Positions 1 through 64,000 of a DNA stretch of 64,000 bases are shown here, in pieces (the stretch's first letter is position 1; each line of letters starts with the position of its first letter). A program made the position numbers and the translations under genes. This DNA comes from Adhaeribacter aerolatus (GTDB taxonomy: Bacteria > Bacteroidota > Bacteroidia > Cytophagales > Hymenobacteraceae), in the NCBI RefSeq assembly GCF_007991635.1, contig NZ_BJYS01000008.1:124001-188000 (forward strand). Direction: 5' to 3'. The notes below the pieces were generated by a model. It did no database searches, had not been told where the DNA came from, and was given only the letters and a program-made list of their open reading frames with translations.

Positions 1-435
1 AATATTATCATCTACTAACTGAATGCCTACTTCGGTGGTGTTGGAAAGAATAATTTCTATTTCGGGATTAGCTGCTAATTGCAGAATTTCGGACCAATCT
101 GAAGAAGCGGTTAGTACCCGGCTAATAGCGCCGGAAATAATATTTTCTTCTACTTTCTGGCCGTCTTCGATGCCCCGCACACAAATGGTATACAACCCGT
201 CCTGGTCGTCAAATTCCACCGTACCACCTTTATCCGTTGATTTTACCACAACCACCCGGCCATTAAATATCCCTTCCCGGTTCGCTTTATCGATGAAATA
301 ATCGGGTAAGCCGCGCAGTAGAACGCCGGTGCCAAATTGCAATACCTTTTCGGGCAAACGTAGCATTTCTGGTTCTGGCTTTTGCAACGCCACACTAGTT
401 TCTATTTTTTCTAAATTTTCCCGGTTCAGAATCAT
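1..435 (-). CDS. uxaB: Tagaturonate reductase (altronate oxidoreductase), N-terminal part, cut by left edge
   Basis: Only the first 145 codons are inside the window; the gene continues past position 1. Reading from the ATG at 435 gives a protein whose early segment contains VLQFGTGVLLRG and a following DYFIDKANREG stretch, the N-terminal nucleotide-binding signature of the mannitol dehydrogenase/altronate oxidoreductase family. The family enzyme reduces D-tagaturonate to D-altronate with NADH in cytoplasmic galacturonate breakdown. The neighbouring GH105 hydrolase, kduI and kduD on the same strand support a pectin/uronate role. No other ATG lies closer to the conserved FGTG loop, so the chosen start leaves a short leader of about 30 residues, normal for the family. 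Fructuronate reductase (UxuB) is a related alternative, but the FGTGVLLRG form favours UxaB. Confidence 0.85.
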   Translation of the reverse strand, partial: MILNRENLEKIETSVALQKPEPEMLRLPEKVLQFGTGVLLRGLPDYFIDKANREGIFNGRVVVVKSTDKGGTVEFDDQDGLYTICVRGIEDGQKVEENIISGAISRVLTASSDWSEILQLAANPEIEIILSNTTEVGIQLVDDNI

Positions 436-590
436 TCTTATAATTTTAATTATTGGTAGTGGATTATTATTTTATGCTTTTTACAGGATTTGATTGTCGC
501 CAATCCCATTATTATTTCAGGTAATATTCCTTTATTATTTAGTTTAAAAGGTAAGTAAAAAGGTAGCTTTCGGCTTGAGAAACCCACTAT

Positions 591-647
591 TGTCATTCAG
601 GAAGAACCTATTTTGCTGTCTGCTAACAAGTTTCCTCCTGAATGACA
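591..647. repeat. Inverted repeat between GH105 gene and uxaB
   Basis: Two 12-bp arms, TGTCATTCAGGA at 591-602 and TCCTGAATGACA at 636-647, are perfect reverse complements separated by 33 bp. The element lies 28 bp downstream of the GH105 stop and upstream of uxaB. No T-run follows on the minus strand, so it is not a typical intrinsic terminator; it may be a dispersed intergenic palindrome or a transcript-stability hairpin. Confidence 0.6.
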
Positions 648-674
648 GAAGTGAATTACTTAAACCCAACCAAT

Positions 675-2609
675 TTATTTAGCACTAGCTTGTTGCAACA
701 ACCAGGCGATTAAATCATTACCAGCTTCGAAATTCTGGTACTCAGCGGGTAGTTTACGCCCATCGGTATATTCGTTGTATAACCAGGGATCGCCCACGGC
801 AAACACGGTTCCTTTGCCCACTTTGGCGGTAGCCATTACCACATCGCCTTTATGGTCCAGCGTCGATTTGGCCGGCGCTTTCAGATCTAAGGTGCTGATT
901 TCTTTCAGGTACAATTGCTTGCCATTTTTTAAGATGGGGTGGTTAGCCGGCACCATTATTTTACCCATGTCGTACTGGTTGCCGGTTACCGGGTTCTTCA
1001 GTTCTTTTTTAAACTGGATACCAAAGGCTGCGGCCAGGGTATTAAATTTATCGAGTTCGGCATTGTTCTGGTCGTTGGCCATCAGCAACAGCACCCCGCC
1101 ATTATTCACCCATTGGCTAATGGCAGCTACGTGTTCCGGCCGGACATAATTGGGCTTGGCAGTTTCTTTTTCGGTGTCCGGATCTACGATGATGTACACG
1201 CTGGCTTTCTGCAGGTTGGCGGCGGTGGGAGCCGCTTTGAGTTCTTCGGTTTTAGCGCCTCTGTAGCGGGCATGTTCGCCGAGTAAAGAAAAGCCATTGT
1301 TGTCCATTTCTTCCCACTTATAATGAAACGGAATGGTTTGGCCAGCGGCATTCTTCATATACTCGTTGTTGAAGTAGCCATCGAGCAAAATGGTTTTGCC
1401 TTTGCCTACCTGCGGGATATCTCGCAGTTCCATTTCGTTAGCCGCCAATAAAAAAGCACCCACGCCTTTCGGATCGTTTACCACAACTTTCTCGCTGAGG
1501 TAATACTCGTAGGAGCCATCGCGGTACGGATTGCCGCCCAAACCGGCTACGCTAACGGTACCGTGCAAATTGGTCAGACCTTGCTCATCTACTTTAATAA
1601 ATTCTTTCTGAATGCCTGCGTAACCTCTTTTGGCCACCGCCTCGTATTTGGCCGGCAAATACCCCATGCGCACGCCTTTGGCCAAGGCATACACAAACAT
1701 GTTAGAGGCCGAAGCTTCTAAATAATTGCCTTTACCAGTTGGTTTATCCAATATCTGGTACCAAACGCCGCTTTTCTTATCCTGCACCGATTCTACCGCC
1801 GTCGCAAACCGGCTTAATATTTTCAGCAATTCGGCCCGTTTCGGATGCTTTTCCGGGAAATTTTCCAGCACATCTACTAAACCCATGCCGTACCAGCCCA
1901 TGGCGCGGCCCCAGAAATGCGGCGATAAACCGGTTTTCTTATCGGCCCATTTCTGTTGTTTCGATTCGTCCCAGCCGTGGTAAAGCAAACCGGTTTTCGG
2001 GTCGCGGGCGTGGTTTTCCATGTAAATAAACTGATTGGCAATATCGTCGTAAGCAGCCGGTTCGTTAAATGTAGCAGCGTATTCGGTGTAGAAAGGCTGG
2101 CCCATGTACAAACCGTCGAGCCACATCTGATAAGGGTATATTTTTTTGTGCCAGAAACCACCTTCTTTCGTACGCGGATGGGTATTTAACTGGCTGCGCA
2201 ACAAGGTAGCTGCCTTGTAATATTTTTCCTGACCGGTTACTTTATGCAGCGTGAGCAGGATGCGGCCGTTTTTAATGTGATCAATATTATACTCATCCGG
2301 CCGATACATCCGGATGGAGCCATCTTTTTGCACAAAGTGGTCCATGCTTTTCTGGATGAATTTGAAATAACGGCCATCGCCGGTACGCTTCCAAATATTT
2401 GTAAGCCCTTCCAGCACCACGCCCTCATCGTAAGCCCATTTTACCGGTTTACCGGGCTGCATTACCAGCGAATCTTTCCAGATGGTCATTACGGTGGCCG
2501 CTACCCGCTCCGAAAGGTTAGCAGGCTTAGTGGTTTGCGCCTGGGCATTTACCAGCCTCAGCAACACCAAGGCCAGCAAAAGGGTACCTGCAAAATATTT
2601 CTTCATCAT
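675..2609 (-). CDS. Secreted GH105 unsaturated rhamnogalacturonyl hydrolase with C-terminal DUF4350-like domain
   Basis: Predicted to cleave the unsaturated (delta-4,5) galacturonic acid from the end of rhamnogalacturonan-derived oligosaccharides left by pectate lyases. The 644-residue protein starts with a Sec signal peptide (hydrophobic residues 6-20, then NAQAQ). Residues about 30-390 form the GH105 alpha/alpha-barrel; the hallmark WLDGLYMG is at about 164-171, with D165 matching the catalytic aspartate of Bacillus YteR. GH105 enzymes are usually near 370 residues; here a further ~230 residues (about 405-640) contain TILLDGYFNNE, VYIIVDPDTEKE and WVNNGGVLLLMAND, resembling DUF4350/glutamine-amidotransferase-like folds with unknown function. 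It lies 60 bp after kduI on the same strand, consistent with an operon feeding the KduI/KduD pathway. Confidence 0.9.
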   Translation of the reverse strand: MMKKYFAGTLLLALVLLRLVNAQAQTTKPANLSERVAATVMTIWKDSLVMQPGKPVKWAYDEGVVLEGLTNIWKRTGDGRYFKFIQKSMDHFVQKDGSIRMYRPDEYNIDHIKNGRILLTLHKVTGQEKYYKAATLLRSQLNTHPRTKEGGFWHKKIYPYQMWLDGLYMGQPFYTEYAATFNEPAAYDDIANQFIYMENHARDPKTGLLYHGWDESKQQKWADKKTGLSPHFWGRAMGWYGMGLVDVLENFPEKHPKRAELLKILSRFATAVESVQDKKSGVWYQILDKPTGKGNYLEASASNMFVYALAKGVRMGYLPAKYEAVAKRGYAGIQKEFIKVDEQGLTNLHGTVSVAGLGGNPYRDGSYEYYLSEKVVVNDPKGVGAFLLAANEMELRDIPQVGKGKTILLDGYFNNEYMKNAAGQTIPFHYKWEEMDNNGFSLLGEHARYRGAKTEELKAAPTAANLQKASVYIIVDPDTEKETAKPNYVRPEHVAAISQWVNNGGVLLLMANDQNNAELDKFNTLAAAFGIQFKKELKNPVTGNQYDMGKIMVPANHPILKNGKQLYLKEISTLDLKAPAKSTLDHKGDVVMATAKVGKGTVFAVGDPWLYNEYTDGRKLPAEYQNFEAGNDLIAWLLQQASAK

Positions 2610-2669
2610 CTATTAACTTTTATTTATTATACGATTTGGCTCTTTAAGCATATAATTATCAGCCAGTTA

Positions 2670-3500
2670 TTATCGCAACTCTGTTATTTTCACGGCATCC
2701 ATATCGCTATAATCTTTGTTTTCGCCGCCCATTCCCCAAATAAAAGAATAATTGCGAGTGCCGCAGCCTGAATGGATAGACCAGGGCGGCGAAAGAATGG
2801 CCTGGTGGTTATGAACCAGCATGTGCCGGGTTTCCTGCGGTTCGCCCATAAAATGCACCACGGCCTGATCTGGGGCTACATCGAAATAAAAATAAGCTTC
2901 CATGCGGCGGTCGTGGGTATGAGCCGGCATGGTATTCCAGACGCTGCCGGTATTTAAGGTCGTGAGGCCCATTACCAACTGGCAGCTCTGCAAACCATCT
3001 TTGTGAATGTATTTGTAAATCGTCCGCTCGTTCGAGGTTTCCAGGGCGCCAATGGTGGTAGGCAAAGCGCCTTCTTTTTTCATTAAAGTGGTAGGGTAAT
3101 CGGCGTGGGCCGGTGCCGACAATAAGTAATATTGCGCGGGCTGATCCGCATTTACTGATTTAAAGTTTACGGTGCGGCTGCCACGGCCTACGTACAAGCA
3201 ATCGAGCCGGGAAAGCTGGTAATTCTGGCCATCTACTTCTATTTTGCCGTCGCCGCCAATATTAATTACGCCCAGTTCGCGTCTTTCCAGGAAAAATTCG
3301 GCTTTCAGGTTATCGTAGTTGCCCAGCGCTACAGCCTCGGCTTGGGGTACCACGCCCCCGACAATAATGCGGTCGTAATGGCTATAGGTTAAATTAAGCT
3401 GGCCGGGCTGCATCACGTTTTGTATCAGAAAATTCGCGCGCAGTTCCTCGGTATTCATCTGGCTTACTTCTTTGGGGCTATTATGATATCTTTGTTCCAT
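2670..3500 (-). CDS. kduI: 5-dehydro-4-deoxy-D-glucuronate isomerase
   Basis: Isomerises 5-keto-4-deoxyuronate (4-deoxy-L-threo-5-hexosulose uronate) to 2,5-diketo-3-deoxygluconate in the cytoplasm, the step after unsaturated uronate release. Length is 276 residues against 278 for the E. coli enzyme. The cupin metal site is intact: H194 and H196 in PAHTHDRR, E201 just after, and H243 in SIHSGCG, which correspond with an offset of two to the zinc ligands of E. coli KduI. The C-terminal SFIWGMGGENKDYSDMD block is typical. It follows kduD by 126 bp, a gap that holds a 14-bp tandem repeat, and precedes the GH105 gene. Confidence 0.96.
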   Translation of the reverse strand: MEQRYHNSPKEVSQMNTEELRANFLIQNVMQPGQLNLTYSHYDRIIVGGVVPQAEAVALGNYDNLKAEFFLERRELGVINIGGDGKIEVDGQNYQLSRLDCLYVGRGSRTVNFKSVNADQPAQYYLLSAPAHADYPTTLMKKEGALPTTIGALETSNERTIYKYIHKDGLQSCQLVMGLTTLNTGSVWNTMPAHTHDRRMEAYFYFDVAPDQAVVHFMGEPQETRHMLVHNHQAILSPPWSIHSGCGTRNYSFIWGMGGENKDYSDMDAVKITELR

Positions 3501-3507
3501 TTTTTAT

Positions 3508-3546
3508 TTGTTGGTTGTCAGTTGTTGGTTGTCAGTTGTTGGTCAG
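3508..3546. repeat. 14-bp tandem repeat, 2.8 copies
   Basis: The unit TTGTTGGTTGTCAG occurs at 3508-3521 and again at 3522-3535, followed by a shortened copy TTGTTGGTCAG to 3546. It sits immediately upstream of the kduI start codon in the kduD-kduI spacer. A slippage-prone minisatellite here could change the spacing between kduD and kduI; no effect on expression can be read from the sequence. Confidence 0.85.
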
Positions 3547-3626
3547 CTATGCAGGTTTTTTATTAATTTGCCAATTAAGTAGGGGGACCAAACAACTTTA
3601 ACAGTTTTAAATTATTGTTTTTAAGC

Positions 3627-4397
3627 TTAACGGCCCATCCAGCCGCCATCTACGGTTAATATAGTGCCGTTCACGTAATCCGAAGCGCGGGAAGCCAGGA
3701 AAATAGTGGCTCCGGCAAAATCATCGGGGGTGCCCCAGCGGCCGGCGGGTATCCGGTCCAGAATGGATTTGCTCCGCTCCGGGTCGTTGCGCAGGGCTTC
3801 GGTGTTATCGGTGGCAATATAGCCGGGCGCAATGGCATTTACATTTACGCCTTTGCCGGCCCATTCGTTAGCTAACGCTTTTACCAGGCTGCCAATTGCG
3901 CCTTTGCTGGCGGCATAACCAGGCACATTAATCCCGCCCTGAAAGGTTAGCAAGGAAGCCGTAAAAATAATTTTACCGGAGCCATGCTGCACCATTTGAC
4001 GGCCAACTTCGCGGGAGATAATAAAAGGAGCATCCAAGTTCACGGCCAGTACTTTGTCCCAGAGTTCATCGTCGTGCTCTGCGGCCGGTTTTCTTAAAAT
4101 CATACCGGCATTATTTACCAGAATATCGATGCGAGGATTCTCGGCTAATAACTGGGTTAAAAAAGATTCCAGAGCGGCCCGATTACTTAAATCGCAGGTA
4201 TAGGCCCGAAAACGGCGACCCAAAGCGGTCACTTCCTGTTCTACTTCGCTGCCCGAGGCCGGCATTGAAGCCGATACGCCAATAATATCGGCCCCAGCCT
4301 GGGCCAAAGCCAGCGCCATACCTTTGCCAATACCTTTGTTACACCCAGTTACCAAGGCAATTTTCCCGCTCAGATCAAATAATTGTTGTATATTCAT
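3627..4397 (-). CDS. kduD: 2-dehydro-3-deoxy-D-gluconate 5-dehydrogenase (SDR family)
   Basis: Reduces 2,5-diketo-3-deoxygluconate to 2-keto-3-deoxygluconate using NAD(P)H, the step after KduI. The 256-residue protein is a classical short-chain dehydrogenase: cofactor loop TGCNKGIG at residues 17-24, NNAG at 95-98, and the catalytic set N120, S148, Y161 and K165 (YAASK). The C-terminal VDGGWMGR is characteristic of KduD/gluconate-5-dehydrogenase types. It is the promoter-proximal gene of the kduD-kduI-GH105(-uxaB) series, and a perfect dyad lies about 140 bp upstream. Confidence 0.93.
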   Translation of the reverse strand: MNIQQLFDLSGKIALVTGCNKGIGKGMALALAQAGADIIGVSASMPASGSEVEQEVTALGRRFRAYTCDLSNRAALESFLTQLLAENPRIDILVNNAGMILRKPAAEHDDELWDKVLAVNLDAPFIISREVGRQMVQHGSGKIIFTASLLTFQGGINVPGYAASKGAIGSLVKALANEWAGKGVNVNAIAPGYIATDNTEALRNDPERSKSILDRIPAGRWGTPDDFAGATIFLASRASDYVNGTILTVDGGWMGR

Positions 4398-4773
4398 TTT
4401 AAGAATTTAGGTAATGAAAGAAGTTGTAAAGCTTCTACAATTTTGTTTAATCCGCAAGATACACCTCGTCTAATAAACAAGTGTACATAGTTTTTTAACG
4501 GGAAAAAACTTTACCATGGCATTTTTTTGTGCAATCGTTACCGGGAACGATCTCGAAAATTTATTTAGAACAACCGAAATGAAAAGCCTTTATTATAGGT
4601 AAGCGCGTAATAAATTCCCTATCTGTTAAATACAGAGAAGGTTTCCCAGGGTGCGCAGCCTGATGGTTAAATAAATTTACCACCAAAAAGTATAACCCGC
4701 CTTTTGGCAACCGCTATTGTATTTTTGATAGGCTATTACTATCATTTTTAAACCCAATAAACAAATTTAAGGA
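4398..4773. promoter_or_regulatory. Divergent intergenic control region kduD / GNAT with candidate operator
   Basis: This 376-bp spacer separates the pectin genes (minus) from a GNAT gene (plus) and must contain both promoters. At 4534-4551 there is a perfect dyad, ATCGTT-N6-AACGAT with central ACCGGG. Its 18-bp size and form resemble LacI-type operators, a family that commonly controls sugar loci, but no regulator gene is in the window. No firm -7/-33 boxes were assigned. Confidence 0.45.
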
Positions 4774-5637
4774 ATGCCGCTTTCCGCATCTGAAATTACG
4801 CTTTGCCCCCTCACAATGGCCGATATTCTGCTGGGAATGCGGCTGAAAGAATTGGCCCATTGGAATCAACTGAAAATGGATTGGGAATTCTTAATCAGGT
4901 CCGGTACGGCAGGAAATTTTGTCGCCTCCTATAAAGGAAAAGAAGCCGGCACGCTTACCACCTTGTTTTACCCCGAACGGTTTAGCTGGATAGGCATGGT
5001 GCTGGTAGATCCCGCATTTCGTGGCTTGGGAATTGGCAGAACTTTACTGGCTGAAGCCATTAAAGAAGCAGAAAACAAAGGCACCATCCGTTTGGATGCG
5101 ACCGCGCAAGGCCAAAAACTTTACGAAACGCTGGGGTTTGAAACGGAACGGGAAATAATCCGGATGCAGCGTCCCAACCTACCCGGTTTGCCCCGACCGG
5201 AAAGTAAACTGGAGCCACTAACGCCGGAAATGCTGCCCCAAGTAGCTATGTTGGAAATACCGGTATTTGGGGCAGACCGCCAGCTAGTATTAAAGTACTT
5301 ACTAGAGAATGCCCCCGTATACGCCTGGTACACCCACCAGAAAGGAGAAATAACCGGTTATTGCTTCGGGCGCTCCGGCCATCATTTTGAGCAAATTGGC
5401 CCCATTGTAGCCCAGCACCCCGAAGATGCCCGGCAATTACTCTTAGCTGCTATGGGTACTGCGCCGGGTAAATCTTTTATCATCGATTCAGGTATTCATA
5501 ATAAAACCTGGCTCGACATACTGCAAACATTGGGATTTACGCCGCAACGTACTTTCATCCGGATGTACCGTGGTCAGTTACTTTACCCGGGAGAACCCGG
5601 GAGGCAGTATGCCATAGCCGGCCCCGAGTTAGGGTAA
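4774..5637 (+). CDS. GNAT family N-acetyltransferase with two GNAT-like halves
   Basis: A predicted cytoplasmic acyl-CoA-dependent acetyltransferase; the acceptor is unknown. In the N-terminal half, VLVDPAFRGLGIGRTLL (about residues 75-91) carries the R-G-x-G-I-G acetyl-CoA loop, followed by RLDATAQGQKLYETLGF, the usual GNAT end motif. The C-terminal half (about 150-280) has the weaker arrangement GPIVAQHPEDARQLL and resembles the second domain of two-domain GNATs such as those ending in a DUF1248-type fold. It is a single gene flanked by a divergent pectin operon and a convergent small gene, so context gives no substrate clue. Confidence 0.82.
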   Translation: MPLSASEITLCPLTMADILLGMRLKELAHWNQLKMDWEFLIRSGTAGNFVASYKGKEAGTLTTLFYPERFSWIGMVLVDPAFRGLGIGRTLLAEAIKEAENKGTIRLDATAQGQKLYETLGFETEREIIRMQRPNLPGLPRPESKLEPLTPEMLPQVAMLEIPVFGADRQLVLKYLLENAPVYAWYTHQKGEITGYCFGRSGHHFEQIGPIVAQHPEDARQLLLAAMGTAPGKSFIIDSGIHNKTWLDILQTLGFTPQRTFIRMYRGQLLYPGEPGRQYAIAGPELG

Positions 5638-5953
5638 GCCGCAGGCTAAGTATTCTGCCTAGGCATTACTTCCTAGTGCATTTAAATTCAGGCTGTTTCA
5701 GGGTTGTGCATATTTGCCATTGCCTGGTGTTGGTGAATTTACTTTGTTAGCCTATGCAGCCTCCTGCCAAATTTTTCTGATAAACAAATGGTGGGAAACA
5801 TTGTAAATATTTAAACCAATTACTAAAATTTCCTTCGGCAATATTTACGGTTATACCGTTTTATAATAGGTTATCGGCCGGTATTAGCCTTTTAATTTCA
5901 GATAAAATGTACCATTCAGACTATTGCCCCAAGATCGCAAGCAATATTCTCTT
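5638..5953. other. Intergenic region without recognised gene
   Basis: Convergent spacer of 316 bp between the GNAT gene and the small gene at 5954-6262. No coding frame with family resemblance, no strong hairpin followed by a T-run and no repeat shared with other parts of the window was found. Confidence 0.5.
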
Positions 5954-6262
5954 CTACAACACCTGAATTTCCCAAGCTCTAATCAGGATTTCTTCCTGCC
6001 GGAAAGTTTTTTCCAAGATTGCTTTATAATGTTGCCACCAGTTCCGGTCTAAAGTTTCCGCCATTACTTCGTAAATAATTATTTCATCTTTCACTGTTTT
6101 TTCTTCGTTCTCTTTCCATAAGCCGGTGGCCGGAGCACGCGAAAAGGAGGTAATACCGCCGAACTTTTCGGTCAGTTCCTGCTGGATTTCGTTAAAAACA
6201 GTTTGGGCGAAAGGCTCTTTTTGGTTGTTGTAAAGCGGTAATAAAATCTGAATGAGCTGCAT
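5954..6262 (-). CDS. Conserved-looking small hypothetical protein
   Basis: A 102-residue soluble protein without signal peptide or membrane segment. It begins MQLIQILLPLYNN and contains KFGGITSFSRAPATGLW near the middle and a WEIQVL C-terminus. The alternation of hydrophobic strands with an amphipathic NEIQQELTEKFGG helix suggests a small ferredoxin-like alpha/beta domain. I recognise the general look of widespread small proteins of this kind but cannot name a function. It starts 138 bp before the divergently oriented SnoaL-like gene. Confidence 0.7.
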   Translation of the reverse strand: MQLIQILLPLYNNQKEPFAQTVFNEIQQELTEKFGGITSFSRAPATGLWKENEEKTVKDEIIIYEVMAETLDRNWWQHYKAILEKTFRQEEILIRAWEIQVL

Positions 6263-6400
6263 AGGTAGAGAGCAAGGGTTTAGCCGTTAAATTTTCCTGA
6301 TACGTAAGTGGAGAAAATTAATAACCCAATTGCTTATCGAATATTTACCTGCGTAACTTGGGAGAAGATTTTATTCCTTTTAAAAGCTTCTACAATCCGG

Positions 6401-6901
6401 ATGAAACACCTGACACTTATTTTCTCTGTCTTGCTCCTGGCTAACCACCTGGTAGCCCAAACTGCAAAAACGACCAAACCCACTGCCACCGACAGACAAG
6501 CAGTAGAAACAGTGGTGCGTACATTGTTCGACAGTATGCGGGCCGGCGATACAGCTAAAGCCCGTTCGGTTATGGCGCCCAACTTCCGCATTGTTGTTTT
6601 AGCGCAAAATACCGCCGGGCAAACGGTAACGCGCGATGTTACCGCCAAGCAATTTCTGGCGCAGATAGCTTCTAAACCGCCCCAAACTTTAGATGAGCGG
6701 TATTGGAATAGCCAGGTGCAGGTAGATGGGGATTTAGCTTCTTTCTGGTGCCGGTACGCTTTCTTCAACGGTGGTAAGTTCAGTCATTGCGGTTCCGATG
6801 CCTTTCAGTTATATCGTTCACCGCAGGGCTGGCGGATCGTAAACTTATCGTATAACATTCAGCGGGAGGGCTGCGACTTGCAGGCTATTCCTCCCAAATA
6901 G
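6401..6901 (+). CDS. Secreted SnoaL/DUF4440-like (NTF2 fold) protein
   Basis: A predicted 166-residue exported protein. I place the start at the ATG at 6401 rather than the longer frame from 6308, because the protein then begins MKHLTLIFSVLLLANHLVAQ, a clean Sec signal peptide, and the preceding residues look non-coding. The mature part has the order typical of small NTF2-like proteins: DRQAVETVVRTLFDSMRAGD, then APNFRIVVL, a central strand region and SFWCRYAFFNGGKFSHCG. Family members are either enzymes or binding domains; two cysteines (in FWCRY and SHCG) could form a disulfide. The substrate is unknown. Confidence 0.75.
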   Translation: MKHLTLIFSVLLLANHLVAQTAKTTKPTATDRQAVETVVRTLFDSMRAGDTAKARSVMAPNFRIVVLAQNTAGQTVTRDVTAKQFLAQIASKPPQTLDERYWNSQVQVDGDLASFWCRYAFFNGGKFSHCGSDAFQLYRSPQGWRIVNLSYNIQREGCDLQAIPPK

Positions 6902-7190
6902 AATGACCCCAGCCTTTATTTAGGGCTTTGGTGGCAACAAAGGTCTACTTTAAGAGGAAGAGACTACCGGGTAATTTTTAAATGCTGAAGCTATATTGTA
7001 TTTTATAAAATGGAGTAAACCATTTTCCTTCGTGCGTGTTTGTAGACTCAAGAAGTTTGGCAAAGCTTTAGAAATGATGGTAATTATACCACCAATGGCA
7101 CCTGGTGCTGCAAAAAACAGGAATACAAAACAGATCATATTATTATTTAAATAACACGGTTTTGTTTCGTACTGATTTGTAAAGCTATAA

Positions 7191-8003
7191 TTAACATTTA
7201 ACGGTTACCCGAAGGTAAGTTGCGGGTATAGAAGTGGTGTTTGCTGTGGTGCTTTCGTTCTTACTGTTAAACAATTCTTCTAATTCTTGTTGCAGTTCGG
7301 AATCCTTGCCATTCTTTTCGGCTGCTTCAAAAGCATTCATGGTGGGGCCGTAATAGTTTTTAAACTTGCTGAAGAATTCGGTCGGTGAATAATCGGCGAT
7401 AAAGGTAAAAGTATCTTTAACGAAAGATATATTTTCTTTGGCAATGCCGGCTTTCCCAAACCGTTCTATCACCTGTTCCTCTACACCCCACAACATAGGG
7501 CTAATAAAGCCTTCCGGCGGGGGTGGTGTATAAGCAGAACTGATCCGGAGTATCTGGGCTACCAAAGTAGGATCGCCGGGTATCCAGTTACCCATTACTA
7601 TTCTTCCGCCCGGACGAGTAACCCGAACCATTTCTTTGGCTACCTCAAGGGGCTTTGGGGCGAACATGGCCCCAAAGAAGCTTACCGCGAGATCAAAAGT
7701 GGCATCCTCTTGTCCCTGCAAATCGGTTGCATCCCCTTCTTGGAAGATACAATTGGTAAGCCCTTCTGCTGTTGCCCGTTTGTTTCCGGCTTCAACAAGA
7801 TTCCGGGCGATATCAACACCTAAAACATTGGCTTCTAATTTTGCTGCCGGTATGGCGGTGGTACCATCACCGCATCCAAGGTCGAGGACGTTCAACCCTT
7901 TGGTGATTCCCAGTTTACCGACCAGCGCCGCACCACTTTCCCGCATGGTTTCGGCGATTTGGGCAAAGTCACCTTTCTCCCATAATGCTTTATTTGGATT
8001 CAT
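7191..8003 (-). CDS. Class I SAM-dependent methyltransferase
   Basis: A 270-residue cytoplasmic methyltransferase of the Methyltransf_11/25 type. Motif I is VLDLGCGDGTTAIPAA (about residues 40-55), the acidic residue of motif II is in VLGVDIA, motif III-like EGDATDL follows, and ATFDLAVSFFGAMFAPKP plus VRVTRPGGRIVMGNW are the post-motif blocks. The arrangement resembles UbiE/COQ5-like small-molecule methyltransferases. The C-terminal ~60 residues (YSPTEFFSKFKNYYGPTMNAF) are shared by a common bacterial subfamily, but the acceptor is unknown. Confidence 0.85.
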   Translation of the reverse strand: MNPNKALWEKGDFAQIAETMRESGAALVGKLGITKGLNVLDLGCGDGTTAIPAAKLEANVLGVDIARNLVEAGNKRATAEGLTNCIFQEGDATDLQGQEDATFDLAVSFFGAMFAPKPLEVAKEMVRVTRPGGRIVMGNWIPGDPTLVAQILRISSAYTPPPPEGFISPMLWGVEEQVIERFGKAGIAKENISFVKDTFTFIADYSPTEFFSKFKNYYGPTMNAFEAAEKNGKDSELQQELEELFNSKNESTTANTTSIPATYLRVTVKC

Positions 8004-8353
8004 GCCGCTCTAAATGTTTAGACTAATTTAATAAATATTAGGATAAAATCATAGCCACTTCCCTTTATTCTGTTAAGCTTTTTATAAGCACTTATTGATA
8101 TTATTTAATTTATGGTACGGCCGTAAGAGGTTGGCAGTAAAATTCACAGAGAGAGACGCTCACGAAAGGAACATTGCTGATGTTAGCATGGGGCACATCT
8201 TTTTAACTTTACCGCAATTGCAAGCGTGAATTAGCCAGCGCCAGTGGTCACAATTCAAAATGGCACGGCAGAACCCCACGCCAGAAAATTGACCTTTAAG
8301 ATTTTCACTCCTAAAGAGTTAAATTCAACTGTTCGGCAACTTTAATAAAATGG
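8004..8353. other. Intergenic region upstream of methyltransferase, no gene recognised
   Basis: This 350-bp spacer lies between the methyltransferase start and the oxidoreductase stop. It carries a short TACGGCCGTA palindrome near 8116. The part at about 8150-8310 is more GC-balanced than usual spacers here but every frame is interrupted; it could be decayed coding DNA, although I cannot match it to any family. Confidence 0.4.
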
Positions 8354-9802
8354 TTAGAGGTGCCAGCCCTGGCGGTAATTTCGTTTGACGAACTGGTTAG
8401 CTGCCTCAAAATTGGTTATTTTCATATCTTCGCCGTTCCACAATAGCTTTTTCCGGCCGGGATTGATAAAGCCTTTGCCATCGGCGGTTGGCTCCTGGTA
8501 TTGGTAGCTGCGGACGGCCAGGTTACCCATAATTACGGTTTCGGTTAAGGGCCCGGCTATCTCGAACGGTGAACTGGTATAAGCCCCAAATCCTTTTTTA
8601 CAGGCTTGTACCCATTGCTGCTGATGCCCGTCCGGTCCACCTGGTACCAGCGGCATGGCAGCGGTTGGTATGGTAGTTTCTTTCATCCGCGACGAAGGTA
8701 ACAGCATGGGATTGCGGCCCCACATACCAGCTACTAATTTGCCTTTGGTACCCACCAGCAGCATACCACCATCGGTGTCGCCGAAAGGTTCTTCCGGAGA
8801 TAATTCCTCCGGACGTTTGGGCAGAATACCGCCATCGGTCCAGCTAAAATCTACAGCCGGCATATTGTCGCGGGCCGGGAAATGGAGGTAAATGGCCGAG
8901 GAAGGCGGACAACTATCGAGAAAATGCGCTTCTTTAAAAAAATCGCTGTACACCGAACCCACACTGCACTCTACCGATTCGGGATATTTCAGCTTTAAGG
9001 CCCGGAATGGCACATCCATAATATGGCAGCCCATATCGCCGAGGGCGCCGGTACCAAAATCCCACCAGCCGCGCCACCTAAATGGCATATAGGCTTCGTG
9101 GTAATCGCGGTAAGGCGCGGTGCCCAGCCACAAATCCCAATCTACTTCGGCGGGTACGGGCATTTTTTGCGTGGGCGTGGGTATACCCTGCGGCCAGACT
9201 GGGCGGTTGGTCCAGGTATGTACCGTATGTACATCGCCGAGCAGGCCTTGTTGTACCCAGGTTTCAATCAGGCGGGTATCGTCGCCGCTGCTGCCCTGGT
9301 TGCCCATTTGGGTTACTACTTTATAGCGTTTGGCCGCTTGGGTCAGCATTCTTACTTCGTAAATATCGTGGGCCAGTGGTTTTTCTACGTACACGTGCTT
9401 GCCCAACTGCATGGCGGCCATGGCAATGGGGGCGTGCATGTGGTCGGGGGTGCTCACAATTACGGCATCAATGCCCCGTGCCTCTCTTTTTTGCAGCAGT
9501 TTGCGGTAATCTTTGTAATGTTTGGCTTGGGGCCACTTTTCGCGCGCCGCCTTGGCCTGCCGGTCGTCTACATCGCAGAGAGCCACAATATTATCGGTAC
9601 CGTTGTTAAAGCTGTTGGTAATATTTACCATGCCTTTACCGCCGGCCCCGATGGCGGCAATATTTAATTTATCGCTGGGCGCTGTAAAGCCTTTGCCACC
9701 CAAAACGTGCCGCGGCACAATGGTAAACCCGGCCAAGGCTAGGGAACTGCTTTTAATAAAATCGCGGCGGGATACAGGAAATGAATCGTTTTTGAGAGGC
9801 AT
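8354..9802 (-). CDS. Tat-exported Gfo/Idh/MocA family oxidoreductase
   Basis: A 482-residue NAD(P)-dependent sugar oxidoreductase-like protein. The N-terminus has a twin-arginine signal (SRRDFIKSSSLALAG, residues about 11-25), so it is predicted to be folded with cofactor before export. The Rossmann loop is IAAIGAGGKGMVN (about 47-59), the conserved EKPLAHDIYE motif is near residue 140, and GALGDMGCHIMDVPF supplies the expected histidine. Exported family members with Tat signals in Bacteroidota include GH109 alpha-N-acetylgalactosaminidases as well as uncharacterised dehydrogenases; the sequence alone does not decide between them. It lies downstream of an aldo/keto reductase gene on the same strand. 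Confidence 0.88.
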   Translation of the reverse strand: MPLKNDSFPVSRRDFIKSSSLALAGFTIVPRHVLGGKGFTAPSDKLNIAAIGAGGKGMVNITNSFNNGTDNIVALCDVDDRQAKAAREKWPQAKHYKDYRKLLQKREARGIDAVIVSTPDHMHAPIAMAAMQLGKHVYVEKPLAHDIYEVRMLTQAAKRYKVVTQMGNQGSSGDDTRLIETWVQQGLLGDVHTVHTWTNRPVWPQGIPTPTQKMPVPAEVDWDLWLGTAPYRDYHEAYMPFRWRGWWDFGTGALGDMGCHIMDVPFRALKLKYPESVECSVGSVYSDFFKEAHFLDSCPPSSAIYLHFPARDNMPAVDFSWTDGGILPKRPEELSPEEPFGDTDGGMLLVGTKGKLVAGMWGRNPMLLPSSRMKETTIPTAAMPLVPGGPDGHQQQWVQACKKGFGAYTSSPFEIAGPLTETVIMGNLAVRSYQYQEPTADGKGFINPGRKKLLWNGEDMKITNFEAANQFVKRNYRQGWHL

Positions 9803-9932
9803 TTTTGTATTTATATTTCAGGCAAACTTTCCTTCTAGAAATTTAGGAAAAATAAGCTACTTAAGGCGGAATCAAAAGCTTAAATATTGTAAAAAAGAGG
9901 CGCTTGGCTGAAGTTGTCTGTTAATAAAGCAA

Positions 9933-9957
9933 CTGGCCGGTCATAAGACACGGCCAG
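9933..9957 (-). terminator. Possible terminator hairpin after aldo/keto reductase gene
   Basis: CTGGCCG at 9933-9939 pairs perfectly with CGGCCAG at 9951-9957 around an 11-nt loop. On the minus strand it is 68 bp downstream of the aldo/keto reductase stop and is followed by TTGCTTTATT, only moderately T-rich. Confidence 0.4.
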
Positions 9958-10024
9958 GGCACGGATTGGATACAGAGATAATGTTTGTGATGTTAATTGG
10001 GCAAATGCAATAAATTCAGCTAGT

Positions 10025-11011
10025 CTACCAGATTTGGTGTACGAGCGGTTTAATCCGGCTCTCGTAAATATTTTTTACGCCTGCTAATTGCTCTGGCGAT
10101 AAATCCGGAATATTCAAAGCTTGTAGATTAGAAGTTAAATGTTCGGGTTTGGAAGCACCCGGTATAATGCAGCTTACTTCGTCAAACTGTAAAATCCAGC
10201 GCAAGGCCACGGGAGCCAAATTCCCTTGGTCTGGGAATAATTTTTTCAGTTCTTCCACCGCATCCAGGCCCAGGTTGTAATCAATGCCGGAAAAAGTCTC
10301 GCCTTTATCGAAAGATTCGCCGTTGCGGTTAAAGTTGCGGTGGTCCGTGGGGGCAAAATGGGTATCGGATTTAAACTTGCCGGTGAGCAAACCGCTGGCC
10401 AGCGGTACCCGCACAATAATACCAATATCGCGGCGCTTGGCTTCTTTAAAAAACAGCTCGGCTGGGCGCTGCCGGAACATATTAATTATTATTTGTACTG
10501 TGGTTACGTTCGGGTATTCAATGGCTTTCAGAGCTTCTTCCACTTTTTCCACGCTCACGCCCATATTCAGAATTTTACCTTCTTCTTTCAACCGGTCGAA
10601 CAGCTCGAATATTTCGGGACGGTAGTAAACTTCGGTGGGCGGACAATGCAACTGAATCAGGTCGAGGGTTTCGAGGCCCATATTTTCCAGACTGTTTTCC
10701 ACGAACTTGCGCAGGGCTGCCGGCGTGTACGATTCGTTTACGTGGGGGCTCAGGCGGCGGCCGCATTTGGTAGCTACGGCTATTTTTTCGGAGCGGCTGC
10801 GCACCAACCGGCCCACGGCCTTTTCACTTTCTCCGTCGCCGTACACATCGGCAGTATCAATAAAATTAATACCCGAATCTACAGCGGCGTTTAAAATTTT
10901 ATCGGCGTTTTCATGGCTGAAAGTTTCGCCCCATTTACCGCCCACCTGCCAGGTACCTAAACTTATTTCGGATACTTCTATCCTGGTTTTTCCTAATTTT
11001 CTGTATTTCAT
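10025..11011 (-). CDS. Aldo/keto reductase
   Basis: An NADPH-dependent carbonyl reductase of 328 residues with a TIM-barrel fold. The ATG at 11011 (MKYRKLGKTRIEVSEISLGTW) matches the usual beginning of the family better than the upstream ATG at 11029. The catalytic tetrad is visible: D and Y in FIDTADVYGDGESE, K in IAVATKCG and H in LIQLHCPP. The C-terminal segment IIPGASKPEHL is the phosphate-binding end typical of the YajO/IolS-like group. The physiological aldehyde or ketose is unknown; its neighbour downstream is a sugar-type oxidoreductase. Confidence 0.9.
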   Translation of the reverse strand: MKYRKLGKTRIEVSEISLGTWQVGGKWGETFSHENADKILNAAVDSGINFIDTADVYGDGESEKAVGRLVRSRSEKIAVATKCGRRLSPHVNESYTPAALRKFVENSLENMGLETLDLIQLHCPPTEVYYRPEIFELFDRLKEEGKILNMGVSVEKVEEALKAIEYPNVTTVQIIINMFRQRPAELFFKEAKRRDIGIIVRVPLASGLLTGKFKSDTHFAPTDHRNFNRNGESFDKGETFSGIDYNLGLDAVEELKKLFPDQGNLAPVALRWILQFDEVSCIIPGASKPEHLTSNLQALNIPDLSPEQLAGVKNIYESRIKPLVHQIW

Positions 11012-11162
11012 TTTACAAATTTTGTTCAATCTGCTAAGCCGCAGGTATTATTTTTAACCTTAACTGCATAGCGATATAAAGTTTACAGCTTTTATGCAAA
11101 AGTAAATTTTAAAAAAAGGTTTAGAAAAAATATTCCGTGTCCAGATTAAATATTCAGAATAC

Positions 11163-11211
11163 AATAAAAAACAAAAAAGCTCCGGAAAAGACCAGTTGTC
11201 TATTCCAGAGC
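11163..11211 (-). terminator. Intrinsic terminator of the TonB-dependent receptor gene
   Basis: The hairpin at 11179-11211 has paired segments GCTC/GAGC, GGAA/TTCC and AGAC/GTCT around a CAGTT loop. On the minus strand it is followed by TTTTTTGTTTTTTATTG, a strong U-tract, about 100 bp after the receptor stop codon. T-runs on both sides make it potentially bidirectional. Confidence 0.75.
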
Positions 11212-11314
11212 AATTTTTTTAAACTTTTTAGGTCCAGCTTAAAAGTAGCAGCTACTTTGTTTTGAAATATAGCTTCTATACAAATATTGGCCGGTGCTAA
11301 CTTTTAGGCCTTTT

Positions 11315-13777
11315 CTACTCCGTGCTCAACGTTTTAGGTTTGGCGGTGGGCGATTGGTTCAGACGGTAACTGAGGGTAAGGTTTGCTTGTCGTCTGCGCC
11401 CCTGATTTTCGCTGCTGGTATAAAAAACAACCCCCTCGTTACTCTGGCCGCGGAAAACCGACCGGTTTATGCGGGAATTAAATACATCCAGCACATTAAG
11501 GGTAACGGTTCCTTTTTCATTCAGGAAATCTTTGCTGAGGCCCAAATCTAAATAGTACAGAGATTTTTGGCTACCCTGAGCTGTTTTCTGAGGTGCTTCG
11601 TAATTGGCCCTTACCTGAAAATCAATATTTTTAGGTAAGGTAAACCGCGAGGTATGACGGGTAAACCAGCTATACGTGTTGTTGCTGAAATTTTCCTCAA
11701 AATTGCTGCCGTCGATAATTGCCCGGAAGAAATTAAAACTATGGTCTAGTTTCCACCAGGCTGTAGGCGTAATTGAACCGGTCAGTTCCAGACCAAAAGC
11801 ATCTTCGCCGGCCAGGTTTTCAGGGCGCAACGTAGCAATTCCCTGGCTACTTACCCGCCGGATGGTGGCAATTTTACCAATGGAGTGGCGGTAAAACAAA
11901 GAAGACGAAAGCGAACCTTTATCGAAATATTTAATATGGCCAAAATCGAAGGCATTGGTGTATTCGGGGTCGAGGTTGGGATTACCGCCCATAAAATTCC
12001 GGCTGTCGGATAAGGTAAAATAAGGGCTTAAATCGCCGTAAACCGGGCGGCGCACCCGGCGGCTGTAACTTACCTGCAGGGCATGTTCGTTGGGTAAATT
12101 GTAGGTAAAGTGGGCACTCGGGAATAAATTGGTATAACGCCGCGGGTTTACTTCGTTTGTTTCGCGCAGGGTGGTTTTAACGTCGGTGTACTCGGCGCGC
12201 AGCCCAACCTGGTACGATAGCTTTTTGGTTTTATTGCCGAGGATACCGTAAAGGGCATTGATATTTTCGTTGTAAATAAAGTAGTTATCTAAACCTGGCA
12301 AGGGCGTAATAACGCCGGCCTCATCTTCATCGCCTACGAGGTAATCGTTTACCATGTCGCGGAAACTGCTGCGTAAACCCGCTTCCAGCTTCCCGCCTTC
12401 GCCAAAGGGCTGCACGTAATCTATCTGCGTCAAATATTGCTTTTCGTACTCATCGTTCAACGACCGCTGATACAGGCCACGGGCGGAAGCCGGCGTGCCT
12501 TCCGGCGAAAAAGTATTCTCGGTATAAACCTGGTCGGAGCGCTCCCAATAATCCAGGAACCGGAAATCGGCGGTTAACTCCTGTCCTTCTCTTGCAAAGT
12601 TCTTTTTGTAAGTAACGGCGTACTCTGCGTTTACTTCTTTTTCGTCCTCGTCCTGCTTGCGGGCCGTGTAACTCAGCAGCGATTTATTTGATAAATAATC
12701 TTCGTAACGAATTTTGCGAATCCGGTTTACATCGCTCCGGCGGAAAAGGTAAGATGCCGTCAGAATACTGGTTTCGGAGAAAAAATAATCTAAGCCACCC
12801 CGGATATTATTGTTAAAGCCCCGCACCTTGGTGGTGAAGTTTTGCCTCATAACCGAGGTAGTATCGTTGGCCGTAAGTTCCTGGTAAAGCGAGCCGCGGC
12901 TGGGCGTAATGCGGTAAGCCAGGCCGTAGTTTATAAAAAAGTTTACCCGCTTGTGCCGGTAATTAATATTGGCCGCGCCGCCGTAATTGGTCGGCTCGCC
13001 CCCAATTACTTCAAAAGACCCGTTAAAACCGTTTTTACGCTCCTTTTTAAGCACAATATTTATTATACCCGACATACCTTCGGCTTCGTACCGGGCCGAG
13101 GGATTAGTAATAATCTCTACTTTTTCAATTAAGCTGCCCTGTAATTGCTGCAAACCGCTGCCGCCTTTAAAACTTACCAACCCCGATGGTTTCCCGTCGA
13201 TGAGGATGCGCACGTTTTCGCTGCCCCGCAGTTTTACGTTGCCTTCGGCATCTACCGATACCGACGGAATATTGCTTAATATTTCGGTGGCCGAACCGCC
13301 GGCATTGGCCAAATCCTGGCCTACATTAAATATTTTTTTGTCCAGCGATAATTCCATCGAGCTTTTTTCGGCCTGCACCACTACCTCGTTCAGGGTTTTA
13401 CCCGCTGATGCTTCCAGCTTTATATTACCTAATTGGTGTTCTGTTTTATCGTTGGTTAAGGTAAAAGCTGGCGATTTTAGCGCTTTGTAGCCCATAAATT
13501 CTATCAGCGCATAAAATTCGCCTAAAGGTGCATCCAGCGTAAAATGACCGGCCTCATTCGTAATATTACCCGAAACCAAAGCATTATCGGCACTTTTAAA
13601 AAGCCGGACGGTGGCATAAGGCAACGGCTCACCGGTTACGGCATCCAGCACTTTGCCTTTTACGGCATCTTTTTTACTGCCCTGTGCCCATACCAGGAAT
13701 GGCATTAAGCAGAATATTAAAAAACTGATGCTGGTTAAGTAAACTTTGCTTTTTTGGAGAAGTAAAATTTTAAACAT
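11315..13777 (-). CDS. TonB-dependent outer-membrane receptor (carboxypeptidase-regulatory-like / plug / OMP barrel family)
   Basis: Predicted 820-residue outer-membrane receptor. I choose the ATG at 13777 (MFKILLLQKSKVYLTSISF), which gives a signal peptide ending near VWAQG; the upstream ATG at 13834 would add a non-hydrophobic extension. Domains in order are a carboxypeptidase-regulatory-like beta-sandwich (VKGKVLDAVTGEPLPYATV), a plug domain (IFNVGQDLANAGGSATEILSNIPSVSVDAEG) and a long beta-barrel of the outer membrane beta-barrel protein 3 type. It is not a SusC homologue: the SusC-type TonB box and a partner SusD are absent. It is separated from the DUF4965 gene by repeat copy A, so it may be a separate transcript from the locus upstream. 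Confidence 0.9.
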   Translation of the reverse strand: MFKILLLQKSKVYLTSISFLIFCLMPFLVWAQGSKKDAVKGKVLDAVTGEPLPYATVRLFKSADNALVSGNITNEAGHFTLDAPLGEFYALIEFMGYKALKSPAFTLTNDKTEHQLGNIKLEASAGKTLNEVVVQAEKSSMELSLDKKIFNVGQDLANAGGSATEILSNIPSVSVDAEGNVKLRGSENVRILIDGKPSGLVSFKGGSGLQQLQGSLIEKVEIITNPSARYEAEGMSGIINIVLKKERKNGFNGSFEVIGGEPTNYGGAANINYRHKRVNFFINYGLAYRITPSRGSLYQELTANDTTSVMRQNFTTKVRGFNNNIRGGLDYFFSETSILTASYLFRRSDVNRIRKIRYEDYLSNKSLLSYTARKQDEDEKEVNAEYAVTYKKNFAREGQELTADFRFLDYWERSDQVYTENTFSPEGTPASARGLYQRSLNDEYEKQYLTQIDYVQPFGEGGKLEAGLRSSFRDMVNDYLVGDEDEAGVITPLPGLDNYFIYNENINALYGILGNKTKKLSYQVGLRAEYTDVKTTLRETNEVNPRRYTNLFPSAHFTYNLPNEHALQVSYSRRVRRPVYGDLSPYFTLSDSRNFMGGNPNLDPEYTNAFDFGHIKYFDKGSLSSSLFYRHSIGKIATIRRVSSQGIATLRPENLAGEDAFGLELTGSITPTAWWKLDHSFNFFRAIIDGSNFEENFSNNTYSWFTRHTSRFTLPKNIDFQVRANYEAPQKTAQGSQKSLYYLDLGLSKDFLNEKGTVTLNVLDVFNSRINRSVFRGQSNEGVVFYTSSENQGRRRQANLTLSYRLNQSPTAKPKTLSTE

Positions 13778-13914
13778 AATTATCAGGTGGATAACGCGTT
13801 GATGCCGGTTTATAAATAATCGTTCTATCGGCAAATTACAAACCGATTTACAGAAATTAACTATATAAGTTAAAATATTCCCGAAATCAAGTGTTAAATA
13901 GAGTTAGTTAATGT

Positions 13915-14212
13915 TTATCTTTTGAAAGATTTCATCTTTCAATGCGAAGGTGCTAACTGTTAGCTAATTCCTAAGTTGGCTCAAGGCCGCGCGGCCCCGT
14001 TTGGTCATTCGGGCTGTCTAAGCTTGTTTTCCTCATACCTCGGAATGCTAAAGCACCACAACCTTAGAAGGTCCTCTTCGCCCAAACTGCTGTAGTCTGC
14101 TTCGTAGTTGCTGCCTATCTGCTGGCAGCAAAAACTTACTCTATTCGTTGGCACTAGCGACCAGAATGGCCCGGCTCCCCTCCTTTTTTCAAGGAGGGGT
14201 TCGGGGGTGGTT
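13915..14212 (+). repeat. Long intergenic repeat, copy A
   Basis: First of three copies of an unannotated ~300-bp element (others 18535-18860, same orientation, and 45124-45470, inverted). It starts with a 9-bp hairpin, TTGAAAGAT/ATCTTTCAA, at 13922-13942. The most conserved block, including CCCCGTTTGGTCATTCGG, is at 13985-14016. A second conserved block beginning CCCAAACTGCTGTAG lies at 14079-14114. The right end is a hairpin, CCCCTCCTT/AAGGAGGGG, at 14177-14199 followed by a G-rich tail. No frame stays open in all copies, so it looks non-coding. Confidence 0.8.
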
Positions 14213-14256
14213 CCTTTTGTTTATTGTAATGCGCTCAGCCTTTAAATTTTCAAATA

Positions 14257-16755
14257 TTAATCAAACTTCTTGGCAAGCATTTTCATGAAATAACCGCCTA
14301 CTACGCTGCGGGCCTGGAAACCGACTTGGCGGCCGTTGGTCGTTTCGTGCCAGTCGCTGAGCGGAACGCGGCTGGTGGTTTCGGTGGTAAATTTATACAC
14401 TGGGTTTACCAGGGCCTCAAAGTCTTGCTGGTTGCGGGTAAAGGTAGCCGTCCAGATTATCCAGTCTGATTTGGTGTAGGTTTTGCGGCTGTCGAGGGGC
14501 AAGCCGAAGGGTTGTTGTTTGGTGAGGTAATATTTAATTTCCTTTTCGTAAACTTCTTTCGGGAATAAATTTAAATCGAGTACCTCATCCCATACTAAAT
14601 TATACTTCTGGCTCCAGGTATTTTTGTCGTTAAAAGTTAAAGCATAATGGTCGCCGGTATCGGCTAATTGCATCCACTTTTTGGTCATAGCGGCGGCCAT
14701 TTTGTTGTATTTTTTGGCAGTAGCTTTTTCTTTTAACATACCGGCCAGCATGCCGTAACACCGCAGCCCCACAATAGCTTTTATAGATAAATTGGCGTTA
14801 CGGGCCAAATGGCCGGCAAAATCATCGGTCGATAACTGGCTGGCGGGGTCGAAACCTTCTTTGCTTAAATATTCGGCCCAGGTAGTTAAAGTAGCCCAGT
14901 GCTTTTTGGCGTAGTCGGCGTTGCCTTCGGCTTTGGCAATGGCAGCCGTTAAAATGAGCATGTTACCGGATTCTTCTACGGGCATGTCTTCGCCGTAAGT
15001 TTGCCCGTTGGCCAGCGGGTAAGTACCTAAATCGTGGGCCGCAAAAGGCTTTTGCCATTTACCGCTTTCGCTGTAGTAAAAAATACCGTTCAGCATACCT
15101 TTTAATAAATCGGGATTGTACAACAAGAACAAAGGCGCCGAAGGATAGGTTACATCTACGGTGTTGATAGAGCCGTTGCTGAAGTTTTCTTTCGATAAAA
15201 ACAATATTTCGCCGGTTGGGCTTTTTACCAGTTTGTGAGCCGCTATGCTTTGGCGGTAACCGGCTACACACAACTGAGCGTAATTTTCACCCCCGGCAGC
15301 TTTCGCATCGGCGTACATTTTTTTATCGAAAGCATTACACTGCTCTATAACTTTTTGGTAATCAGCGGCAGCCTGGGCAAATTGACTCTCGATGGTAGTA
15401 CCTGGTTTATCGCGCCACCAGGGCCGGAGGTTTTGCCCGAAATATTGCACGGCGTAGATGTCGTCGTAGCCCACCATTACGAAGTTTTGCTGCACCGTTT
15501 TACCAACTTTACTTAAAGGCAGCACGGTGTTCAACATCAGGTTACGGCCGGTTTGCGTAGCGGCCCCAGAAGCTTTAGTATTATTGGCAAAATTAGCTAC
15601 CGCTTCTTCGGCCGCTGATATAGTTTGGGTAGCTTTAGCCGTAGTTGGTGCTGCCACGTACACATAGCCCCAATCGATGCGTATATCGTCGCCTTTTTTC
15701 TGCAAGATGGGCTGCGCCGTGGTGCCGGCCTGCAAAATATTTAAATTACTGGCGGTGTAGGCTTTGGCACTTACCTCCTGAGCTGGGGTATTTACCGCTA
15801 AATTTGTAGAAGTTCCAAAATAAAGCTGCGCTTCGTGGGTGGCTTCGTCGCGGGCATTCACTGCAAACGATACGTAAGAAACCGGTCGGGCCAGCAAATC
15901 TAAATTATTTAACAGCAGCGGCGAAGTAAAGGTGAGGTTTAAATCCAAAGGGCCACAGGCAAACTGGTAAACAGTTTGGGTAGGCGTAACAGTTACACTT
16001 TTCTGAACCGCCGGGATAACGGCCACTTTTTTCTCTTCTTCCACTTCCGTTACCAGACCGGCATCGAGCCAGGCGCCACCGGCGGTATTGGCTATATGCA
16101 GGGCCAGCACGTTCTTGCCTTTTTTCAGTTTCTGGCGGATACCATCTGCAACCGGTATGTATTTAAACTTATGCACCCAGCCGGTAAAGTCGTAAATTTT
16201 CTCACCGTTCAAGTAAACTTCGATATTATCGTCGTGATTTAGTTTGAGGAACAGTTTATTAAAATCTACTTTATCCAGGTTAAAAGTACGACGCACCCAC
16301 AGGTTTTTACTTTCCCAAAGGGTTTTAGGCTTTTGCCCTTTATCGCCGAAACGCGCGGCGCCGGTTTGCCAGTTTTTATCATCAAAACCGGGCTGCAACC
16401 ACCTGGCATCGGGCTGCGATTCGGTATATTTCACTTCGTAATCTTGCTCGTCCGAAGCCGGTAGCACGGTTTTATAAACTTCTTCTTCCTGACCCAGGAA
16501 AGAATATATTTTGCCGTCTACTTTCAGCAACCCCAGCAGCGAGTGGTTTACATTGGTCCAGTGCCGGGTAGTGCTGGCATTGAGTTCATCGGTGTAAGAC
16601 CAAATGCTGAAATAAGGGTCGTGGGTAATTAAGGGGTAAGCTGGCGCCCGCTTTAATTGGGCCTGGGCGAATTGCCCGATAAATAACAAGAAAGCCAGCG
16701 CGGCAATATTTCTAAAACTTAAGCCGCCTGGCCAATTTTTAAATTTAGTAAGCAT
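14257..16755 (-). CDS. DUF4964/DUF5127/DUF4965/DUF1793 (glutaminase GtaA-like) exported protein
   Basis: An 832-residue secreted protein with a signal peptide ending in FAQAQ (about residue 32). Immediately after it, LKRAPAYPLITHDPYFSIWSY is the DUF4964 signature; residues about 90-215 form an inserted galactose-binding-like sandwich (LFLKLNHDDNIEVYLNGEKIYDF is split here across that fold); DUF5127 follows to about 480, then DUF4965 and the DUF1793 helical barrel to the C-terminus (NGRQVGFQARSVVGGYFMK). The family contains fungal glutaminase A, but Bacteroidota members are repeatedly placed in carbohydrate loci, and an (alpha/alpha)6 barrel suggests glycan chemistry. Here it is 118 bp after the GH125 gene, so a role in the same glycan breakdown is inferred; the reaction is unknown. 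Confidence 0.88.
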   Translation of the reverse strand: MLTKFKNWPGGLSFRNIAALAFLLFIGQFAQAQLKRAPAYPLITHDPYFSIWSYTDELNASTTRHWTNVNHSLLGLLKVDGKIYSFLGQEEEVYKTVLPASDEQDYEVKYTESQPDARWLQPGFDDKNWQTGAARFGDKGQKPKTLWESKNLWVRRTFNLDKVDFNKLFLKLNHDDNIEVYLNGEKIYDFTGWVHKFKYIPVADGIRQKLKKGKNVLALHIANTAGGAWLDAGLVTEVEEEKKVAVIPAVQKSVTVTPTQTVYQFACGPLDLNLTFTSPLLLNNLDLLARPVSYVSFAVNARDEATHEAQLYFGTSTNLAVNTPAQEVSAKAYTASNLNILQAGTTAQPILQKKGDDIRIDWGYVYVAAPTTAKATQTISAAEEAVANFANNTKASGAATQTGRNLMLNTVLPLSKVGKTVQQNFVMVGYDDIYAVQYFGQNLRPWWRDKPGTTIESQFAQAAADYQKVIEQCNAFDKKMYADAKAAGGENYAQLCVAGYRQSIAAHKLVKSPTGEILFLSKENFSNGSINTVDVTYPSAPLFLLYNPDLLKGMLNGIFYYSESGKWQKPFAAHDLGTYPLANGQTYGEDMPVEESGNMLILTAAIAKAEGNADYAKKHWATLTTWAEYLSKEGFDPASQLSTDDFAGHLARNANLSIKAIVGLRCYGMLAGMLKEKATAKKYNKMAAAMTKKWMQLADTGDHYALTFNDKNTWSQKYNLVWDEVLDLNLFPKEVYEKEIKYYLTKQQPFGLPLDSRKTYTKSDWIIWTATFTRNQQDFEALVNPVYKFTTETTSRVPLSDWHETTNGRQVGFQARSVVGGYFMKMLAKKFD

Positions 16756-16873
16756 TTTAACTTTAAATATTCAAATGGTAGCTAGTGAATTTGATATACT
16801 GATTAAGGTTTGCCGGCGCCGCAACCAAAATGGCCACAACACCGGCTATAGAATATTATCAACCTGATTATTA

Positions 16874-18289
16874 TTAACCTAAGAGCTTCGGATCTTCCTG
16901 GTAGGTTTTCCAAAGCAGTTCCCCAAACAAAGTGTTGGCCCAGGCAAACCACGAGCGGGTAAACTTCTTTGGGTCGTCTTTATGGAAAGCCTCGTGCATA
17001 AAACCAGTGTCGCCGTGCGTACCTTTTAAGGCTTGAATACAGTTTTTAATTTCCTGGGGGTCGTTACTGGTGAGGGCGCGCATGGTAATGCTCATGGGCC
17101 AAATCATATCCTGCCCCACGTGCGGACCGCCAATACCTTCTCCGGCCGAGCCTTTAAAAAAGAAGGGATTATTTTGGGAAAGTAAAAATTTTCGCGTGTT
17201 CAAGTAAACCACATCCGTTGCCGAAACGGCGCCTAAATAAGGCAGAGATAATAAGCTGGGCACGTTGGCATCATCCATTAAATAAGCGCTGCCAAAACCA
17301 TCTACTTCGTAGGCGTATATTTTACCGTATTTGGGATGGTTCACCACGGCGTGTTCTTGTAAGGCTTTTTCTACCTCAGTGGCCAGGGCCAGCAGTTCTC
17401 CGGCAGTGGCTTTGTCCTGGGCAATTTTTTCTAGCATGGTGGCTGCTTGCCTTAAACTTACCACCGCAAAAAAGTTAGACGGAATTAAAAAAGAATACAC
17501 CGTGGCATCGTCGCTGGGCCGGAACGAGGAGCAGATTAAACCAACCGGGTTTACCGGGTAGCCGTAGCCGCTCATGGGCAAGGTATCGGTAGCGTGCGGC
17601 GTGGTACGCTGGAATTTATAAGGGCCTTTATTTTCCTTGCGCTGTTGCTCCCGGAAAGTTTTAAGCGTAGTTTTAATAGCTTGTTGCCATTGGCTATCAA
17701 AAGGTTTGGTATCGTTGGTGGTTTGCCAGTAGTGGTAAGCCAGCCGGATGGGGTAACACAGCGAATCTATCTCCCACTTCCGCTCGTGTACGCCGGGCTG
17801 CATCTTGGTTAAGTCTTTGCTCCACTCCCCTACTTTGGTATCGTCGCCGTAAAAAGCGTTGGCGTACGGGTCTTTGATTACGCAGCGGGTTTGGCGGTTA
17901 ATTACTCCGGCTACCAACTGCCGGAGCGGCTCATCTTTTTTCAGAAATTTTAAATACGGCCACACCTGCGCCGAACTGTCGCGCAACCACATGGCATCAA
18001 TATCGCCGGTTATTACATAGGTATCAGGTTTGCCGTCTTTTACGGTGTGGGTAACAGTGGTATCGAGGGTGCTCGGGAAGCAGTTTTCGAACAACCAAGC
18101 CAATTCTTTATCTTTTACTTTCTTTTTAAATTCTGAAATAGCACTTTCAACGGATTTGCTGCTGAAATTACGCTTGGCAGCGGGTACGCGCACCACCGGA
18201 ATATCGGGTGCGGCAGTTAATGTTAAGGGATTTAGGTAGGCGCCGGCACCTAGTAAGGCGGCGCTTTGGATAAAGGTTCTTCTTTTCAT
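16874..18289 (-). CDS. Tat-exported GH125 family protein (exo-alpha-1,6-mannosidase)
   Basis: Predicted to remove terminal alpha-1,6-linked mannose, the known activity of GH125 enzymes from Clostridium perfringens and Bacteroides. The 471-residue protein has a twin-arginine signal, MKRRTFIQSAALLGAGAYL. The family hallmarks are present: DAMWLRDSSAQVWPYL (about residues 96-111), SGYGYPVNPVGLICSSFRPSDD in the middle, DDANVPSLLSLPYLG, and SAGEGIGGPHVGQDMIWPMS in the C-terminal third. Length matches the family. It precedes the DUF4965 gene on the same strand, and this two-gene unit is bracketed by direct copies of a long repeat. Confidence 0.92.
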   Translation of the reverse strand: MKRRTFIQSAALLGAGAYLNPLTLTAAPDIPVVRVPAAKRNFSSKSVESAISEFKKKVKDKELAWLFENCFPSTLDTTVTHTVKDGKPDTYVITGDIDAMWLRDSSAQVWPYLKFLKKDEPLRQLVAGVINRQTRCVIKDPYANAFYGDDTKVGEWSKDLTKMQPGVHERKWEIDSLCYPIRLAYHYWQTTNDTKPFDSQWQQAIKTTLKTFREQQRKENKGPYKFQRTTPHATDTLPMSGYGYPVNPVGLICSSFRPSDDATVYSFLIPSNFFAVVSLRQAATMLEKIAQDKATAGELLALATEVEKALQEHAVVNHPKYGKIYAYEVDGFGSAYLMDDANVPSLLSLPYLGAVSATDVVYLNTRKFLLSQNNPFFFKGSAGEGIGGPHVGQDMIWPMSITMRALTSNDPQEIKNCIQALKGTHGDTGFMHEAFHKDDPKKFTRSWFAWANTLFGELLWKTYQEDPKLLG

Positions 18290-18534
18290 TCTAAATTAAT
18301 AATTAGGCCTACAAAACTTAGTACTCCTGTTGCAGTGCTTTTGCACCTGCTTTCTAGATAGTATAAATCATGCTACAGCCTGATAAAAATTGTATAAAAG
18401 TCTTGGGAGTAAACAAATATTCAGCTGTTCTTCTACTTTGGTTAATTAACACGAAAAGTAGAAAGAATAAGAGGAAAATAAAATTTTAAGCAGATTGAAG
18501 TGGTTTGAGTTGGGCAAATATTGCCTGATGTTTT

Positions 18535-18860
18535 AACCTTTGAAAGATTTCATCTTTCAATGTGAAGGTGCTAACTAATATTTAAAGACTAAGTTTGCTC
18601 ACGGCCGCGAGGCCCCGTTTGGTCATTCGGGCTGCTCATCTTTCCTTTCCTCCTTCGTCGGAATGCCTCGTACCTCGGCACCGGAAACCTGAAAGGCCCT
18701 CATCGCCCAAACTGCTGTAGTCTGCTTCGTAGCTGCTGCTATTCTACCTTTAACCAAATATTAAATATTTAATACGGCCTATTCTATAATCTTCAGGCTG
18801 CGCTTAACTGTTAGCCCGGCTCCCCGCCTAAGTTTAGGAGGGGTAGGGGGTGGTTGTTTT
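18535..18860 (+). repeat. Long intergenic repeat, copy B
   Basis: Same orientation as copy A. The left hairpin TTGAAAGAT/ATCTTTCAA is at 18540-18560, the strongly conserved core with CCCCGTTTGGTCATTCGG at 18603-18634, and the block starting CCCAAACTGCTGTAG at about 18707-18735. The right end again has a C-rich/G-rich hairpin (CCCCGCCTAA, then TTAGGAGGGG) at about 18822-18843. The right-hand hairpin differs in sequence from copy A but keeps the ability to pair. Confidence 0.8.
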
Positions 18861-18880
18861 TAGCTATATTTTCCTATACA

Positions 18881-18965
18881 GGACTTTCGCAAATTGGTCG
18901 TTTATTTCTTTAAACTTCCCCCACCCCCTCCAAAGGGGGACTTTTAAATAGTTTTACGAAAGTTC
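18881..18965. repeat. Nested inverted element
   Basis: Outer imperfect arms GGACTTTCGCAAA (18881-18893) and TTTTACGAAAGTTC (18952-18965) match at 11 of 14 paired positions. Inside is a C-run/G-run hairpin, CCCCC at 18924-18928 against GGGGG at 18935-18939. An 18-nt stretch, 18927-18944, recurs exactly as its reverse complement at 30567-30584. Confidence 0.65.
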
Positions 18966-19037
18966 TACTATAAATAATACCGAACTCTATACCTTTTTTA
19001 ATCAACCAAAGCAAAATCTAAATGCTCGCTTTAAATA

Positions 19038-20090
19038 TTAACGGCTGCCTACTTCTTTGGCTTGAAATTGCAGGAAATAAAAGCTTTTTTCGTCAGCTAC
19101 TAATTTATCCGTTCCGGTTGCTTTATCTTTTTCAAACCGGATATTTACAATAGCAGTTTTACGAGGGCCTACTTTCGTAGCTGAGAAATGGGTGTGCAAC
19201 ACGTAAGTTAGATTCCCTTTTTTATCTTTTACAAAATCGCCGTGACCGGTGCCATTTTGGCCTAGATTGTTTCTGCTAATAATGGGGTTGCCGGTGTATT
19301 TTTCCCAGGGCCCGTAAGGGCTTTTACTGACGGCGTAGCCCACCGCATAATCGGGGTTCCGGAAATCGTTGGTGGAATAAACAAAATAATAAAGGTTTTT
19401 ATGTTTCAGGATAGAGGGGCCTTCCGCTACGGGCCAAGGTGCCTTGGCGGTATTTTCCCAGGGCTCCACGGCGGTAAGGCATTCTTTCAGGGTTTCGGGT
19501 TTAATGGCGCTCAGGTCGTCGGTCATTTCGGCTACAAAAAGCCGGTTGCCTTGGTTTAGGCGCACATGGTACAAATATTTGCGACCATCGTCGTCTATAA
19601 ACACAAACGGATCTATTTGCTTTACAGGGGCAGTTAAAGGCTGCTTTTTTGTTTGCGTAAATGGACCTAGCGGACTGCTGCTGGTGGCAATAGCAATTTG
19701 CTCGTTGGCGGTATAAGCCATGTAAAACTGATTGCGGTAATAAAATACCTGCGGCGCCCAGAAACCTTGCTCGCCAAAAGCATCACCTTTCCGGAGAGCA
19801 TAACCCGCGTTAACTCCTATCGGTCCTGCCCAGCTTTTTAAATCCCGGGAGGTATATACGGTGAAACCCAGGTTGGCATTGGCTCCGCCAGTACCGTACA
19901 AATAATATTGGCCTTTGTGGTAAAATATAGTCGGATCGGCCAGGTAAATATCGCTTGAGGTGTTATCGGTTTTTACCTGGGCCCAAGTCGCCTGCCCGGA
20001 ACAGCAAAGGATAAAGAATAGCCAAATAAAAAATTGCAGGTATTTTAATCCTGCTGAAGAACACGACTTAGCAAAAATATTAATTGTCAT
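19038..20090 (-). CDS. Exported GH43-type glycoside hydrolase
   Basis: A 350-residue five-bladed beta-propeller glycosidase. The signal peptide is carried by residues about 15-38 (hydrophobic YLQFFIWLFFILCC, then ATWAQ); C29 or C30 could alternatively make it a lipoprotein, although no clear lipobox is seen. The three GH43 acidic residues are in place: D52 (base, in LADPTIFYH), D160 (pKa modulator, in QIDPFVF) and E223 (acid, in VAEGPSI). Known activities in the family are alpha-L-arabinofuranosidase, beta-xylosidase and exo-galactosidase; the locus context with GH125 does not identify which. It lies in the same orientation between the phosphoesterases and GH125. Confidence 0.88.
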   Translation of the reverse strand: MTINIFAKSCSSAGLKYLQFFIWLFFILCCSGQATWAQVKTDNTSSDIYLADPTIFYHKGQYYLYGTGGANANLGFTVYTSRDLKSWAGPIGVNAGYALRKGDAFGEQGFWAPQVFYYRNQFYMAYTANEQIAIATSSSPLGPFTQTKKQPLTAPVKQIDPFVFIDDDGRKYLYHVRLNQGNRLFVAEMTDDLSAIKPETLKECLTAVEPWENTAKAPWPVAEGPSILKHKNLYYFVYSTNDFRNPDYAVGYAVSKSPYGPWEKYTGNPIISRNNLGQNGTGHGDFVKDKKGNLTYVLHTHFSATKVGPRKTAIVNIRFEKDKATGTDKLVADEKSFYFLQFQAKEVGSR

Positions 20091-20336
20091 TTATAGCAGG
20101 AATTAGGTCAATAGCTGTTAAAGCCATACAAATATATTCCTTTCCCAGAATAGATAATGACGATCTAAAAGGTTTACTGCTTGCCCGCTCTCCCTAATTT
20201 GACTCGGCTAGCCGGAGACGTAAAAAAATTAATAAAATACCAGGAACCCTGCTCCGGTAAAGAATATTTTAGGCTACTAAATAAAAGGCGTAATTAAATC
20301 AGAGACCTGAACTGAATTTATTTTACTCCTATTTGT

Positions 20337-20396
20337 AAGAAGTCGAAGACTTCTTTTTTATTTAAAGTTTGTAGTCTCCTTCGGAAGGCTACAAAC
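20337..20396 (+). repeat. Two adjacent palindromic hairpins
   Basis: AAGAAGTC/GACTTCTT around GAA at 20337-20355 is followed by TTTTA on the plus strand, like a short terminator, although both flanking genes are on the minus strand. Eleven bp on, 20367-20396 has GTTTGTAG/CTACAAAC arms around CCTT-CGG-AAGG. The second looks like a dispersed intergenic palindrome. The remainder of the 382-bp spacer 20091-20472 shows no gene. Confidence 0.6.
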
Positions 20397-20472
20397 AACA
20401 GGGACGACATAAAGCAGCGGAAATTATCCACCGTAAAACAACAATTCAGATTAAATAACTGCTGCTTAACCC

Positions 20473-21696
20473 TTAAACAAACTTTTTCTTGATGGTGTAT
20501 TTTCCTACCTCTTCTCCATCGTCGCGGATCATTTTGAGGTTCAGTTCTTTTTTAGTGGCGTGTAATTTTATCAGCGTTCTTTTGCCCTCCAGCGGCCCGC
20601 CCCCAATTACAATGGGGTAGTTATGAGTAGCATCGGCATCGTGGGTGGCATACCGGTGTGTATGGCCCGAAAGCATTAAATCTATTTTGCCTTTGTTGAA
20701 CAATGGCCCGAAAAGTTGGCGGCAGTGCAGGGTGCCGTGCCAGTCGCCGGAATGATAAGGAGAAATATGAATCAGCACTACCCGGAAAGCTGCTTTTTTA
20801 AACACTTCGGATTCTATTTCTTTTTCTAACCATTTCTGCTGCACTTCGCGGTACTCGTCAAAAGCTGCCAGCCCGTTGTATTCCCAGTTATCATCGGTTT
20901 TATCTTCGCCGGAGTCCAGTATAACAAAGTGTACGGGTCCGCGCGTAAACGAATAATAATATTTATCGGTCGGGTAAGTAAAATAATCGGGTAGCTGTCG
21001 GGCAAAGCTGCCCCGCACCTCGTGGTTGCCTTGCACAAAAATAAAAGGCACTTCTTTCGAAAACACCTCGGTGCAAGGTTTAAGCAAATGATCGATTACC
21101 TGCTCTTCGCTATCCACGTGGTCGAAACAATCGCCGTTTAAAACCACAAAATCGAAATCGGGATTATTGCCGGTGTAACCGTGCTTGTACAAGAGCTGCG
21201 GAATAGTTTGGGGCCGATCGTGGATGTCGTTTAAGATTACCATTTTAAACGCCTCTTCGTCAACAGCCGGCGTTTTAAAGCTATAAATTATGCTTTGCAG
21301 CGGCTGGCCATACTCCACTTTAGAAGCCTGAAAATGCAGTATTTCTTTCGAATTGATGCGGTATTTGTATTCGGAGCCGGGTTTTAAGTTTTTAATCGTA
21401 ACTTTATTAATGCGGTTATTAGCTTGGATCAGGCCATTTCGGGCAGTATAAGCCTTTAGGCTCAGGTAGGTTCCGGCCCCGTATTCTACCCAGCTTAGGC
21501 TGTTGTTGTTCGTAATCCAAACAATGGTTACCTCATTGGGCATCAGGTTCTGCAAATAAGGACCCGCTATAAAGGCAATTTTGTCGTTGGTTTTATTTAT
21601 GCCAGCGAGGGCTGTGCTCCAGGTCGGTAAAGCCAGGGTACCCAGCGCACCTATTTTAGACAGCTTTTGAATAAATAATCTTCGGTTAAAAGGCAT
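20473..21696 (-). CDS. Exported calcineurin-like phosphoesterase, paralogue 1
   Basis: Predicted 407-residue metallophosphoesterase with a twin-arginine-like signal (NRRLFIQKLSKIGALGTLAL). An N-terminal fibronectin/purple-acid-phosphatase-type domain (GPYLQNLMPNEVTIVWITNN, residues about 44-140) precedes the catalytic domain. The dinuclear metal motifs are complete: LNDIHDR (D-x-H), NGDCFDH (G-D-x-x-D), GNHEVRG, HISPYHSGDWHG and SGHTHRY. The substrate may be a phosphomonoester or phosphodiester. It follows its paralogue with a 19-bp gap, so the two are almost certainly co-transcribed and come from a duplication. In a locus with GH125, removal of phosphate from glycans is a reasonable inference. 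Confidence 0.9.
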   Translation of the reverse strand: MPFNRRLFIQKLSKIGALGTLALPTWSTALAGINKTNDKIAFIAGPYLQNLMPNEVTIVWITNNNSLSWVEYGAGTYLSLKAYTARNGLIQANNRINKVTIKNLKPGSEYKYRINSKEILHFQASKVEYGQPLQSIIYSFKTPAVDEEAFKMVILNDIHDRPQTIPQLLYKHGYTGNNPDFDFVVLNGDCFDHVDSEEQVIDHLLKPCTEVFSKEVPFIFVQGNHEVRGSFARQLPDYFTYPTDKYYYSFTRGPVHFVILDSGEDKTDDNWEYNGLAAFDEYREVQQKWLEKEIESEVFKKAAFRVVLIHISPYHSGDWHGTLHCRQLFGPLFNKGKIDLMLSGHTHRYATHDADATHNYPIVIGGGPLEGKRTLIKLHATKKELNLKMIRDDGEEVGKYTIKKKFV

Positions 21697-21715
21697 CTCG
21701 GGAATTCTTCTAGAA

Positions 21716-22933
21716 TTAAATTTTAATATTTCCTACCGGATTACCGGTATCTCCAATCATTTCCAAGGCAAAAGCATTTTGGTCGGCTTTTACCCGGATG
21801 ATGGTACGGGCGCCTTCTTTGGGGCCGCCGCCAATTACAATGGGGTAATTATGCTGTCCGGCTACCGGTGGGTGAATGCCGTACCGGTGGGTGTGCCCGG
21901 AAATTAAAAGGTCGACTTTGGCCTGATTTAAAATTGGTCCGAATACTTCGCGGCAATGCAGCGTGCCGTGCCCCTCGCCCGAATAATAAAAAGGAATATG
22001 ACTGAAAACTATTTTGTATTTGGCCTTCTTAAAAGCTTTTTTCTGAACTTCTTTCTTCAGCCACTCAACTTGTTTCAACCGGTATTTATCAAAATCGACT
22101 AAGCCGTAATATTCTTTATCACCGTCCTTTTTATCTTCCCCGGAATCGAGCACAATGGCATATACCGGTCCATGCTGAAAAGAGAAATAATATTTCTGCT
22201 CCCGGTTATTAAAATAATTGGCTAAGTGGCGGGCAAATTTGCCGCGGGTTTCGTGGTTACCACGCGATAAAATAAAAGGCGTAGTGGTAGAAAATAACTG
22301 GCTCAGGGGGTGCAGCAAATGATTCACCAGTTGGTCTTCGTCGGTCTGGTAATCGAACATATCGCCGTTCAGGAAAACAAAATCTTTTTTGTCTTCGCCG
22401 CCATACTGCATTAAATGCGCAAAGGATTTCGGCCGGTCGTGTATATCGTTAAACACCAGAAACGAAACGCTATCGGCCTGAAGACTGGGGGTTTGAAATG
22501 AAAATGACTCACTCACGAAAGTATCTCCGTAGGTTACCTGGTAAGGTTTAAACTCTTCGATAACTTTTGAGTTAATGCGGTAATAATATTTATGACCCGG
22601 GGTAAGTCCGGTTAGCGTAATGCCGTGCACCGTATTATAGGCCTGAATCAATCCATCATCTACAGCCACTTCTCTCTTGTCTAAATTATCGGGGCTTTGG
22701 CCGTAATCTACCCAACTGTAACAAGGCACCTGGGTGAGCCAGCGCACCGTCATCTGGTTCGGCAGCGCCGATTGCAGATAGGGTTGGGTTTTAATAATGG
22801 GTGAATCGGGTAAAGGTGTATCTTTTACTGTTGCAGCCCCCAGCGAAGGTACCGGACATAAGCCGGCCAACCCTAGTACCCCTAGCGATGAAATAAATTT
22901 GCGGCGGTTTATATCATTAGATAAATCTTCCAT
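21716..22933 (-). CDS. Exported calcineurin-like phosphoesterase, paralogue 2
   Basis: A 405-residue protein if the ATG at 22933 is used, which puts a twin-arginine-like signal (NDINRRKFISSLGVLGLAGL) at the N-terminus; the upstream ATG at 22990 would precede it with an implausible basic extension. It has the same plan as its downstream neighbour: an N-terminal beta-sandwich (TQPYLQSALPNQMTVRWL) and a metallophosphatase domain with FNDIHDRP, NGDMFDY, GNHETRG, SHIPFYYSGEGHG and SGHTHRYG. All expected metal ligands are present in both copies, so neither seems inactivated. Divergence across the N-terminal domains suggests different substrates or surface placement. Confidence 0.9.
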   Translation of the reverse strand: MEDLSNDINRRKFISSLGVLGLAGLCPVPSLGAATVKDTPLPDSPIIKTQPYLQSALPNQMTVRWLTQVPCYSWVDYGQSPDNLDKREVAVDDGLIQAYNTVHGITLTGLTPGHKYYYRINSKVIEEFKPYQVTYGDTFVSESFSFQTPSLQADSVSFLVFNDIHDRPKSFAHLMQYGGEDKKDFVFLNGDMFDYQTDEDQLVNHLLHPLSQLFSTTTPFILSRGNHETRGKFARHLANYFNNREQKYYFSFQHGPVYAIVLDSGEDKKDGDKEYYGLVDFDKYRLKQVEWLKKEVQKKAFKKAKYKIVFSHIPFYYSGEGHGTLHCREVFGPILNQAKVDLLISGHTHRYGIHPPVAGQHNYPIVIGGGPKEGARTIIRVKADQNAFALEMIGDTGNPVGNIKI

Positions 22934-23357
22934 TTGGTGTATCTTTTTAAAGATTAGAATCCTTTTTATTTTGTAATGCCCTGTATACAAGCTTTATTTA
23001 TTAGCAGTACTGTCGATTTACCGATTTAACCGCTTACTTTCAAGCCCTTAGTCCAGTAGCATTTTATAGAAGCAATTATGCTTTTAATGCGGCTTGCCGG
23101 CAATTATTATTCAATTGGTAATATAATAAATCCCCGGCAAGCCAAAAAATAGTTGGTTTAACAACTGAAAAGCATATAGAAGGTCTTAGGAACCAACATT
23201 TATCCAGACCCGGATTACCATTACAGTAAGTTTGCCCCCTCCTGAGTGGTCAGCTGATACCGCAGGCAAAGTGTTCGGCGTACCTGAACTAGTTAAAATT
23301 TAAAATGTATTTAACATAATATATTAAATAATGTAATAAATTACTAATCACCCATTT
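22934..23357. other. Intergenic region with long hairpin between susD and phosphoesterases
   Basis: The spacer holds a perfect 10-bp inverted repeat, GGCTTGCCGG at 23091-23100 and CCGGCAAGCC at 23134-23143, with an inner 7-bp pair TTATTAT/ATAATAA. No T-run follows on the minus strand. The hairpin would lie in the transcript between susD and the phosphoesterase genes and could reduce read-through or stabilise the 3' end of susCD mRNA. Confidence 0.55.
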
Positions 23358-25136
23358 CTAATAATTTGGATTTTGTTCGAGTTTGGCATTCTTCTGAATT
23401 TCGGATACTGGTATGGGTGAGAAATAACCCTTCGGATGAAATGCCCGCGGCCCCACCGAAACAATTTTGTACTGCAAGGTATGGCTGGTTTTATCCGGAT
23501 TAAGTTTAGCCACGATATCGATGCCGGTAGCCGGCGAGTTCATTACCTGTTCGGCAATCAGCCAACGCCGGATATCGAAGTACCGGTGACCTTCAAAGGC
23601 CAGTTCGTACTTGCGCTCATAACGGTACAGGTCTTCCAGCGCCTGACCGGTAACCGAACTGGCGATGGCGGGCATATCGGCCCGGGTGCGCACTTTATTG
23701 ATGTAAGTACGCGCCTCCGCAGCTTCGCCCAGTTCCAGACAAGCTTCGGCATAATTTAACAATACCTCGGCGTAGCGGAACATAATCCAGGGCTGATCGC
23801 CGCGGAAAAATTGCCCGTCTACGTTTTTATCTAAAAACTTACGGGTATAATAACCGGTGGTAGAGGCGTTCCAGTTTTCTATGGGGCTGAAACGGGTATC
23901 AACGCCCCAAACTACATCTATTTTGTTTGTAGCAGCGTTCCACACTTCTTTGCTGCCGGTTTGAATAATGCCCGCTGGTTCCGTGGCCGCCGCATCAGCC
24001 GGCCGGCTCCGCCAAACGGCACCGTTGTACAAAATAGAAGCGTAAAAACGGGGATCGCGGTTTTTATATGGCTCTTTGGCGTGCTCCGGATTACTCCAAC
24101 TGAAAGGCGTACCGTTTCTTAACTGATAACCCGTTACAAATCCTTCGACGGGCAGGTTGCCGCCCCAGTTGTGGTAGCCGTTCGGACCGTTCCATAAGTC
24201 AACAGAAGTACCTTTTAGCTGTTTGTTGTGTAATTTGGCAAACAGGATTTCGGGATTGTGGTTATCTAAGAATATCCGGGTATAATTTTCGGCCGCTGAA
24301 TCGGTGGGGGCGTACAAACCGTGCTTACCGGGGCTATCGATAATAGCTTTTGCCGCTGCTTTGGCCGCCTGCCACCGCTGCTTCTGGTCGCCGCCGGTGT
24401 ATCCTACCAGCGCATTGGTATTGCCCGGCTTGTTAAACAAATCGCTGGCTGCGTACAGCAACATTCTGGATTTTAACGCCATAGCCGAATATTTGGTAGC
24501 CCGGCCCAAATTATCGCTATTATAGCTAGCCCCCAGCAATTCAATAGCGCTGTCGCAATCTTCCACAATGGCGTTTACGCATTCTTCAAAAGTACCTCTG
24601 GCAATAAACATGGCCTCGCCGTCGTCCAGGTTAAAATTTTCCTTCATTAAAGGCACACCACCAAAATGGCTAACCAGGTTAAAATAATAATATGCCCGGA
24701 TAAAGCGAACTTCACCGATTAGCCGATTTTTCCAATTACTATCCTTGAAGGTAACTTCGTCTATCCGTTCCAGAAAAGTATTACAGTTACGAATGCCTTT
24801 GTAATAATTACCCCACTGCCCAAACTGAGTAAGCGTACCCATATTTTCGGGGGTGAGCGTACCTTTTACCACCACATCGGTGCCTTTGTCGCGCAGGTAC
24901 ATGCCCTCGTCCGAAACGGCGGTGTGCATTACTTTCCAGCTATCGGTAAATGGGTCCCAGATGCGGCCGTACAAATCGTTTACAAAAGCTTCTACCAGGG
25001 CCGGGTCTTTCCACACGTCGGCATCACTAATGGCATCCAGCGGCTTTCTTTCCAGAAAATCCTCATCGCACGAAGTGGCCCCGCCCAGAAACAGCACGCA
25101 GGCCACGAAAAATATTTTTTTAGATATAAATTTCAT
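23358..25136 (-). CDS. SusD/RagB family surface glycan-binding lipoprotein
   Basis: A 592-residue outer-surface lipoprotein that caps the SusC channel and binds the glycan. The signal peptide ends at C23 (LGGATSC), and the residues after it, DEDF, are acidic, matching the Bacteroidota export signal that sends lipoproteins to the cell surface. The SusD fold follows: FLERKPLDAISDADVWKDP, TPR-like helices with VRFIRAYYYFNLVSHFGGVPL, and a C-terminal region with YERKYELAFEGHRYFDIRRW and FSPIPVSEIQKNAKLEQNP. It begins 11 bp after the susC stop, so the two are translated from one message. Confidence 0.96.
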   Translation of the reverse strand: MKFISKKIFFVACVLFLGGATSCDEDFLERKPLDAISDADVWKDPALVEAFVNDLYGRIWDPFTDSWKVMHTAVSDEGMYLRDKGTDVVVKGTLTPENMGTLTQFGQWGNYYKGIRNCNTFLERIDEVTFKDSNWKNRLIGEVRFIRAYYYFNLVSHFGGVPLMKENFNLDDGEAMFIARGTFEECVNAIVEDCDSAIELLGASYNSDNLGRATKYSAMALKSRMLLYAASDLFNKPGNTNALVGYTGGDQKQRWQAAKAAAKAIIDSPGKHGLYAPTDSAAENYTRIFLDNHNPEILFAKLHNKQLKGTSVDLWNGPNGYHNWGGNLPVEGFVTGYQLRNGTPFSWSNPEHAKEPYKNRDPRFYASILYNGAVWRSRPADAAATEPAGIIQTGSKEVWNAATNKIDVVWGVDTRFSPIENWNASTTGYYTRKFLDKNVDGQFFRGDQPWIMFRYAEVLLNYAEACLELGEAAEARTYINKVRTRADMPAIASSVTGQALEDLYRYERKYELAFEGHRYFDIRRWLIAEQVMNSPATGIDIVAKLNPDKTSHTLQYKIVSVGPRAFHPKGYFSPIPVSEIQKNAKLEQNPNY

Positions 25137-25147
25137 CTCTTTCGGCT

Positions 25148-28100
25148 TTAAAAAGTTAAGCTTAAACCAGCGTTATATATTTTAATTTGCGGATAATAAT
25201 GACCCGCACCGTTCGGTAATTCGGGGTCAAATATTTTCACTTTGTCGAAGGTGAGTAAATTCTGGCCGCTCACGTACACCCGCAGTTGCTGCATTTTTAG
25301 CTTCTGTACCAAGGTTTCCGGAATATTATAACCGAGTTGCAGGGTTTTTAGGCGGAGATAATTGGTATTATAAAGCCAGTAAGAATTTTGCTGGGTAATC
25401 CAGTATTCGCGGTTATCGAAAACCCGGGCGACATCGGTATCGGTATTTTCCGGGGTCCAGCGGTTCTCGACATAAGCCAGCGGAAAATTACCAATCAAAC
25501 CCGATTCGGTACGCACGTACTGGTTCGCGCCGGCGGCCCCCTGCCACAACATGCTTAAATCTAAATCGCCGAACACAAAATTCATGTTTAAGCCGTAAGT
25601 CCACTCCGGAAACTGCGATTTATTAAAGCGGGTGCGGTCCAGGGCATTAATTTTCCCATCTTCATTTACATCGCGGAAAATAACATCGCCGGGGCGGGCA
25701 CCGGCCATGTGGGGCGTACTGTTTACGTGGTCCACATCCTTGTAAATACCCATGGCTTCGTAGTACAGGCTCGACCCAATGCGGGTGCCGGTGTATCTTT
25801 GGTAATCCGGAATATTTTCGGGTTCGTCCCAGAACAATATTTTATTGCGGGCAAAAGATACCGTACCGGCAGTTTCCATCCGGAACTTACCAAAAGATTT
25901 GCGGTGCGATAATTGGGCATCAAAGCCTTGGTTCTGTACTTTACCCAGGTTTTCGTCGGGCAGCACAATACCGGTATATTCCGGCACCGAGGCCGAGCGG
26001 GCAATGAGAATATTCGAGCGTTTGGTGCGGAAATAATCAACCTCCAAGCTAACCGACCCATTAAATAACTGGCTTTCGATACCCACGTTAAAATTATTCG
26101 CTACTTCCCAGGTAATATTTTCATTCGGAATCCGGATGGGGTAAATAGAAGGATTTAAGCCCAAATCGTTGCCAAATATTGAACCGGACCCGAAGCCGTA
26201 ATTACTCAGGTACTGGAAGTTGGCCACTTTATCGTTACCCATTTGCCCCCACGAACCCCGTACTTTAAAGAAATCTACCAGGTTGATGTTGTTCTTCCAG
26301 AAGTTTTCGTTGGAAACGACCCAACCGGCCGAGAAGCCCGGGAAGAAACCAAAGCGTTTGTCGCGCGGAAAGTTCTGGGAGCCGTCGTAGCGCCAGTTAA
26401 AATCGAACAGATATGTATCTCTAAACTGGTAAGAAGCCCGGCCAAAATAATTTTTCCGGGCAGCTTCGTAACCCGAGCCGCTTACTTGTCTTTCGTCCTG
26501 GCCGCCGGCAAACAACTGGTCTACCGCTGCCGAAATAAAGTACCGGCGCGAACCGTAAAAATCGTTGCCTTTTTCTTCGTTTTGCTCATACGCCACAAAC
26601 GCGCTGATGCTGTGCGGTCCAAAGGTACGGGCATAATTAATTTTAGAGTTGAGGGTAATCTGCTGACTGTGCACAAAAGATTCGGTCAGTTGCGGATCGC
26701 TCACGCCGCGTTCGGCTGAATTTAGAATGGGCTCGTTCTGGCCATTAAATCCGCCGAAGGTGTAGAGTGTCCAGGGCTTGATAAAGTTCTTTTTATAAGT
26801 CAGTTCTTTACTAGCCGCCAGGTTACCATCAATAAACAAGCCTTTTACCCAGGGCAATTTAATGGTGTACCCAAAAAGGGCGTTTACCAGGTTTATATCG
26901 TGCTTGTTGTAGCCAATGGTGTTGGTAGAAGTAACCACCGGGTTATTGCCCTGTTCAATATCGGGGCCGGGTAAGCCGTTGGGCCAAACCGCTGTTTCGG
27001 TGGGGCGACCCCGCTGAATAAACCGGAAAATATCGCTGGAGCCCAGCGGCGGGTAATTTTTATTGCTGTGCCGGCCCTGCACATCAAAATTAAGCTTGAT
27101 ATTTTCGGTTACATCGGCATCAAGGTTAATGCGTAAATTCTGCTGTTTGTAATTGGTCGCACTGTTGCGGTAAACGGCATCTTCGTAAACACTACCCAGC
27201 GAAACAAAATACCGCACTTTATCGCCGCCGCCCCGCAAACTCAGGTTGTGGCGATTTTGCAACGACCACGGTTTAATTACCGCATCAATCCAGTCGGTGT
27301 TGGGGTGCGTCCAGGGCGAAGAACCATCTTTAAACTTCTGAATATCTTCATCGGTATATTTCGGACGAGTACCGGCATAACCCAGAATTTCGTTAGTTAA
27401 TTGGGCATACAAGCCCGCATCGGCCATTTCGGGCATGCGCGTGGGCGTTACAAAACCCTGGTTAAAATTATAATCGAGGGTGGGTTTGCCGGTTTTGCCT
27501 CTTTTGGTTTTTACCAGAATTACCCCGTTGGCGGCCCGGGAACCGTAAATAGAAGCCGAAGCATCTTTTAATACCGAAATACTTTCGATGTCGTTGGGGT
27601 TGAGTTTATCTAACCCACCCAGGAGGCTGGGAATACCGTCCACTACAATCAGCGGCGAGTTATCGCCCAAGGTGCTCTGGCCCCGGATAAATAATTGCGA
27701 GCCACCGCCACCGGGTTCGCCGGAACGATCCACGGCAATAACGCCGGCTACGCGGCCGGTTAAAGTATTCGTTACGTGGGTTGTGGGCGCCTGCTTCAGG
27801 TCCTCTCCTTTTACCATCGAAATAGCCCCGGTAACGTTTACTTTTTTCTGGGTACCGTAACCTACCACTACTACTTCTTCTAAAGCTTTGGCATCGTCTT
27901 CCAAGGTAATATTAAGCGTTCCGCCGGAAGTGGGTACGGGTACTTCTTTCGTAGCAAAGCCAATAAAAGAAAATATTAAGGTGCCGCCGCTGTTTGGAAC
28001 AACCAACGTATAACTGCCATCGGGCCCGGAAGTAGCGCCGTTATTGGTTCCTTTTAATAAAATGGTTACGCCCGGCAAACCTTCTCCGCTTCTGGAAACT

Positions 28101-28537
28101 ATTTTACCTGAAACCGTAATATCTACTGCGGCAACCGAACTGGAACGCAGGAAATTGGCTTCCGGATTGGTTAACGGCCGTAAACGGACGTGAATATTAT
28201 TATTTACCTGCTTAAATTCCAGTTGGGTATCTGCGGCCACCCGGGCCAGTACCTTTTCCAGCGATTCGTTTTTTGCCGAAATGCTTATCTGAACTTTATG
28301 CGGGGTTTCCTGCTCATCAAAAGCAAATTTATAAACGGTAGCGGCTTCAATTTTCCGGATAAAATCCTGCAAAGAGGCATTGCGAAGCGATAAGGTAATC
28401 TTGGTTTCTTTCAGACCCTGCAACCTTTCGCCGGCGTCGGCAGCCGATACAGCCGAAATAATTATTAGTTGAAACAGCATACTTAACAGTGTGCTGCCAG
28501 CTATCCGGGGAAACAGATAGTATAGATTTTTTTTCAT
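25148..28537 (-). CDS. SusC/RagA TonB-dependent glycan transporter with N-terminal STN domain
   Basis: A 1129-residue outer-membrane importer when started at the ATG at 28537 (MKKNLYYLFPRIAGSTLL), the start that gives a proper signal peptide; the frame extends upstream to 28591 without improving it. Domains in order: signal peptide, STN secretin/TonB short domain (about residues 45-120), carboxypeptidase-regulatory-like domain (VSGKIVSRSGEGLPGVTILLKG), the SusC signature VVVGYGTQKKVNVTGA, plug domain and 22-strand barrel ending in AGLSLTF. The STN domain implies signalling through the FecR-type anti-sigma encoded immediately upstream. It pairs with the adjacent SusD. Confidence 0.96.
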   Translation of the reverse strand: MKKNLYYLFPRIAGSTLLSMLFQLIIISAVSAADAGERLQGLKETKITLSLRNASLQDFIRKIEAATVYKFAFDEQETPHKVQISISAKNESLEKVLARVAADTQLEFKQVNNNIHVRLRPLTNPEANFLRSSSVAAVDITVSGKIVSRSGEGLPGVTILLKGTNNGATSGPDGSYTLVVPNSGGTLIFSFIGFATKEVPVPTSGGTLNITLEDDAKALEEVVVVGYGTQKKVNVTGAISMVKGEDLKQAPTTHVTNTLTGRVAGVIAVDRSGEPGGGGSQLFIRGQSTLGDNSPLIVVDGIPSLLGGLDKLNPNDIESISVLKDASASIYGSRAANGVILVKTKRGKTGKPTLDYNFNQGFVTPTRMPEMADAGLYAQLTNEILGYAGTRPKYTDEDIQKFKDGSSPWTHPNTDWIDAVIKPWSLQNRHNLSLRGGGDKVRYFVSLGSVYEDAVYRNSATNYKQQNLRINLDADVTENIKLNFDVQGRHSNKNYPPLGSSDIFRFIQRGRPTETAVWPNGLPGPDIEQGNNPVVTSTNTIGYNKHDINLVNALFGYTIKLPWVKGLFIDGNLAASKELTYKKNFIKPWTLYTFGGFNGQNEPILNSAERGVSDPQLTESFVHSQQITLNSKINYARTFGPHSISAFVAYEQNEEKGNDFYGSRRYFISAAVDQLFAGGQDERQVSGSGYEAARKNYFGRASYQFRDTYLFDFNWRYDGSQNFPRDKRFGFFPGFSAGWVVSNENFWKNNINLVDFFKVRGSWGQMGNDKVANFQYLSNYGFGSGSIFGNDLGLNPSIYPIRIPNENITWEVANNFNVGIESQLFNGSVSLEVDYFRTKRSNILIARSASVPEYTGIVLPDENLGKVQNQGFDAQLSHRKSFGKFRMETAGTVSFARNKILFWDEPENIPDYQRYTGTRIGSSLYYEAMGIYKDVDHVNSTPHMAGARPGDVIFRDVNEDGKINALDRTRFNKSQFPEWTYGLNMNFVFGDLDLSMLWQGAAGANQYVRTESGLIGNFPLAYVENRWTPENTDTDVARVFDNREYWITQQNSYWLYNTNYLRLKTLQLGYNIPETLVQKLKMQQLRVYVSGQNLLTFDKVKIFDPELPNGAGHYYPQIKIYNAGLSLTF

Positions 28538-28619
28538 AAGTTTGGGTTTAGTTTTTAATTCATTTTTTACCAAAACTCCGGCAACCTGCATGCGCCAACA
28601 TTTGGTTTTCGGAGGTAAG

Positions 28620-28653
28620 CGCCGTAAAGCTTCTGTCCAGAAGTTTTGCGGCG
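28620..28653 (+). repeat. 16-bp hairpin in the susC leader
   Basis: CGCCGTAAAGCTTCTG at 28620-28635 faces CAGAAGTTTTGCGGCG at 28638-28653. All 16 positions can pair in plus-strand RNA if two G-U pairs are allowed; in minus-strand RNA, the sense of susC, the same two become A-C mismatches. It lies between the FecR-type gene and susC, 83 bp before the susC start. Confidence 0.6.
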
Positions 28654-28694
28654 TAATTTTACAGCTTCGTTATTTCATATAGGTTAAGTTTTCG

Positions 28695-29744
28695 TTATCT
28701 AAACTTTATCATTACTTTATCCTCCTTCTTTTCATAAGTAAAGTTTTTCACAAAGGCTATCCCGGTCAGCACATCATCCAGGCTTTCGTTCTGATAGCTG
28801 CCGGTGTAATGCCATTCCTGCTTTTTGCCCGGAATCTTGCCGGACACCTGAATATGGATGCCGTACCAGCTTTCCAGTTTCTGAATAACCTCTTCTAAAT
28901 TGGCTTGCTTAAAGTACAAAATCCCTTCCCGCCAGCTTAAAATCGCCTGTGCATCAAAACCAGAAACTTTATAAGTAAGGTCTATTTGGCTATATTGTAA
29001 TTGCTGGCCGGGTTGGAGAATGGCCAGTTGGTTTTTATTTCCGGGTTGGCTTTTTTCAATTTTTACCGAGCCAGTGGCTAAGGCTATTGCTACATTTTGT
29101 TTACCAGGGCGGTAATTAATATTAAAAGAGGTGCCTAAGGCCTGGGTAAAAAGACCGCCGGTTTTTACAATAAAAGGCCGTTGGGCATCTTTGGCCACCT
29201 CAAAAAAAGCTTCGCCGGTTAAGGTAATTTCTCTTTTATGCGAAGTAAAGTGCTGCGGATAAGTAACCTGACTATTGGCGTTTAAGGTAATGACCGAGCC
29301 ATCTTCCAGGGAGATATTTTTCCGGATGCCAGGACCTGATTGGATTGTTACCAACCGAATAGCAGACGTATTTTCACCGGTGAAATAATTAGAGAAAAAC
29401 CATAAGAAACAAACTGGTAAAAATATTGCCGCCGCCGCTTTCAGCCACCACTTCCAATTACTTTGCGGCAGGCGCAGATTTTTTGTGGTTTGGCACGCCG
29501 AGTCTTCAGCCAGATTTTCGTCAGCTTGCTTATCTATATTCGCGTTAATACGCGCTAAAATATCTGTCGCATTGGCGGAAAATTCTTTATGTGCTTCTCC
29601 TGCTTCCGTTTCCTGCCACAGCCGGTATAATTCCTGTTCTTGGTGCACCCCGAGTTCCGTTCCTTTGAACCACGCCAGAACCTTTTTCACCTCTTCCGGC
29701 GAACATTCTCCTCTGAAATATTTCTCTAAAAGTGTATCTTCCAT
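28695..29744 (-). CDS. FecR-family anti-sigma factor
   Basis: A 349-residue inner-membrane anti-sigma regulator. Residues 1-85 form the cytoplasmic sigma-binding segment (LLEKYFRGECSPEEVKKVLAWF), followed by one transmembrane helix at about 100-120 (WWLKAAAAIFLPVCFLWFF). The periplasmic FecR domain has IRKNISLEDGSVITLNANS, EITLTGEAFFEVAKDAQRPF and TQALGTSFNINY, and the C-terminal DUF4974 domain ends FVKNFTYEKKEDKVMIKF. It is predicted to receive the signal from the STN domain of SusC, whose gene follows after about 100 bp. The cognate sigma gene is divergent rather than in the same operon, which is unusual. Confidence 0.94.
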   Translation of the reverse strand: MEDTLLEKYFRGECSPEEVKKVLAWFKGTELGVHQEQELYRLWQETEAGEAHKEFSANATDILARINANIDKQADENLAEDSACQTTKNLRLPQSNWKWWLKAAAAIFLPVCFLWFFSNYFTGENTSAIRLVTIQSGPGIRKNISLEDGSVITLNANSQVTYPQHFTSHKREITLTGEAFFEVAKDAQRPFIVKTGGLFTQALGTSFNINYRPGKQNVAIALATGSVKIEKSQPGNKNQLAILQPGQQLQYSQIDLTYKVSGFDAQAILSWREGILYFKQANLEEVIQKLESWYGIHIQVSGKIPGKKQEWHYTGSYQNESLDDVLTGIAFVKNFTYEKKEDKVMIKFR

Positions 29745-29960
29745 TACCCGTGAAAGGCCGTTTGGAGGGTATACACTTAACTTTAGATCAGCACCACTTC
29801 GGTTTCAGAAAATTTATTTATTTTTTAAAAACCTTGACTTAACCTTTTTTTATGTTTAGTTTTCTAATCAGAATACTATATAATTTGTGAAATATTTAAT
29901 TTTTCAGTTAAATACTTCCTCAGGATCTTTAAAAAGCTTAAATTTTATTTAACCGGTAAA

Positions 29961-30554
29961 ATGACGGAAGCAAACGCTGATAACAGCTCGGCCATTATTC
30001 AAGCACTGAAACAAGGTGAGCGCCTTGCTTTCGAAAAGGTTTATCAATGCTTTGGGCCCAAGCTGTATGCTTTTACCGTAAAATTAGGTTGCAGCAAAGA
30101 AGATGCGGAAGAAGTAGTGCAGGAGGTATTTCTGAAAATATGGGAGCGTAAACATTTTTTAGACCCGGAGCAAAATTTTGATGGGTATTTATTCCGGATG
30201 GCCCGCCATATTGTTTATAACAAAGCCCGGCACCAGGTGCATGTATTCGCTTACCACCATTATTTGACCGGCACCCAACATTTGACCAGAAGCGACACCG
30301 AAGAAAGCCTGGATTACCAGGAACTGGACCAGTTGCTCCAGGAAACTTACGCAGCTCTGCCTCCGGTACGGCAACAGGTTTTTGTCATGAGCCGTTTAGA
30401 GGGGTTAAGTAATAGCCAAATTGCCGAGAAACTACAAACCAGCAACAGCAACATCGAAAACCACCTGAATAAAGCGCTGCGGGCAGTCCGGATTAAGCTA
30501 AAGCTGTATAAAGTTATTTATTTTAATATTTGGTTTCTCTTTAGCTTTCTATAG
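29961..30554 (+). CDS. ECF sigma factor, FecI-like
   Basis: A 197-residue RNA polymerase sigma-70 family protein of the Bacteroidota group-10/FecI-like type. Region 2 spans about residues 20-95 (FEKVYQCFGPKLYAFTVKLG, then EEVVQEVFLKIWE); region 4 spans about 130-185 (LPPVRQQVFVMSRLEGLSNSQIAEKL). The last ~17 residues (VIYFNIWFLFSFL) are strongly hydrophobic, which is atypical for a sigma factor. The gene is 216 bp from the FecR-type gene and points away from it. It probably activates the susC operon on receipt of the glycan signal. Confidence 0.93.
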   Translation: MTEANADNSSAIIQALKQGERLAFEKVYQCFGPKLYAFTVKLGCSKEDAEEVVQEVFLKIWERKHFLDPEQNFDGYLFRMARHIVYNKARHQVHVFAYHHYLTGTQHLTRSDTEESLDYQELDQLLQETYAALPPVRQQVFVMSRLEGLSNSQIAEKLQTSNSNIENHLNKALRAVRIKLKLYKVIYFNIWFLFSFL

Positions 30555-30566
30555 CCTTAAGTATCT

Positions 30567-30600
30567 AAAGTCCCCCTTTGGAGGCGGTAAGGGGGAGGAT
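30567..30600. repeat. C/G-rich palindrome shared with 18.9 kb
   Basis: AAAGTCCCCCTTTGGAGG at 30567-30584 is the exact reverse complement of 18927-18944, and GGGGGAGG follows at 30591-30598. It sits just after the sigma gene stop. Confidence 0.6.
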
Positions 30601-30624
30601 TTACCTGACTAATATAAATCGGGT

Positions 30625-30655
30625 TCGGGAGCAGGATTAGATATCCTGCTCCCGA
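30625..30655. terminator. Strong hairpin between convergent sigma and TerB-like genes
   Basis: A perfect 13-bp stem, TCGGGAGCAGGAT with ATCCTGCTCCCGA, around a 5-nt loop, centred between two converging stop codons (30554 and 30667). There is no U-tract on either side; the position nevertheless favours a bidirectional transcription barrier. Confidence 0.6.
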
Positions 30656-30666
30656 CAAACTTGCTA

Positions 30667-31479
30667 TTACCAGCCCGACCGATTACGGCCGCCGCCCAGA
30701 ATACCGCCGAGTAAGCCGCCTAAGCCACCGGAACTCATGCCGCCATAGCCGCGCCGGCCGTTTAAACCACCCAAAATTGAAATAATTGAACCCAGGCCGC
30801 TGCCGCCGGACCCACCGCGGTACATACCGCCGCCCATCATGCCGCCGCCTAGTAAACCACCGAGCAAGCCGCCTCCCAGGCCACCCATACCGCCCATCAT
30901 GCCGTGGCTCCGGCGACGACCGCCGCTCATCATGCGGCTAATTACAATGGGGGCCAATATTCCTAACATGCCTGTTACCATTTGGGGCGAAATGCCGGCG
31001 TTTTTAAACATATCCCCGAAACCACTTTTATTTACAAACGATTGGGAGGTGGTATCTTCGCCTTTTTGCTGGGCTTCGTTGGCGGTATTTACAAAATTAT
31101 CGAGGAGGCTAAACTGCTTTTGGTTGATGCCCAGGTAATTGGCCATTTCCTGGATGTGCTTTTCTTCTTCAGGCGTATACTTGCCGTCGGCTTTGGCAAA
31201 ACTGATAATATCGGTTACAAACGAAAAACGCAACTGGCTGTTTTTAAGCTGATCTAAACATTTTTGCAGGCTGATAGCCGAAGGATTGCGGGCTATTTGC
31301 ACCACCTCCTCCTGAATATTTTCGGGCAGTTCGGCGGCTTCGCCCATCAGGCGCAAAAACTCCAGTTCTTCGTCAGAGGCTTGGCCGTCGGCCGAGGCCA
31401 TGGTGGCCAAAGCGGCTAAATACGCACCCCTTTCTTCCAGGGAATAATCTTTTAATAAGGTTGTCTGCTCTTGTTCCAT
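30667..31479 (-). CDS. TerB-like protein with glycine-rich C-terminal tail
   Basis: A 270-residue protein in two distinct halves. Residues about 15-135 resemble a duplicated or extended TerB helical domain: LAALATMASADGQASDEELEFL and later DIISFAKADGKYTPEEEKHIQE each carry the acidic D-G-x-x-x-x-E-E turn of TerB/DjlA-type domains. Residues about 185-270 are low complexity and dominated by glycine, methionine, leucine and arginine (GGMGGLGGGLLGGLLGGGMM). No signal peptide is visible. TerB family members are linked to metal or tellurite response, but the isolated gene without other ter genes does not support that role; the tail suggests self-assembly or membrane association. Confidence 0.75.
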   Translation of the reverse strand: MEQEQTTLLKDYSLEERGAYLAALATMASADGQASDEELEFLRLMGEAAELPENIQEEVVQIARNPSAISLQKCLDQLKNSQLRFSFVTDIISFAKADGKYTPEEEKHIQEMANYLGINQKQFSLLDNFVNTANEAQQKGEDTTSQSFVNKSGFGDMFKNAGISPQMVTGMLGILAPIVISRMMSGGRRRSHGMMGGMGGLGGGLLGGLLGGGMMGGGMYRGGSGGSGLGSIISILGGLNGRRGYGGMSSGGLGGLLGGILGGGRNRSGW

Positions 31480-31696
31480 TAGTTTTATCAGGTTTGGTTC
31501 CGACTTGTGTTAACGTGCCGAACGGAAGTAAGTTAATATACTGCTTGGTGTAAAGTACCTATTTATACGGCGCGGCTTTGCCGACTTACACTAATGAAAT
31601 TTTCGCCTGGTCCGGCATACTCTTGTTGTTCCGGAACAACTTTACCCTATCGCAAACATTTACCTCATCATAACAATTATTTTATCAGCTTACTTT

Positions 31697-32128
31697 TTAG
31701 AGCTCTAAACCGAATATTTTCTGTTCTTTGGTTTCGGTAAAGCTGGCTTTTAAGTAAAACTGGTGGCTAGCCAGCCGTTTGGTACTGCACCTTACTTTTA
31801 GGTGGGTGATCTGCCGCTGCCGGCTCCATTGTTTTACTGCCTCTATTAATATTTTGCCAATGCCTTTACCCCGGTACTTTTCATCTACCACCAGGCCGCC
31901 AATTTCTACAAAACGCCCCGACTCTAACCGTACTGCATAAAAAGCGTGTACCCAGCCAACTACTTGGTTACCGGTTTCGGCTACCAGGGCTAAATGGTTG
32001 GCGCTGTCTAAAATTTCGGAGATTAGTTCGGCAGTAGTGGTGCCGGTGGTTTGATAACCTAATTGCGTGGTTAATTCGGCGACGGCGGCACTATCTTGTA
32101 CGGTAAGTTTTTTAATATTTATTTCCAT
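31697..32128 (-). CDS. GNAT family N-acetyltransferase
   Basis: A compact 143-residue acetyltransferase with one GNAT domain. GGLVVDEKYRGKGIGKILIEAV (about residues 80-101 with R-G-K-G-I-G) is the acetyl-CoA pyrophosphate loop, preceded by VVGWVHAFYAVRLESGRFVEI, and HLKVRCSTKRLASHQFYLKASF closes the domain. It resembles aminoglycoside- or peptide-type small GNATs of unknown acceptor. It is a single gene. Confidence 0.88.
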   Translation of the reverse strand: MEINIKKLTVQDSAAVAELTTQLGYQTTGTTTAELISEILDSANHLALVAETGNQVVGWVHAFYAVRLESGRFVEIGGLVVDEKYRGKGIGKILIEAVKQWSRQRQITHLKVRCSTKRLASHQFYLKASFTETKEQKIFGLEL

Positions 32129-32374
32129 TCTGAATAAATTAAGTATTATGGCCTACCAAGCTGCAATTATTGACCGACAGGCTAATTCAAATCCTCTTAA
32201 TTTAAATATTTACTCCTTTACTTTGGGTTGTTAAATTAGAGCTATGCAAAACCACTTGGGTTTCGGAAACAGGAATTTAACCAATACTTACCGTAGCCCT
32301 ATAACCAGAAGTAATATATAGCAGTATCCTTTGCATTATCACACCAACCATATACTAGATTTCTAATTTCAACT

Positions 32375-33364
32375 ATGAAAATAATATTTTTCAGCGCTAA
32401 GCCCTACGACCAGCAGTTTTTTACCGAAGTAAACCAACAATTTAATTTCGAACTGAATTTTCTGGAAGCACATTTAAACAGCAAAACGGCAGTACTGGCC
32501 AAAGGCTACGATGTAGTATGTGTTTTTGTGAATGATACCGTTACAAACGAAGAACTAAAGGTGCTGGCCGAACAAGGCATAAAATTACTGGCGCTACGTT
32601 GTGCCGGCTTTAACAACGTAGATTTAAAAGCTGCGGGCGCTTTGGGCATTAAAGTGGTACGGGTACCGGCTTACTCGCCGTATGCCGTGGCCGAACATAC
32701 CCTGGCGCTTATCTTAACCTTAAACCGCAAAACCCACCGGGCCTACAACCGCGTGAAAGAAGGCAACTTTGCCCTGAATGGTCTTCTGGGTTTTGATTTG
32801 CACGGCAAAACCGCCGGCCTGATTGGCCTGGGCAAAATAGGGTTGGCCACTGCCCGCATATTAAAGGGTTTTGGTTGCCGGGTTTTGGGTTATGATGTGG
32901 CAGAACCAGCCGAAGCGGAAAGCATTGGTGTTGAATTTAGCTCTCTCGATACGCTCTATGCCCAATCCGATATTATTTCGCTGCACTGCCCGCTAACGCC
33001 CGAAACGCACCATATTATTAACCGCGGTTCTATTGCTAAAATGAAAAAAGGCGTAATGCTGATAAACACCAGCCGGGGCGCATTGATAGATACCCGCGCC
33101 GTTATTGCAGGCCTGAAAAAAGAACAAATCAGCTATCTGGGTTTAGATGTGTATGAAGAAGAAGGCGATTTGTTTTTCGAAGACTTATCGAATAAAGTAA
33201 TTCAGGACGATGTTTTTATGCGGCTGCTTTCTTTTAACAACGTTTTAATTACCGGACACCAGGCTTTTTTAACTTCCAATGCCCTTCAAAAAATTGCCGA
33301 AACCACTTTACAGAATATCCAGGACTTTGCAGATAAACGCGAACTCGCCAATGAAGTAAAGTAA
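32375..33364 (+). CDS. ldhA: D-lactate dehydrogenase (2-hydroxyacid dehydrogenase family)
   Basis: Interconverts pyruvate and D-lactate with NADH in the cytoplasm. The 329-residue length and architecture match fermentative LdhA: an N-terminal catalytic half, the Rossmann motif [16 protein letters not shown] (about residues 148-163), and the three catalytic residues in NTSRGALID (arginine), [13 protein letters not shown] (glutamate) and ITGHQAFLT (histidine). The specific [10 protein letters not shown] segment separates D-lactate dehydrogenases from other 2-hydroxyacid dehydrogenases. Its stop is only 8 bp from the convergent methyltransferase stop. Confidence 0.93.
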
Positions 33365-33372
33365 ACCCTTGC

Positions 33373-34005
33373 CTACCGGAGAGACTTCTGCAGGACTAAG
33401 GTTAAAATCCGCGGAATCTCCGGTTGGTCCTCATCGTCGAAATATTCGTTCAGGTCTACTAGCGCTAACTGTTGGCGGCGGGCGGCTTGAACGAAATCAG
33501 AAATATGGTGGGTAAAACATTCCAGCTCCGTGCGGCCAACAGCGGTGTCGAAGCGGGCTTTGGTACCGGCATATTGCTTAAAAGGATGTAATTCGCCAAT
33601 GTAAACGTGTCCGCCGGGTTTTAGCACTTTCGCTACCTGCGCAAAAATAAAATTGAGGTTGGCAATGTGTTCCAGCACCAGGCTAAAACTTACCAAATCA
33701 AAACTTTCAGTTTCAAAAGGCCAATCGGTGGTAATATCAGCTTGCATAAAAGTTACGTTGCTAACACTAACATTTTCTTTGGCCCGCGCCAGCATTTCCT
33801 CCGATAAATCTACGGCCGTAACCTGCACCGCCTTTTGAACTAGCCAAACGGTGTTTTTTCCGGTTCCGCAACCTATTTCCAGGCAATTAACAAGAGGTAT
33901 TGGGGCTAATTCGTGGCGCAAAGCTTTGGCCTCCAGGTCGCGGGTTTTATTTTTATTCGTGTCGTACTGGGTTGCCCAAATATTATAAGCTTCTCTGGTT
34001 TTCAT
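33373..34005 (-). CDS. Class I SAM-dependent methyltransferase
   Basis: A 210-residue cytoplasmic methyltransferase. Motif I is CLEIGCGTGKNTVWLV (about residues 41-56), motif II VTAVDLSEEMLARAK, then MQADITTDWPF and SFDLVSFSLVLEHIANL, and the post-motif VLKPGGHVYIGELHPF. The N-terminal YNIWATQYDTNKNKTRDLE is typical of the family group annotated as Methyltransf_11/25. The substrate is unknown, and the neighbours (lactate dehydrogenase and DUF421 proteins) do not help. Confidence 0.88.
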   Translation of the reverse strand: MKTREAYNIWATQYDTNKNKTRDLEAKALRHELAPIPLVNCLEIGCGTGKNTVWLVQKAVQVTAVDLSEEMLARAKENVSVSNVTFMQADITTDWPFETESFDLVSFSLVLEHIANLNFIFAQVAKVLKPGGHVYIGELHPFKQYAGTKARFDTAVGRTELECFTHHISDFVQAARRQQLALVDLNEYFDDEDQPEIPRILTLVLQKSLR

Positions 34006-34300
34006 ACAAATGAATATTTATAAAGCTTTGGCTTAAATAATGAATGAATAAACCGGGTTTTTCCTGCATCTGTATTAAAGTCATTTATTCTTCATTTAAG
34101 AAAATCAACTAAAATTTAACCAAGCAGCCTTACAAAAGTACTTTGCTGAATAAAAAAATACAATACTTATAACAGGTTAACAATCATTACATTACCATCA
34201 ATAGCTTCTGAAAACACCTACTAAATTTTACAGCCTGCCTCCGTATTTATTCCAAATATTCAGCATAACTCCCTTGTAACCAACTCGTAAGGTAGGTGCT

Positions 34301-34996
34301 ATGAAAAAGGAAGAAATATTCTTATCCGATTTTCAACGGATATTTTTAGGGAATGCGCCGTGGGAATTTATGTTGGAGGTGCTGCTACGCACCATCATTA
34401 TTTACCTGGCTTTAACGGTTATAATGCGGTTGTTGGGCAAACGCATGAATGCGCAGTTAACTATTTCGGAGTTGGCCGTTATGATTACGCTGGGCGGTAT
34501 TGTCTCGGTGCCCATGCAGGTGCCGGAACGCGGTCTGTTAGTAGGCATAGTTATTCTGCTGGGAGCTTTGTTTTTTCAGAGAGGCTTAAACTGGCTGGGG
34601 TTTAAGTTTAAAAAAGTAGAATTACTCACGCAGGGCGATATTCAGTTAATGGCCAAAGATGGCTGCCTGGATATTACCGAAATGAGCAAAGCAAAGGTAT
34701 CGAAAGAACAGCTTTTTGCCAACCTGCGCTCGCAAAATGTGCAGCACCTGGGTCAGGTAAAACGGGTTTACCTCGAAGCGTGCGGCCTGTTTAGCGTTTT
34801 CCGCGAAAAAGATCCGAAACCCGGTTTATCTATCCTGCCCGAACAAGATGTTGAGCTGCATAAGGCCGAGCCGCGGGATAACGAATATTGTGCCTGCTTG
34901 CAGTGCGGGCAATTAGCGTTAAAAGAAAGTGTAAAAAATAAGGCCTGCACCCGCTGTGCTAATAACGAGTGGACGTACGCCGTAAAAGAAGTTTAA
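34301..34996 (+). CDS. DUF421 (YetF-like) membrane protein with zinc-ribbon-like tail, copy 1
   Basis: A 231-residue inner-membrane protein. Residues about 20-95 contain two to three hydrophobic helices with the DUF421 signature RLLGKRMNAQLTISELAVM; residues about 95-180 form the cytoplasmic YetF domain (GDIQLMAKDGCLDITEMSK and FANLRSQNVQHLGQVKRVYLEACG). The C-terminus adds two CxxC pairs, C199/C202 and C216/C219, arranged like a zinc ribbon; plain YetF proteins end without this. It is followed after 3 bp by a second homologous gene, so they are translated together and may form a hetero-oligomer. DUF421 function is not established. Confidence 0.88.
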   Translation: MKKEEIFLSDFQRIFLGNAPWEFMLEVLLRTIIIYLALTVIMRLLGKRMNAQLTISELAVMITLGGIVSVPMQVPERGLLVGIVILLGALFFQRGLNWLGFKFKKVELLTQGDIQLMAKDGCLDITEMSKAKVSKEQLFANLRSQNVQHLGQVKRVYLEACGLFSVFREKDPKPGLSILPEQDVELHKAEPRDNEYCACLQCGQLALKESVKNKACTRCANNEWTYAVKEV

Positions 34997-34999
34997 AGA

Positions 35000-35689
35000 A
35001 TGAAACCCGAAGAAATACAATTCGGCGATTGGGCCCGAATCTTTATGGGCGAGAATCCGCCCGCTTTTTTTATTGAAGCGCTCCTCCGGATTGCCATTAT
35101 ATATATTATCCTGATGGTATCGATGCGAATAATGGGCAAGCGCATGGGCTCTTTGCTTACGCGCAACGAAATGATTGCCTTGGTTTGTTTAGCTGCAGCT
35201 AACGGAGTGGCTTTGCAATCGCCGGAACGTGGCATATTGCCGGTAATAATTATTGCAGTGGTTATTATTGGCTTTCAGAAATATATTGCCTGGCGGGCCA
35301 TGAAAAGCACCAAATTTGAAAGCCTGGTACTGGACGATGTGGATTTGCTGGTAAAAGATGGCTATTTGCAGTTAGATAAAATGGAACAAACCCGCCTTAC
35401 CCGCGAACGCCTGATGGCCGAGTTTCGGCACAATGGGATTAATAATGTGGGCCGGGTTCAACGCGCTTATTTAGAAGCCAATGGCAAGTTCTCTATTTTG
35501 CAATATCCGGATGAAAAAATAGGCTTATCTACCTTGCCCAACTGGGACAAAGATTTTCATGAATCGCTGCCGAAAGCGCCCGGTAATTACGCTTGCCGCA
35601 GTTGCGGCAATATTGTAAAAGGTGCCAAACCCACCCACGAATGCGATCGCTGCCACCTCCAGGATTGGGAAGAAGCCGTAATCACCTAA
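35000..35689 (+). CDS. DUF421 (YetF-like) membrane protein with zinc-ribbon-like tail, copy 2
   Basis: A 229-residue paralogue of the preceding gene with the same order of parts: N-terminal helices, MRIMGKRMGSLLTRNEMIAL, the cytoplasmic DUF421 domain (DDVDLLVKDGYLQLDKMEQTR, and FRHNGINNVGRVQRAYLEANGKF), and a terminal four-cysteine tail with C199/C202 and C215/C218. Retention of all four cysteines in both copies, despite considerable divergence elsewhere, supports a real metal-binding module. The start codon is 3 bp after the upstream stop, indicating translational coupling. Confidence 0.88.
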   Translation: MKPEEIQFGDWARIFMGENPPAFFIEALLRIAIIYIILMVSMRIMGKRMGSLLTRNEMIALVCLAAANGVALQSPERGILPVIIIAVVIIGFQKYIAWRAMKSTKFESLVLDDVDLLVKDGYLQLDKMEQTRLTRERLMAEFRHNGINNVGRVQRAYLEANGKFSILQYPDEKIGLSTLPNWDKDFHESLPKAPGNYACRSCGNIVKGAKPTHECDRCHLQDWEEAVIT

Positions 35690-35722
35690 GTGTTTTTAAT
35701 CTAACAAAACAGCTTTATAAAC

Positions 35723-35760
35723 CAATCTTAAACACAATATTCTGGCTTTCATTAAGATTG
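35723..35760. repeat. Inverted repeat after DUF421 genes
   Basis: CAATCTTAA at 35723-35731 and TTAAGATTG at 35752-35760 are perfect arms 20 bp apart, between convergent DUF421 and nitrilase genes. A 3'-end hairpin is likely, but no U-tract is present. Confidence 0.4.
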
Positions 35761-35776
35761 TGATAATAAGGCTATT

Positions 35777-36733
35777 CTACTCCTCGCCGGGGTTAAGCCA
35801 AACAACTTTTTGGTCGGGGGTATGGGGCTGGCCAATAATATCACGGTATAAATCGGGCCGGCGGGCTTTCTTATAACGGTAACCGCCGGCATCTTTTAAT
35901 TTCTCCGGAACAACAGTGGCAATAGCAATATCATTATCCAGCTTCCGGCACTCGGCAATTACGTCGCCAAAAGGGTCGATAATCATGGAACAACCATTTT
36001 TTAGCTGGTCATCGTCCATACCAATGGGGTTTGAGAAAATAATGTAAGCTCCGTTATCGTAGGCCCGCGCGGGCAGCCATTTCATGAGCCAGTCCCGGCC
36101 TTTCATGCCGTCAAACTCTAATCGCAAAGAGGTCGGGTCCTGCTCGCGGTTTTCCCAAAGCTTAGGCTCCACAAAGCCGGCACCGGGCCGGGTAGAGGGC
36201 GTGCACATGGTTACGTGCGGCGTAAAAATAATATCGGCGCCCAGCAAATTGGTTGCCCGTACGTTTTCAATAATATTATTATCGTAGCAAATTAAAATAC
36301 CACATTTCCAGCCAAATAAATCGAATACACAATAGCTATCGCCGGGGGTAATATTGGGGTTGATAAACGGATGCAGTTTCCGGTATTTGGCCACCAGTCC
36401 GTTTTTATCTACGCACACATAACCTTTGTAAATTTTATCGGCTTCGTCTTTCTCGAAGAGGCCGGCCAATACTACAATATCGTGCCGGCGGGCTATTTCG
36501 GTTAACCGTTTTACACTCGGACCATCCGGAATAAACTCGGCTACCTCCAGCATCTGGGCTTTAGAAAGCGGGCGCGCAAACGTATAACCCGTTATAGAAC
36601 ACTCGTGAAAAGAAATAATTTTAGCACCGGCCTGGGCGGCTTGCCGGCTCAGGTCCTCTATCACACTTAAATTATATGCTTTGTCGTTGCTTTTATTCTC
36701 GAACTGAGCCGTTGCAATTTTAAGTTTTTTCAT
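35777..36733 (-). CDS. Nitrilase-superfamily carbon-nitrogen hydrolase
   Basis: A 318-residue cytoplasmic amidase/nitrilase-type enzyme. The catalytic triad is intact: E44 (SFHECSITGY), K119 (KYRKLHPF) and C149 (GILICYDNN). The sandwich-fold strands KIATAQFENKSND at the start and IIFSNPIG later are as expected. The subfamily contains N-carbamoylputrescine amidases and beta-ureidopropionases; the specific substrate cannot be read. It is a single gene, convergent with the DUF421 pair. Confidence 0.9.
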   Translation of the reverse strand: MKKLKIATAQFENKSNDKAYNLSVIEDLSRQAAQAGAKIISFHECSITGYTFARPLSKAQMLEVAEFIPDGPSVKRLTEIARRHDIVVLAGLFEKDEADKIYKGYVCVDKNGLVAKYRKLHPFINPNITPGDSYCVFDLFGWKCGILICYDNNIIENVRATNLLGADIIFTPHVTMCTPSTRPGAGFVEPKLWENREQDPTSLRLEFDGMKGRDWLMKWLPARAYDNGAYIIFSNPIGMDDDQLKNGCSMIIDPFGDVIAECRKLDNDIAIATVVPEKLKDAGGYRYKKARRPDLYRDIIGQPHTPDQKVVWLNPGEE

Positions 36734-36854
36734 TGGTGTTATATAGGTTGAGTTTCAGGTTAGCTTTTGCTCTAAAAGATAGAATCGGCTTACTCTTCAC
36801 CTGGTTCTTCTGGTTTAAAATATTTAATTTAGGTGTTGCTGATTAAGCTGGTTA

Positions 36855-37376
36855 TTAAAGGCTCGCTTGATTAGAACCGGGTCGTCTTACGGCATAAATC
36901 AGTTCATCTTCAAAATTCCCGTTTTTAAAGAGGGTTTTAGTTAAATGCGCTTCCAGCACAAAGCCGGCTTTTTCCAGCACCCGTTGCGAAGCCTTATTTG
37001 TACCAAAAGGACGCGCAAATATGCGCTCAATATCCAGGTTCTGAAAAGCAAAAGCTACCATTTGTTCGATGGCTTGCGTTATAATGCCCTGTCCCCAGAA
37101 TGGTTCGCCTAGCCAATAACCCATCTCGGCATTTTTCCGGTAAATATCGGTTTGCGGATGAATACCAATACCACCCGCCGCTTCGCCGTTTACTTCAATG
37201 GCAAATATTCTGGATGGGGTATTGCCAGTGGCAAACCCAATAAAATTTTGACCATGCTCGGGGGTATAAGGGTGCGGAAACTGGTCGGTCATAAATTGGG
37301 CAATGGCGGCGTTGTTGGCATACTTTATCAAACTATCTAAATCTGCCAGGTTCCAGGGACGGAGTTTAAAATTCAT
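36855..37376 (-). CDS. RimJ/RimL-type GNAT acetyltransferase
   Basis: A 173-residue acetyltransferase of the kind that acetylates protein or small-molecule amino groups. MNFKLRPWNLADLDSLIKYANN begins it without signal peptide; GIHPQTDIYRKNAEMGYWLGEPFWGQGI (about residues 70-97) contains the acceptor-side block and the degenerate Q-x-x-G-x-G loop GEPFWGQGI; FARPFGTNKASQRVLEKAGF closes the domain. It belongs to the ribosomal-protein N-acetyltransferase-like subgroup. Confidence 0.88.
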   Translation of the reverse strand: MNFKLRPWNLADLDSLIKYANNAAIAQFMTDQFPHPYTPEHGQNFIGFATGNTPSRIFAIEVNGEAAGGIGIHPQTDIYRKNAEMGYWLGEPFWGQGIITQAIEQMVAFAFQNLDIERIFARPFGTNKASQRVLEKAGFVLEAHLTKTLFKNGNFEDELIYAVRRPGSNQASL

Positions 37377-37506
37377 CTGGTTAGTTTTTGAAGGTGTTCT
37401 AACGCAAAACCATCGGGCTAAGCAAGCCTGTAAGAACTAAAAATTTTACTACAATCCAAAGGCTGAGTGTTCCAGATTTGCTACAGTTTTTATTTTACTG
37501 TGCTTT

Positions 37507-38199
37507 TTATTCGAATACAGCCACTGCTCTTACCGGCGATCCGGTGCCTCCCCTGATTTTAAGCGGCAAAGCAATAAAACGGAAACGGCCCCGGTTCACC
37601 AATTTATCAAGGTTTATGAGGTTCTCGTAGTGCGTAAAACTTAGTTCGCCACAAATTTGGTGCACCTCCCGGTTCGAAACTTTAGGTACTCCCGGCGACA
37701 TGGTTTCTACCCCGAACGCCGCTATTTTTTTTGCGCCCAACCACCGCGCCGACTCAACGGAAAGCCCCGGACCATTTTTCCAGTTTTTGGTGCCGTAGTA
37801 CCTCTGGTAATGGTTTGTACAAAAAAGCACGGTATCGCCTTGTTGGATGCTAATATTGGCTTTTTGGCAGGCTTCTTCTATTTCGGCTACCGTTATTAAA
37901 GCTTTAAGTTCTTTGTGCGAAAAATCCAGACAAACGCCTTCGGTGTAAAACATAGTTAAAGGCATGGTATCGATGGATTGTCCGGCGAATTCCCGCCCCA
38001 TGTGGTTTAGGGCATCTACGTGCGTGCCGGTGTGTTCGGCTAATTCTAGTTTGTAAACGCTGGGAGTTTTAGCCTCAGCGGCCGGAAGCCCCGCCCACTC
38101 TTCATGGGTGGCATGAATACTTATTTTTACGGCCGGCATTCCGTTAAACACCGGCATGCCATCAAATATCTCCTGGCTCAGATCAATAATTTCGGTCAT
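37507..38199 (-). CDS. Cyclase family protein (kynurenine formamidase-like)
   Basis: A 230-residue metal-dependent hydrolase of the cyclase/PF04199 family. The signature HTGTHVDALNHM (about residues 56-67) carries the H-x-G-T-H-x-D-x-x-x-H metal-binding motif of bacterial arylformamidases. GLSVESARWLGAKKIAAFGVETMSPG matches the downstream conserved block. Family members hydrolyse N-formylkynurenine, isatin or other cyclic or formylated substrates; no tryptophan genes are nearby, so kynurenine specificity is not supported. Confidence 0.86.
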   Translation of the reverse strand: MTEIIDLSQEIFDGMPVFNGMPAVKISIHATHEEWAGLPAAEAKTPSVYKLELAEHTGTHVDALNHMGREFAGQSIDTMPLTMFYTEGVCLDFSHKELKALITVAEIEEACQKANISIQQGDTVLFCTNHYQRYYGTKNWKNGPGLSVESARWLGAKKIAAFGVETMSPGVPKVSNREVHQICGELSFTHYENLINLDKLVNRGRFRFIALPLKIRGGTGSPVRAVAVFE

Positions 38200-38287
38200 G
38201 TAGGTTTACGCTTGATTGGCAAATATTAACTCTTTAAGCAAAGCAGGTTAACGCCTATTGATTATTCTGTTTATGGCCGGAATAGCT

Positions 38288-38902
38288 TTACGAACTGGTT
38301 TTGTATTGCTCTACTAATTCCAGCCGTTTTACCACCGAATTTTTGCCCAGAATAGTACCCGGCGATAACACGGCGTTGGCTCCTATTTTAGAACCATCGC
38401 CCACCAAAGATCCAAATTTATCGCTGCCGGTATTAATTACTTTAGAATCGTATACCACCGAAATATTTTTTATTGCTCTTTCATTATAATGATTAGCCGC
38501 TATAGAACCGGCTTCGAAATTAATATTCCGGCCAATAATGCTGTTGCCAATATAATTAAAATGAGCTATAGCTGTATTAGCGCAAATAATACTGTTTTTT
38601 ATTTCGCAACCGGGCCCAATTTTAACCGAATCGGCCAGGAAAACGCCTTCCCGGAAATAAGCATGAGCCCCCACAAAACAATGGGGGCCAATAATTGCCG
38701 GACCTTTCAGCACAACGCCTTGTTCCATTACAGCCGTTTGGTGCACCGCCACGTTATCGTTAATCGCATATTCAGTACCCAGGTTTACTATTTTTTCGGA
38801 TAAAATATTTTTCAGGTTATTCGTAATCTCCCAGGGCAGCAGGTTACCGTGGTTAGGCAACAGGCTGGAAAAGCCTTCTATAAAACTGTTTATTACTATC
38901 AT
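38288..38902 (-). CDS. Left-handed beta-helix (hexapeptide) acyltransferase-like protein
   Basis: A 204-residue protein with hexapeptide repeats of the LbH superfamily from about residue 45 to 195 (AVMEQGVVLKGPAIIGPHCFVG, and SKIGANAVLSPGTILGKNSVV). The arrangement resembles the acyltransferase half of GlmU-type nucleotide-sugar pyrophosphorylases without the nucleotidyltransferase domain. Likely transfers an acetyl group to a sugar nucleotide or glycan, but no active-site histidine could be assigned with confidence. It is a single gene between the cyclase and the ABC-F genes. Confidence 0.83.
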   Translation of the reverse strand: MIVINSFIEGFSSLLPNHGNLLPWEITNNLKNILSEKIVNLGTEYAINDNVAVHQTAVMEQGVVLKGPAIIGPHCFVGAHAYFREGVFLADSVKIGPGCEIKNSIICANTAIAHFNYIGNSIIGRNINFEAGSIAANHYNERAIKNISVVYDSKVINTGSDKFGSLVGDGSKIGANAVLSPGTILGKNSVVKRLELVEQYKTSS

Positions 38903-39022
38903 ATAGGCTAAACTTTTGTATTTTAATATTTTGCTAATCCTAATTGTTTAATACGCTTACATTATTGTAGTCCTGTTTAGCCTGTCGAAATAACTAATTC
39001 CACTTTACAATGCTGTGATAGA

Positions 39023-39041
39023 TCCTTCGACAAGCTCAGGA
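39023..39041. repeat. Short dispersed palindrome
   Basis: TCCTTCGACAAGCTCAGGA near the 3' end of the ABC-F gene belongs to a type of short palindromic intergenic sequence seen dispersed in many genomes. The outer bases TCCT and AGGA pair; the loop is 11 nt. No other exact copy was found in the window. Confidence 0.4.
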
Positions 39042-39099
39042 TGACCAATATTCGTTTTGAAGCCCAGTTTTTATTTAATAGTGGTATCAGGTCTGCTCG

Positions 39100-40689
39100 T
39101 TAAGCCAAGTCAATCGTCCGCTCTACGTTTATTTGTTTCAGAAAATACGCGTCGTGCGATACCACCAGCAAGGTTCCCTGGTATTCGTTAATAGCCGCCG
39201 TTAGAATTTCCGTGTTTTGAATATCCAGGTTATTAGTTGGTTCGTCCAGAATTATCATATCCGGCGCCTGGTTGCTGATGGTGAGGCAGCAAAGTAGGAG
39301 CCGCATCTTTTCGCCGCCGCTCAGGGCACTACAAGATTTATCCCAATCATCTTTGGTAAACAAAAACCGGTTTAGCCTGATTTTTATTTCGTGCTCTTGC
39401 AAGGTGGTACGGTTAAATTGCTGCGCCTGCTCGTAAATGTTCAGGTGGTTGTTTATTAAAGAATAATCCTGATCGATGTACACGGCTTGCTTAACTACCC
39501 GGTAAACCGCACCGGATTTTGGTTCGAGTTGGCCTAAAACTATTTTGATTAAGGTGGTTTTGCCAGAACCATTTAAACCTTTTAAAGCAATTCGTTCGCC
39601 GCTGGTAATCCGGAAGTTTAAAGGTTTTGTCCAAAGTAATTGTCCGGAATAACCGTAGTTAATATCCTGGGCCGTAACTAATATTTTGCCTTGATGCAGC
39701 GCCGACTGGTCGAAGTTAAACTTCATCCTATCCACATCGGGTAATTCTTGCCGCAAGGCCGTTAGTTCCTGGGCAATGGTTCCTATTTTTTCGGCATGCA
39801 CGCCTTTTAACTCAGCGGTACTGTTTTCCGCGCTGTTTTTTAGGGTGTTCATCACAATTTTAGGAAGTCCGGCTTTTTCCTGTTTTTTCTTGCCGCGGGC
39901 ATCCAGCTTTTGTTGCCTTTCAGCCGTTTTCCGTTCCACTTCTTTGGCTTTGCGCAAGGCTTTTTCTTTGCTTTTTACATCCTCGGTTAAGGCCTGGCTC
40001 TGGATGCTTTTCTGCTCCTGGTAAAACTCAAAATTGCCGCCGTATACCGTAATGCCGCGCTTGCCCAGTTCCAAAACCAAGTCCAGCAAATTAAGTAAGG
40101 TGCGGTCGTGGCTTACTACTAATAATGTGCTGGATGTAGATTGGATAAATTTATACAACAAAGCTCTGCCGGCGGTATCGAGGTGGTTACTGGGCTCATC
40201 TAATAAAACAATTTCGGGTTGATGGATAAAGATACCCGCCAGGAACACTTTTGTTTTCTGGCCACCGCTAAGGGTGCTCATGGGCTGTGTTAAATCCAAA
40301 TCGGTTAGTTGCCAATATTGCTGCGCCTCCTGGCACCGTTCTTCCAGGGTCCAATCGTCGTTTAGCAGTTCCAGGTTTTCTTCGGTTACGTGGCCATCCA
40401 GAATTTCTTTAAATGCTGCGAGCTTCGTTTCTATCCGGAGGGCCTGGGCAACCGTTAGGTGGTTAAACTGCCCGAATAGTTGCGGTACATAGTAAGGTTT
40501 AGAACTGATTTTTACCGATCCGTCGGCTGGCGGTAAATCACCGGCAATAATTTTAAGTAAAGTAGATTTACCGGCTCCGTTATTGCCAATTAAGGCTGCT
40601 TTGTGGTGCCGGTTAAGGGTAAGATTTATATTCTGAAATAATATATCCTGGTTAGGATGGGTATAGGCAATATGCTGTAAGGTAACCAT
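39100..40689 (-). CDS. ABC-F family ATPase
   Basis: A 529-residue soluble protein with two ABC domains and no membrane segment, so it acts on the ribosome rather than as a transporter. The ATG at 40689 (MVTLQHIAYTHPNQ) is preferred to the one at 40704. Domain 1 has Walker A GNNGAGKST, signature LSGGQ and Walker B IVLLDEPSNHLD; domain 2 has GLNGSGKTT, LSGGEK and IILDEPTNNLD. The ~100-residue linker (about 205-300) is lysine-rich and is the P-site tRNA interaction motif region. Members include translation factors (EttA, Uup) and antibiotic-resistance proteins; with a long basic linker and no antibiotic context it could be either. Confidence 0.9.
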   Translation of the reverse strand: MVTLQHIAYTHPNQDILFQNINLTLNRHHKAALIGNNGAGKSTLLKIIAGDLPPADGSVKISSKPYYVPQLFGQFNHLTVAQALRIETKLAAFKEILDGHVTEENLELLNDDWTLEERCQEAQQYWQLTDLDLTQPMSTLSGGQKTKVFLAGIFIHQPEIVLLDEPSNHLDTAGRALLYKFIQSTSSTLLVVSHDRTLLNLLDLVLELGKRGITVYGGNFEFYQEQKSIQSQALTEDVKSKEKALRKAKEVERKTAERQQKLDARGKKKQEKAGLPKIVMNTLKNSAENSTAELKGVHAEKIGTIAQELTALRQELPDVDRMKFNFDQSALHQGKILVTAQDINYGYSGQLLWTKPLNFRITSGERIALKGLNGSGKTTLIKIVLGQLEPKSGAVYRVVKQAVYIDQDYSLINNHLNIYEQAQQFNRTTLQEHEIKIRLNRFLFTKDDWDKSCSALSGGEKMRLLLCCLTISNQAPDMIILDEPTNNLDIQNTEILTAAINEYQGTLLVVSHDAYFLKQINVERTIDLA

Positions 40690-41055
40690 AATTTCTTTCT
40701 TCAAAAAAGTGAATAATAACCGTGTTTCGCCTCAGCGGTACACTAGCTGTTTTCTTCCTGAAAGAAATTATATCTCACATAAATAGGTTTCTAGTAGGTA
40801 GGTGCAGGTAAATTTACAATTTTTTTTGGTTGTAACGCTTCTGTGCACAAGTCCTGATTGCCCGCCGCTAAAACTATATTAATTGCTTTTGCGGCCAGCT
40901 TAGTTGTGTAGCATTTTAATAAGTCGCTAGTCAGTAGCCCTTGCTGCGTGTTTTCACCGGCAAGTAGTTGGGCAAAGGTCCTATAGTTGGCGGTGATAAC
41001 ACCGCCAACGGCGACAAACTTCGCTTTTAATCCAAATACTAAACGCTTCGGCCTT
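40690..41055. other. Intergenic region with a 10-bp perfect hairpin
   Basis: Spacer of 366 bp between the ABC-F start and the alpha/beta hydrolase stop. At 40986-41009, GTTGGCGGTG and CACCGCCAAC pair perfectly around ATAA, 47 bp downstream of the hydrolase stop. No U-tract follows. The rest is AT-rich upstream sequence of the ABC-F gene with no gene recognised. Confidence 0.55.
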
Positions 41056-41859
41056 TTACTTTAATAAGTTAGAGATAATTTTTTCGGTTTCTTTACTACC
41101 CAATATGGTGGCGTGGGTGGCTCCCTTGATTTCGAAAAACTTATCTTTATTTTTAAGCAGGGGCTTTAGTTGGTGTGCCAGGCTTTTAATATTTTCGGTT
41201 GCAATAATGGCAACAGGCGTTTTGGTTTTACCAACATCGGCCTCCGTCTGAAACAAAAATTTATTTGTAGAAGGAAGCGGAAAATAAATAGCTTCTAAAA
41301 ATCTTTGACTGAAATCGCCGGTGGTGGAGGCCGGGTCAATTAAAATGGTTATGTTGGGCTCATTTTCAGCTGCTAAATGCGCCGCAATTCGCCCACCTAA
41401 GGAGTACCCGACTATGACTATATTTTCTTCGGAATATTTGGGCTTCAGAAAATCATAAATGGTTTGGGCATCCGTGTAAAAGTTTTTGAGCGATATTTCA
41501 CCTAAACTTTTGCCTTGCTGCCGGTAATCGGTGATTATAACATCGTAGTTCAGTTTTAAAAACTGAGGCGCCATGGCTCCCCAATTATTTAATGTACCGC
41601 CGTTACCTTTCCAGAAACAAACTGCACCTTTTGCGTTAGCTGCTTTAAACAGCAAAGCATTCAGTTCGCCACCATCTGCGGCTTTAAGGCTAAACTCCTC
41701 AAAGTTTTCTGTAAAAGTAAATTTAAAATTAGCCGGAAGCAGTTGCCCTTTAAAAATATTGCTTTGTTCTTCTTTTATAGCATACAGAAAACCATAAGTA
41801 CCAAAATAAACCAGCACCAGCAAAACCAAGAAAATTATTAAAAGGCTTTTAATATTCAT
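41056..41859 (-). CDS. Membrane-anchored alpha/beta hydrolase
   Basis: A 267-residue serine hydrolase. Residues 5-25 (LLIIFLVLLVLVYFGTYGFLYA) make one membrane helix or uncleaved signal, placing the catalytic domain outside the cytoplasm. The nucleophile elbow is IVGYSLGGRIAAHLA (serine in G-Y-S-L-G), preceded by VIITDYRQQGKSLG and followed by ITILIDPAS; the catalytic histidine is in KGATHATILGS. The DUF/BD-FAE-like organisation suggests an esterase or peptidase of unknown substrate. Confidence 0.88.
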   Translation of the reverse strand: MNIKSLLIIFLVLLVLVYFGTYGFLYAIKEEQSNIFKGQLLPANFKFTFTENFEEFSLKAADGGELNALLFKAANAKGAVCFWKGNGGTLNNWGAMAPQFLKLNYDVIITDYRQQGKSLGEISLKNFYTDAQTIYDFLKPKYSEENIVIVGYSLGGRIAAHLAAENEPNITILIDPASTTGDFSQRFLEAIYFPLPSTNKFLFQTEADVGKTKTPVAIIATENIKSLAHQLKPLLKNKDKFFEIKGATHATILGSKETEKIISNLLK

Positions 41860-42372
41860 TTAATATTTGGCTTTAAGTTTTTTTTCAGACCACAAACGGT
41901 CAGCTAATTACTTTAACCAAACGGCAGTTGTGCCCTATTTTTCATTTGCCTGCTCTAATATTTTTTTAGCACAACCATTTGTCCTAAATAGAATTAGCTA
42001 TGGGGAAATAGGCCGTGAATAATTCGGTAGTAGTCGATTTATAGCTCATCCCCGAAGGTTTTCCACTTTAAGTTCAGACGGCTATTCAATCTGGCTGCCA
42101 AATTATTCGGTATCAGTCCAGGTTTTATCCAACAGTTTGTGCCAATCTTCCGCAGATAGGATGGGCGTATGGTCAAAACTAAATTTATCCTTGGCAGAGA
42201 TTCCTATTTCTTGGATTATCTTACTTGCCATTAACGTTCTAAAGCTTTGAACAATTGGAAATTAAAGATTGAATTATTCCCTTTGATTTACCAACTAAAT
42301 AAAGAAGATATAATTTTCACCTTCCTGAACCGCAGACTTATTAATAATAAAGGCTTATCGGTAAATTAAGTT
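41860..42372. other. Intergenic region with one small reading frame
   Basis: A 513-bp spacer between the hydrolase start and the YkvA-like stop. Apart from a 42-codon minus-strand frame (42103-42231) listed separately, I see only AT-rich sequence. Another tiny minus-strand frame near 42060-41995 (MSYKSTTTELFTAYFPIAN) may be a decayed coding remnant. Confidence 0.45.
42103..42231 (-). CDS. Possible 42-residue small protein
   Basis: A minus-strand frame from the ATG at 42231 to a TAA at 42103 encodes 42 residues, beginning MASKIIQEIGISAKDK and ending DWHKLLDKTWTDTE. Composition is protein-like (charged, with two tryptophans), and there is a stop codon immediately upstream in frame, so it is not the tail of a longer open frame. 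No family is recognised. It could be a small orphan protein, a decayed antitoxin-like remnant or a chance frame. Confidence 0.3.
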   Translation of the reverse strand: MASKIIQEIGISAKDKFSFDHTPILSAEDWHKLLDKTWTDTE

Positions 42373-42801
42373 CTATTTAGTCCAGACTAATACAATCCAA
42401 ATGGCAATAGACAGCCAAATAACTATTATAAATCCACCTGCAATCCAGTTTTTCTTCTTAGTTATTATTTGGGAGTCAGCTAGTTTTCTGCAGTGTTCCA
42501 TTATTTCTGCCGGTATAAATTTTATGATGAGGTAAATAAGTAATGGAACAATAATCAGATCGTCCAGCAGTCCTAATATCGGAATAAAATCCGGAATCAA
42601 ATCCACAGGACTTAACGCGTAGGCAACTGTTATTAGGATGAGTATTTTAATATACCAAGGTACGAGATTTTTGGTGTACGCAATTTGGAGGGCGTTTAAT
42701 TCTCTTTTAAGTTGTTTTGCCCACGCTTTAATTTTTTCGAATGTTTTTGACTTATTCAGCTGTGTCAATTTTCTATTATTCTGGTACGAAATGCCTGCCA
42801 A
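42373..42801 (-). CDS. YkvA/DUF1232 family membrane protein
   Basis: A 142-residue membrane protein. The YkvA signature ALSPVDLIPDFIPILGLLDDL (split at 20: ALSPVDLIPDFIPILGLLDD) lies at about residues 60-80, flanked by a helix VPWYIKILILITVAY and another LIIVPLLIYLIIKFIP; a third helix is near the C-terminus (AGGFIIVIWLSIAIWIVLV). The N-terminal ~45 residues are basic and helical. The family is widespread and of unknown biochemical function. Confidence 0.85.
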   Translation of the reverse strand: MAGISYQNNRKLTQLNKSKTFEKIKAWAKQLKRELNALQIAYTKNLVPWYIKILILITVAYALSPVDLIPDFIPILGLLDDLIIVPLLIYLIIKFIPAEIMEHCRKLADSQIITKKKNWIAGGFIIVIWLSIAIWIVLVWTK

Positions 42802-42885
42802 AGTTCATGGATAGACCAAGATGAACTTATTGAAAATAATTTCCAGAACCTTTGGATTCTCTATCCTTTACTCCTGAAGTTGTGA

Positions 42886-43416
42886 CTAGTTGTGACCTTC
42901 TTTTATAAACGCATAAAGCAACAATTCTTCCTCTTCATCTGGTAGTTGCACCAGCCGGTTAAACTTCAACCCGAGCTTCTCTAATAACTTTTGGGAGGCA
43001 ACATTTTCTTTGGTGGTAATAGCTTTGATTTGAGATATTCCGAATTCTTCCATTCCTGCTCGTTTAATCTCATAAGCCGATTCAAAAGCATATCCGTTAT
43101 GCTCGAATTCCGGCAGAAATGCAAATCCAATGTCTATACCCTCTAATTCTTCCCGGTAATAAAGTCCGCAGATGCCTAACTTGGCATTATCTGTTTTCCG
43201 GATTACGGTATAATTGGAGTAGCCAAGCTTCTCCAATTGTGGTCGCATTTTATTTTTAATGTATGCCTGCGCATCTTCTACCGATTTTACATGCCGGTCG
43301 CCAATGTATTTTATCCATTTAGGAGAATTTAGTAGCGCCAGCAGAAAATCAGCATCTTCTTCAGAAGTTGGTTTAAGAATTAACCTTTCCGTTTCAAAGG
43401 ACTTATAGAAGCTCAT
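42886..43416 (-). CDS. RimJ/RimL-type GNAT acetyltransferase
   Basis: A 176-residue acetyltransferase. ETERLILKPTSEEDADFLLALLN is the usual beginning of this subgroup; LGICGLYYREELEGIDIGFAF is the central sheet, FLPEFEHNGYAFESAYEIK the modified acetyl-CoA loop region (E-H-N-G-Y-A) and TTKENVASQKLLEKLGL the closing motif. A protein or amino-acid acceptor is likely but unknown. Confidence 0.88.
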   Translation of the reverse strand: MSFYKSFETERLILKPTSEEDADFLLALLNSPKWIKYIGDRHVKSVEDAQAYIKNKMRPQLEKLGYSNYTVIRKTDNAKLGICGLYYREELEGIDIGFAFLPEFEHNGYAFESAYEIKRAGMEEFGISQIKAITTKENVASQKLLEKLGLKFNRLVQLPDEEEELLLYAFIKEGHN

Positions 43417-44102
43417 TTTTGATATTTACATTTAAGTTCAACGTGCCTGGCTTTGCGGCGGCCGGAAGATAGAGGTTATTTCAGATGCGATGGTTCTTCT
43501 TCCAGTTTATTTCAAGCTTATCATACCTTTTGTCGCAATCCAATTTCTTTCATTCTATCAGTTTCCGATTCTTCAAAATGGTATATTTACCTGATACGCG
43601 AACCCTTCTCCATTGATTTAACATTTACGGACTGAATTGACTCACCCAGAGTAGCTACTATTTCCGGCTCCGTTTTCAAGATTTTTTAATAAAGGGTTAC
43701 CTTATATTATCATTTATTTTTATGCCTGGAGGGAAAAAGTAAATATGCCCCATCCCAAGGTAACTTTATAAATTATGTCTGTCGTTTTATTTAGAGGCAT
43801 TAAGACTTATGGAGTCTTACAAACCATCGGGAACTTGTAGCATTTTAATGGACTTATCCAGTTCTTTAATTCGGTTATCTTATTCCTATGATTTCCTTTT
43901 AAAAACCGGATTACCGCACAGCTAATTGCTAAAGGTTTATTCTCTCCGAAAGAACTTACCTCACTTTCTTCGTTCACTTCTTGTAGGTTTATTTAAAACC
44001 TAAGTGACGGCTTAGCACTCCAAATTTTAGGTAAATTTACCGCCCCGAAAATAAATAAATTAGCTAAATTGGGAATGTTTAGGCCGCTAAAATCGCCCGT
44101 TT
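43417..44102. other. Long intergenic region without recognised gene
   Basis: A 686-bp spacer between a GNAT gene and the DUF5995 gene. All frames are short or interrupted, and none resembles a known family. It contains one short palindrome, AAGACT-N5-AGTCTT near 43811. It may be decayed sequence, as it is unusually long for this otherwise compact region. Confidence 0.5.
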
Positions 44103-44858
44103 ATGATTGCCCGCACTATTGATGAAGTTATCAGCGCCCTGGAAGAAATCATTCAGGATTGTATCCGTACCAACAACCGGGCCGGCTATTTTGCCATGGT
44201 TTATTACTGCACCACCCTGCGCGTAAAAAAAGATATTCTGCTGAACAACTTTGAAGATGGCCCGCGTATGGAACGGTTTGATGTGCTGTTTGCCAATTAT
44301 TACCTGCGGGCCTGGCACCAGTGGCAGGCGGGCAAGCCCACCGCTGCCGCCTGGGAAATTGTTTTTGAAACCGCTGCCCACCTGCCGGCTGTTTTAATGC
44401 AGCATTTGCTGCTGGGCATGAACGCCCACATTAACCTGGATTTAGGCACAACCGCTGTAGAAACCATGCGCGACGGTCGGCTCCCGGACATCCGCCGGGA
44501 TTTTAACAGCATTAATACTATTCTGGGGGCCATGATAGACAAGGTGCAGGAAAATATTGGCCGGGTATCGCCGCTGATGGGTTTACTGGATTTGCACGCC
44601 CGCAACCGCGACGAATTATTGGTGCAGTTTAGCATTAACCTGGCCCGCGATGGTGCCTGGCGTTTTGCCGAAGACCTGCATGATAAAGTTGGCGCTGATT
44701 ACCAAACCTGCCTTGCCGCCCGCGATAACTGCATTGCCCAATTAGGTAAAAACCTGGCCAGCCCCAGGGGCTTCCTTCTGAAATATACCTTAAAGGCCAT
44801 CCGGGCTACCGAAAGATTAGCGCCCGGCGAAATCATAAATATCCTCAAAGTAATATAA
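44103..44858 (+). CDS. DUF5995 family protein
   Basis: A 251-residue, mainly helical, soluble protein. The family blocks are visible: RAGYFAMVYYCTTLRVKKDI (about residues 27-46), RFDVLFANYYLRAWHQW, then HLPAVLMQHLLLGMNAHINLD and SINLARDGAWRFAEDL. The motif ...LGMNAHINLDL with its conserved histidine suggests a metal-containing helical bundle. No enzyme activity is established for the family. It starts at the ATG at 44103, the only one ahead of the conserved region. Confidence 0.85.
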   Translation: MIARTIDEVISALEEIIQDCIRTNNRAGYFAMVYYCTTLRVKKDILLNNFEDGPRMERFDVLFANYYLRAWHQWQAGKPTAAAWEIVFETAAHLPAVLMQHLLLGMNAHINLDLGTTAVETMRDGRLPDIRRDFNSINTILGAMIDKVQENIGRVSPLMGLLDLHARNRDELLVQFSINLARDGAWRFAEDLHDKVGADYQTCLAARDNCIAQLGKNLASPRGFLLKYTLKAIRATERLAPGEIINILKVI

Positions 44859-45521
44859 CCGGACTTTCGCCTTTAGATAACCGTGCCTTTGCATATAAAT
44901 AAATCACCAATGCTAAACCGGGTAGTGCTGCTTAATGATCAAGTAACACAGCGGGATAATAACATAATAAATTTTAGGCTTAGTTTGATATAATTTCAAC
45001 TCCAATAAATATTATGCCAAAGAATGTACCCTTAAAGTGTAAGTTTAGCTTAAGGTTATATTCATTAATCAAATTTTAATTATTTTTCACGCTTATTATA
45101 TAGTTTAGTTTTTACTTGGTTGGAGGGCTTACCATTTCTCCAGCTTTCTTAACCCTTCCGCCCTCCGGGCACCTTCCCTGAATCAGGGAAGGAGTTCGGC
45201 CAAACCTAAACATTATGGAAAAGCTTTGTTGCGGAGGATTATTATTTAATAATGGTTGAGCTAAGAAGGCAGCAGCTATAAGCTACTGACAGCAGTTTGG
45301 ACAGCGAGGGCCTTTCAGCTTTCCGGTGCTTTAGCATTGCGAGGTACGAGCAAAGGAAAGATGAGCAGCCCGAATGACCAAACGGGGCCCGCCGGCCCAG
45401 AGGCGTCTTAGACCTACAAATACAGTTAGCACTAACCATTGAAAGATGGAATCTTTCAAAAGATAAACAGATAAAACATCAAATCATTTAGTGAATATAA
45501 GTAGGTGAGCTGATATATATA
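44859..45521. other. 663-bp intergenic region holding repeat copy C
   Basis: The spacer lies between the DUF5995 stop and the outer-membrane factor stop. Its first 260 bp are AT-rich with no gene seen; the rest is the inverted third copy of the long repeat. A 65-codon minus-strand frame inside the repeat is not kept in the other copies and is not treated as a gene. Confidence 0.7.
45124..45470 (-). repeat. Long intergenic repeat, copy C (inverted)
   Basis: Reverse-complement copy of the element at 13915 and 18535. The hairpin TTGAAAGAT/ATCTTTCAA is at 45439-45459, the conserved core (rc of CCCCGTTTGGTCATTCGG) at 45366-45397, the CCAAACTGCTGT block at about 45268-45301. The terminal hairpin here reads CCTTCCCTGA against TCAGGGAAGG at 45171-45192: different bases from copies A and B, with pairing kept. 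Confidence 0.75.
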
Positions 45522-46913
45522 TTACCGCCAGCCACCGCCCAAAGAACGGTATAAATTTACCACCGACTGCAATTGTTGTAACCGGTCGTTTACACTACCC
45601 AACTCGGCCTGCAATAGACTCTGGCGGGCCGTAATTACTTCTACATAACTCGAAAATCCGTAGCGTACGAGTTCCTGCGAATAACTAACCGATTTTTGCA
45701 GGGCCGCCATTTGGTTGGTACGCACTTGTATTTTTTGCAGGGCCGTTTGGTGTAACGATAAGGCATCCGATACTTCCCGTCCGGCATTTAATAAAGTATT
45801 CTGAAAGTCTAAGGCCGCTTCCTGCTGCTGGGCACGGGCTACTTCCAGACGGGTGCGGTTCAGGCGTCTGTTAAGAATAGGCTGGGTTAGGCCAGCCCCG
45901 ACACTAATCGCCAAAGAACCCGGATCGAGGAGATTGGTTAAGGCCAGCGCCGATAAGCCCGACGACCCTGTTATAGTTACAGCAGGATAAAAACTGGCGC
46001 GGGCCACGTTCGTTAGTTCGAAGAAATACCGGTAGTTCAGTTCTGCTTGCTGCACATCGGGCCGGTTAGCTAATAACTGCGCTGGTACACCGGTTTGTAA
46101 GGTGGGCGGCATAGTCTGGTTATCTAAACGGCCCCGCGCAATTGCGGACGGCGGACCTCCGAGTAAAATACTTAGCGCATTTTCTATTTCGCGGATGTCT
46201 TGTTTCAGGTCCGGAATGGTTACTTCGGCGGCATAGCGCTGGGCTTCGCTTTGCACCACGGCGGCTTCGGTTACCCGCGCCGAATATTTTAAAGCCCGCA
46301 TGGTTTGCACGGTGGTATCCCAGTTTACTACCGTAAGTTCGGTAATGGCAACCTGCTGATCCAGGGCCATGAGTAATAAATAATAATTGGCTATATCGGC
46401 TACTAAATTGGTCTGCACGGCCCGCGCGCCGGCCTCCGACCGCAATAAACTAGCCAGGCTGGCCCGGCGGTTGCTGCGTAAACGCCCCCAAACATCAATT
46501 TCCCAGCCGGAGGATATACCTAGCTGATACTGTGTAATATTACCTTGTTGCCGAAAATCCTGTACTTCGGGGAGCCGGGACCGAGTAGCTCCGGCGTTGG
46601 CGTTTAAAGTAGGAAAAAAGGCCGCGCCACTTTGCCGGTAGTATGCCTGCGCTTGTTGGATGCGGGTATACGCCACTTGCAAATCCAAGTTCCGGGCAAT
46701 GCCTGCGCTTATTAACCGCTGCAAGGTAGTATCGGTAAATAGTTCTTTCCAGTGCAAACTGCCAAGCGAAGCGGTATCGGCAGTGGTTACGTCCCGGAAT
46801 AAATTTGTGGTGCGAGCGGGCGGAGTCTGGTAAGGCTGCGTCAGGCGGCAAGAGGCCAATAATAGCCCCGTCAGGAATATTAAAAGCAGGTGCCTCAGCA
46901 TATTTCTGTTCAT
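45522..46913 (-). CDS. RND efflux outer-membrane lipoprotein (TolC/NodT/CusC family)
   Basis: A 463-residue outer-membrane channel. The ATG at 46913 begins MNRNMLRHLLLIFLTGLLLASC and gives a lipoprotein signal with lipidated C22; the upstream start at 46982 would overlap the pump gene and add a basic tail. Two OEP repeats are visible: LRSNRRASLASLLRSEAGARAVQTNLVADIANYYLLL and NRTRLEVARAQQQEAALDFQNTLLNAGREVSDAL (both shortened here by listing their ends), followed by QELVRYGFSSYVEVITARQSLL. It is the last gene of an adaptor-pump-channel operon, 49 bp after the pump stop. Confidence 0.92.
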   Translation of the reverse strand: MNRNMLRHLLLIFLTGLLLASCRLTQPYQTPPARTTNLFRDVTTADTASLGSLHWKELFTDTTLQRLISAGIARNLDLQVAYTRIQQAQAYYRQSGAAFFPTLNANAGATRSRLPEVQDFRQQGNITQYQLGISSGWEIDVWGRLRSNRRASLASLLRSEAGARAVQTNLVADIANYYLLLMALDQQVAITELTVVNWDTTVQTMRALKYSARVTEAAVVQSEAQRYAAEVTIPDLKQDIREIENALSILLGGPPSAIARGRLDNQTMPPTLQTGVPAQLLANRPDVQQAELNYRYFFELTNVARASFYPAVTITGSSGLSALALTNLLDPGSLAISVGAGLTQPILNRRLNRTRLEVARAQQQEAALDFQNTLLNAGREVSDALSLHQTALQKIQVRTNQMAALQKSVSYSQELVRYGFSSYVEVITARQSLLQAELGSVNDRLQQLQSVVNLYRSLGGGWR

Positions 46914-46962
46914 AGTATATTCTTTAAACCGCAACCGCCGTTTTTTAGCCTGCTTGCCCCGC

Positions 46963-49900
46963 TTAAGATTCCTGGTCCGCATTAACTTTTTGGGTTAAAG
47001 GTTCTTTACGCTTACCACTGATGCGTTCCTGCAAACCCTGGAAAACAACATACAAAACCGGAATTACAAATATTCCTAATAGGGTACCAATGAGCATACC
47101 CCCTACCGCACCCGTACCAATAGACCGGTTTCCAGTTGCTCCCGCCCCCGTAGACAACATTAATGGCACCAGACCCAGAATAAAAGCAAAAGAAGTCATT
47201 AAGATGGGTCTTAAACGGGCTTCAGCCCCTTCCAATGCTGCCTGTACCAGCGGCATACCGTGTCGCCGGCGCTCCGCCGCAAATTCCACAATCAGGATAG
47301 CGTTTTTGGCCAGCAACCCAATCAGCATTATCAGGGTGATTTGTAAATAAATATTGTTGGTGATACCAAAAAAAGTGGCAAAAATAAAAGTACCGGCCAA
47401 GCCAATGGGCAGCGACAGCAAAACGGCAAACGGCAGAATATAGCTCTCGTACTGGGCGCTCAGCAGCAGGTAAACAAATAAAATTACCAGCACGAAAATA
47501 AATCCGGTTTGGCCGCCGGCCGAAATTTCTTCGCGGGTCATGCCCGAAAATTCGTAGCCGTACCCCACCGGTAAAACCTGCGCCGCTGTTTCTTCTATGG
47601 CCGTAATGGCATCGCCAGAACTAAAACCGGCATTCGGCGAACCGGTAACCCCGATAGAAGTAAAAAGATTAAACCGCGAAATAGCCTGCGGCCCGTATAC
47701 CCGTTCGAGGGTAATAAATTCGGTAATGGGTGCCATAGTACCGTTGGCATTCCGGACGAAAACATTACTCAGGCCTTCGGGGTTGGCGCGGAAAGCAGGT
47801 TCGGCCTGGTACATCACCCGGAACTGCTTGCCAAACTGGTTAAAATTGGAGGCATACACCCCGCCGTAGTAGCCTTGCATGGTACTCAGAATATCGTTCA
47901 CCGATAAACCGGCTACTTTGGCTTTGGCTACATTTACATCTATTTGGTACTGCGGAAAATTTACGTTAAAAGAAGTAGAGGCAAACTGAATTTCGGGCCG
48001 CTCGTTTAAGGCCGCTATTAAATCATTGCCAATTTTAGAAAAGGTAGCAATATCGCGCCCGCTCCGATCCTGCAACTGAAACTCGAAACCACCCGAGGTA
48101 CCAAAACCCGAAATGGTGGGCGGCGCAAAAAATATTATTTTGGCATCGCGGATGCCACTGGTTTTGGCAAATAATTTACCGATAATGGATTGGACATCCT
48201 GTCCTTCTCCTCGCTGGTCCCAGGGCTTTAGCTTCATTACCATCATGCCGTAATTACTACCCACGCCGCTAATCATGCCCCGCCCCGATATTCTGAGGAT
48301 ATTTTGGATTTCGGGTATGGTACGGGCAATGGCTTCTACTTCTTTCGTAATTACTTCGGTTCTTTCGTTCGAGGCCGAAACCGGCAAGGCAATATCGGCC
48401 ATGATGGCTCCCATATCTTCGTTGGGCACAAAGGTGGAAGGCGTGGTTCGTATCAGAAAATAAAACAAGCCGGCGAATACGGCCAGTATAGCCCAGGCCA
48501 GCCATTTGCGCCCCACCAGGTAAGCCACCGAGTTTTTGTATTTATTTGTGGTTTTATCAAAAGTACGGTTGAACCAGCCGTAAAAACGCTGGAGCAAATT
48601 CTTCTTTTTATGCTCTTCCTGATGCGGCTTTAAAAACACGGCACACAACGCCGGACTTAGGGTTAAAGCATTTACCGCCGACAAAATAATGGCAATGGCC
48701 AGGGTTAAGCCGAATTGCTTGTAAAATACGCCGGCGGAACCCTGAATAAAACTTACCGGCACAAATACCGCTGCCATTACCAGGGTAATGGAAATAATTG
48801 CCCCGGTAATTTCGCTCATCGCGTCCTGGGTTGCTTTTAGGGCCGACGTATAGCCCTGGTCGAGTTTAGCATGAACGGCTTCTACCACCACAATGGCATC
48901 GTCTACCACAATACCAATAGCCAGCACCAAAGCAAATAAGGTGAGCAGGTTTATGGTGAAGCCAAATAGAAGCAGGAAGAAAAACGTACCCACAATGGCC
49001 ACCGGTACCGCAATCGCCGGAATAAGCGTAGACCGAAAATCCTGCAGGAAAATAAATACTACCAGGAAAACGAGTATAAAGGCCTCGATAAGCGTATTAA
49101 TTACTTTGGAGATAGAGGCATCTAAAAAATCGTTGGCGTTAACCAGGGTAACGTATTTAATACCCTGCGGAAACGTTTTAGAAGCATTTTCAAGTACCTG
49201 TAAACTGCCCTCAATAACTTCTTTGGCGTTGGAACCGGCCGTTTGGCTGATGGCCACCCCCACCGAAGGATTTCCGTTGGTAGTAGTGCTGCTGGCATAA
49301 CTCATGGCGCCCAGTTCAATGCGAGCAATATCTTTTAACCGCAATATTTGGCCGTTTTCGGTAGCCTTTACCACTACATCCTCAAACTCCGAAGCATCTT
49401 TCAGGCGGCCGGTATATTTTATAACGTACTGAAACGACTGCATGCCCTGTTCGCCAAATTGCCCGGGGGCGGCTTCAATATTTTGTTCAGCCAAAGCAGC
49501 ACTGATATCGGCCGGCACGAGTTTGTAGGTAGCCATTACATCCGGCTTCAGCCAAATTCGCATCGAATAATCCATCCGGCCGAAAGCATTGGCTTCCCCC
49601 ACCCCCGAAACCCGTTTTATTAAAGGTACCAGGTTTATTTCGGCGTAGTTCTGCAAAAAGGTTTGGTCATAGGCTGGGTTTTCGCTGTACAACGAAAAAA
49701 TAACCAGGTTGCTGCTCTGGCTTTTGGCCGTAGTAACGCCCGAGCGGGTTACTTCCTGGGGCAACAGCGGCGTGGCCCGCGCTACCCGGTTTTGTACATT
49801 TACCGAGGCTAAGTCGGGATTGGTACCTAACAAAAAGTTAATTACGATGCGGGCAGTGCCGTCGTTACCGGCAGAAGACGTCATATAGGTCATGCCTTCT

Positions 49901-50115
49901 ACCCCATTTATCTGCTCTTCCAGCGGCACCACCACGCTATTCAGCACCACATCGGCATTGGCTCCCTGGTACGACGTTGATACTACTACGGTAGGTGGCG
50001 CAATTTCGGGGTATTGCGAAATAGGTAAAGCCAGCAGCCCCAGCAGTCCCAGAATAACAATCAGGATGGAAATTACCGTAGAGAGTACCGGTTGTTTTAT
50101 AAAGCGATTAAACAT
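46963..50115 (-). CDS. RND multidrug efflux pump, HAE1 (AcrB/MexB-like)
   Basis: A 1050-residue inner-membrane proton/drug antiporter with the length and twelve transmembrane helices typical of HAE1 pumps. FIKQPVLSTVISILIVILG opens TM1. The relay site carries the double aspartate in AIGIVVDDAIVVVEAVHAKL. The periplasmic porter has RVSGVGEANAFGRMDYSMRIW, and TM10-12 contain NAILIVEFAAERR and GTGAVGGMLIGTLL. No frame disruption is seen. It lies between the adaptor (61 bp upstream) and the outer-membrane factor. Confidence 0.96.
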   Translation of the reverse strand: MFNRFIKQPVLSTVISILIVILGLLGLLALPISQYPEIAPPTVVVSTSYQGANADVVLNSVVVPLEEQINGVEGMTYMTSSAGNDGTARIVINFLLGTNPDLASVNVQNRVARATPLLPQEVTRSGVTTAKSQSSNLVIFSLYSENPAYDQTFLQNYAEINLVPLIKRVSGVGEANAFGRMDYSMRIWLKPDVMATYKLVPADISAALAEQNIEAAPGQFGEQGMQSFQYVIKYTGRLKDASEFEDVVVKATENGQILRLKDIARIELGAMSYASSTTTNGNPSVGVAISQTAGSNAKEVIEGSLQVLENASKTFPQGIKYVTLVNANDFLDASISKVINTLIEAFILVFLVVFIFLQDFRSTLIPAIAVPVAIVGTFFFLLLFGFTINLLTLFALVLAIGIVVDDAIVVVEAVHAKLDQGYTSALKATQDAMSEITGAIISITLVMAAVFVPVSFIQGSAGVFYKQFGLTLAIAIILSAVNALTLSPALCAVFLKPHQEEHKKKNLLQRFYGWFNRTFDKTTNKYKNSVAYLVGRKWLAWAILAVFAGLFYFLIRTTPSTFVPNEDMGAIMADIALPVSASNERTEVITKEVEAIARTIPEIQNILRISGRGMISGVGSNYGMMVMKLKPWDQRGEGQDVQSIIGKLFAKTSGIRDAKIIFFAPPTISGFGTSGGFEFQLQDRSGRDIATFSKIGNDLIAALNERPEIQFASTSFNVNFPQYQIDVNVAKAKVAGLSVNDILSTMQGYYGGVYASNFNQFGKQFRVMYQAEPAFRANPEGLSNVFVRNANGTMAPITEFITLERVYGPQAISRFNLFTSIGVTGSPNAGFSSGDAITAIEETAAQVLPVGYGYEFSGMTREEISAGGQTGFIFVLVILFVYLLLSAQYESYILPFAVLLSLPIGLAGTFIFATFFGITNNIYLQITLIMLIGLLAKNAILIVEFAAERRRHGMPLVQAALEGAEARLRPILMTSFAFILGLVPLMLSTGAGATGNRSIGTGAVGGMLIGTLLGIFVIPVLYVVFQGLQERISGKRKEPLTQKVNADQES

Positions 50116-50176
50116 AATGCTGGGTTAAACAGAAGAACTTCATGGTATAATTTTTACCTGATTGGGCTACTGGCAA

Positions 50177-51340
50177 TCATCTACTATGGGCGTGGGCAAC
50201 GCTGTCGGCATTTACAGTTCTGGGTCTGATGGGAGCGCCCTCCCGTAAAGTGGCTACGCCTTCCAAAATAATCTTATTCCCGATCTGTAAGCCTTCTTCT
50301 ACCACAAAATTGCGGCCGTCGTCATTTTCCATCACGGCAACCTCCTGACTCCTGACCGTGTTACTATCGCCTACCAGGTAAACAAATTTTTTACCCTGAA
50401 TTTCATAAGTCGCCTTTTGCGGAATTACAATAGCCGAATCAAGCGTGATGGGAATACGCACCGAACCGCTGCTGCCGCTGCGGATATAACTGCCCGGATT
50501 GGGAAAAGTAGCCCGTACCCGCACCGAACCAGTTTCGGTGTTAATAGAGCCGCTGGTGGTTTCTATGCGGCCTTTTTCCGGGTACACGGTGCCGTTGGCC
50601 AGCACTAATGAAACCGGGGGCGTGGTAGCTAATCGTTCCTGAGTGGTGGCCCCTTTGGTATTTCTGGAGAATTCCAGCGCCTGCTTTTCGTTAATCGAAA
50701 AATAAGCGTAAATATTCCCGATATTCGAAACCGTGGTTAAAGGCTCCGGGGTGTTGCTGCTGACTAAACTGCCTATTTTATACGGGAAACTCCCTACAAT
50801 GCCATTCACGGGGCTGGTAACCCGGGTGTAGCTCATGTTGGTGCGGGCATTAACCAAAGCCGCATTGGCCTGGGCCAGGGCGGCTTGCCGGGCCTGCAAC
50901 GTAAACTGCGCCGATTCCAGCTCAAACTGACTGATGATGTTTTTTTCGACCAGCGGCCTTACTTTGTTTACTTCCATCTGCGCCGCATTTACATTGGCCT
51001 GCGCAATTTTTACGTTGGCCTGGGCCGTTCTTACCTCCTGCTCGTACTGCGGGGCATTAATGGTAAATAACACTTGCCCCTTTTTAACGGTAGCGCCTTC
51101 ATCTACGTGTATCCGGCCCAGGTAGCCGTCTATCATAGGCCGAATTTGGATATCCTGCTGCCCCTCAATGGTGGCCGGGTAATCGCTGTTTAACGTAATA
51201 GAGTGCGGCGAAATCTTCAGAACCGGGTAGTCTTTTACCGCATTCGTGGGCGGCGCATTCGTTTTTTCGTTATCACCGCCGCATGCCGCTAAAAAAAGAA
51301 ATAGAAATATTACTGGTAATAGGTGTAGTCTTGTATGCAT
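50177..51340 (-). CDS. RND efflux periplasmic adaptor (membrane fusion protein)
   Basis: A 387-residue lipoprotein adaptor. The signal peptide ends at C20 (FLFLFLAAC). The lipoyl/biotinyl halves are GYLGRIHVDEGATVKKGQVLF and the later SPVNGIVGSFPYKIGSLVS, the hairpin between them is a long coiled coil (QYEQEVRTAQANVKIAQANV), and the beta-barrel region carries ANGTVYPEKGRIET. It is the first gene of the adaptor-pump-channel operon and its upstream side faces a divergent cardiolipin synthase gene, so its promoter lies in 51341-51488. Confidence 0.94.
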   Translation of the reverse strand: MHTRLHLLPVIFLFLFLAACGGDNEKTNAPPTNAVKDYPVLKISPHSITLNSDYPATIEGQQDIQIRPMIDGYLGRIHVDEGATVKKGQVLFTINAPQYEQEVRTAQANVKIAQANVNAAQMEVNKVRPLVEKNIISQFELESAQFTLQARQAALAQANAALVNARTNMSYTRVTSPVNGIVGSFPYKIGSLVSSNTPEPLTTVSNIGNIYAYFSINEKQALEFSRNTKGATTQERLATTPPVSLVLANGTVYPEKGRIETTSGSINTETGSVRVRATFPNPGSYIRSGSSGSVRIPITLDSAIVIPQKATYEIQGKKFVYLVGDSNTVRSQEVAVMENDDGRNFVVEEGLQIGNKIILEGVATLREGAPIRPRTVNADSVAHAHSR

Positions 51341-51488
51341 AAGGGGAAGGACAAAATATAAAACCCTGGTAACCAGATAGCTGTTCTACTAATATTTATT
51401 CTAAATAGTTGGTAACAGCCTGGGTTTTATTTCATAATTCTGCCAAAGCGCTTAGTTTTAATAGAATTTACGGATTAGTGTTGCATTT

Positions 51489-52940
51489 ATGAATTGGATC
51501 TTAATAAGTGATATTATTTACATTGTGCTCCTGGTGCCGGTAAGTCTGCAGATTATCAGGGATACGCGCAGCAGCACCAAAACCCTGGCTTACCTGCTGC
51601 TGGTTATATTTCTGCCTGTTTTCGGCATAATATTTTATTTCTCTTTTGGCATCAATTACCACAAGCGCCAGGTTTACACCAAAAAGTTATTCGACGATGA
51701 AGTGTTGGGCACCGAATTAAGAGAAAGAATAATATCTAAAACCCACACCAATTTATTAAACAATCAGGCTGCTATTCAGGATGGGAAAAGTTTGGTTAAC
51801 CTTTTACTAAAAGATAGCTGGAGCCCGCTTACAGAAGGCAATCGGGTAAAATTTTTATTTAACGGCGAAGAAAAATTTCCGGAATTATTGCATGCTTTAC
51901 GAGGGGCCACTCACCACATTCACCTGGAATATTATATTATCGAAAATGATATTATCAGCAACCAATTAAAGGAAGTACTCATTCAGAAAGCCCGGCAAGG
52001 CGTGCAGGTCCGGGTAATTTACGATGACTTTGGCAGCCGCGCTATCCGGAAAAAATTTGTGCGGGAATTACACCAGGGTGGTGTAGAAGCTTATCCGTTT
52101 AACCGTATTAAATTATTATTTTTAGCCAACCGGCTCAACTACCGCAACCACCGGAAAATAATTATTGTGGATGGGAAGTGCGGTTTCGTAGGCGGCATTA
52201 ATATAAGCGACCGGTACATTAACCGGCCGGAGAGCCAGAATGAATATTATTGGCGCGATACGCATTTGCGCATAGATGGGCCGGGTATTTTTTACCTGCA
52301 ATACATTTTTTTCTGCGATTGGAATTTCTGCTCCCGTCAGCGGCTAACACCCGAAACAATTTACTTTAGTTCGCCTAAACCGGATGATGCCAATGTGAAT
52401 GTGCAAATTGCCGCCAGTGGCCCCGATTCGCCGACGCCGACCATCATGCTTTCCATTTTCAAGGCTATTAACCTGGCCCGAAAAGAGATTCTGATTACCA
52501 CACCCTATTTTATTCCGGGCGAAAGCTTGCTCGATGCCCTGAAGGTAGCCGCCCTGAGCGGCGTTGCCGTTAAGCTACTGGCCCCGGGCTTTTCAGATTC
52601 GCGATTAGTAAACGCAGCTGCCTGGTCGTACTACGACGATTTACTAACCGCTGGGGTAGAAATATACATGTACCGGAAAGGTTTTGTACATGCCAAAACC
52701 ATGGTAGTAGATGGCTATATTTCGGTGGTAGGCACCGCTAACATGGATTTCCGGAGCTATGAACTGAATTTTGAAGTAAATGCGTTGGTTTACGGCGAAG
52801 AAACAGCAACACAATTAGCCCAGGCTTTTACAAATGATTTATTCCACGCCGAAAAGCTAATACCGGCAACCTGGGCCAACCGGTCTGGTTATAAAAAATT
52901 ATTCGAAAGAATTGCCCGGCTTTTATCGCCGCTTCTCTAA
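51489..52940 (+). CDS. cls: Cardiolipin synthase
   Basis: Makes cardiolipin from two phosphatidylglycerol molecules in the inner membrane. The 483-residue length matches bacterial Cls. Two N-terminal transmembrane helices (IIYIVLLVPVSLQII, and LAYLLLVIFLPVFGIIFYFSF) precede two phospholipase-D domains with intact HKD motifs: HRKIIIVDGKCGFVGG (about residues 220-235) and HAKTMVVDGYISVVGTANMD (about 400-419). It is divergent from the efflux adaptor gene and converges on the MscS gene with a 44-bp gap. Confidence 0.94.
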   Translation: MNWILISDIIYIVLLVPVSLQIIRDTRSSTKTLAYLLLVIFLPVFGIIFYFSFGINYHKRQVYTKKLFDDEVLGTELRERIISKTHTNLLNNQAAIQDGKSLVNLLLKDSWSPLTEGNRVKFLFNGEEKFPELLHALRGATHHIHLEYYIIENDIISNQLKEVLIQKARQGVQVRVIYDDFGSRAIRKKFVRELHQGGVEAYPFNRIKLLFLANRLNYRNHRKIIIVDGKCGFVGGINISDRYINRPESQNEYYWRDTHLRIDGPGIFYLQYIFFCDWNFCSRQRLTPETIYFSSPKPDDANVNVQIAASGPDSPTPTIMLSIFKAINLARKEILITTPYFIPGESLLDALKVAALSGVAVKLLAPGFSDSRLVNAAAWSYYDDLLTAGVEIYMYRKGFVHAKTMVVDGYISVVGTANMDFRSYELNFEVNALVYGEETATQLAQAFTNDLFHAEKLIPATWANRSGYKKLFERIARLLSPLL

Positions 52941-52984
52941 CCGGTTAAGGCTTCTGCTGATATTTTACCGCAAAATCAGGCTGT

Positions 52985-54691
52985 TCAGGGCTGGTGCAAA
53001 TCCAAGGTACCTGGCGTTTCCGGATTCTTATCCGCCGCTAAGTACAGGTTGCGGGCAGGTACGGCAAAGCCCTGGCCGGTATTTTCTACTATCTCCATCA
53101 TGCTTAATATCAGCTCTTCCTGGGCTTCCAGAAACTGGTTAAAATCGGTAGTTAAAATATAAGAATATACCTCTACGGTTAAATAATCCTGGCCAATTTC
53201 GATAAACCGTACACGGGCGGAGGTTGGGTCTACTTTGGCGTTTTCGGCTAAAAGTACGCGTAGTTCCTTCAATATTGCCTTGATTTGCGCAGCGGTAGTG
53301 AGGTGATGCAACCGAAGTTTGGGCGCAAAAAGAATGCGGTCGCGGTGCGCAAAGTTTTCTATTTGCAACGATGCAAACTCCCCGTTGGGGATGGTAACAA
53401 TGGTGCGTTCGCCGGTGCGGATGCGCGTCGAGCGCATACCAATCTGCTCTACGGTGCCGGTGGTTTGGCCCACTTTACAGAAATCACCTACCCGGATAGG
53501 CTGATCGGCAATGAGGGTAACGCTACCCACAAAGTTCTCGACGGTTTTCTGGGCGCCCAGCGCCAGCGCAATACCGCCAATCCCCAGCGCGGCGATACCG
53601 GTGGTTATATCAAAGCCAAAAGTGCCGAGAATAGTAATAAAGCCCAGCACAATTAAAGCAATCTTGGCCCCGCGCCGCAAAAAAAGCAAAACTGAGATGC
53701 CGGACATATTGCCCCGTTGGGTAAGTTCCTTCTCTCCGAACCGGGTTAACACATCGAGCAGGCGCCACAGCAGCAGCAATACTGCTACCAGCCCCACAAT
53801 TACCGTCATTTCGCTGAAGCGCTGCCGGACAATAATAGAGATACCCGCCTCCTGGCTCGAAAATACCAGGATTAAGGCCGCCAGGTAAAGCCGGATGGGC
53901 AAGGCAAAAGCCCGGATAATACCGACGGTCGGTTCATTTTTGGATTTATGCCAGAAGAACCGGATAAGAAAGGTAACCAGGGAGGTAATGCCCCAGGCCA
54001 GCCCATAAGAGAATATCGCCAAAAACAACATGCCCAGCCAATGCCCGATGGGTACGCCACCCCATTTGTTATCTATTAAAACCGAAGGAATAATCTTTTT
54101 AGTAATGGGTGGTTTGGCCACGACCAGCGTATCGATAGGTATTCTTTTAATGGTTTGGGAAGAGAATAGCCAGAGCGGAGCACCGGTGGTGTCTACAGTT
54201 TTCTCCAGCATTATATCAAAAGATTCGCCGTTTACCGTTGCGTTCCCTACCCGGTCCAGATCCGGACCAAAGCTGTCGTCTGCATTACCAGCCGGCTCAT
54301 TACTTATCCAGGAATACGGAATAATATTGCCCCCTTTATCGAGTAAACGTTGCAGGGTTTGGGCCGTTTTTACCCCAGTTGAGTCTGCTCCGGAATTGGT
54401 TTCCAGGTTCAGGTAGCGGGCAGCTCTGCTATAATTTTCGTCGGCTACGGCTTCAATAAAACCATTTACCGTTCCGCGAGGCGTACGCCTGCCCAACGAG
54501 TCGGCCGGCCAGGAGGGGGCTGCCGTTGCGTTCTGAGTCGTATCACTACTCGGCAGAATCTGCGCGGAAGCCGGCAATGCCGTTAGGAGCAAAACGGCTA
54601 TGTTGCACACCCAAAAAAACAGCCATCTCTTTCGGGATGGGCAGATGTTGCAGGAAAGATTTGAGAATAACCCAGTTTTTATAAAAACCAT
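52985..54691 (-). CDS. MscS-type mechanosensitive channel
   Basis: A 568-residue membrane channel, longer than E. coli MscS (286) because of an N-terminal periplasmic part. Residues about 27-48 are a signal sequence, followed by a ~150-residue soluble domain (VNGFIEAVADENYSRAARYLN). Then come four or five membrane helices and the MscS core: GIAALGIGGIALALGAQKTVEN is the pore helix with its Gly/Ala pattern, PIRVGDFCKVGQTTGTVEQIG the beta domain, and MRSTRIRTGERTIVTIPNGE its next block. It opens under membrane tension. A 8-bp inverted repeat (54720-54750) precedes the start codon. Confidence 0.92.
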   Translation of the reverse strand: MVFIKTGLFSNLSCNICPSRKRWLFFWVCNIAVLLLTALPASAQILPSSDTTQNATAAPSWPADSLGRRTPRGTVNGFIEAVADENYSRAARYLNLETNSGADSTGVKTAQTLQRLLDKGGNIIPYSWISNEPAGNADDSFGPDLDRVGNATVNGESFDIMLEKTVDTTGAPLWLFSSQTIKRIPIDTLVVAKPPITKKIIPSVLIDNKWGGVPIGHWLGMLFLAIFSYGLAWGITSLVTFLIRFFWHKSKNEPTVGIIRAFALPIRLYLAALILVFSSQEAGISIIVRQRFSEMTVIVGLVAVLLLLWRLLDVLTRFGEKELTQRGNMSGISVLLFLRRGAKIALIVLGFITILGTFGFDITTGIAALGIGGIALALGAQKTVENFVGSVTLIADQPIRVGDFCKVGQTTGTVEQIGMRSTRIRTGERTIVTIPNGEFASLQIENFAHRDRILFAPKLRLHHLTTAAQIKAILKELRVLLAENAKVDPTSARVRFIEIGQDYLTVEVYSYILTTDFNQFLEAQEELILSMMEIVENTGQGFAVPARNLYLAADKNPETPGTLDLHQP

Positions 54692-55362
54692 AAACCTAAT
54701 GGTGTAAATGAATTTAAAAGGTGCTCTTATAAAACTAACGCCAGAGCACCGGTGGTCGAATATTCCGCTTATTAATTACAAAGATTCTAACGGGTACAAT
54801 ATTAACCCTGCCTCTTGTTTTATGGTGTTAATGGATGCATCTGTTAAAACATAAGTTTTAGAATCAGAACCAATGCCCGGAATAACTGCCGAAATATAAT
54901 TTTATAATTCGTCCTTTAAACGACAAAGGTAAGCAAACCAACCTTTACGCAACACCTGAATACTGCGTTGCAAAGCCGACGTGCCAGCGTTCAGCCATGT
55001 GCTTTGCCAAATTGAATATCAGAAATGATGAATCAAAAATTATCATCAATCTGATAGATGACGTTCTAATCTACGGACGCGTTGCCAGAAATAAAGCCGG
55101 AATCACCCTAAAATTGGTTGATTTTGTAGCGTGTACCACCAATTGCTGCCCAGACGCCGGCGCAAGAGCAGTAACAAAAACACGGGCAAAAATTTTATAA
55201 ATATTTAATAAAATTATTGCACTGGAATCATTTTAGAGAATGAAGCAGTATAAAGTACTTTAAATTTTTTATCAAAATTTCATGTATATACAAAAAATGT
55301 ATATACATTTAAGATTAAAGAAATGAATTCAGAAATTTAATTAAAAACTTAAACGTAAAACT
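54692..55362. promoter_or_regulatory. Intergenic region upstream of MscS and YceI genes with tandem operator-like palindromes
   Basis: This 671-bp region separates divergent genes. Near the MscS side, GGTGCTCT (54720-54727) and AGAGCACC (54743-54750) form an 8-bp inverted repeat. On the YceI side the 10-bp self-palindrome TGTATATACA occurs twice, at 55283-55292 and 55298-55307, with a 5-bp A-rich spacer, 55 bp before the YceI start. Tandem palindromes of this type suit a dimeric MarR- or GntR-type repressor. A 67-codon plus-strand frame (54997-55200) is not judged real. Confidence 0.5.
55283..55307 (+). promoter_or_regulatory. Tandem TGTATATACA palindromes upstream of yceI
   Basis: Two identical 10-bp palindromes, each its own reverse complement, at 55283-55292 and 55298-55307 (15 bp centre to centre). 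They lie just ahead of the YceI start region and probably overlap the promoter. Candidate operators for a dimeric repressor that is not encoded in the window. Confidence 0.5.
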
Positions 55363-55899
55363 ATGGCTAATGTAAAATGGGTAGCAGACCCCGCTCACAG
55401 CGAAATTCAGTTTAAAGTAAAGCACCTGATGATAACCACAGTTACGGGTTATTTCGAGAAGTTTAATATTGAAGCCGAAACTACCGACGACCAGTTCACC
55501 GATGCGACGCAGGTAATATTCACGGCCGATGTAAACAGCATTAACACTAACAACGACCAACGCGACACGCACTTAAAATCGGCTGACTTTTTTGACGCGG
55601 AAAACCACGGCGAAATCCGGTTTGAAGGCAGAAATTACGAGAAAACCGGCGGGGATGAGTACAAGCTGCATGGTGACTTGAGTATCCGGGGCATTACCAA
55701 ACCCATAACCGTAAACGTAGAATTTGGCGGTATAGTGGTAGACCCTTATGGCCAAACCAAAGCCGGCTTTACCGTGAGCGGAAAAATCAGCCGGAAAGAA
55801 TTTGGCTTAACCTGGAACGCCGTTACCGAAGCGGGTAGCGTGGTCGTGAGTGATGATATCCGCCTTCAGGCCGAAGTGCAATTAGTTAAACAGGCGTAA
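55363..55899 (+). CDS. YceI family protein
   Basis: A 178-residue lipocalin-like protein expected to bind an isoprenoid or similar long-chain molecule. The family markers are W-x-x-D-x-x-H-S-x-x-x-F (WVADPAHSEIQFKVKHLMI), then DVNSINTNNDQRDTHLKSADFFDAENHGEIRF, ITKPITVNVEFGG and AGFTVSGKISRKEFGL. No signal peptide is present, unlike many periplasmic YceI proteins, so a cytoplasmic location is likely. The upstream tandem palindromes suggest regulation by a small-molecule-responsive repressor. Confidence 0.94.
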   Translation: MANVKWVADPAHSEIQFKVKHLMITTVTGYFEKFNIEAETTDDQFTDATQVIFTADVNSINTNNDQRDTHLKSADFFDAENHGEIRFEGRNYEKTGGDEYKLHGDLSIRGITKPITVNVEFGGIVVDPYGQTKAGFTVSGKISRKEFGLTWNAVTEAGSVVVSDDIRLQAEVQLVKQA

Positions 55900-56415
55900 T
55901 ATTAAAGTAGTAAGTAGTAAGTAATATTATTGTATGGCACTGATGGATGATGCTGATAAAAATATTGGTGTAATTTCGTTTGATTACTAATTAACTTTTA
56001 ACCCTTCGTTACGCAAAGCTTAAACAGTAAATTGTTTAGAGATTAACGCCTAATCAGGCTTTGGAATAGAATAACAACCAGCTCTTTTGTTTAAAGGAGC
56101 TGGTTTTTCATTTTATATATTTCATATACCGTCCCGCCTAAACCTCTTTCCATCCTTTCAGAACGGTATTGATAAGCGTTTCAGTTGGCTTAAAATTTAC
56201 AACCAACCTTATAAACCGGTGTAGTTTAAATCGAGAGCAGCCATCCAGGAGAGATGTAATAAAATAGGGTCATTTGGTTTATTACGGCATCGGCAACATG
56301 ACTAAAATCATACGGTCGGGTAAGCGGGATCATGGTTACCGGGTCTCAGCAATGGTATATTTGTTCGGAAGCCTCTTGCCAGAAACGCCTAATCATCCCT
56401 ATTAAAGCCCAAACC
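55900..56415. other. Intergenic region with YceI terminator and usp promoter region
   Basis: The 516-bp spacer between the YceI stop and the universal stress start contains a terminator hairpin at 56076-56105 (listed separately) and, at 56356-56363, TATATTTG, a match to the Bacteroidota -7 consensus TA-N2-TTTG, 53 bp before the usp start. No gene was recognised. Confidence 0.5.
56076..56110 (+). terminator. Intrinsic terminator
   Basis: AACCAGCTC at 56076-56084 and GAGCTGGTT at 56097-56105 form a 9-bp stem, extended by inner CTTT/AAAG pairing, and are followed by TTTCATTTT. It lies about 180 bp after the YceI stop on the same strand. Confidence 0.75.
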
Positions 56416-57291
56416 ATGAAAACAATACTAGCTTTAACTGATTTTTCGGACCATGCGACCAATGCGGTAAGATACGCGGTTGCGTTGGCACCGCATTTAA
56501 ATGCCCGGTTGGTATTGGTACATGCCATTGCCCTGGAAATAATAGAAGTGCCGGGCAACCCGTTTGTGCGGCTGCCGGATGTGCGGCTCGAAAACTATTA
56601 TACCGATATTTTACAGCACCAGGCTGCCCAATACCAATTGCAAAACAAGGATTTAGAAATCCAGACCCAGTGCGTTCACGGTCCTATTGGGGCGGTTTTA
56701 AATAATCTTATTCAGGAAAACCAGGCCGATCTGGTGGTAATGGGTACCCGGGGCGCATCAACTTTCCTCAAAAAATTATGGGGCACCCAATCGGCCGGTC
56801 TCATGAAAGAAGCTTGTTGTCCGGTTTTGGTAATTCCGGCCAACAGCCGTTATCGGCCCATTCAGAATATTGCCTACGCCTCCGATTTTGAAACCAGACA
56901 AATTTCTTTTCTGAAACAACTGCTGCCTTTTGCCGAACCACTCAACGCCGGCTTGTATATATTTAACGTTAAAAACGATGATCAACTGGACTTGGTAGCG
57001 GATACCCAGCTGCTACATGAGATAGACCGGACCTTTCCCCGCAATAACTTCAGCTATTCGCAGTTGCAGGACCAGGATGTGGTGACCGGCATTCAGCAAT
57101 TTGTACACGACAACAATATAGATCTGCTGGCTGTTTGCGTGCACAAACCAGATATTCTGGAGAAAATATTCCATACCAGTGTATCCCGGGAGCTGGCCTT
57201 CCAAAGTAATATTCCTCTCCTGACCTTGCCGGACAAACCTTACCACCACCGGAAAGCAGAAACCACCACCAGTACGAATCAAGAGCGTTAG
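56416..57291 (+). CDS. Universal stress protein, two tandem Usp domains
   Basis: A 291-residue cytoplasmic stress protein. The ATG at 56416 starts MKTILALTDFSDHATNAVRYA, the standard Usp beginning; the longer frame from 56332 has no family sequence. The first domain ends with the ATP-type motif VVMGTRGASTFLKKLWGTQS (G-x2-G-x9-G-S/T pattern), then VLVIPANSRYRPIQNIAYAS begins the second. The second domain lacks an intact copy of the motif (LLAVCVHKPDILEKIFHTS), so only the first half probably binds nucleotide. It converges on the HAD phosphatase gene. Confidence 0.9.
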   Translation: MKTILALTDFSDHATNAVRYAVALAPHLNARLVLVHAIALEIIEVPGNPFVRLPDVRLENYYTDILQHQAAQYQLQNKDLEIQTQCVHGPIGAVLNNLIQENQADLVVMGTRGASTFLKKLWGTQSAGLMKEACCPVLVIPANSRYRPIQNIAYASDFETRQISFLKQLLPFAEPLNAGLYIFNVKNDDQLDLVADTQLLHEIDRTFPRNNFSYSQLQDQDVVTGIQQFVHDNNIDLLAVCVHKPDILEKIFHTSVSRELAFQSNIPLLTLPDKPYHHRKAETTTSTNQER

Positions 57292-57500
57292 GCGAAGTAG
57301 AAGACAAATAGATTTTGCCGCCGCAATATTTTAAAACGTGCTGGCGCTAAAAGCAAAAAGTATTTAGCAGGAATATTTTGCCCCATTAACGAACCAGTAG
57401 TTTGCTGCTTTTGGCCGGTAAGCTATTGGTTTGGCTTTTTAAGTCAGACCGTTTTAAAACTCTTTAGCAGCACTGTAAAATAAAGCACTATTATTTTATT

Positions 57501-58178
57501 TCAGGCTAAAAACGGCGTTTCTGGGTGCAAGAAAAGGTTCTCTGCCGGGTTTACAGATTTTAAAATAATCAATATATCATCCGGTGAATGAGCCGTAAAA
57601 TCAGGCGTTTCCTTTTCGGCCAATGCTTGTATATCGTAGCCCCAACTCACCCAAATTACTTTAACGCCAATCTTTTTGCAGGCCACAATATCTCTTACTT
57701 CGTCGCCGACATAAATAATTTGGTCTGGGCTGAGCCGGTAAGTTTTCAAAAATTTTTTAATAACCCGGTCTTTTCCAAAAATATTGCGGGCACTATAAAC
57801 GGCATCTATTTCTGTTATCTGATTCTGTTGTAAAAACTGCCGGATATTTTTTTCGGAGTTGGAAGAAACAATGGCAATGGCATAACCACTGTTACGCAAA
57901 GCTTCGATCAAATTTTTAATGCCGGCTAATAAAATTACCTCCGCCAGAGACTGCTGGTAACGGTTAAGGAGGTCGACGGTTAATAAAGGTAATTTATATA
58001 AGGGCAGTTGCAGGTATTTACACCGCTCGGTAATAGTTAATTGCCGCAGGTATTCTATATTGCCGGGCTCCATTTTATTAAACTGATGCTTCTCGGCCAA
58101 TTGGTTAAACACCGAAATAAATACTGCCTTTGAATCTACCAGAGTGCCGTCAAAATCAAAAACTACATACTTAATCAT
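57501..58178 (-). CDS. HAD-superfamily phosphatase
   Basis: A 225-residue cytoplasmic hydrolase of the haloacid dehalogenase type. Motif I is VFDFDGTLVDSK (D8 nucleophile, D10), motif II AIVSSNSEKNI, motif III a lysine near KKFLKTYRLSPDQ, and motif IV YVGDEVRDIVA. A helical cap lies between motifs I and II. It resembles phosphoglycolate/beta-phosphoglucomutase-like members; the substrate is unknown. It follows the methyltransferase at 58250 by 71 bp on the same strand, so the two may be co-transcribed. Confidence 0.88.
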   Translation of the reverse strand: MIKYVVFDFDGTLVDSKAVFISVFNQLAEKHQFNKMEPGNIEYLRQLTITERCKYLQLPLYKLPLLTVDLLNRYQQSLAEVILLAGIKNLIEALRNSGYAIAIVSSNSEKNIRQFLQQNQITEIDAVYSARNIFGKDRVIKKFLKTYRLSPDQIIYVGDEVRDIVACKKIGVKVIWVSWGYDIQALAEKETPDFTAHSPDDILIILKSVNPAENLFLHPETPFLA

Positions 58179-58249
58179 TTTTCAATTGCCTTTTTATCAG
58201 TTTATCAGGAGCGTTCACGGGCTTTGTATTCCAATTGAAGATAATTATT

Positions 58250-59155
58250 TTATCGTAACCTGGTGATTTTAGTAAGCGCAAAATCAGTTCCGAAGATACT
58301 TTTATTTAATATTTTAAAGTGAGTGCTTTCTAAATATTGCTCAATAAATGGCAGATGAGGCGCATAATAAAAAGTACCCTTTACCTGTAGCGCATTTAAA
58401 ATTTCCATATATTTTTTGGCATAGGCAACAAAATCGCCATCGGTTCTTAAATGATGGTGCACAAATTGGTTTGAAAAGCCAACATTACTGATGATGGTTC
58501 CCCAATATTTTTCTTTAAAGCGGTAGTCAAACCAATCTGTTTTATTCAGGTAATTATTTTCTGTGGCACAGCGGTCTAGGCCACGGGCCTCTAGACCTAA
58601 ACTTCTTAAATATTCTACCAAATAGGCTGCCTGGCCACAACCCACATCCAGAACAGGCTCCCGAAGTGCTTGTACATTAATATTTAATAGCCGTATCTGA
58701 TGGGCAGCCGAATACTCCGCACAGGTTACCGGCTGGTTTATAAATTCGGCTGTATTGCCATAAATATTCTCGGCGAAGGGGTTAGAAGCTTTTAACCAGT
58801 TTTGCAGGTTACGTTGGTGCGTTAGCGCAATTGTATTCAGCGCCTCTTTGCTACTAGCCGCCCTTACCTGGTTTAGTAATTTTTGGTAAATCTTTTCGAG
58901 CATTACCTGGTGCGTTCTGCCGAAATAATAATATTGATTGATGCTATAAAACGTGTTCAGCGCCTTGGTAAGTAATAAATCTATTATTTTATCATCTCCT
59001 GTAGCTTTAATCTGCTTTAACAGTAAAAGGTTTTTAGCCAGGAAATCAGAAGTGGCGGGAGCAAACCAAGAAGTGGTTGGGTACTGTTTATAAAAAATAT
59101 TCTTAAGTTTATTATACGCAAATTGTTTGTCTATCAGGTTATACAAGTTTCTCAT
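58250..59155 (-). CDS. SAM-dependent methyltransferase-like protein
   Basis: A 301-residue soluble protein. The N-terminal ~150 residues are mostly helical (LIDKQFAYNKLKNIFYKQYPTT), followed by EPVLDVGCGQAAYLVEYLRSL, a glycine-rich SAM-binding motif, and VGFSNQFVHHHLRTDGDFV. The acidic loop after strand beta-2 (RGLDRCATENN) supports nucleotide binding. The fold is methyltransferase-like, but the acceptor is unknown and the helical N-terminal half has no match that I recognise. Its position between a HAD phosphatase and a GT-C glycosyltransferase hints at surface-glycan modification. Confidence 0.72.
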   Translation of the reverse strand: MRNLYNLIDKQFAYNKLKNIFYKQYPTTSWFAPATSDFLAKNLLLLKQIKATGDDKIIDLLLTKALNTFYSINQYYYFGRTHQVMLEKIYQKLLNQVRAASSKEALNTIALTHQRNLQNWLKASNPFAENIYGNTAEFINQPVTCAEYSAAHQIRLLNINVQALREPVLDVGCGQAAYLVEYLRSLGLEARGLDRCATENNYLNKTDWFDYRFKEKYWGTIISNVGFSNQFVHHHLRTDGDFVAYAKKYMEILNALQVKGTFYYAPHLPFIEQYLESTHFKILNKSIFGTDFALTKITRLR

Positions 59156-59512
59156 AAAATAAATTTATAATTTCATATGGCTACTTATCAAGAACCCAAA
59201 ATATCCTGAATAATAAATGTTTTACACTGCCTGAAGAAGCAAAGGTAAAACCCGCTGCCTGCTCTCTATCCAGAGAAACAGAATAATGCCAAAAGAAACT
59301 TTTGGTTTGCTTTTCATTAAATCTCTTCCAGGTTTACCTTTAAAGTATAATTTAATAGTTAAATAGAAGCGCTGCTTCTTGCAGGCCAATTGCGCTGTAA
59401 TCTTCCTAGATCTAAAACTCAATATTGCATTTTTTCAATTCTGCTAATTGCGATTTTAAACCCTCATTAAAGTTTTATAGCTATTTTTGCACTTATAGCG
59501 AACTCATGTTCT
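59156..59512. other. Divergent spacer with candidate promoter of the glycosyltransferase gene
   Basis: 357 bp between the methyltransferase start and the glycosyltransferase start. TATTTTTG at 59482-59489 fits the Bacteroidota -7 box TA-N2-TTTG and would leave a short leader before the ATG at 59513; a clear -33 box is not seen. No convincing gene is present. Confidence 0.35.
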
Positions 59513-61126
59513 ATGAAATTTACTGCTTCGGCCTTACTATCTTCTTCCTCTACCTGGCTCATATTTATCCTGCTTTTTAATTTATTCTACTTTTTTGCCG
59601 AGCATGAAGGCTTATATTTTTATGATGATTACGCTTACAGTTCTTATGCCCATAAGCTTAGTATAAATAATTTCGCACCGGACGGATCGCCTTTTTGCCA
59701 CCGTTTTTTAGTTTTTTTACCGACAACTGCCTTCTATTCTATATTTGGCATAGGTGCTTACACCACCACGCTTTGGCCGCTTTTATGTACTTTAGGCTTT
59801 TACCTAATTATTTGGTTAACTTTTCATAAAAGCTATCCAGCCGCCACCGTTTGGATGCTTATATTATCCGGGCTCTATTACTTTGTACTAAACACCGTTA
59901 ATTATTTATATCCTGATAACATTACGCTGTTTTTTACTACCGTCTGCTTATTACTACTGTATCATACCCGTCAGCAATTGCCGGTGAACAAAGCTGTTCT
60001 GTTAGGAGTCTTGTTTGCCCTTTTCAACTTTCTTAACTTCCTAACCAAGGAGACCATCCTGTACCTTTTACCTTTTTACATCATTTTATTTTTATATCAC
60101 TGGTATAACCGGAAAAATTTCATTTTCTGGATGGTGGCCTTTACCATTGGTATTATTTTATTAATTATCTATTTGGCACTTTACAAATATTACACTGGCA
60201 ATTATTTCTTACGCATCCATGATATTGAAGCTTATAGTCAAGGGCTTAAAGAACAATATTTGGCAAATTACAAGCATTCAATTATACCCCGTCTTACCTA
60301 TCAACCTATTTTATTTTTTATCGGATCGGGTCTTGCTATTCCCTTAATTTTTGCCGCTACGGTAATATTTACAAGCCGCAATTTAGGTCCTGGCCATTTA
60401 CAGGATTCGGTAACCTTTTGGTTTATAGCGTCCTTAACTATGCTATTATCTATTTGGTTTGGCAGCGTTAGCTTTGACCATTACAAGCCAATGACCTTAT
60501 TACCCAGAATGTTTCATCCGCTTCTACCGGCATTTTGTATTTTGGCCGGCTTGGCGATTGTGCAATCGTGGCACCGTTCTATTACGCACCTGTTTCTGGC
60601 GGTATTATTTACAGGTTGTACTTATTTAGCGCCAAATGCTATGAAGATAATGTACGGCCCTTTGGCTTTATTTTTCGGAATTAATTACCTGTTTAATTTA
60701 AAATTATCTATTCAAAGCGCCTTCTTATTGTGTACAATCATTCTTTGCATCCGGCCGGTTTATTTTATCCGGAAACCGTCTGTATCAAGTTTTTTTGAAC
60801 AGGAACGCGTTATCCGTAAACATCTCCAACACAAAGAAGGCGCTTATTTAGTTATTACCGATTGGGTATTGACTTTGGCAAACCCATTTTTTTACGACTT
60901 TACCCCTCCTGGTAATTACACCTTCGTCCGATTCAACCATAAAATCAACTTAAAGACCATACAAGCCGATACCGTTTATTTGTTAATCAATAACAGTACC
61001 TTAACCAACCCTGAACATGGTATATCTATCCGGGAAAAAGACATTCTGCCATCTTACCCAAATGCACAATTGTTAATGCAAGAAGGGAAGGTTAAATTAT
61101 TTAGGATACCGAGGAGAGCTTCCTGA
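59513..61126 (+). CDS. Polytopic GT-C-like glycosyltransferase
   Basis: A 537-residue inner-membrane protein with about eleven hydrophobic segments (for example SSSTWLIFILLFNLFYFF, LWPLLCTLGFYLIIWLTF and FWMVAFTIGIILLIIYLAL). A D-D motif lies in the first extracytoplasmic loop (GLYFYDDYAYSSYAHK), as in lipid-linked-sugar-dependent GT-C transferases such as PMT/GT39 and GT83 families. It is predicted to transfer a sugar from a lipid carrier to a cell-envelope glycan or protein. The sequence outside the loop motif is too divergent to name the sugar. Confidence 0.75.
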   Translation: MKFTASALLSSSSTWLIFILLFNLFYFFAEHEGLYFYDDYAYSSYAHKLSINNFAPDGSPFCHRFLVFLPTTAFYSIFGIGAYTTTLWPLLCTLGFYLIIWLTFHKSYPAATVWMLILSGLYYFVLNTVNYLYPDNITLFFTTVCLLLLYHTRQQLPVNKAVLLGVLFALFNFLNFLTKETILYLLPFYIILFLYHWYNRKNFIFWMVAFTIGIILLIIYLALYKYYTGNYFLRIHDIEAYSQGLKEQYLANYKHSIIPRLTYQPILFFIGSGLAIPLIFAATVIFTSRNLGPGHLQDSVTFWFIASLTMLLSIWFGSVSFDHYKPMTLLPRMFHPLLPAFCILAGLAIVQSWHRSITHLFLAVLFTGCTYLAPNAMKIMYGPLALFFGINYLFNLKLSIQSAFLLCTIILCIRPVYFIRKPSVSSFFEQERVIRKHLQHKEGAYLVITDWVLTLANPFFYDFTPPGNYTFVRFNHKINLKTIQADTVYLLINNSTLTNPEHGISIREKDILPSYPNAQLLMQEGKVKLFRIPRRAS

Positions 61127-61298
61127 TGCTATAATCAGAGAAAAGTATTTGACTCAAAAATTAATATCCACTAAGTAGTATAAATAATTTTCTGCGCAAA
61201 AAGCGAATTGCATAGCTTGTAAATAGTTAACTTATATTATGCGGAATTAACTGCGCTATATCTTCATAATCACCCAAGAATAGTTTATAGTGCGGGCT

Positions 61299-61529
61299 TT
61301 AAGCATTCATGGGTATTATATTCTCCGCCAGCATGAATACCACGTGCGCAAACATGTGACTGATAAACGCGGCTTCCAGCCCTTTTTTCCAGTATATCCA
61401 ACCGAAAATAACCCCTCCAATGGTATTACCCAGCATAATATAGGAAATTAAACCTGCCGCCGGTGCCGCTACACTTTGGAAAACAACTGGCAGGTGAGCG
61501 GCCGCAAATATTAAGGCAGCCTTCCTTAA
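61299..61529 (-). pseudogene. Truncated CPBP family intramembrane protease remnant
   Basis: A 76-codon minus-strand open segment, closed by TAA at 61299 and by an in-frame TAA immediately upstream (61530-61532), with no start codon ahead of the conserved region. It encodes FAAAHLP, then ISYIMLGNTIGGVIFGWIYW, and HMFAHVVFMLAENI. These are the second and third catalytic blocks (F-x3-H and H-x3-H/N) of CPBP/ABI-type membrane proteases. The first block, E-E-x3-R, and the N-terminal two thirds are missing. The DNA upstream shows no other part of the gene. Confidence 0.75.
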
Positions 61530-61646
61530 TTATCATAAGGATGACCGAATTGAGTAGAATTAACTTATTTTTTCTATGGAATAGTATTCACACTACTTGG
61601 TATTAAATAGTTAAAGGAGAAAAATTATTGGTTTCAGAATAAAAAA

Positions 61647-61726
61647 TAACGCTTAAACCGCAGGTACTGTCACCGGTAAGCCATAAAGCTACCCCAGTGA
61701 ACGTGTACCTAACTGTTTAAGCGTTA
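61647..61726 (-). terminator. 80-nt nested hairpin downstream of XRE gene
   Basis: Concentric arms: TAACGCTTAAAC (61647-61658) with GTTTAAGCGTTA (61715-61726); AGGTAC (61662-61667) with GTACCT (61705-61710); TCAC (61670-61673) with GTGA (61697-61700); and GGTA-GC (61675-61681, one bulge) with GCTACC (61688-61693), closing on a CATAAA loop. On the minus strand it is followed by TTTTTTATTC, so it could terminate the XRE transcript. The stem is much longer than ordinary terminators. Confidence 0.65.
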
Positions 61727-61829
61727 CGGAAAAATTCCTTAAAATTTACATTACTGCCGTGCAGCAGCGTTTTGAATTACCTAAAAAACCGCTCCCGGCC
61801 AAGCTAGTTGTTAAAAGTTAAAATCATAA

Positions 61830-62219
61830 TTAACCCCGCAGGCGAGCGGTATCATCTAACGTAAAATCCAAATTCAGCATTCTCATTTTATTGCGCAACT
61901 CACAATATTCCCGCAGCAATATTTCGTAGCGCGGCTGGCCTTCTTTTAACTTTTCCCAGGGCGGCTGCACATCTTCCGGCATTTTGCGGTTGTCTTTCAC
62001 GTACATTTCGCCCTGCCCGGCTACCAGCCAATAAACATTAAGCTCCGGAAATAATTGTATTAAAAGCTTGAGCTGCTCAATCGAAAGGTTTTGGCGGCCG
62101 GCCTCAATGTGGGCCACGCCGGCTTTGCCCAGATTCAACAATTCACCAAATGCTTCGCCAATTAATCGCTTCGACTTCCGAAAAGTCTTTAATCTTTCTC
62201 CTATTGTGCTGTTGACCAT
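61830..62219 (-). CDS. XRE-family transcriptional regulator
   Basis: A 129-residue DNA-binding protein. The helix-turn-helix occupies about residues 5-60: IGERLKTFRKSKRLIGEAFGE, then LGKAGVAHIEAGRQNLSIEQL, followed by the typical PELNVYWLVAGQGEMYV. The C-terminal ~50 residues (PRYEILLREYCELRNKMRML) look like a short coiled coil for dimerisation. It follows the Hint-domain gene by 37 bp on the same strand and probably shares its transcript. The targets are unknown. Confidence 0.9.
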   Translation of the reverse strand: MVNSTIGERLKTFRKSKRLIGEAFGELLNLGKAGVAHIEAGRQNLSIEQLKLLIQLFPELNVYWLVAGQGEMYVKDNRKMPEDVQPPWEKLKEGQPRYEILLREYCELRNKMRMLNLDFTLDDTARLRG

Positions 62220-62256
62220 AATCTAAAATTTAAGTAAAAGAATAAACGGGGTAAGC

Positions 62257-63252
62257 TTACTTCTGCATTACCATTACATCATTCATCATAAAGGTAGAGC
62301 CGCCGCTGGCTTCAATGTTGTACACTTTCTGTACCCCGCCAGCATACTCTTTTTTCTGTAATACTTTGTAAGCCGCAAAATTCCCCGTTTTGCTATCGAA
62401 GCAAAGTACCTCATCTCCGGCGGTAACTTCACCAATTTTGCGGCTGCCGTTTTGGGTCAGCATGGGGTGGTTAGGGGTTGCTTCAATTATTTTGCTTTCT
62501 AATTTTACTTCCTGGCCAAGCTTGCCTGCTTTCTCGGTGGCGTTAACCACTACTAAACGCGTAATCGCGTAATTTTTAGCTTCGTGGGAAACCAGTTCTT
62601 TTACCTGTACTTTAGTGGTTGTTTTAGTTGCCGGGTCGATGGTTAAAACCTCATCGCCAGCCTTTACATCCTGCAGTAATTTTTTACGGCCATTAGCCAT
62701 GGCTACCTCCTGCGTACCCGGGAAACAAATATCGTTGCCGTAAGTAGCCGATTCAGCTTTCAGGTCTTTGCCCTGGCTCATGGCTTTGTATTCCTGGAAC
62801 GAAAGCTCTTTCGATAGCACGTAGGAAAGCTTCAGCACGAAGTTCTTTTCTACTTTATCAATGGCGTGAATATCTTCGAAATATTGCTCCCAGATTTTAC
62901 CTTCGGTTTTAGAACTAGGCAGCAGGGCCTGGTATTGTTTGCCTTTTTCGTTCGTGTAAAAAATCATCATGCCCAATTCGGCCATACCGTCTTTGGCCAG
63001 CAACCGGTACAAATCGATGCGTTTTTTCAGGCCATCGTCGCCGGTAATAAAATAAGGTTTGCGGCCTTCGTAGCGGTCCAGAATATAGGCATTTTCAATT
63101 TTTACATAAGTTTCAGTATCCAGGTCTTTAACGGTAAAAGTTTTGGCCTTCTGATATTCTGCTAAGGTTATAGCCCGGAAATCGTCCATTGGTCTGGCTT
63201 CTGAAACATACAGACTTCCGATTAGCATTAACGATAAAATACTCTTGCGCAT
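62257..63252 (-). CDS. Secreted protein with C-terminal Hint (hedgehog/intein) domain
   Basis: A 331-residue exported protein. MRKSILSLMLIGSLYVSEA is the signal peptide. Residues about 24-170 form a mixed alpha/beta domain that I do not recognise (LDTETYVKIENAYILDRYEG, KPYFITGDDGLKKRIDLYRLL split from longer context). From C176 the sequence CFPGTQEVAMANG starts a Hint domain: DVKAGDEVLTIDP, the T-x-x-H block TPNHPML (T259, H262), IGEVTAGDEVLCFD, and a C-terminus NIEASGGSTFMMNDVMVMQK. The first cysteine and T/H of the N-to-S acyl shift are present; the intein-type C-terminal H-N and a following extein are absent, as in hedgehog-like autoprocessing domains. Cleavage in front of C176 would free the unknown N-terminal domain. 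Confidence 0.88.
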   Translation of the reverse strand: MRKSILSLMLIGSLYVSEARPMDDFRAITLAEYQKAKTFTVKDLDTETYVKIENAYILDRYEGRKPYFITGDDGLKKRIDLYRLLAKDGMAELGMMIFYTNEKGKQYQALLPSSKTEGKIWEQYFEDIHAIDKVEKNFVLKLSYVLSKELSFQEYKAMSQGKDLKAESATYGNDICFPGTQEVAMANGRKKLLQDVKAGDEVLTIDPATKTTTKVQVKELVSHEAKNYAITRLVVVNATEKAGKLGQEVKLESKIIEATPNHPMLTQNGSRKIGEVTAGDEVLCFDSKTGNFAAYKVLQKKEYAGGVQKVYNIEASGGSTFMMNDVMVMQK

Positions 63253-63329
63253 AATTGTATTTGTTTGTTGGAAAATTAATTTAAAGACCCAGGCCAGCCC
63301 GAAAGCGTTGGCCTGAGCCAGTTTATTAT

Positions 63330-64000
63330 TTAAGAAACTTGTTTAAAAGCATCGGCAAATGCCTGCATTTCGTCCATTCGCCCAATGCTGATGCGGCACC
63401 ATTCTTTGTTGTCAAACTTCCAGTTTCGCACGCCTACGCCGCGTTTCATGAGTTCGGCGGTAAATTTTTCGCCCTCCATTTTCAGCGGGAACATCACGAA
63501 GTTGCTCGACGATGGGATGTATTCGTAGCCTTCTTTTTTAAGCACATCGTAGAGGAATTTTTTAGAAGCCAAGGTTTTTTTCAGGGCATCCTGTAAGAAT
63601 TCCTGGTCGTTGTAAGCCGCCAATGCCGCTTTTACCGAAGTAGCCGAAATACTGAAACCACCGGCGGTATATTTGCTCAAGGCTTTTACTAATTCTGGCT
63701 GCGCTACAATATAGCCCACCCGCAAACCGGCAAAACCGTACAGTTTAGAGAAAGTGCGGGCCACAATTACGTTCTGGCCTTTGTTAATGGCATCCATCAC
63801 GGAGGCGGCTTTCGGATCGGGCAAATAATCGATGTAAGCTTCGTCTACAAAAACCGGCACCTTTTTAGAAACGCGTTCGCAGAAAGCTTTTAGTTTAGCC
63901 GTATCTACCACGGTACCGGTGGGGTTATTTGGGTTGCAGATATACATCAGCGAAGTGCTGCTGTCTACCTTTTTCTCCATCGCATCCAAGTCCAGCTTGT
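63330..64000 (-). CDS. Histidinol-phosphate-aminotransferase-like PLP enzyme, 3' part, cut by right edge
   Basis: The minus-strand frame stays open to the window edge (codons for K-L-D-L-D-A-M lead into it), so the N-terminal part lies outside. The visible ~220 residues include SLMYICNPNNPTGTVVDTAK (the conserved N-P-N-N-P-T-G cofactor block), VFVDEAYIDY, and TFSKLYGFAGLRVGY with the PLP-binding lysine. The C-terminus GVGVRNWKFDNKEWCRISIGR fits HisC-like class I/II aminotransferases. Exported relatives with a Tat signal are frequent in Bacteroidota; the missing N-terminus would show which type this is. Confidence 0.85.
   Translation of the reverse strand, partial: KLDLDAMEKKVDSSTSLMYICNPNNPTGTVVDTAKLKAFCERVSKKVPVFVDEAYIDYLPDPKAASVMDAINKGQNVIVARTFSKLYGFAGLRVGYIVAQPELVKALSKYTAGGFSISATSVKAALAAYNDQEFLQDALKKTLASKKFLYDVLKKEGYEYIPSSSNFVMFPLKMEGEKFTAELMKRGVGVRNWKFDNKEWCRISIGRMDEMQAFADAFKQVS

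Follow-up and report, generated by a model that had tools for sequence, protein, structure and literature searches.

ERIC, BOX and bcr1 are small dispersed repeats, HEARO and omega-RNAs are ORF-less structured RNAs present in many copies, and eukaryotic SINEs are structured RNAs that spread in trans while their copies decay. To our knowledge, the dispersed bacterial repeats described so far are either simple hairpins or transposon relics. According to one account (PMC3733652), REPs are palindromes of 20–40 bp, most of them tagged GTAG or CGTC, and four accounts (PMC3733652, PMC3116915, PMC2817692, PMC8450116) present REP, BIME and REPIN elements as dispersed, intergenic and non-coding.

The window analysed here is a stretch of 64,000 nucleotides from Adhaeribacter aerolatus (Hymenobacteraceae; genome G000, 6.68 Mb). 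A sequence-only reading had claimed three copies of an undescribed structured repeat in it, and all three are present as members of the same large, non-coding, structured repeat family: copy A (45151–45466, plus strand), a full-type element, and the core-type copies B (13915–14199) and C (18533–18843), both on the minus strand. In a repeat comparison within the window, 13914–14114 and 18532–18739 matched at 82–85%, and 45289–45469 paired inversely with both at 75–97%. At E<=10, the general model R2 matched the window three times and no more, at 18592–18717 (minus), 45290–45408 (plus) and 13974–14092 (minus), with E values from 5e-26 to 9e-24. Copy A lies between the convergent genes 44103–44858 (plus) and 45522–46982 (minus), and copies B and C each lie between minus-strand genes. 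The claimed lack of a reading frame held for copy A: the stretch 44859–45521 is free of ORFs of 80 aa or more, and a protein gene is rejected there on this ground.

Copy A can be divided into three parts, all on the plus strand. A 5' domain (45151–45206), common to 24 aligned full-type copies of A. aerolatus, carries the hairpin CCTTCCCTGAATCAGGGAAGG at 45172–45192 and is followed by a linker (45207–45267) that varies among the same aligned copies. The core of about 200 nt (45268–45466) is delimited by the alignment A1 and the model R1 and folds with z = -3.1. Its most conserved domain (45290–45408; R2 107 bits, E 4.7e-24) holds the stems P1, P2 and P3, the hairpins a and b, P4 and the pseudoknot P5, with the P4 hairpin GGCC-CGCC-GGCC and its P5 pseudoknot with GGC at 45386–45404. 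The core also carries the 3' hairpin TTGAAAGAT-GGA-ATCTTTCAA (45439–45459), which has no T run on its 3' side. On the minus strand, the core of copy B spans 13915–14115 (conserved domain 13974–14092, 3' hairpin 13922–13942, R2 105.9 bits) and that of copy C spans 18533–18740 (conserved domain 18592–18717, 3' hairpin 18540–18560, R2 115.3 bits); the hairpin at these three 3' positions, TTGAAAGATnnnATCTTTCAA, is found in all three copies. Energy folding of single copies was clear for A alone, with z values of -3.1 (A), -0.85 (B) and -1.45 (C).

The divergent hairpins at the other end lie at 45172–45192 in A, 14177–14199 in B and about 18822–18843 in C, and the sequence-only reading took their differing but still pairing bases for compensating change. 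This claim failed. B and C have REP-like hairpins (AACCACCCC..CCCCTCC..GGAGGGG), while that of A belongs to the 5' domain; they are different parts, so the three-way comparison gives no evidence of covariation. The REP-like hairpin 5' of copy B (14177–14199, minus) reads CCCCTCCTT/AAGGAGGGG, and hairpins like it also occur upstream of several core-type copies. That of copy C (18822–18843, minus), CCCCTCCTAA/TTAGGCGGGG, has by eye a counterpart at the orthologous position of A. rhizoryzae. Two further REP-like hairpins, CCCCCACCCCCTCCAAAGGGGGACTTT, stand without a core at 18918–18944 and 30567–30593 of the window and resemble those upstream of B and C.

The search for further copies with a covariance-type model, a check that the same reading had proposed, found many of them. 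With copy A as the query, blastn gave 47 matches in the A. aerolatus genome, 41 of them at 96 bits or more (40 of 71 candidates scored). Forty cores were cut from the blastn matches and 39 were aligned as A1; L018, with a divergent 3' end, was left aside, as was L026/L039, which has an internal deletion. R1, a model of the core built from A. aerolatus copies, scored 150 of 1812 candidates in this genome and gave 54 matches at E<=0.01, of which 50 reached E<=2.5e-13. Dozens of matches by both methods indicate a repeat family rather than chance. R1 gave 109 matches in the Adhaeribacter genome G003 and 62 in A. rhizoryzae (G001) at E<=1e-5. R2 gave 116 in genome G022 and 46 in G025. In each of these genomes, 150 candidates were scored. 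Two architectures were seen in A. aerolatus: 24 full-type copies consist of the 5' domain with its hairpin (CCTTCCCTgAATcAGGGAAGG), the linker and the core, and 16 core-type copies of the core alone, several of them with a separate REP-like hairpin about 100 nt upstream. In the core-type copies conservation fades shortly past the 3' hairpin. The 20 best-scoring elements of G022 and of G025 are likewise long and have 5' hairpins of their own.

By eye, the loop-closing pair of the 5'-domain hairpin was G-C in 11, A-T in 10 and broken in 3 of the 24 full-type copies. In A. rhizoryzae, the same hairpin as in copy A serves an IS as its landing site. This IS (DDE_Tnp_1 transposase, PF01609, E 3e-6) is inserted at the hairpin CCCTAAATTAGGG, at the identical point of at least 13 distinct repeat copies and in both orientations (L102-L110, L113, L114/L139, L115, L153, L303, L306). 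The junctions on its other side (L303, L306) end in the identical 13 nt, which fits a 13-bp target duplication of the 5'-domain hairpin, seen on one side per insertion.

The structure was derived by inspection of 35 diverse copies (alignment A4) and consists of P1-P2-P3, two hairpins (a and b), an H-type pseudoknot (P4/P5), in which the P4 loop pairs with sequence 3' of P4 to form P5, and the 3' hairpin. In A4, 90.6% of the cells were paired, compared with 73.4% after shuffling; both sides had changed in 27 of 35 pairs (19.4 shuffled), 202 cells were doubly changed (71.6 shuffled), and the covariation score was 0.450 (0.173 shuffled). None of 500 shuffles attained any of the observed pairing or covariation values. 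Slid controls scored 0.065–0.133, a lenient comparison since the structure had been fitted to the same sequences. P2 occurs among members as GGGC/GCCC, GCGC/GCGC and GCAC/GTGC, and P4 as GGCC/GGCC, GTCC/GGAC and AGCC/GGCT; two pairs of P4 and two of P5 had changed on both sides in the 35 copies. In hairpin b, a constant G-A/A-G step was seen by eye between pairs that flip from G-C to C-G and back.

Within A. aerolatus alone (A1, 39 copies), 95.2% of the cells were paired compared with 90.0% shuffled, the score was 0.149 compared with 0.076, and 74 cells were doubly changed compared with 24.8. Double changes fell on 9 pairs (6.7 shuffled; 23 of 500 shuffles equally high), and further pair types showed no excess over the shuffles (24 vs 23.7). 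In the 3' hairpin, 99.1% of the cells were paired in the 39 copies, and no pair had changed on both sides. Thus, the selection on pairing that the sequence-only reading had argued from the end hairpins is borne out by covariation in a proper alignment, and this covariation is located in the core. G.T cells outnumbered A.C cells by 110:21 in A1, 71:20 in A4 and 90:8 in A6 (59 of the 60 G003 matches described below), indicating that one defined strand folds, as RNA or as single-stranded DNA. G.G cells were frequent too (32, 35 and 58, respectively).

Stem variants over all pairs of the structure were sorted by the number of copies carrying them. Private variants, found in one copy, mostly kept the pair in 9 of 33 cases in A. 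aerolatus (A1) and 13 of 28 in G003 (A6), 22 of 61 in total, whereas variants carried by at least four copies did so in 18 of 23 and 32 of 34 cases, 50 of 57 in total. Variants in two or three copies lay between (4 of 9 and 7 of 13), and the picture was the same when pairs less than 70% standard were dropped. Because stem variants are not independent, no P value is given. Singletons per column numbered 0.375 in stems vs 0.455 outside in A. aerolatus and 0.438 vs 0.581 in G003, and common variants in A. aerolatus were rarer in stems (0.261) than outside (0.701). Nine private stem changes kept the pair, compared with about 5.7 of 31 by chance. The contrast was absent from G022 and G025 among the 20 best-scoring copies of each, which are few and chosen by score; there, singletons were mostly paired in 4 of 6 and 2 of 6 cases, and shared variants in 13 of 21 and 4 of 6. 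In Adhaeribacter, new single-copy mutations thus look close to neutral, and the lineages that multiply look to be those that keep the fold. That private mutations break pairs and shared ones keep them in two Adhaeribacter genomes favours a mobile element over a regulator needed at its site, and a non-autonomous mobile element, one of the readings offered from the sequence, is what the data favour.

We therefore hold, with moderate confidence, that copies A, B and C are members of a non-autonomous mobile repeat of high copy number, the conserved part of which is a structured single strand and most likely an RNA. From the sequence we infer RNA rather than single-stranded DNA. The repeat transcript would fold into the structure above, a trans-acting protein of the host or of a mobile element may recognise the fold, and the fold, or its DNA, would then be copied into intergenic sites. 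Once inserted, a copy would do little or nothing by itself and decay, and exchange or replacement among copies could keep the family alike. The turnover at site B and among orthologous pairs (below) speaks for a mobile repeat. Counting against it, no recurrent helper gene, empty site or target-site duplication was found, the four Y1 loci lack the core, the contrast between private and shared variants is absent from the G022 and G025 sets, solo copies are biased in orientation, and some copies are old, as at site C and at the place shared by two species of genus g16 (all below or above).

The copies are mostly intergenic. Gene context was taken from simple ORF calling, by which 36 of the 40 A. 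aerolatus cores were classed; B and C were read separately, and two copies in L032 are unclassed. Between tandem genes, the core-type copies of A. aerolatus were co-oriented with the genes in 10 of 10 cases (8 classed copies plus B and C). For G003, 20 chosen pairs and 20 chosen solo loci were fetched, in which R2 confirmed two copies and one copy each (60 matches); of the chosen solos, 12 were co-oriented, none was opposite and 8 lay between convergent genes. In A. rhizoryzae, 5 copies were co-oriented, none opposite, 9 convergent and 1 divergent, and 6 had a neighbour outside the stretch. Divergent spots were rare: 1 of 36 in A. aerolatus, none of 20 G003 solos, 2 of 20 G003 pairs, none of 20 in G022 and 3 of 20 in G025. 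None of the solo core-type copies of A. aerolatus and G003 was antisense between tandem genes, and either insertion coupled to orientation or selection at the site is needed to account for this.

A rival reading is a cis-acting 3'-end RNA. Here the core would be part of the upstream gene's 3' untranslated region and would stop 3'-5' exonucleases or aid termination, with solo cores acting in one direction and head-to-head pairs serving convergent genes. The co-orientation of tandem-gene solos in both Adhaeribacter genomes (10/10 and 12/12), the scarcity of divergent spots, the position of 10 of the 20 chosen G003 head-to-head pairs between convergent genes, and a hairpin plus T run seen by eye after both copies in genome G437 all speak for it. 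However, the private mutations of the two Adhaeribacter genomes break stems nearly freely, which function site by site would prevent. The long elements with a 5' hairpin of their own are also little biased (co-oriented to opposite 4:5 for the full-type copies between tandem genes of A. aerolatus, 8:3 in G022 and 4:3 in G025), and the 3' hairpin of Adhaeribacter has no T run. We regard a cis-acting 3'-end RNA as possible, though on the whole unlikely.

Head-to-head arrangement is prominent in G003. All 19 pairs of neighbouring copies less than 500 bp apart were head-to-head among the 91 listed of 109 matched copies, and in ten aligned pairs the outer ends are inverted, TTCTTTGGAG...CTCCAAAGAA. 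Such terminal inverted repeats were clear in the G003 head-to-head pairs and were not found for solo copies. By eye, 3 of the 10 aligned pairs share one variant in the left arm as well as one in the right arm, which suggests that the pair often multiplies as a unit. In terms of a mobile repeat, the multiplying unit of G003 would then often consist of two cores set head to head. Rare head-to-head core pairs also occur at G000:C29:9770-10318, G000:C22:43350-44110 and G001:C1:289391-290124, and no head-to-head dimer was found among the listed places of G022 and G025. Nine of the 20 G003 solos (L194, L195, L198, L199, L203, L207, L208, L209, L211) run on into a second palindrome block (CCGGCTAAAGCCGG, GTAAAGTCnnnGACTTTAC, CAAGTTTGAAACTTGCGCCAG), forming a REP-like mosaic.

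These dimers, the strand-specific pairing and the REP-like hairpins that adjoin a number of copies are also what a giant REP/REPIN-like unit would offer, an element of single-stranded DNA that a HUH (Y1) transposase moves and whose fold acts as DNA rather than RNA. The A. aerolatus genome has four Y1 transposase matches, and the G003 solos show a weak two-arc strand bias: 39 of 53 fit two arcs by strand, and 22 of 500 shuffles were as high. But the core is absent from all four Y1 loci (about 3.2 kb each), so a Y1 helper with the same ends is rejected; G025 shows no strand bias among 39 listed positions (its value was reached by all 500 shuffles); and the fold, which is multibranched, pseudoknotted and rich in G.U pairs, does not resemble REP hairpins. 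An element of this kind is improbable in our judgement.

On their 5.97-Mb contig (G003:C3), most of the 53 G003 solos fall within 0.3–3.7 Mb, and around 2.6 Mb the strand they occupy tends to change. Lagging-strand insertion was considered as well; its signal is weak in G003 and absent in G025. At one of the Y1 loci (L042; G000:C3, 993-4196), the Y1 match lies in a 197-aa open frame amid the palindromes CGTAGAGCGCTACGC.. and GCCAATCTCTGATTGGC, some of which recur at the head-to-head pair in L032. This Y1 is likely a RAYT with its own REP family.

Other candidate helpers were sought around the copies. Among 121 loci, which held part of the copies and their flanks, no helper gene recurred within about 1.5 kb; the largest clusters of neighbouring genes span 5 loci and resemble common domain types, and the remaining recurrent neighbours are shared neighbourhoods and an IS. 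The helper transposase that the sequence-only reading had envisaged was thus found neither in these loci nor at the four Y1 loci. No TnpB domain (PF07282) turned up in any of 16 genomes, whereas the search was positive in 6 of 14 controls, and a TnpB guide RNA is rejected on this result. The IscB domain PF14239 was likewise found in 0 of 16, with all control genomes silent too. Rfam 15 (4227 families) gave no match in the window at the gathering threshold, and lax thresholds gave sub-gathering hits alone, none credible, for copy A and 15 loci. A known RNA family is rejected on this basis, and the description of the family as undescribed, dispersed and non-coding stands. A guide-RNA scaffold (omega-RNA or HEARO-like) that an RNA-guided nuclease system had left behind would share the constant scaffold, the pseudoknot, the 3' hairpin and the conservation that soon fades in core-type copies. 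Given the TnpB search and the lack of a credible Rfam match, we consider it highly improbable.

Copy A had no blastn match at E<=1e-3 in phage and plasmid collections, which leaves carriage by a phage or plasmid unsupported. The family was not found in the literature on Hymenobacteraceae repeats and noncoding RNAs, structured RNAs, REP and SINE-like repeats, a comparison that lies outside the 2017 list of 224 motifs.

R1 matched 22 of 59 genomes: A. aerolatus, the 7 other genomes of its genus, and 14 from g2, g3 and g6, which are genera of the same family. The 14 genomes from g4 and g5 and the 22 from other families gave no match. R2 matched 5 of 395 genomes sampled from the phylum and 36 of 390 sampled from the order, 28 of the latter in the own family (g1, g2, g3, g6) and 8 in other families; these two scans scored 9 candidates per genome, and absence there is weak evidence. 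At five loci in four genomes of other families, no gene type common to all neighbourhoods was found; by eye, L168 and L169 adjoin a gene resembling a Gfo/Idh-type oxidoreductase. Two species of genus g16 (G046, G583) carry, at L157 and L280, a minimal 106-nt version between the same two flanking genes and co-oriented with both, and this shared place looks like vertical inheritance.

The place kept in the two g16 species and the terminator-like end in G437 could also mark a trans-acting small RNA, present in multiple copies, with other genes as its targets. Yet the matches per genome range from one (G046 and G583, one R2 match each with 9 candidates scored) to more than 100, and this spread, together with the decay of single copies, does not fit a regulator. 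We rate such a small RNA as very unlikely.

Empty sites were sought by searching the region 11200–21800 of the window in six congeners, and no clean empty site or target-site duplication was found there. Site C is occupied in A. rhizoryzae, with a core 92% identical. Site B of that species lacks both the element and the gene next to it; a 39-nt match (77%, E 0.006), taken for a remnant, is all that is left, and it gave no definable insertion end. Between 33 A. rhizoryzae and 39 A. aerolatus copies, four orthologous pairs were called by shared neighbours. None of the four was a reciprocal best match (ranks 3/1, 3/29, 3/16 and 15/19), so in-place conservation of orthologous copies is unsupported; exchange between copies or their replacement would explain this.

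A more specific form of the mobile repeat is a bacterial analogue of SINEs, in which a pseudoknotted non-coding RNA would itself be the spreading unit, copied in trans into the 3' regions of genes in several Bacteroidota families. The copier might be a reverse transcriptase or another RNA-recognising enzyme, and the fold might be selected solely through multiplication. We put this forward tentatively, as a speculation that is more probably wrong than right.

Compared with known systems, we class the family as a dispersed non-autonomous repeat with an RNA fold of a complexity unusual among such repeats. According to the published accounts (PMC3733652, PMC3116915, PMC2817692, PMC8450116), REP, BIME and REPIN elements are, like this family, dispersed, intergenic and non-coding, with many units in opposite-orientation pairs; they also lie between convergent and tandem genes, have G.T in their stems and are targets of IS elements. 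As in REPs and REPINs, the copies here are intergenic, 3' of genes and found in inverted dimers, which are common in G003 and rare in A. aerolatus and A. rhizoryzae. The family is set apart from them by size and fold: its core of about 200 nt is branched and pseudoknotted, and its fold is conserved across families. In addition, a RAYT (Y1) gene is flanked by the same repeat in REP/REPIN systems, whereas none of the four Y1 loci here carries the core.

MITEs and small dispersed repeats (ERIC, RU, BOX, bcr1) are likewise short, ORF-less and present in dozens of copies, and the G003 head-to-head unit has inverted ends. Set against them, the covariation here is deep; an autonomous partner and a target duplication were not found (121 loci; six congeners). 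Neither an Rfam match nor TnpB (0 of 16 genomes) links the family to HEARO or omega-RNA. The repeat adds an RNA family missing from Rfam 15, as well as a landing pad for an IS. With SINEs it has in common a structured fold and decaying copies. A branched, pseudoknotted, covarying repeat with 46 to 116 matches per genome counted lets one ask whether SINE-like parasites at the RNA level exist in bacteria, a question underlain by the signature seen in two of the counted genomes, in which copies decay while lineages keep the fold.
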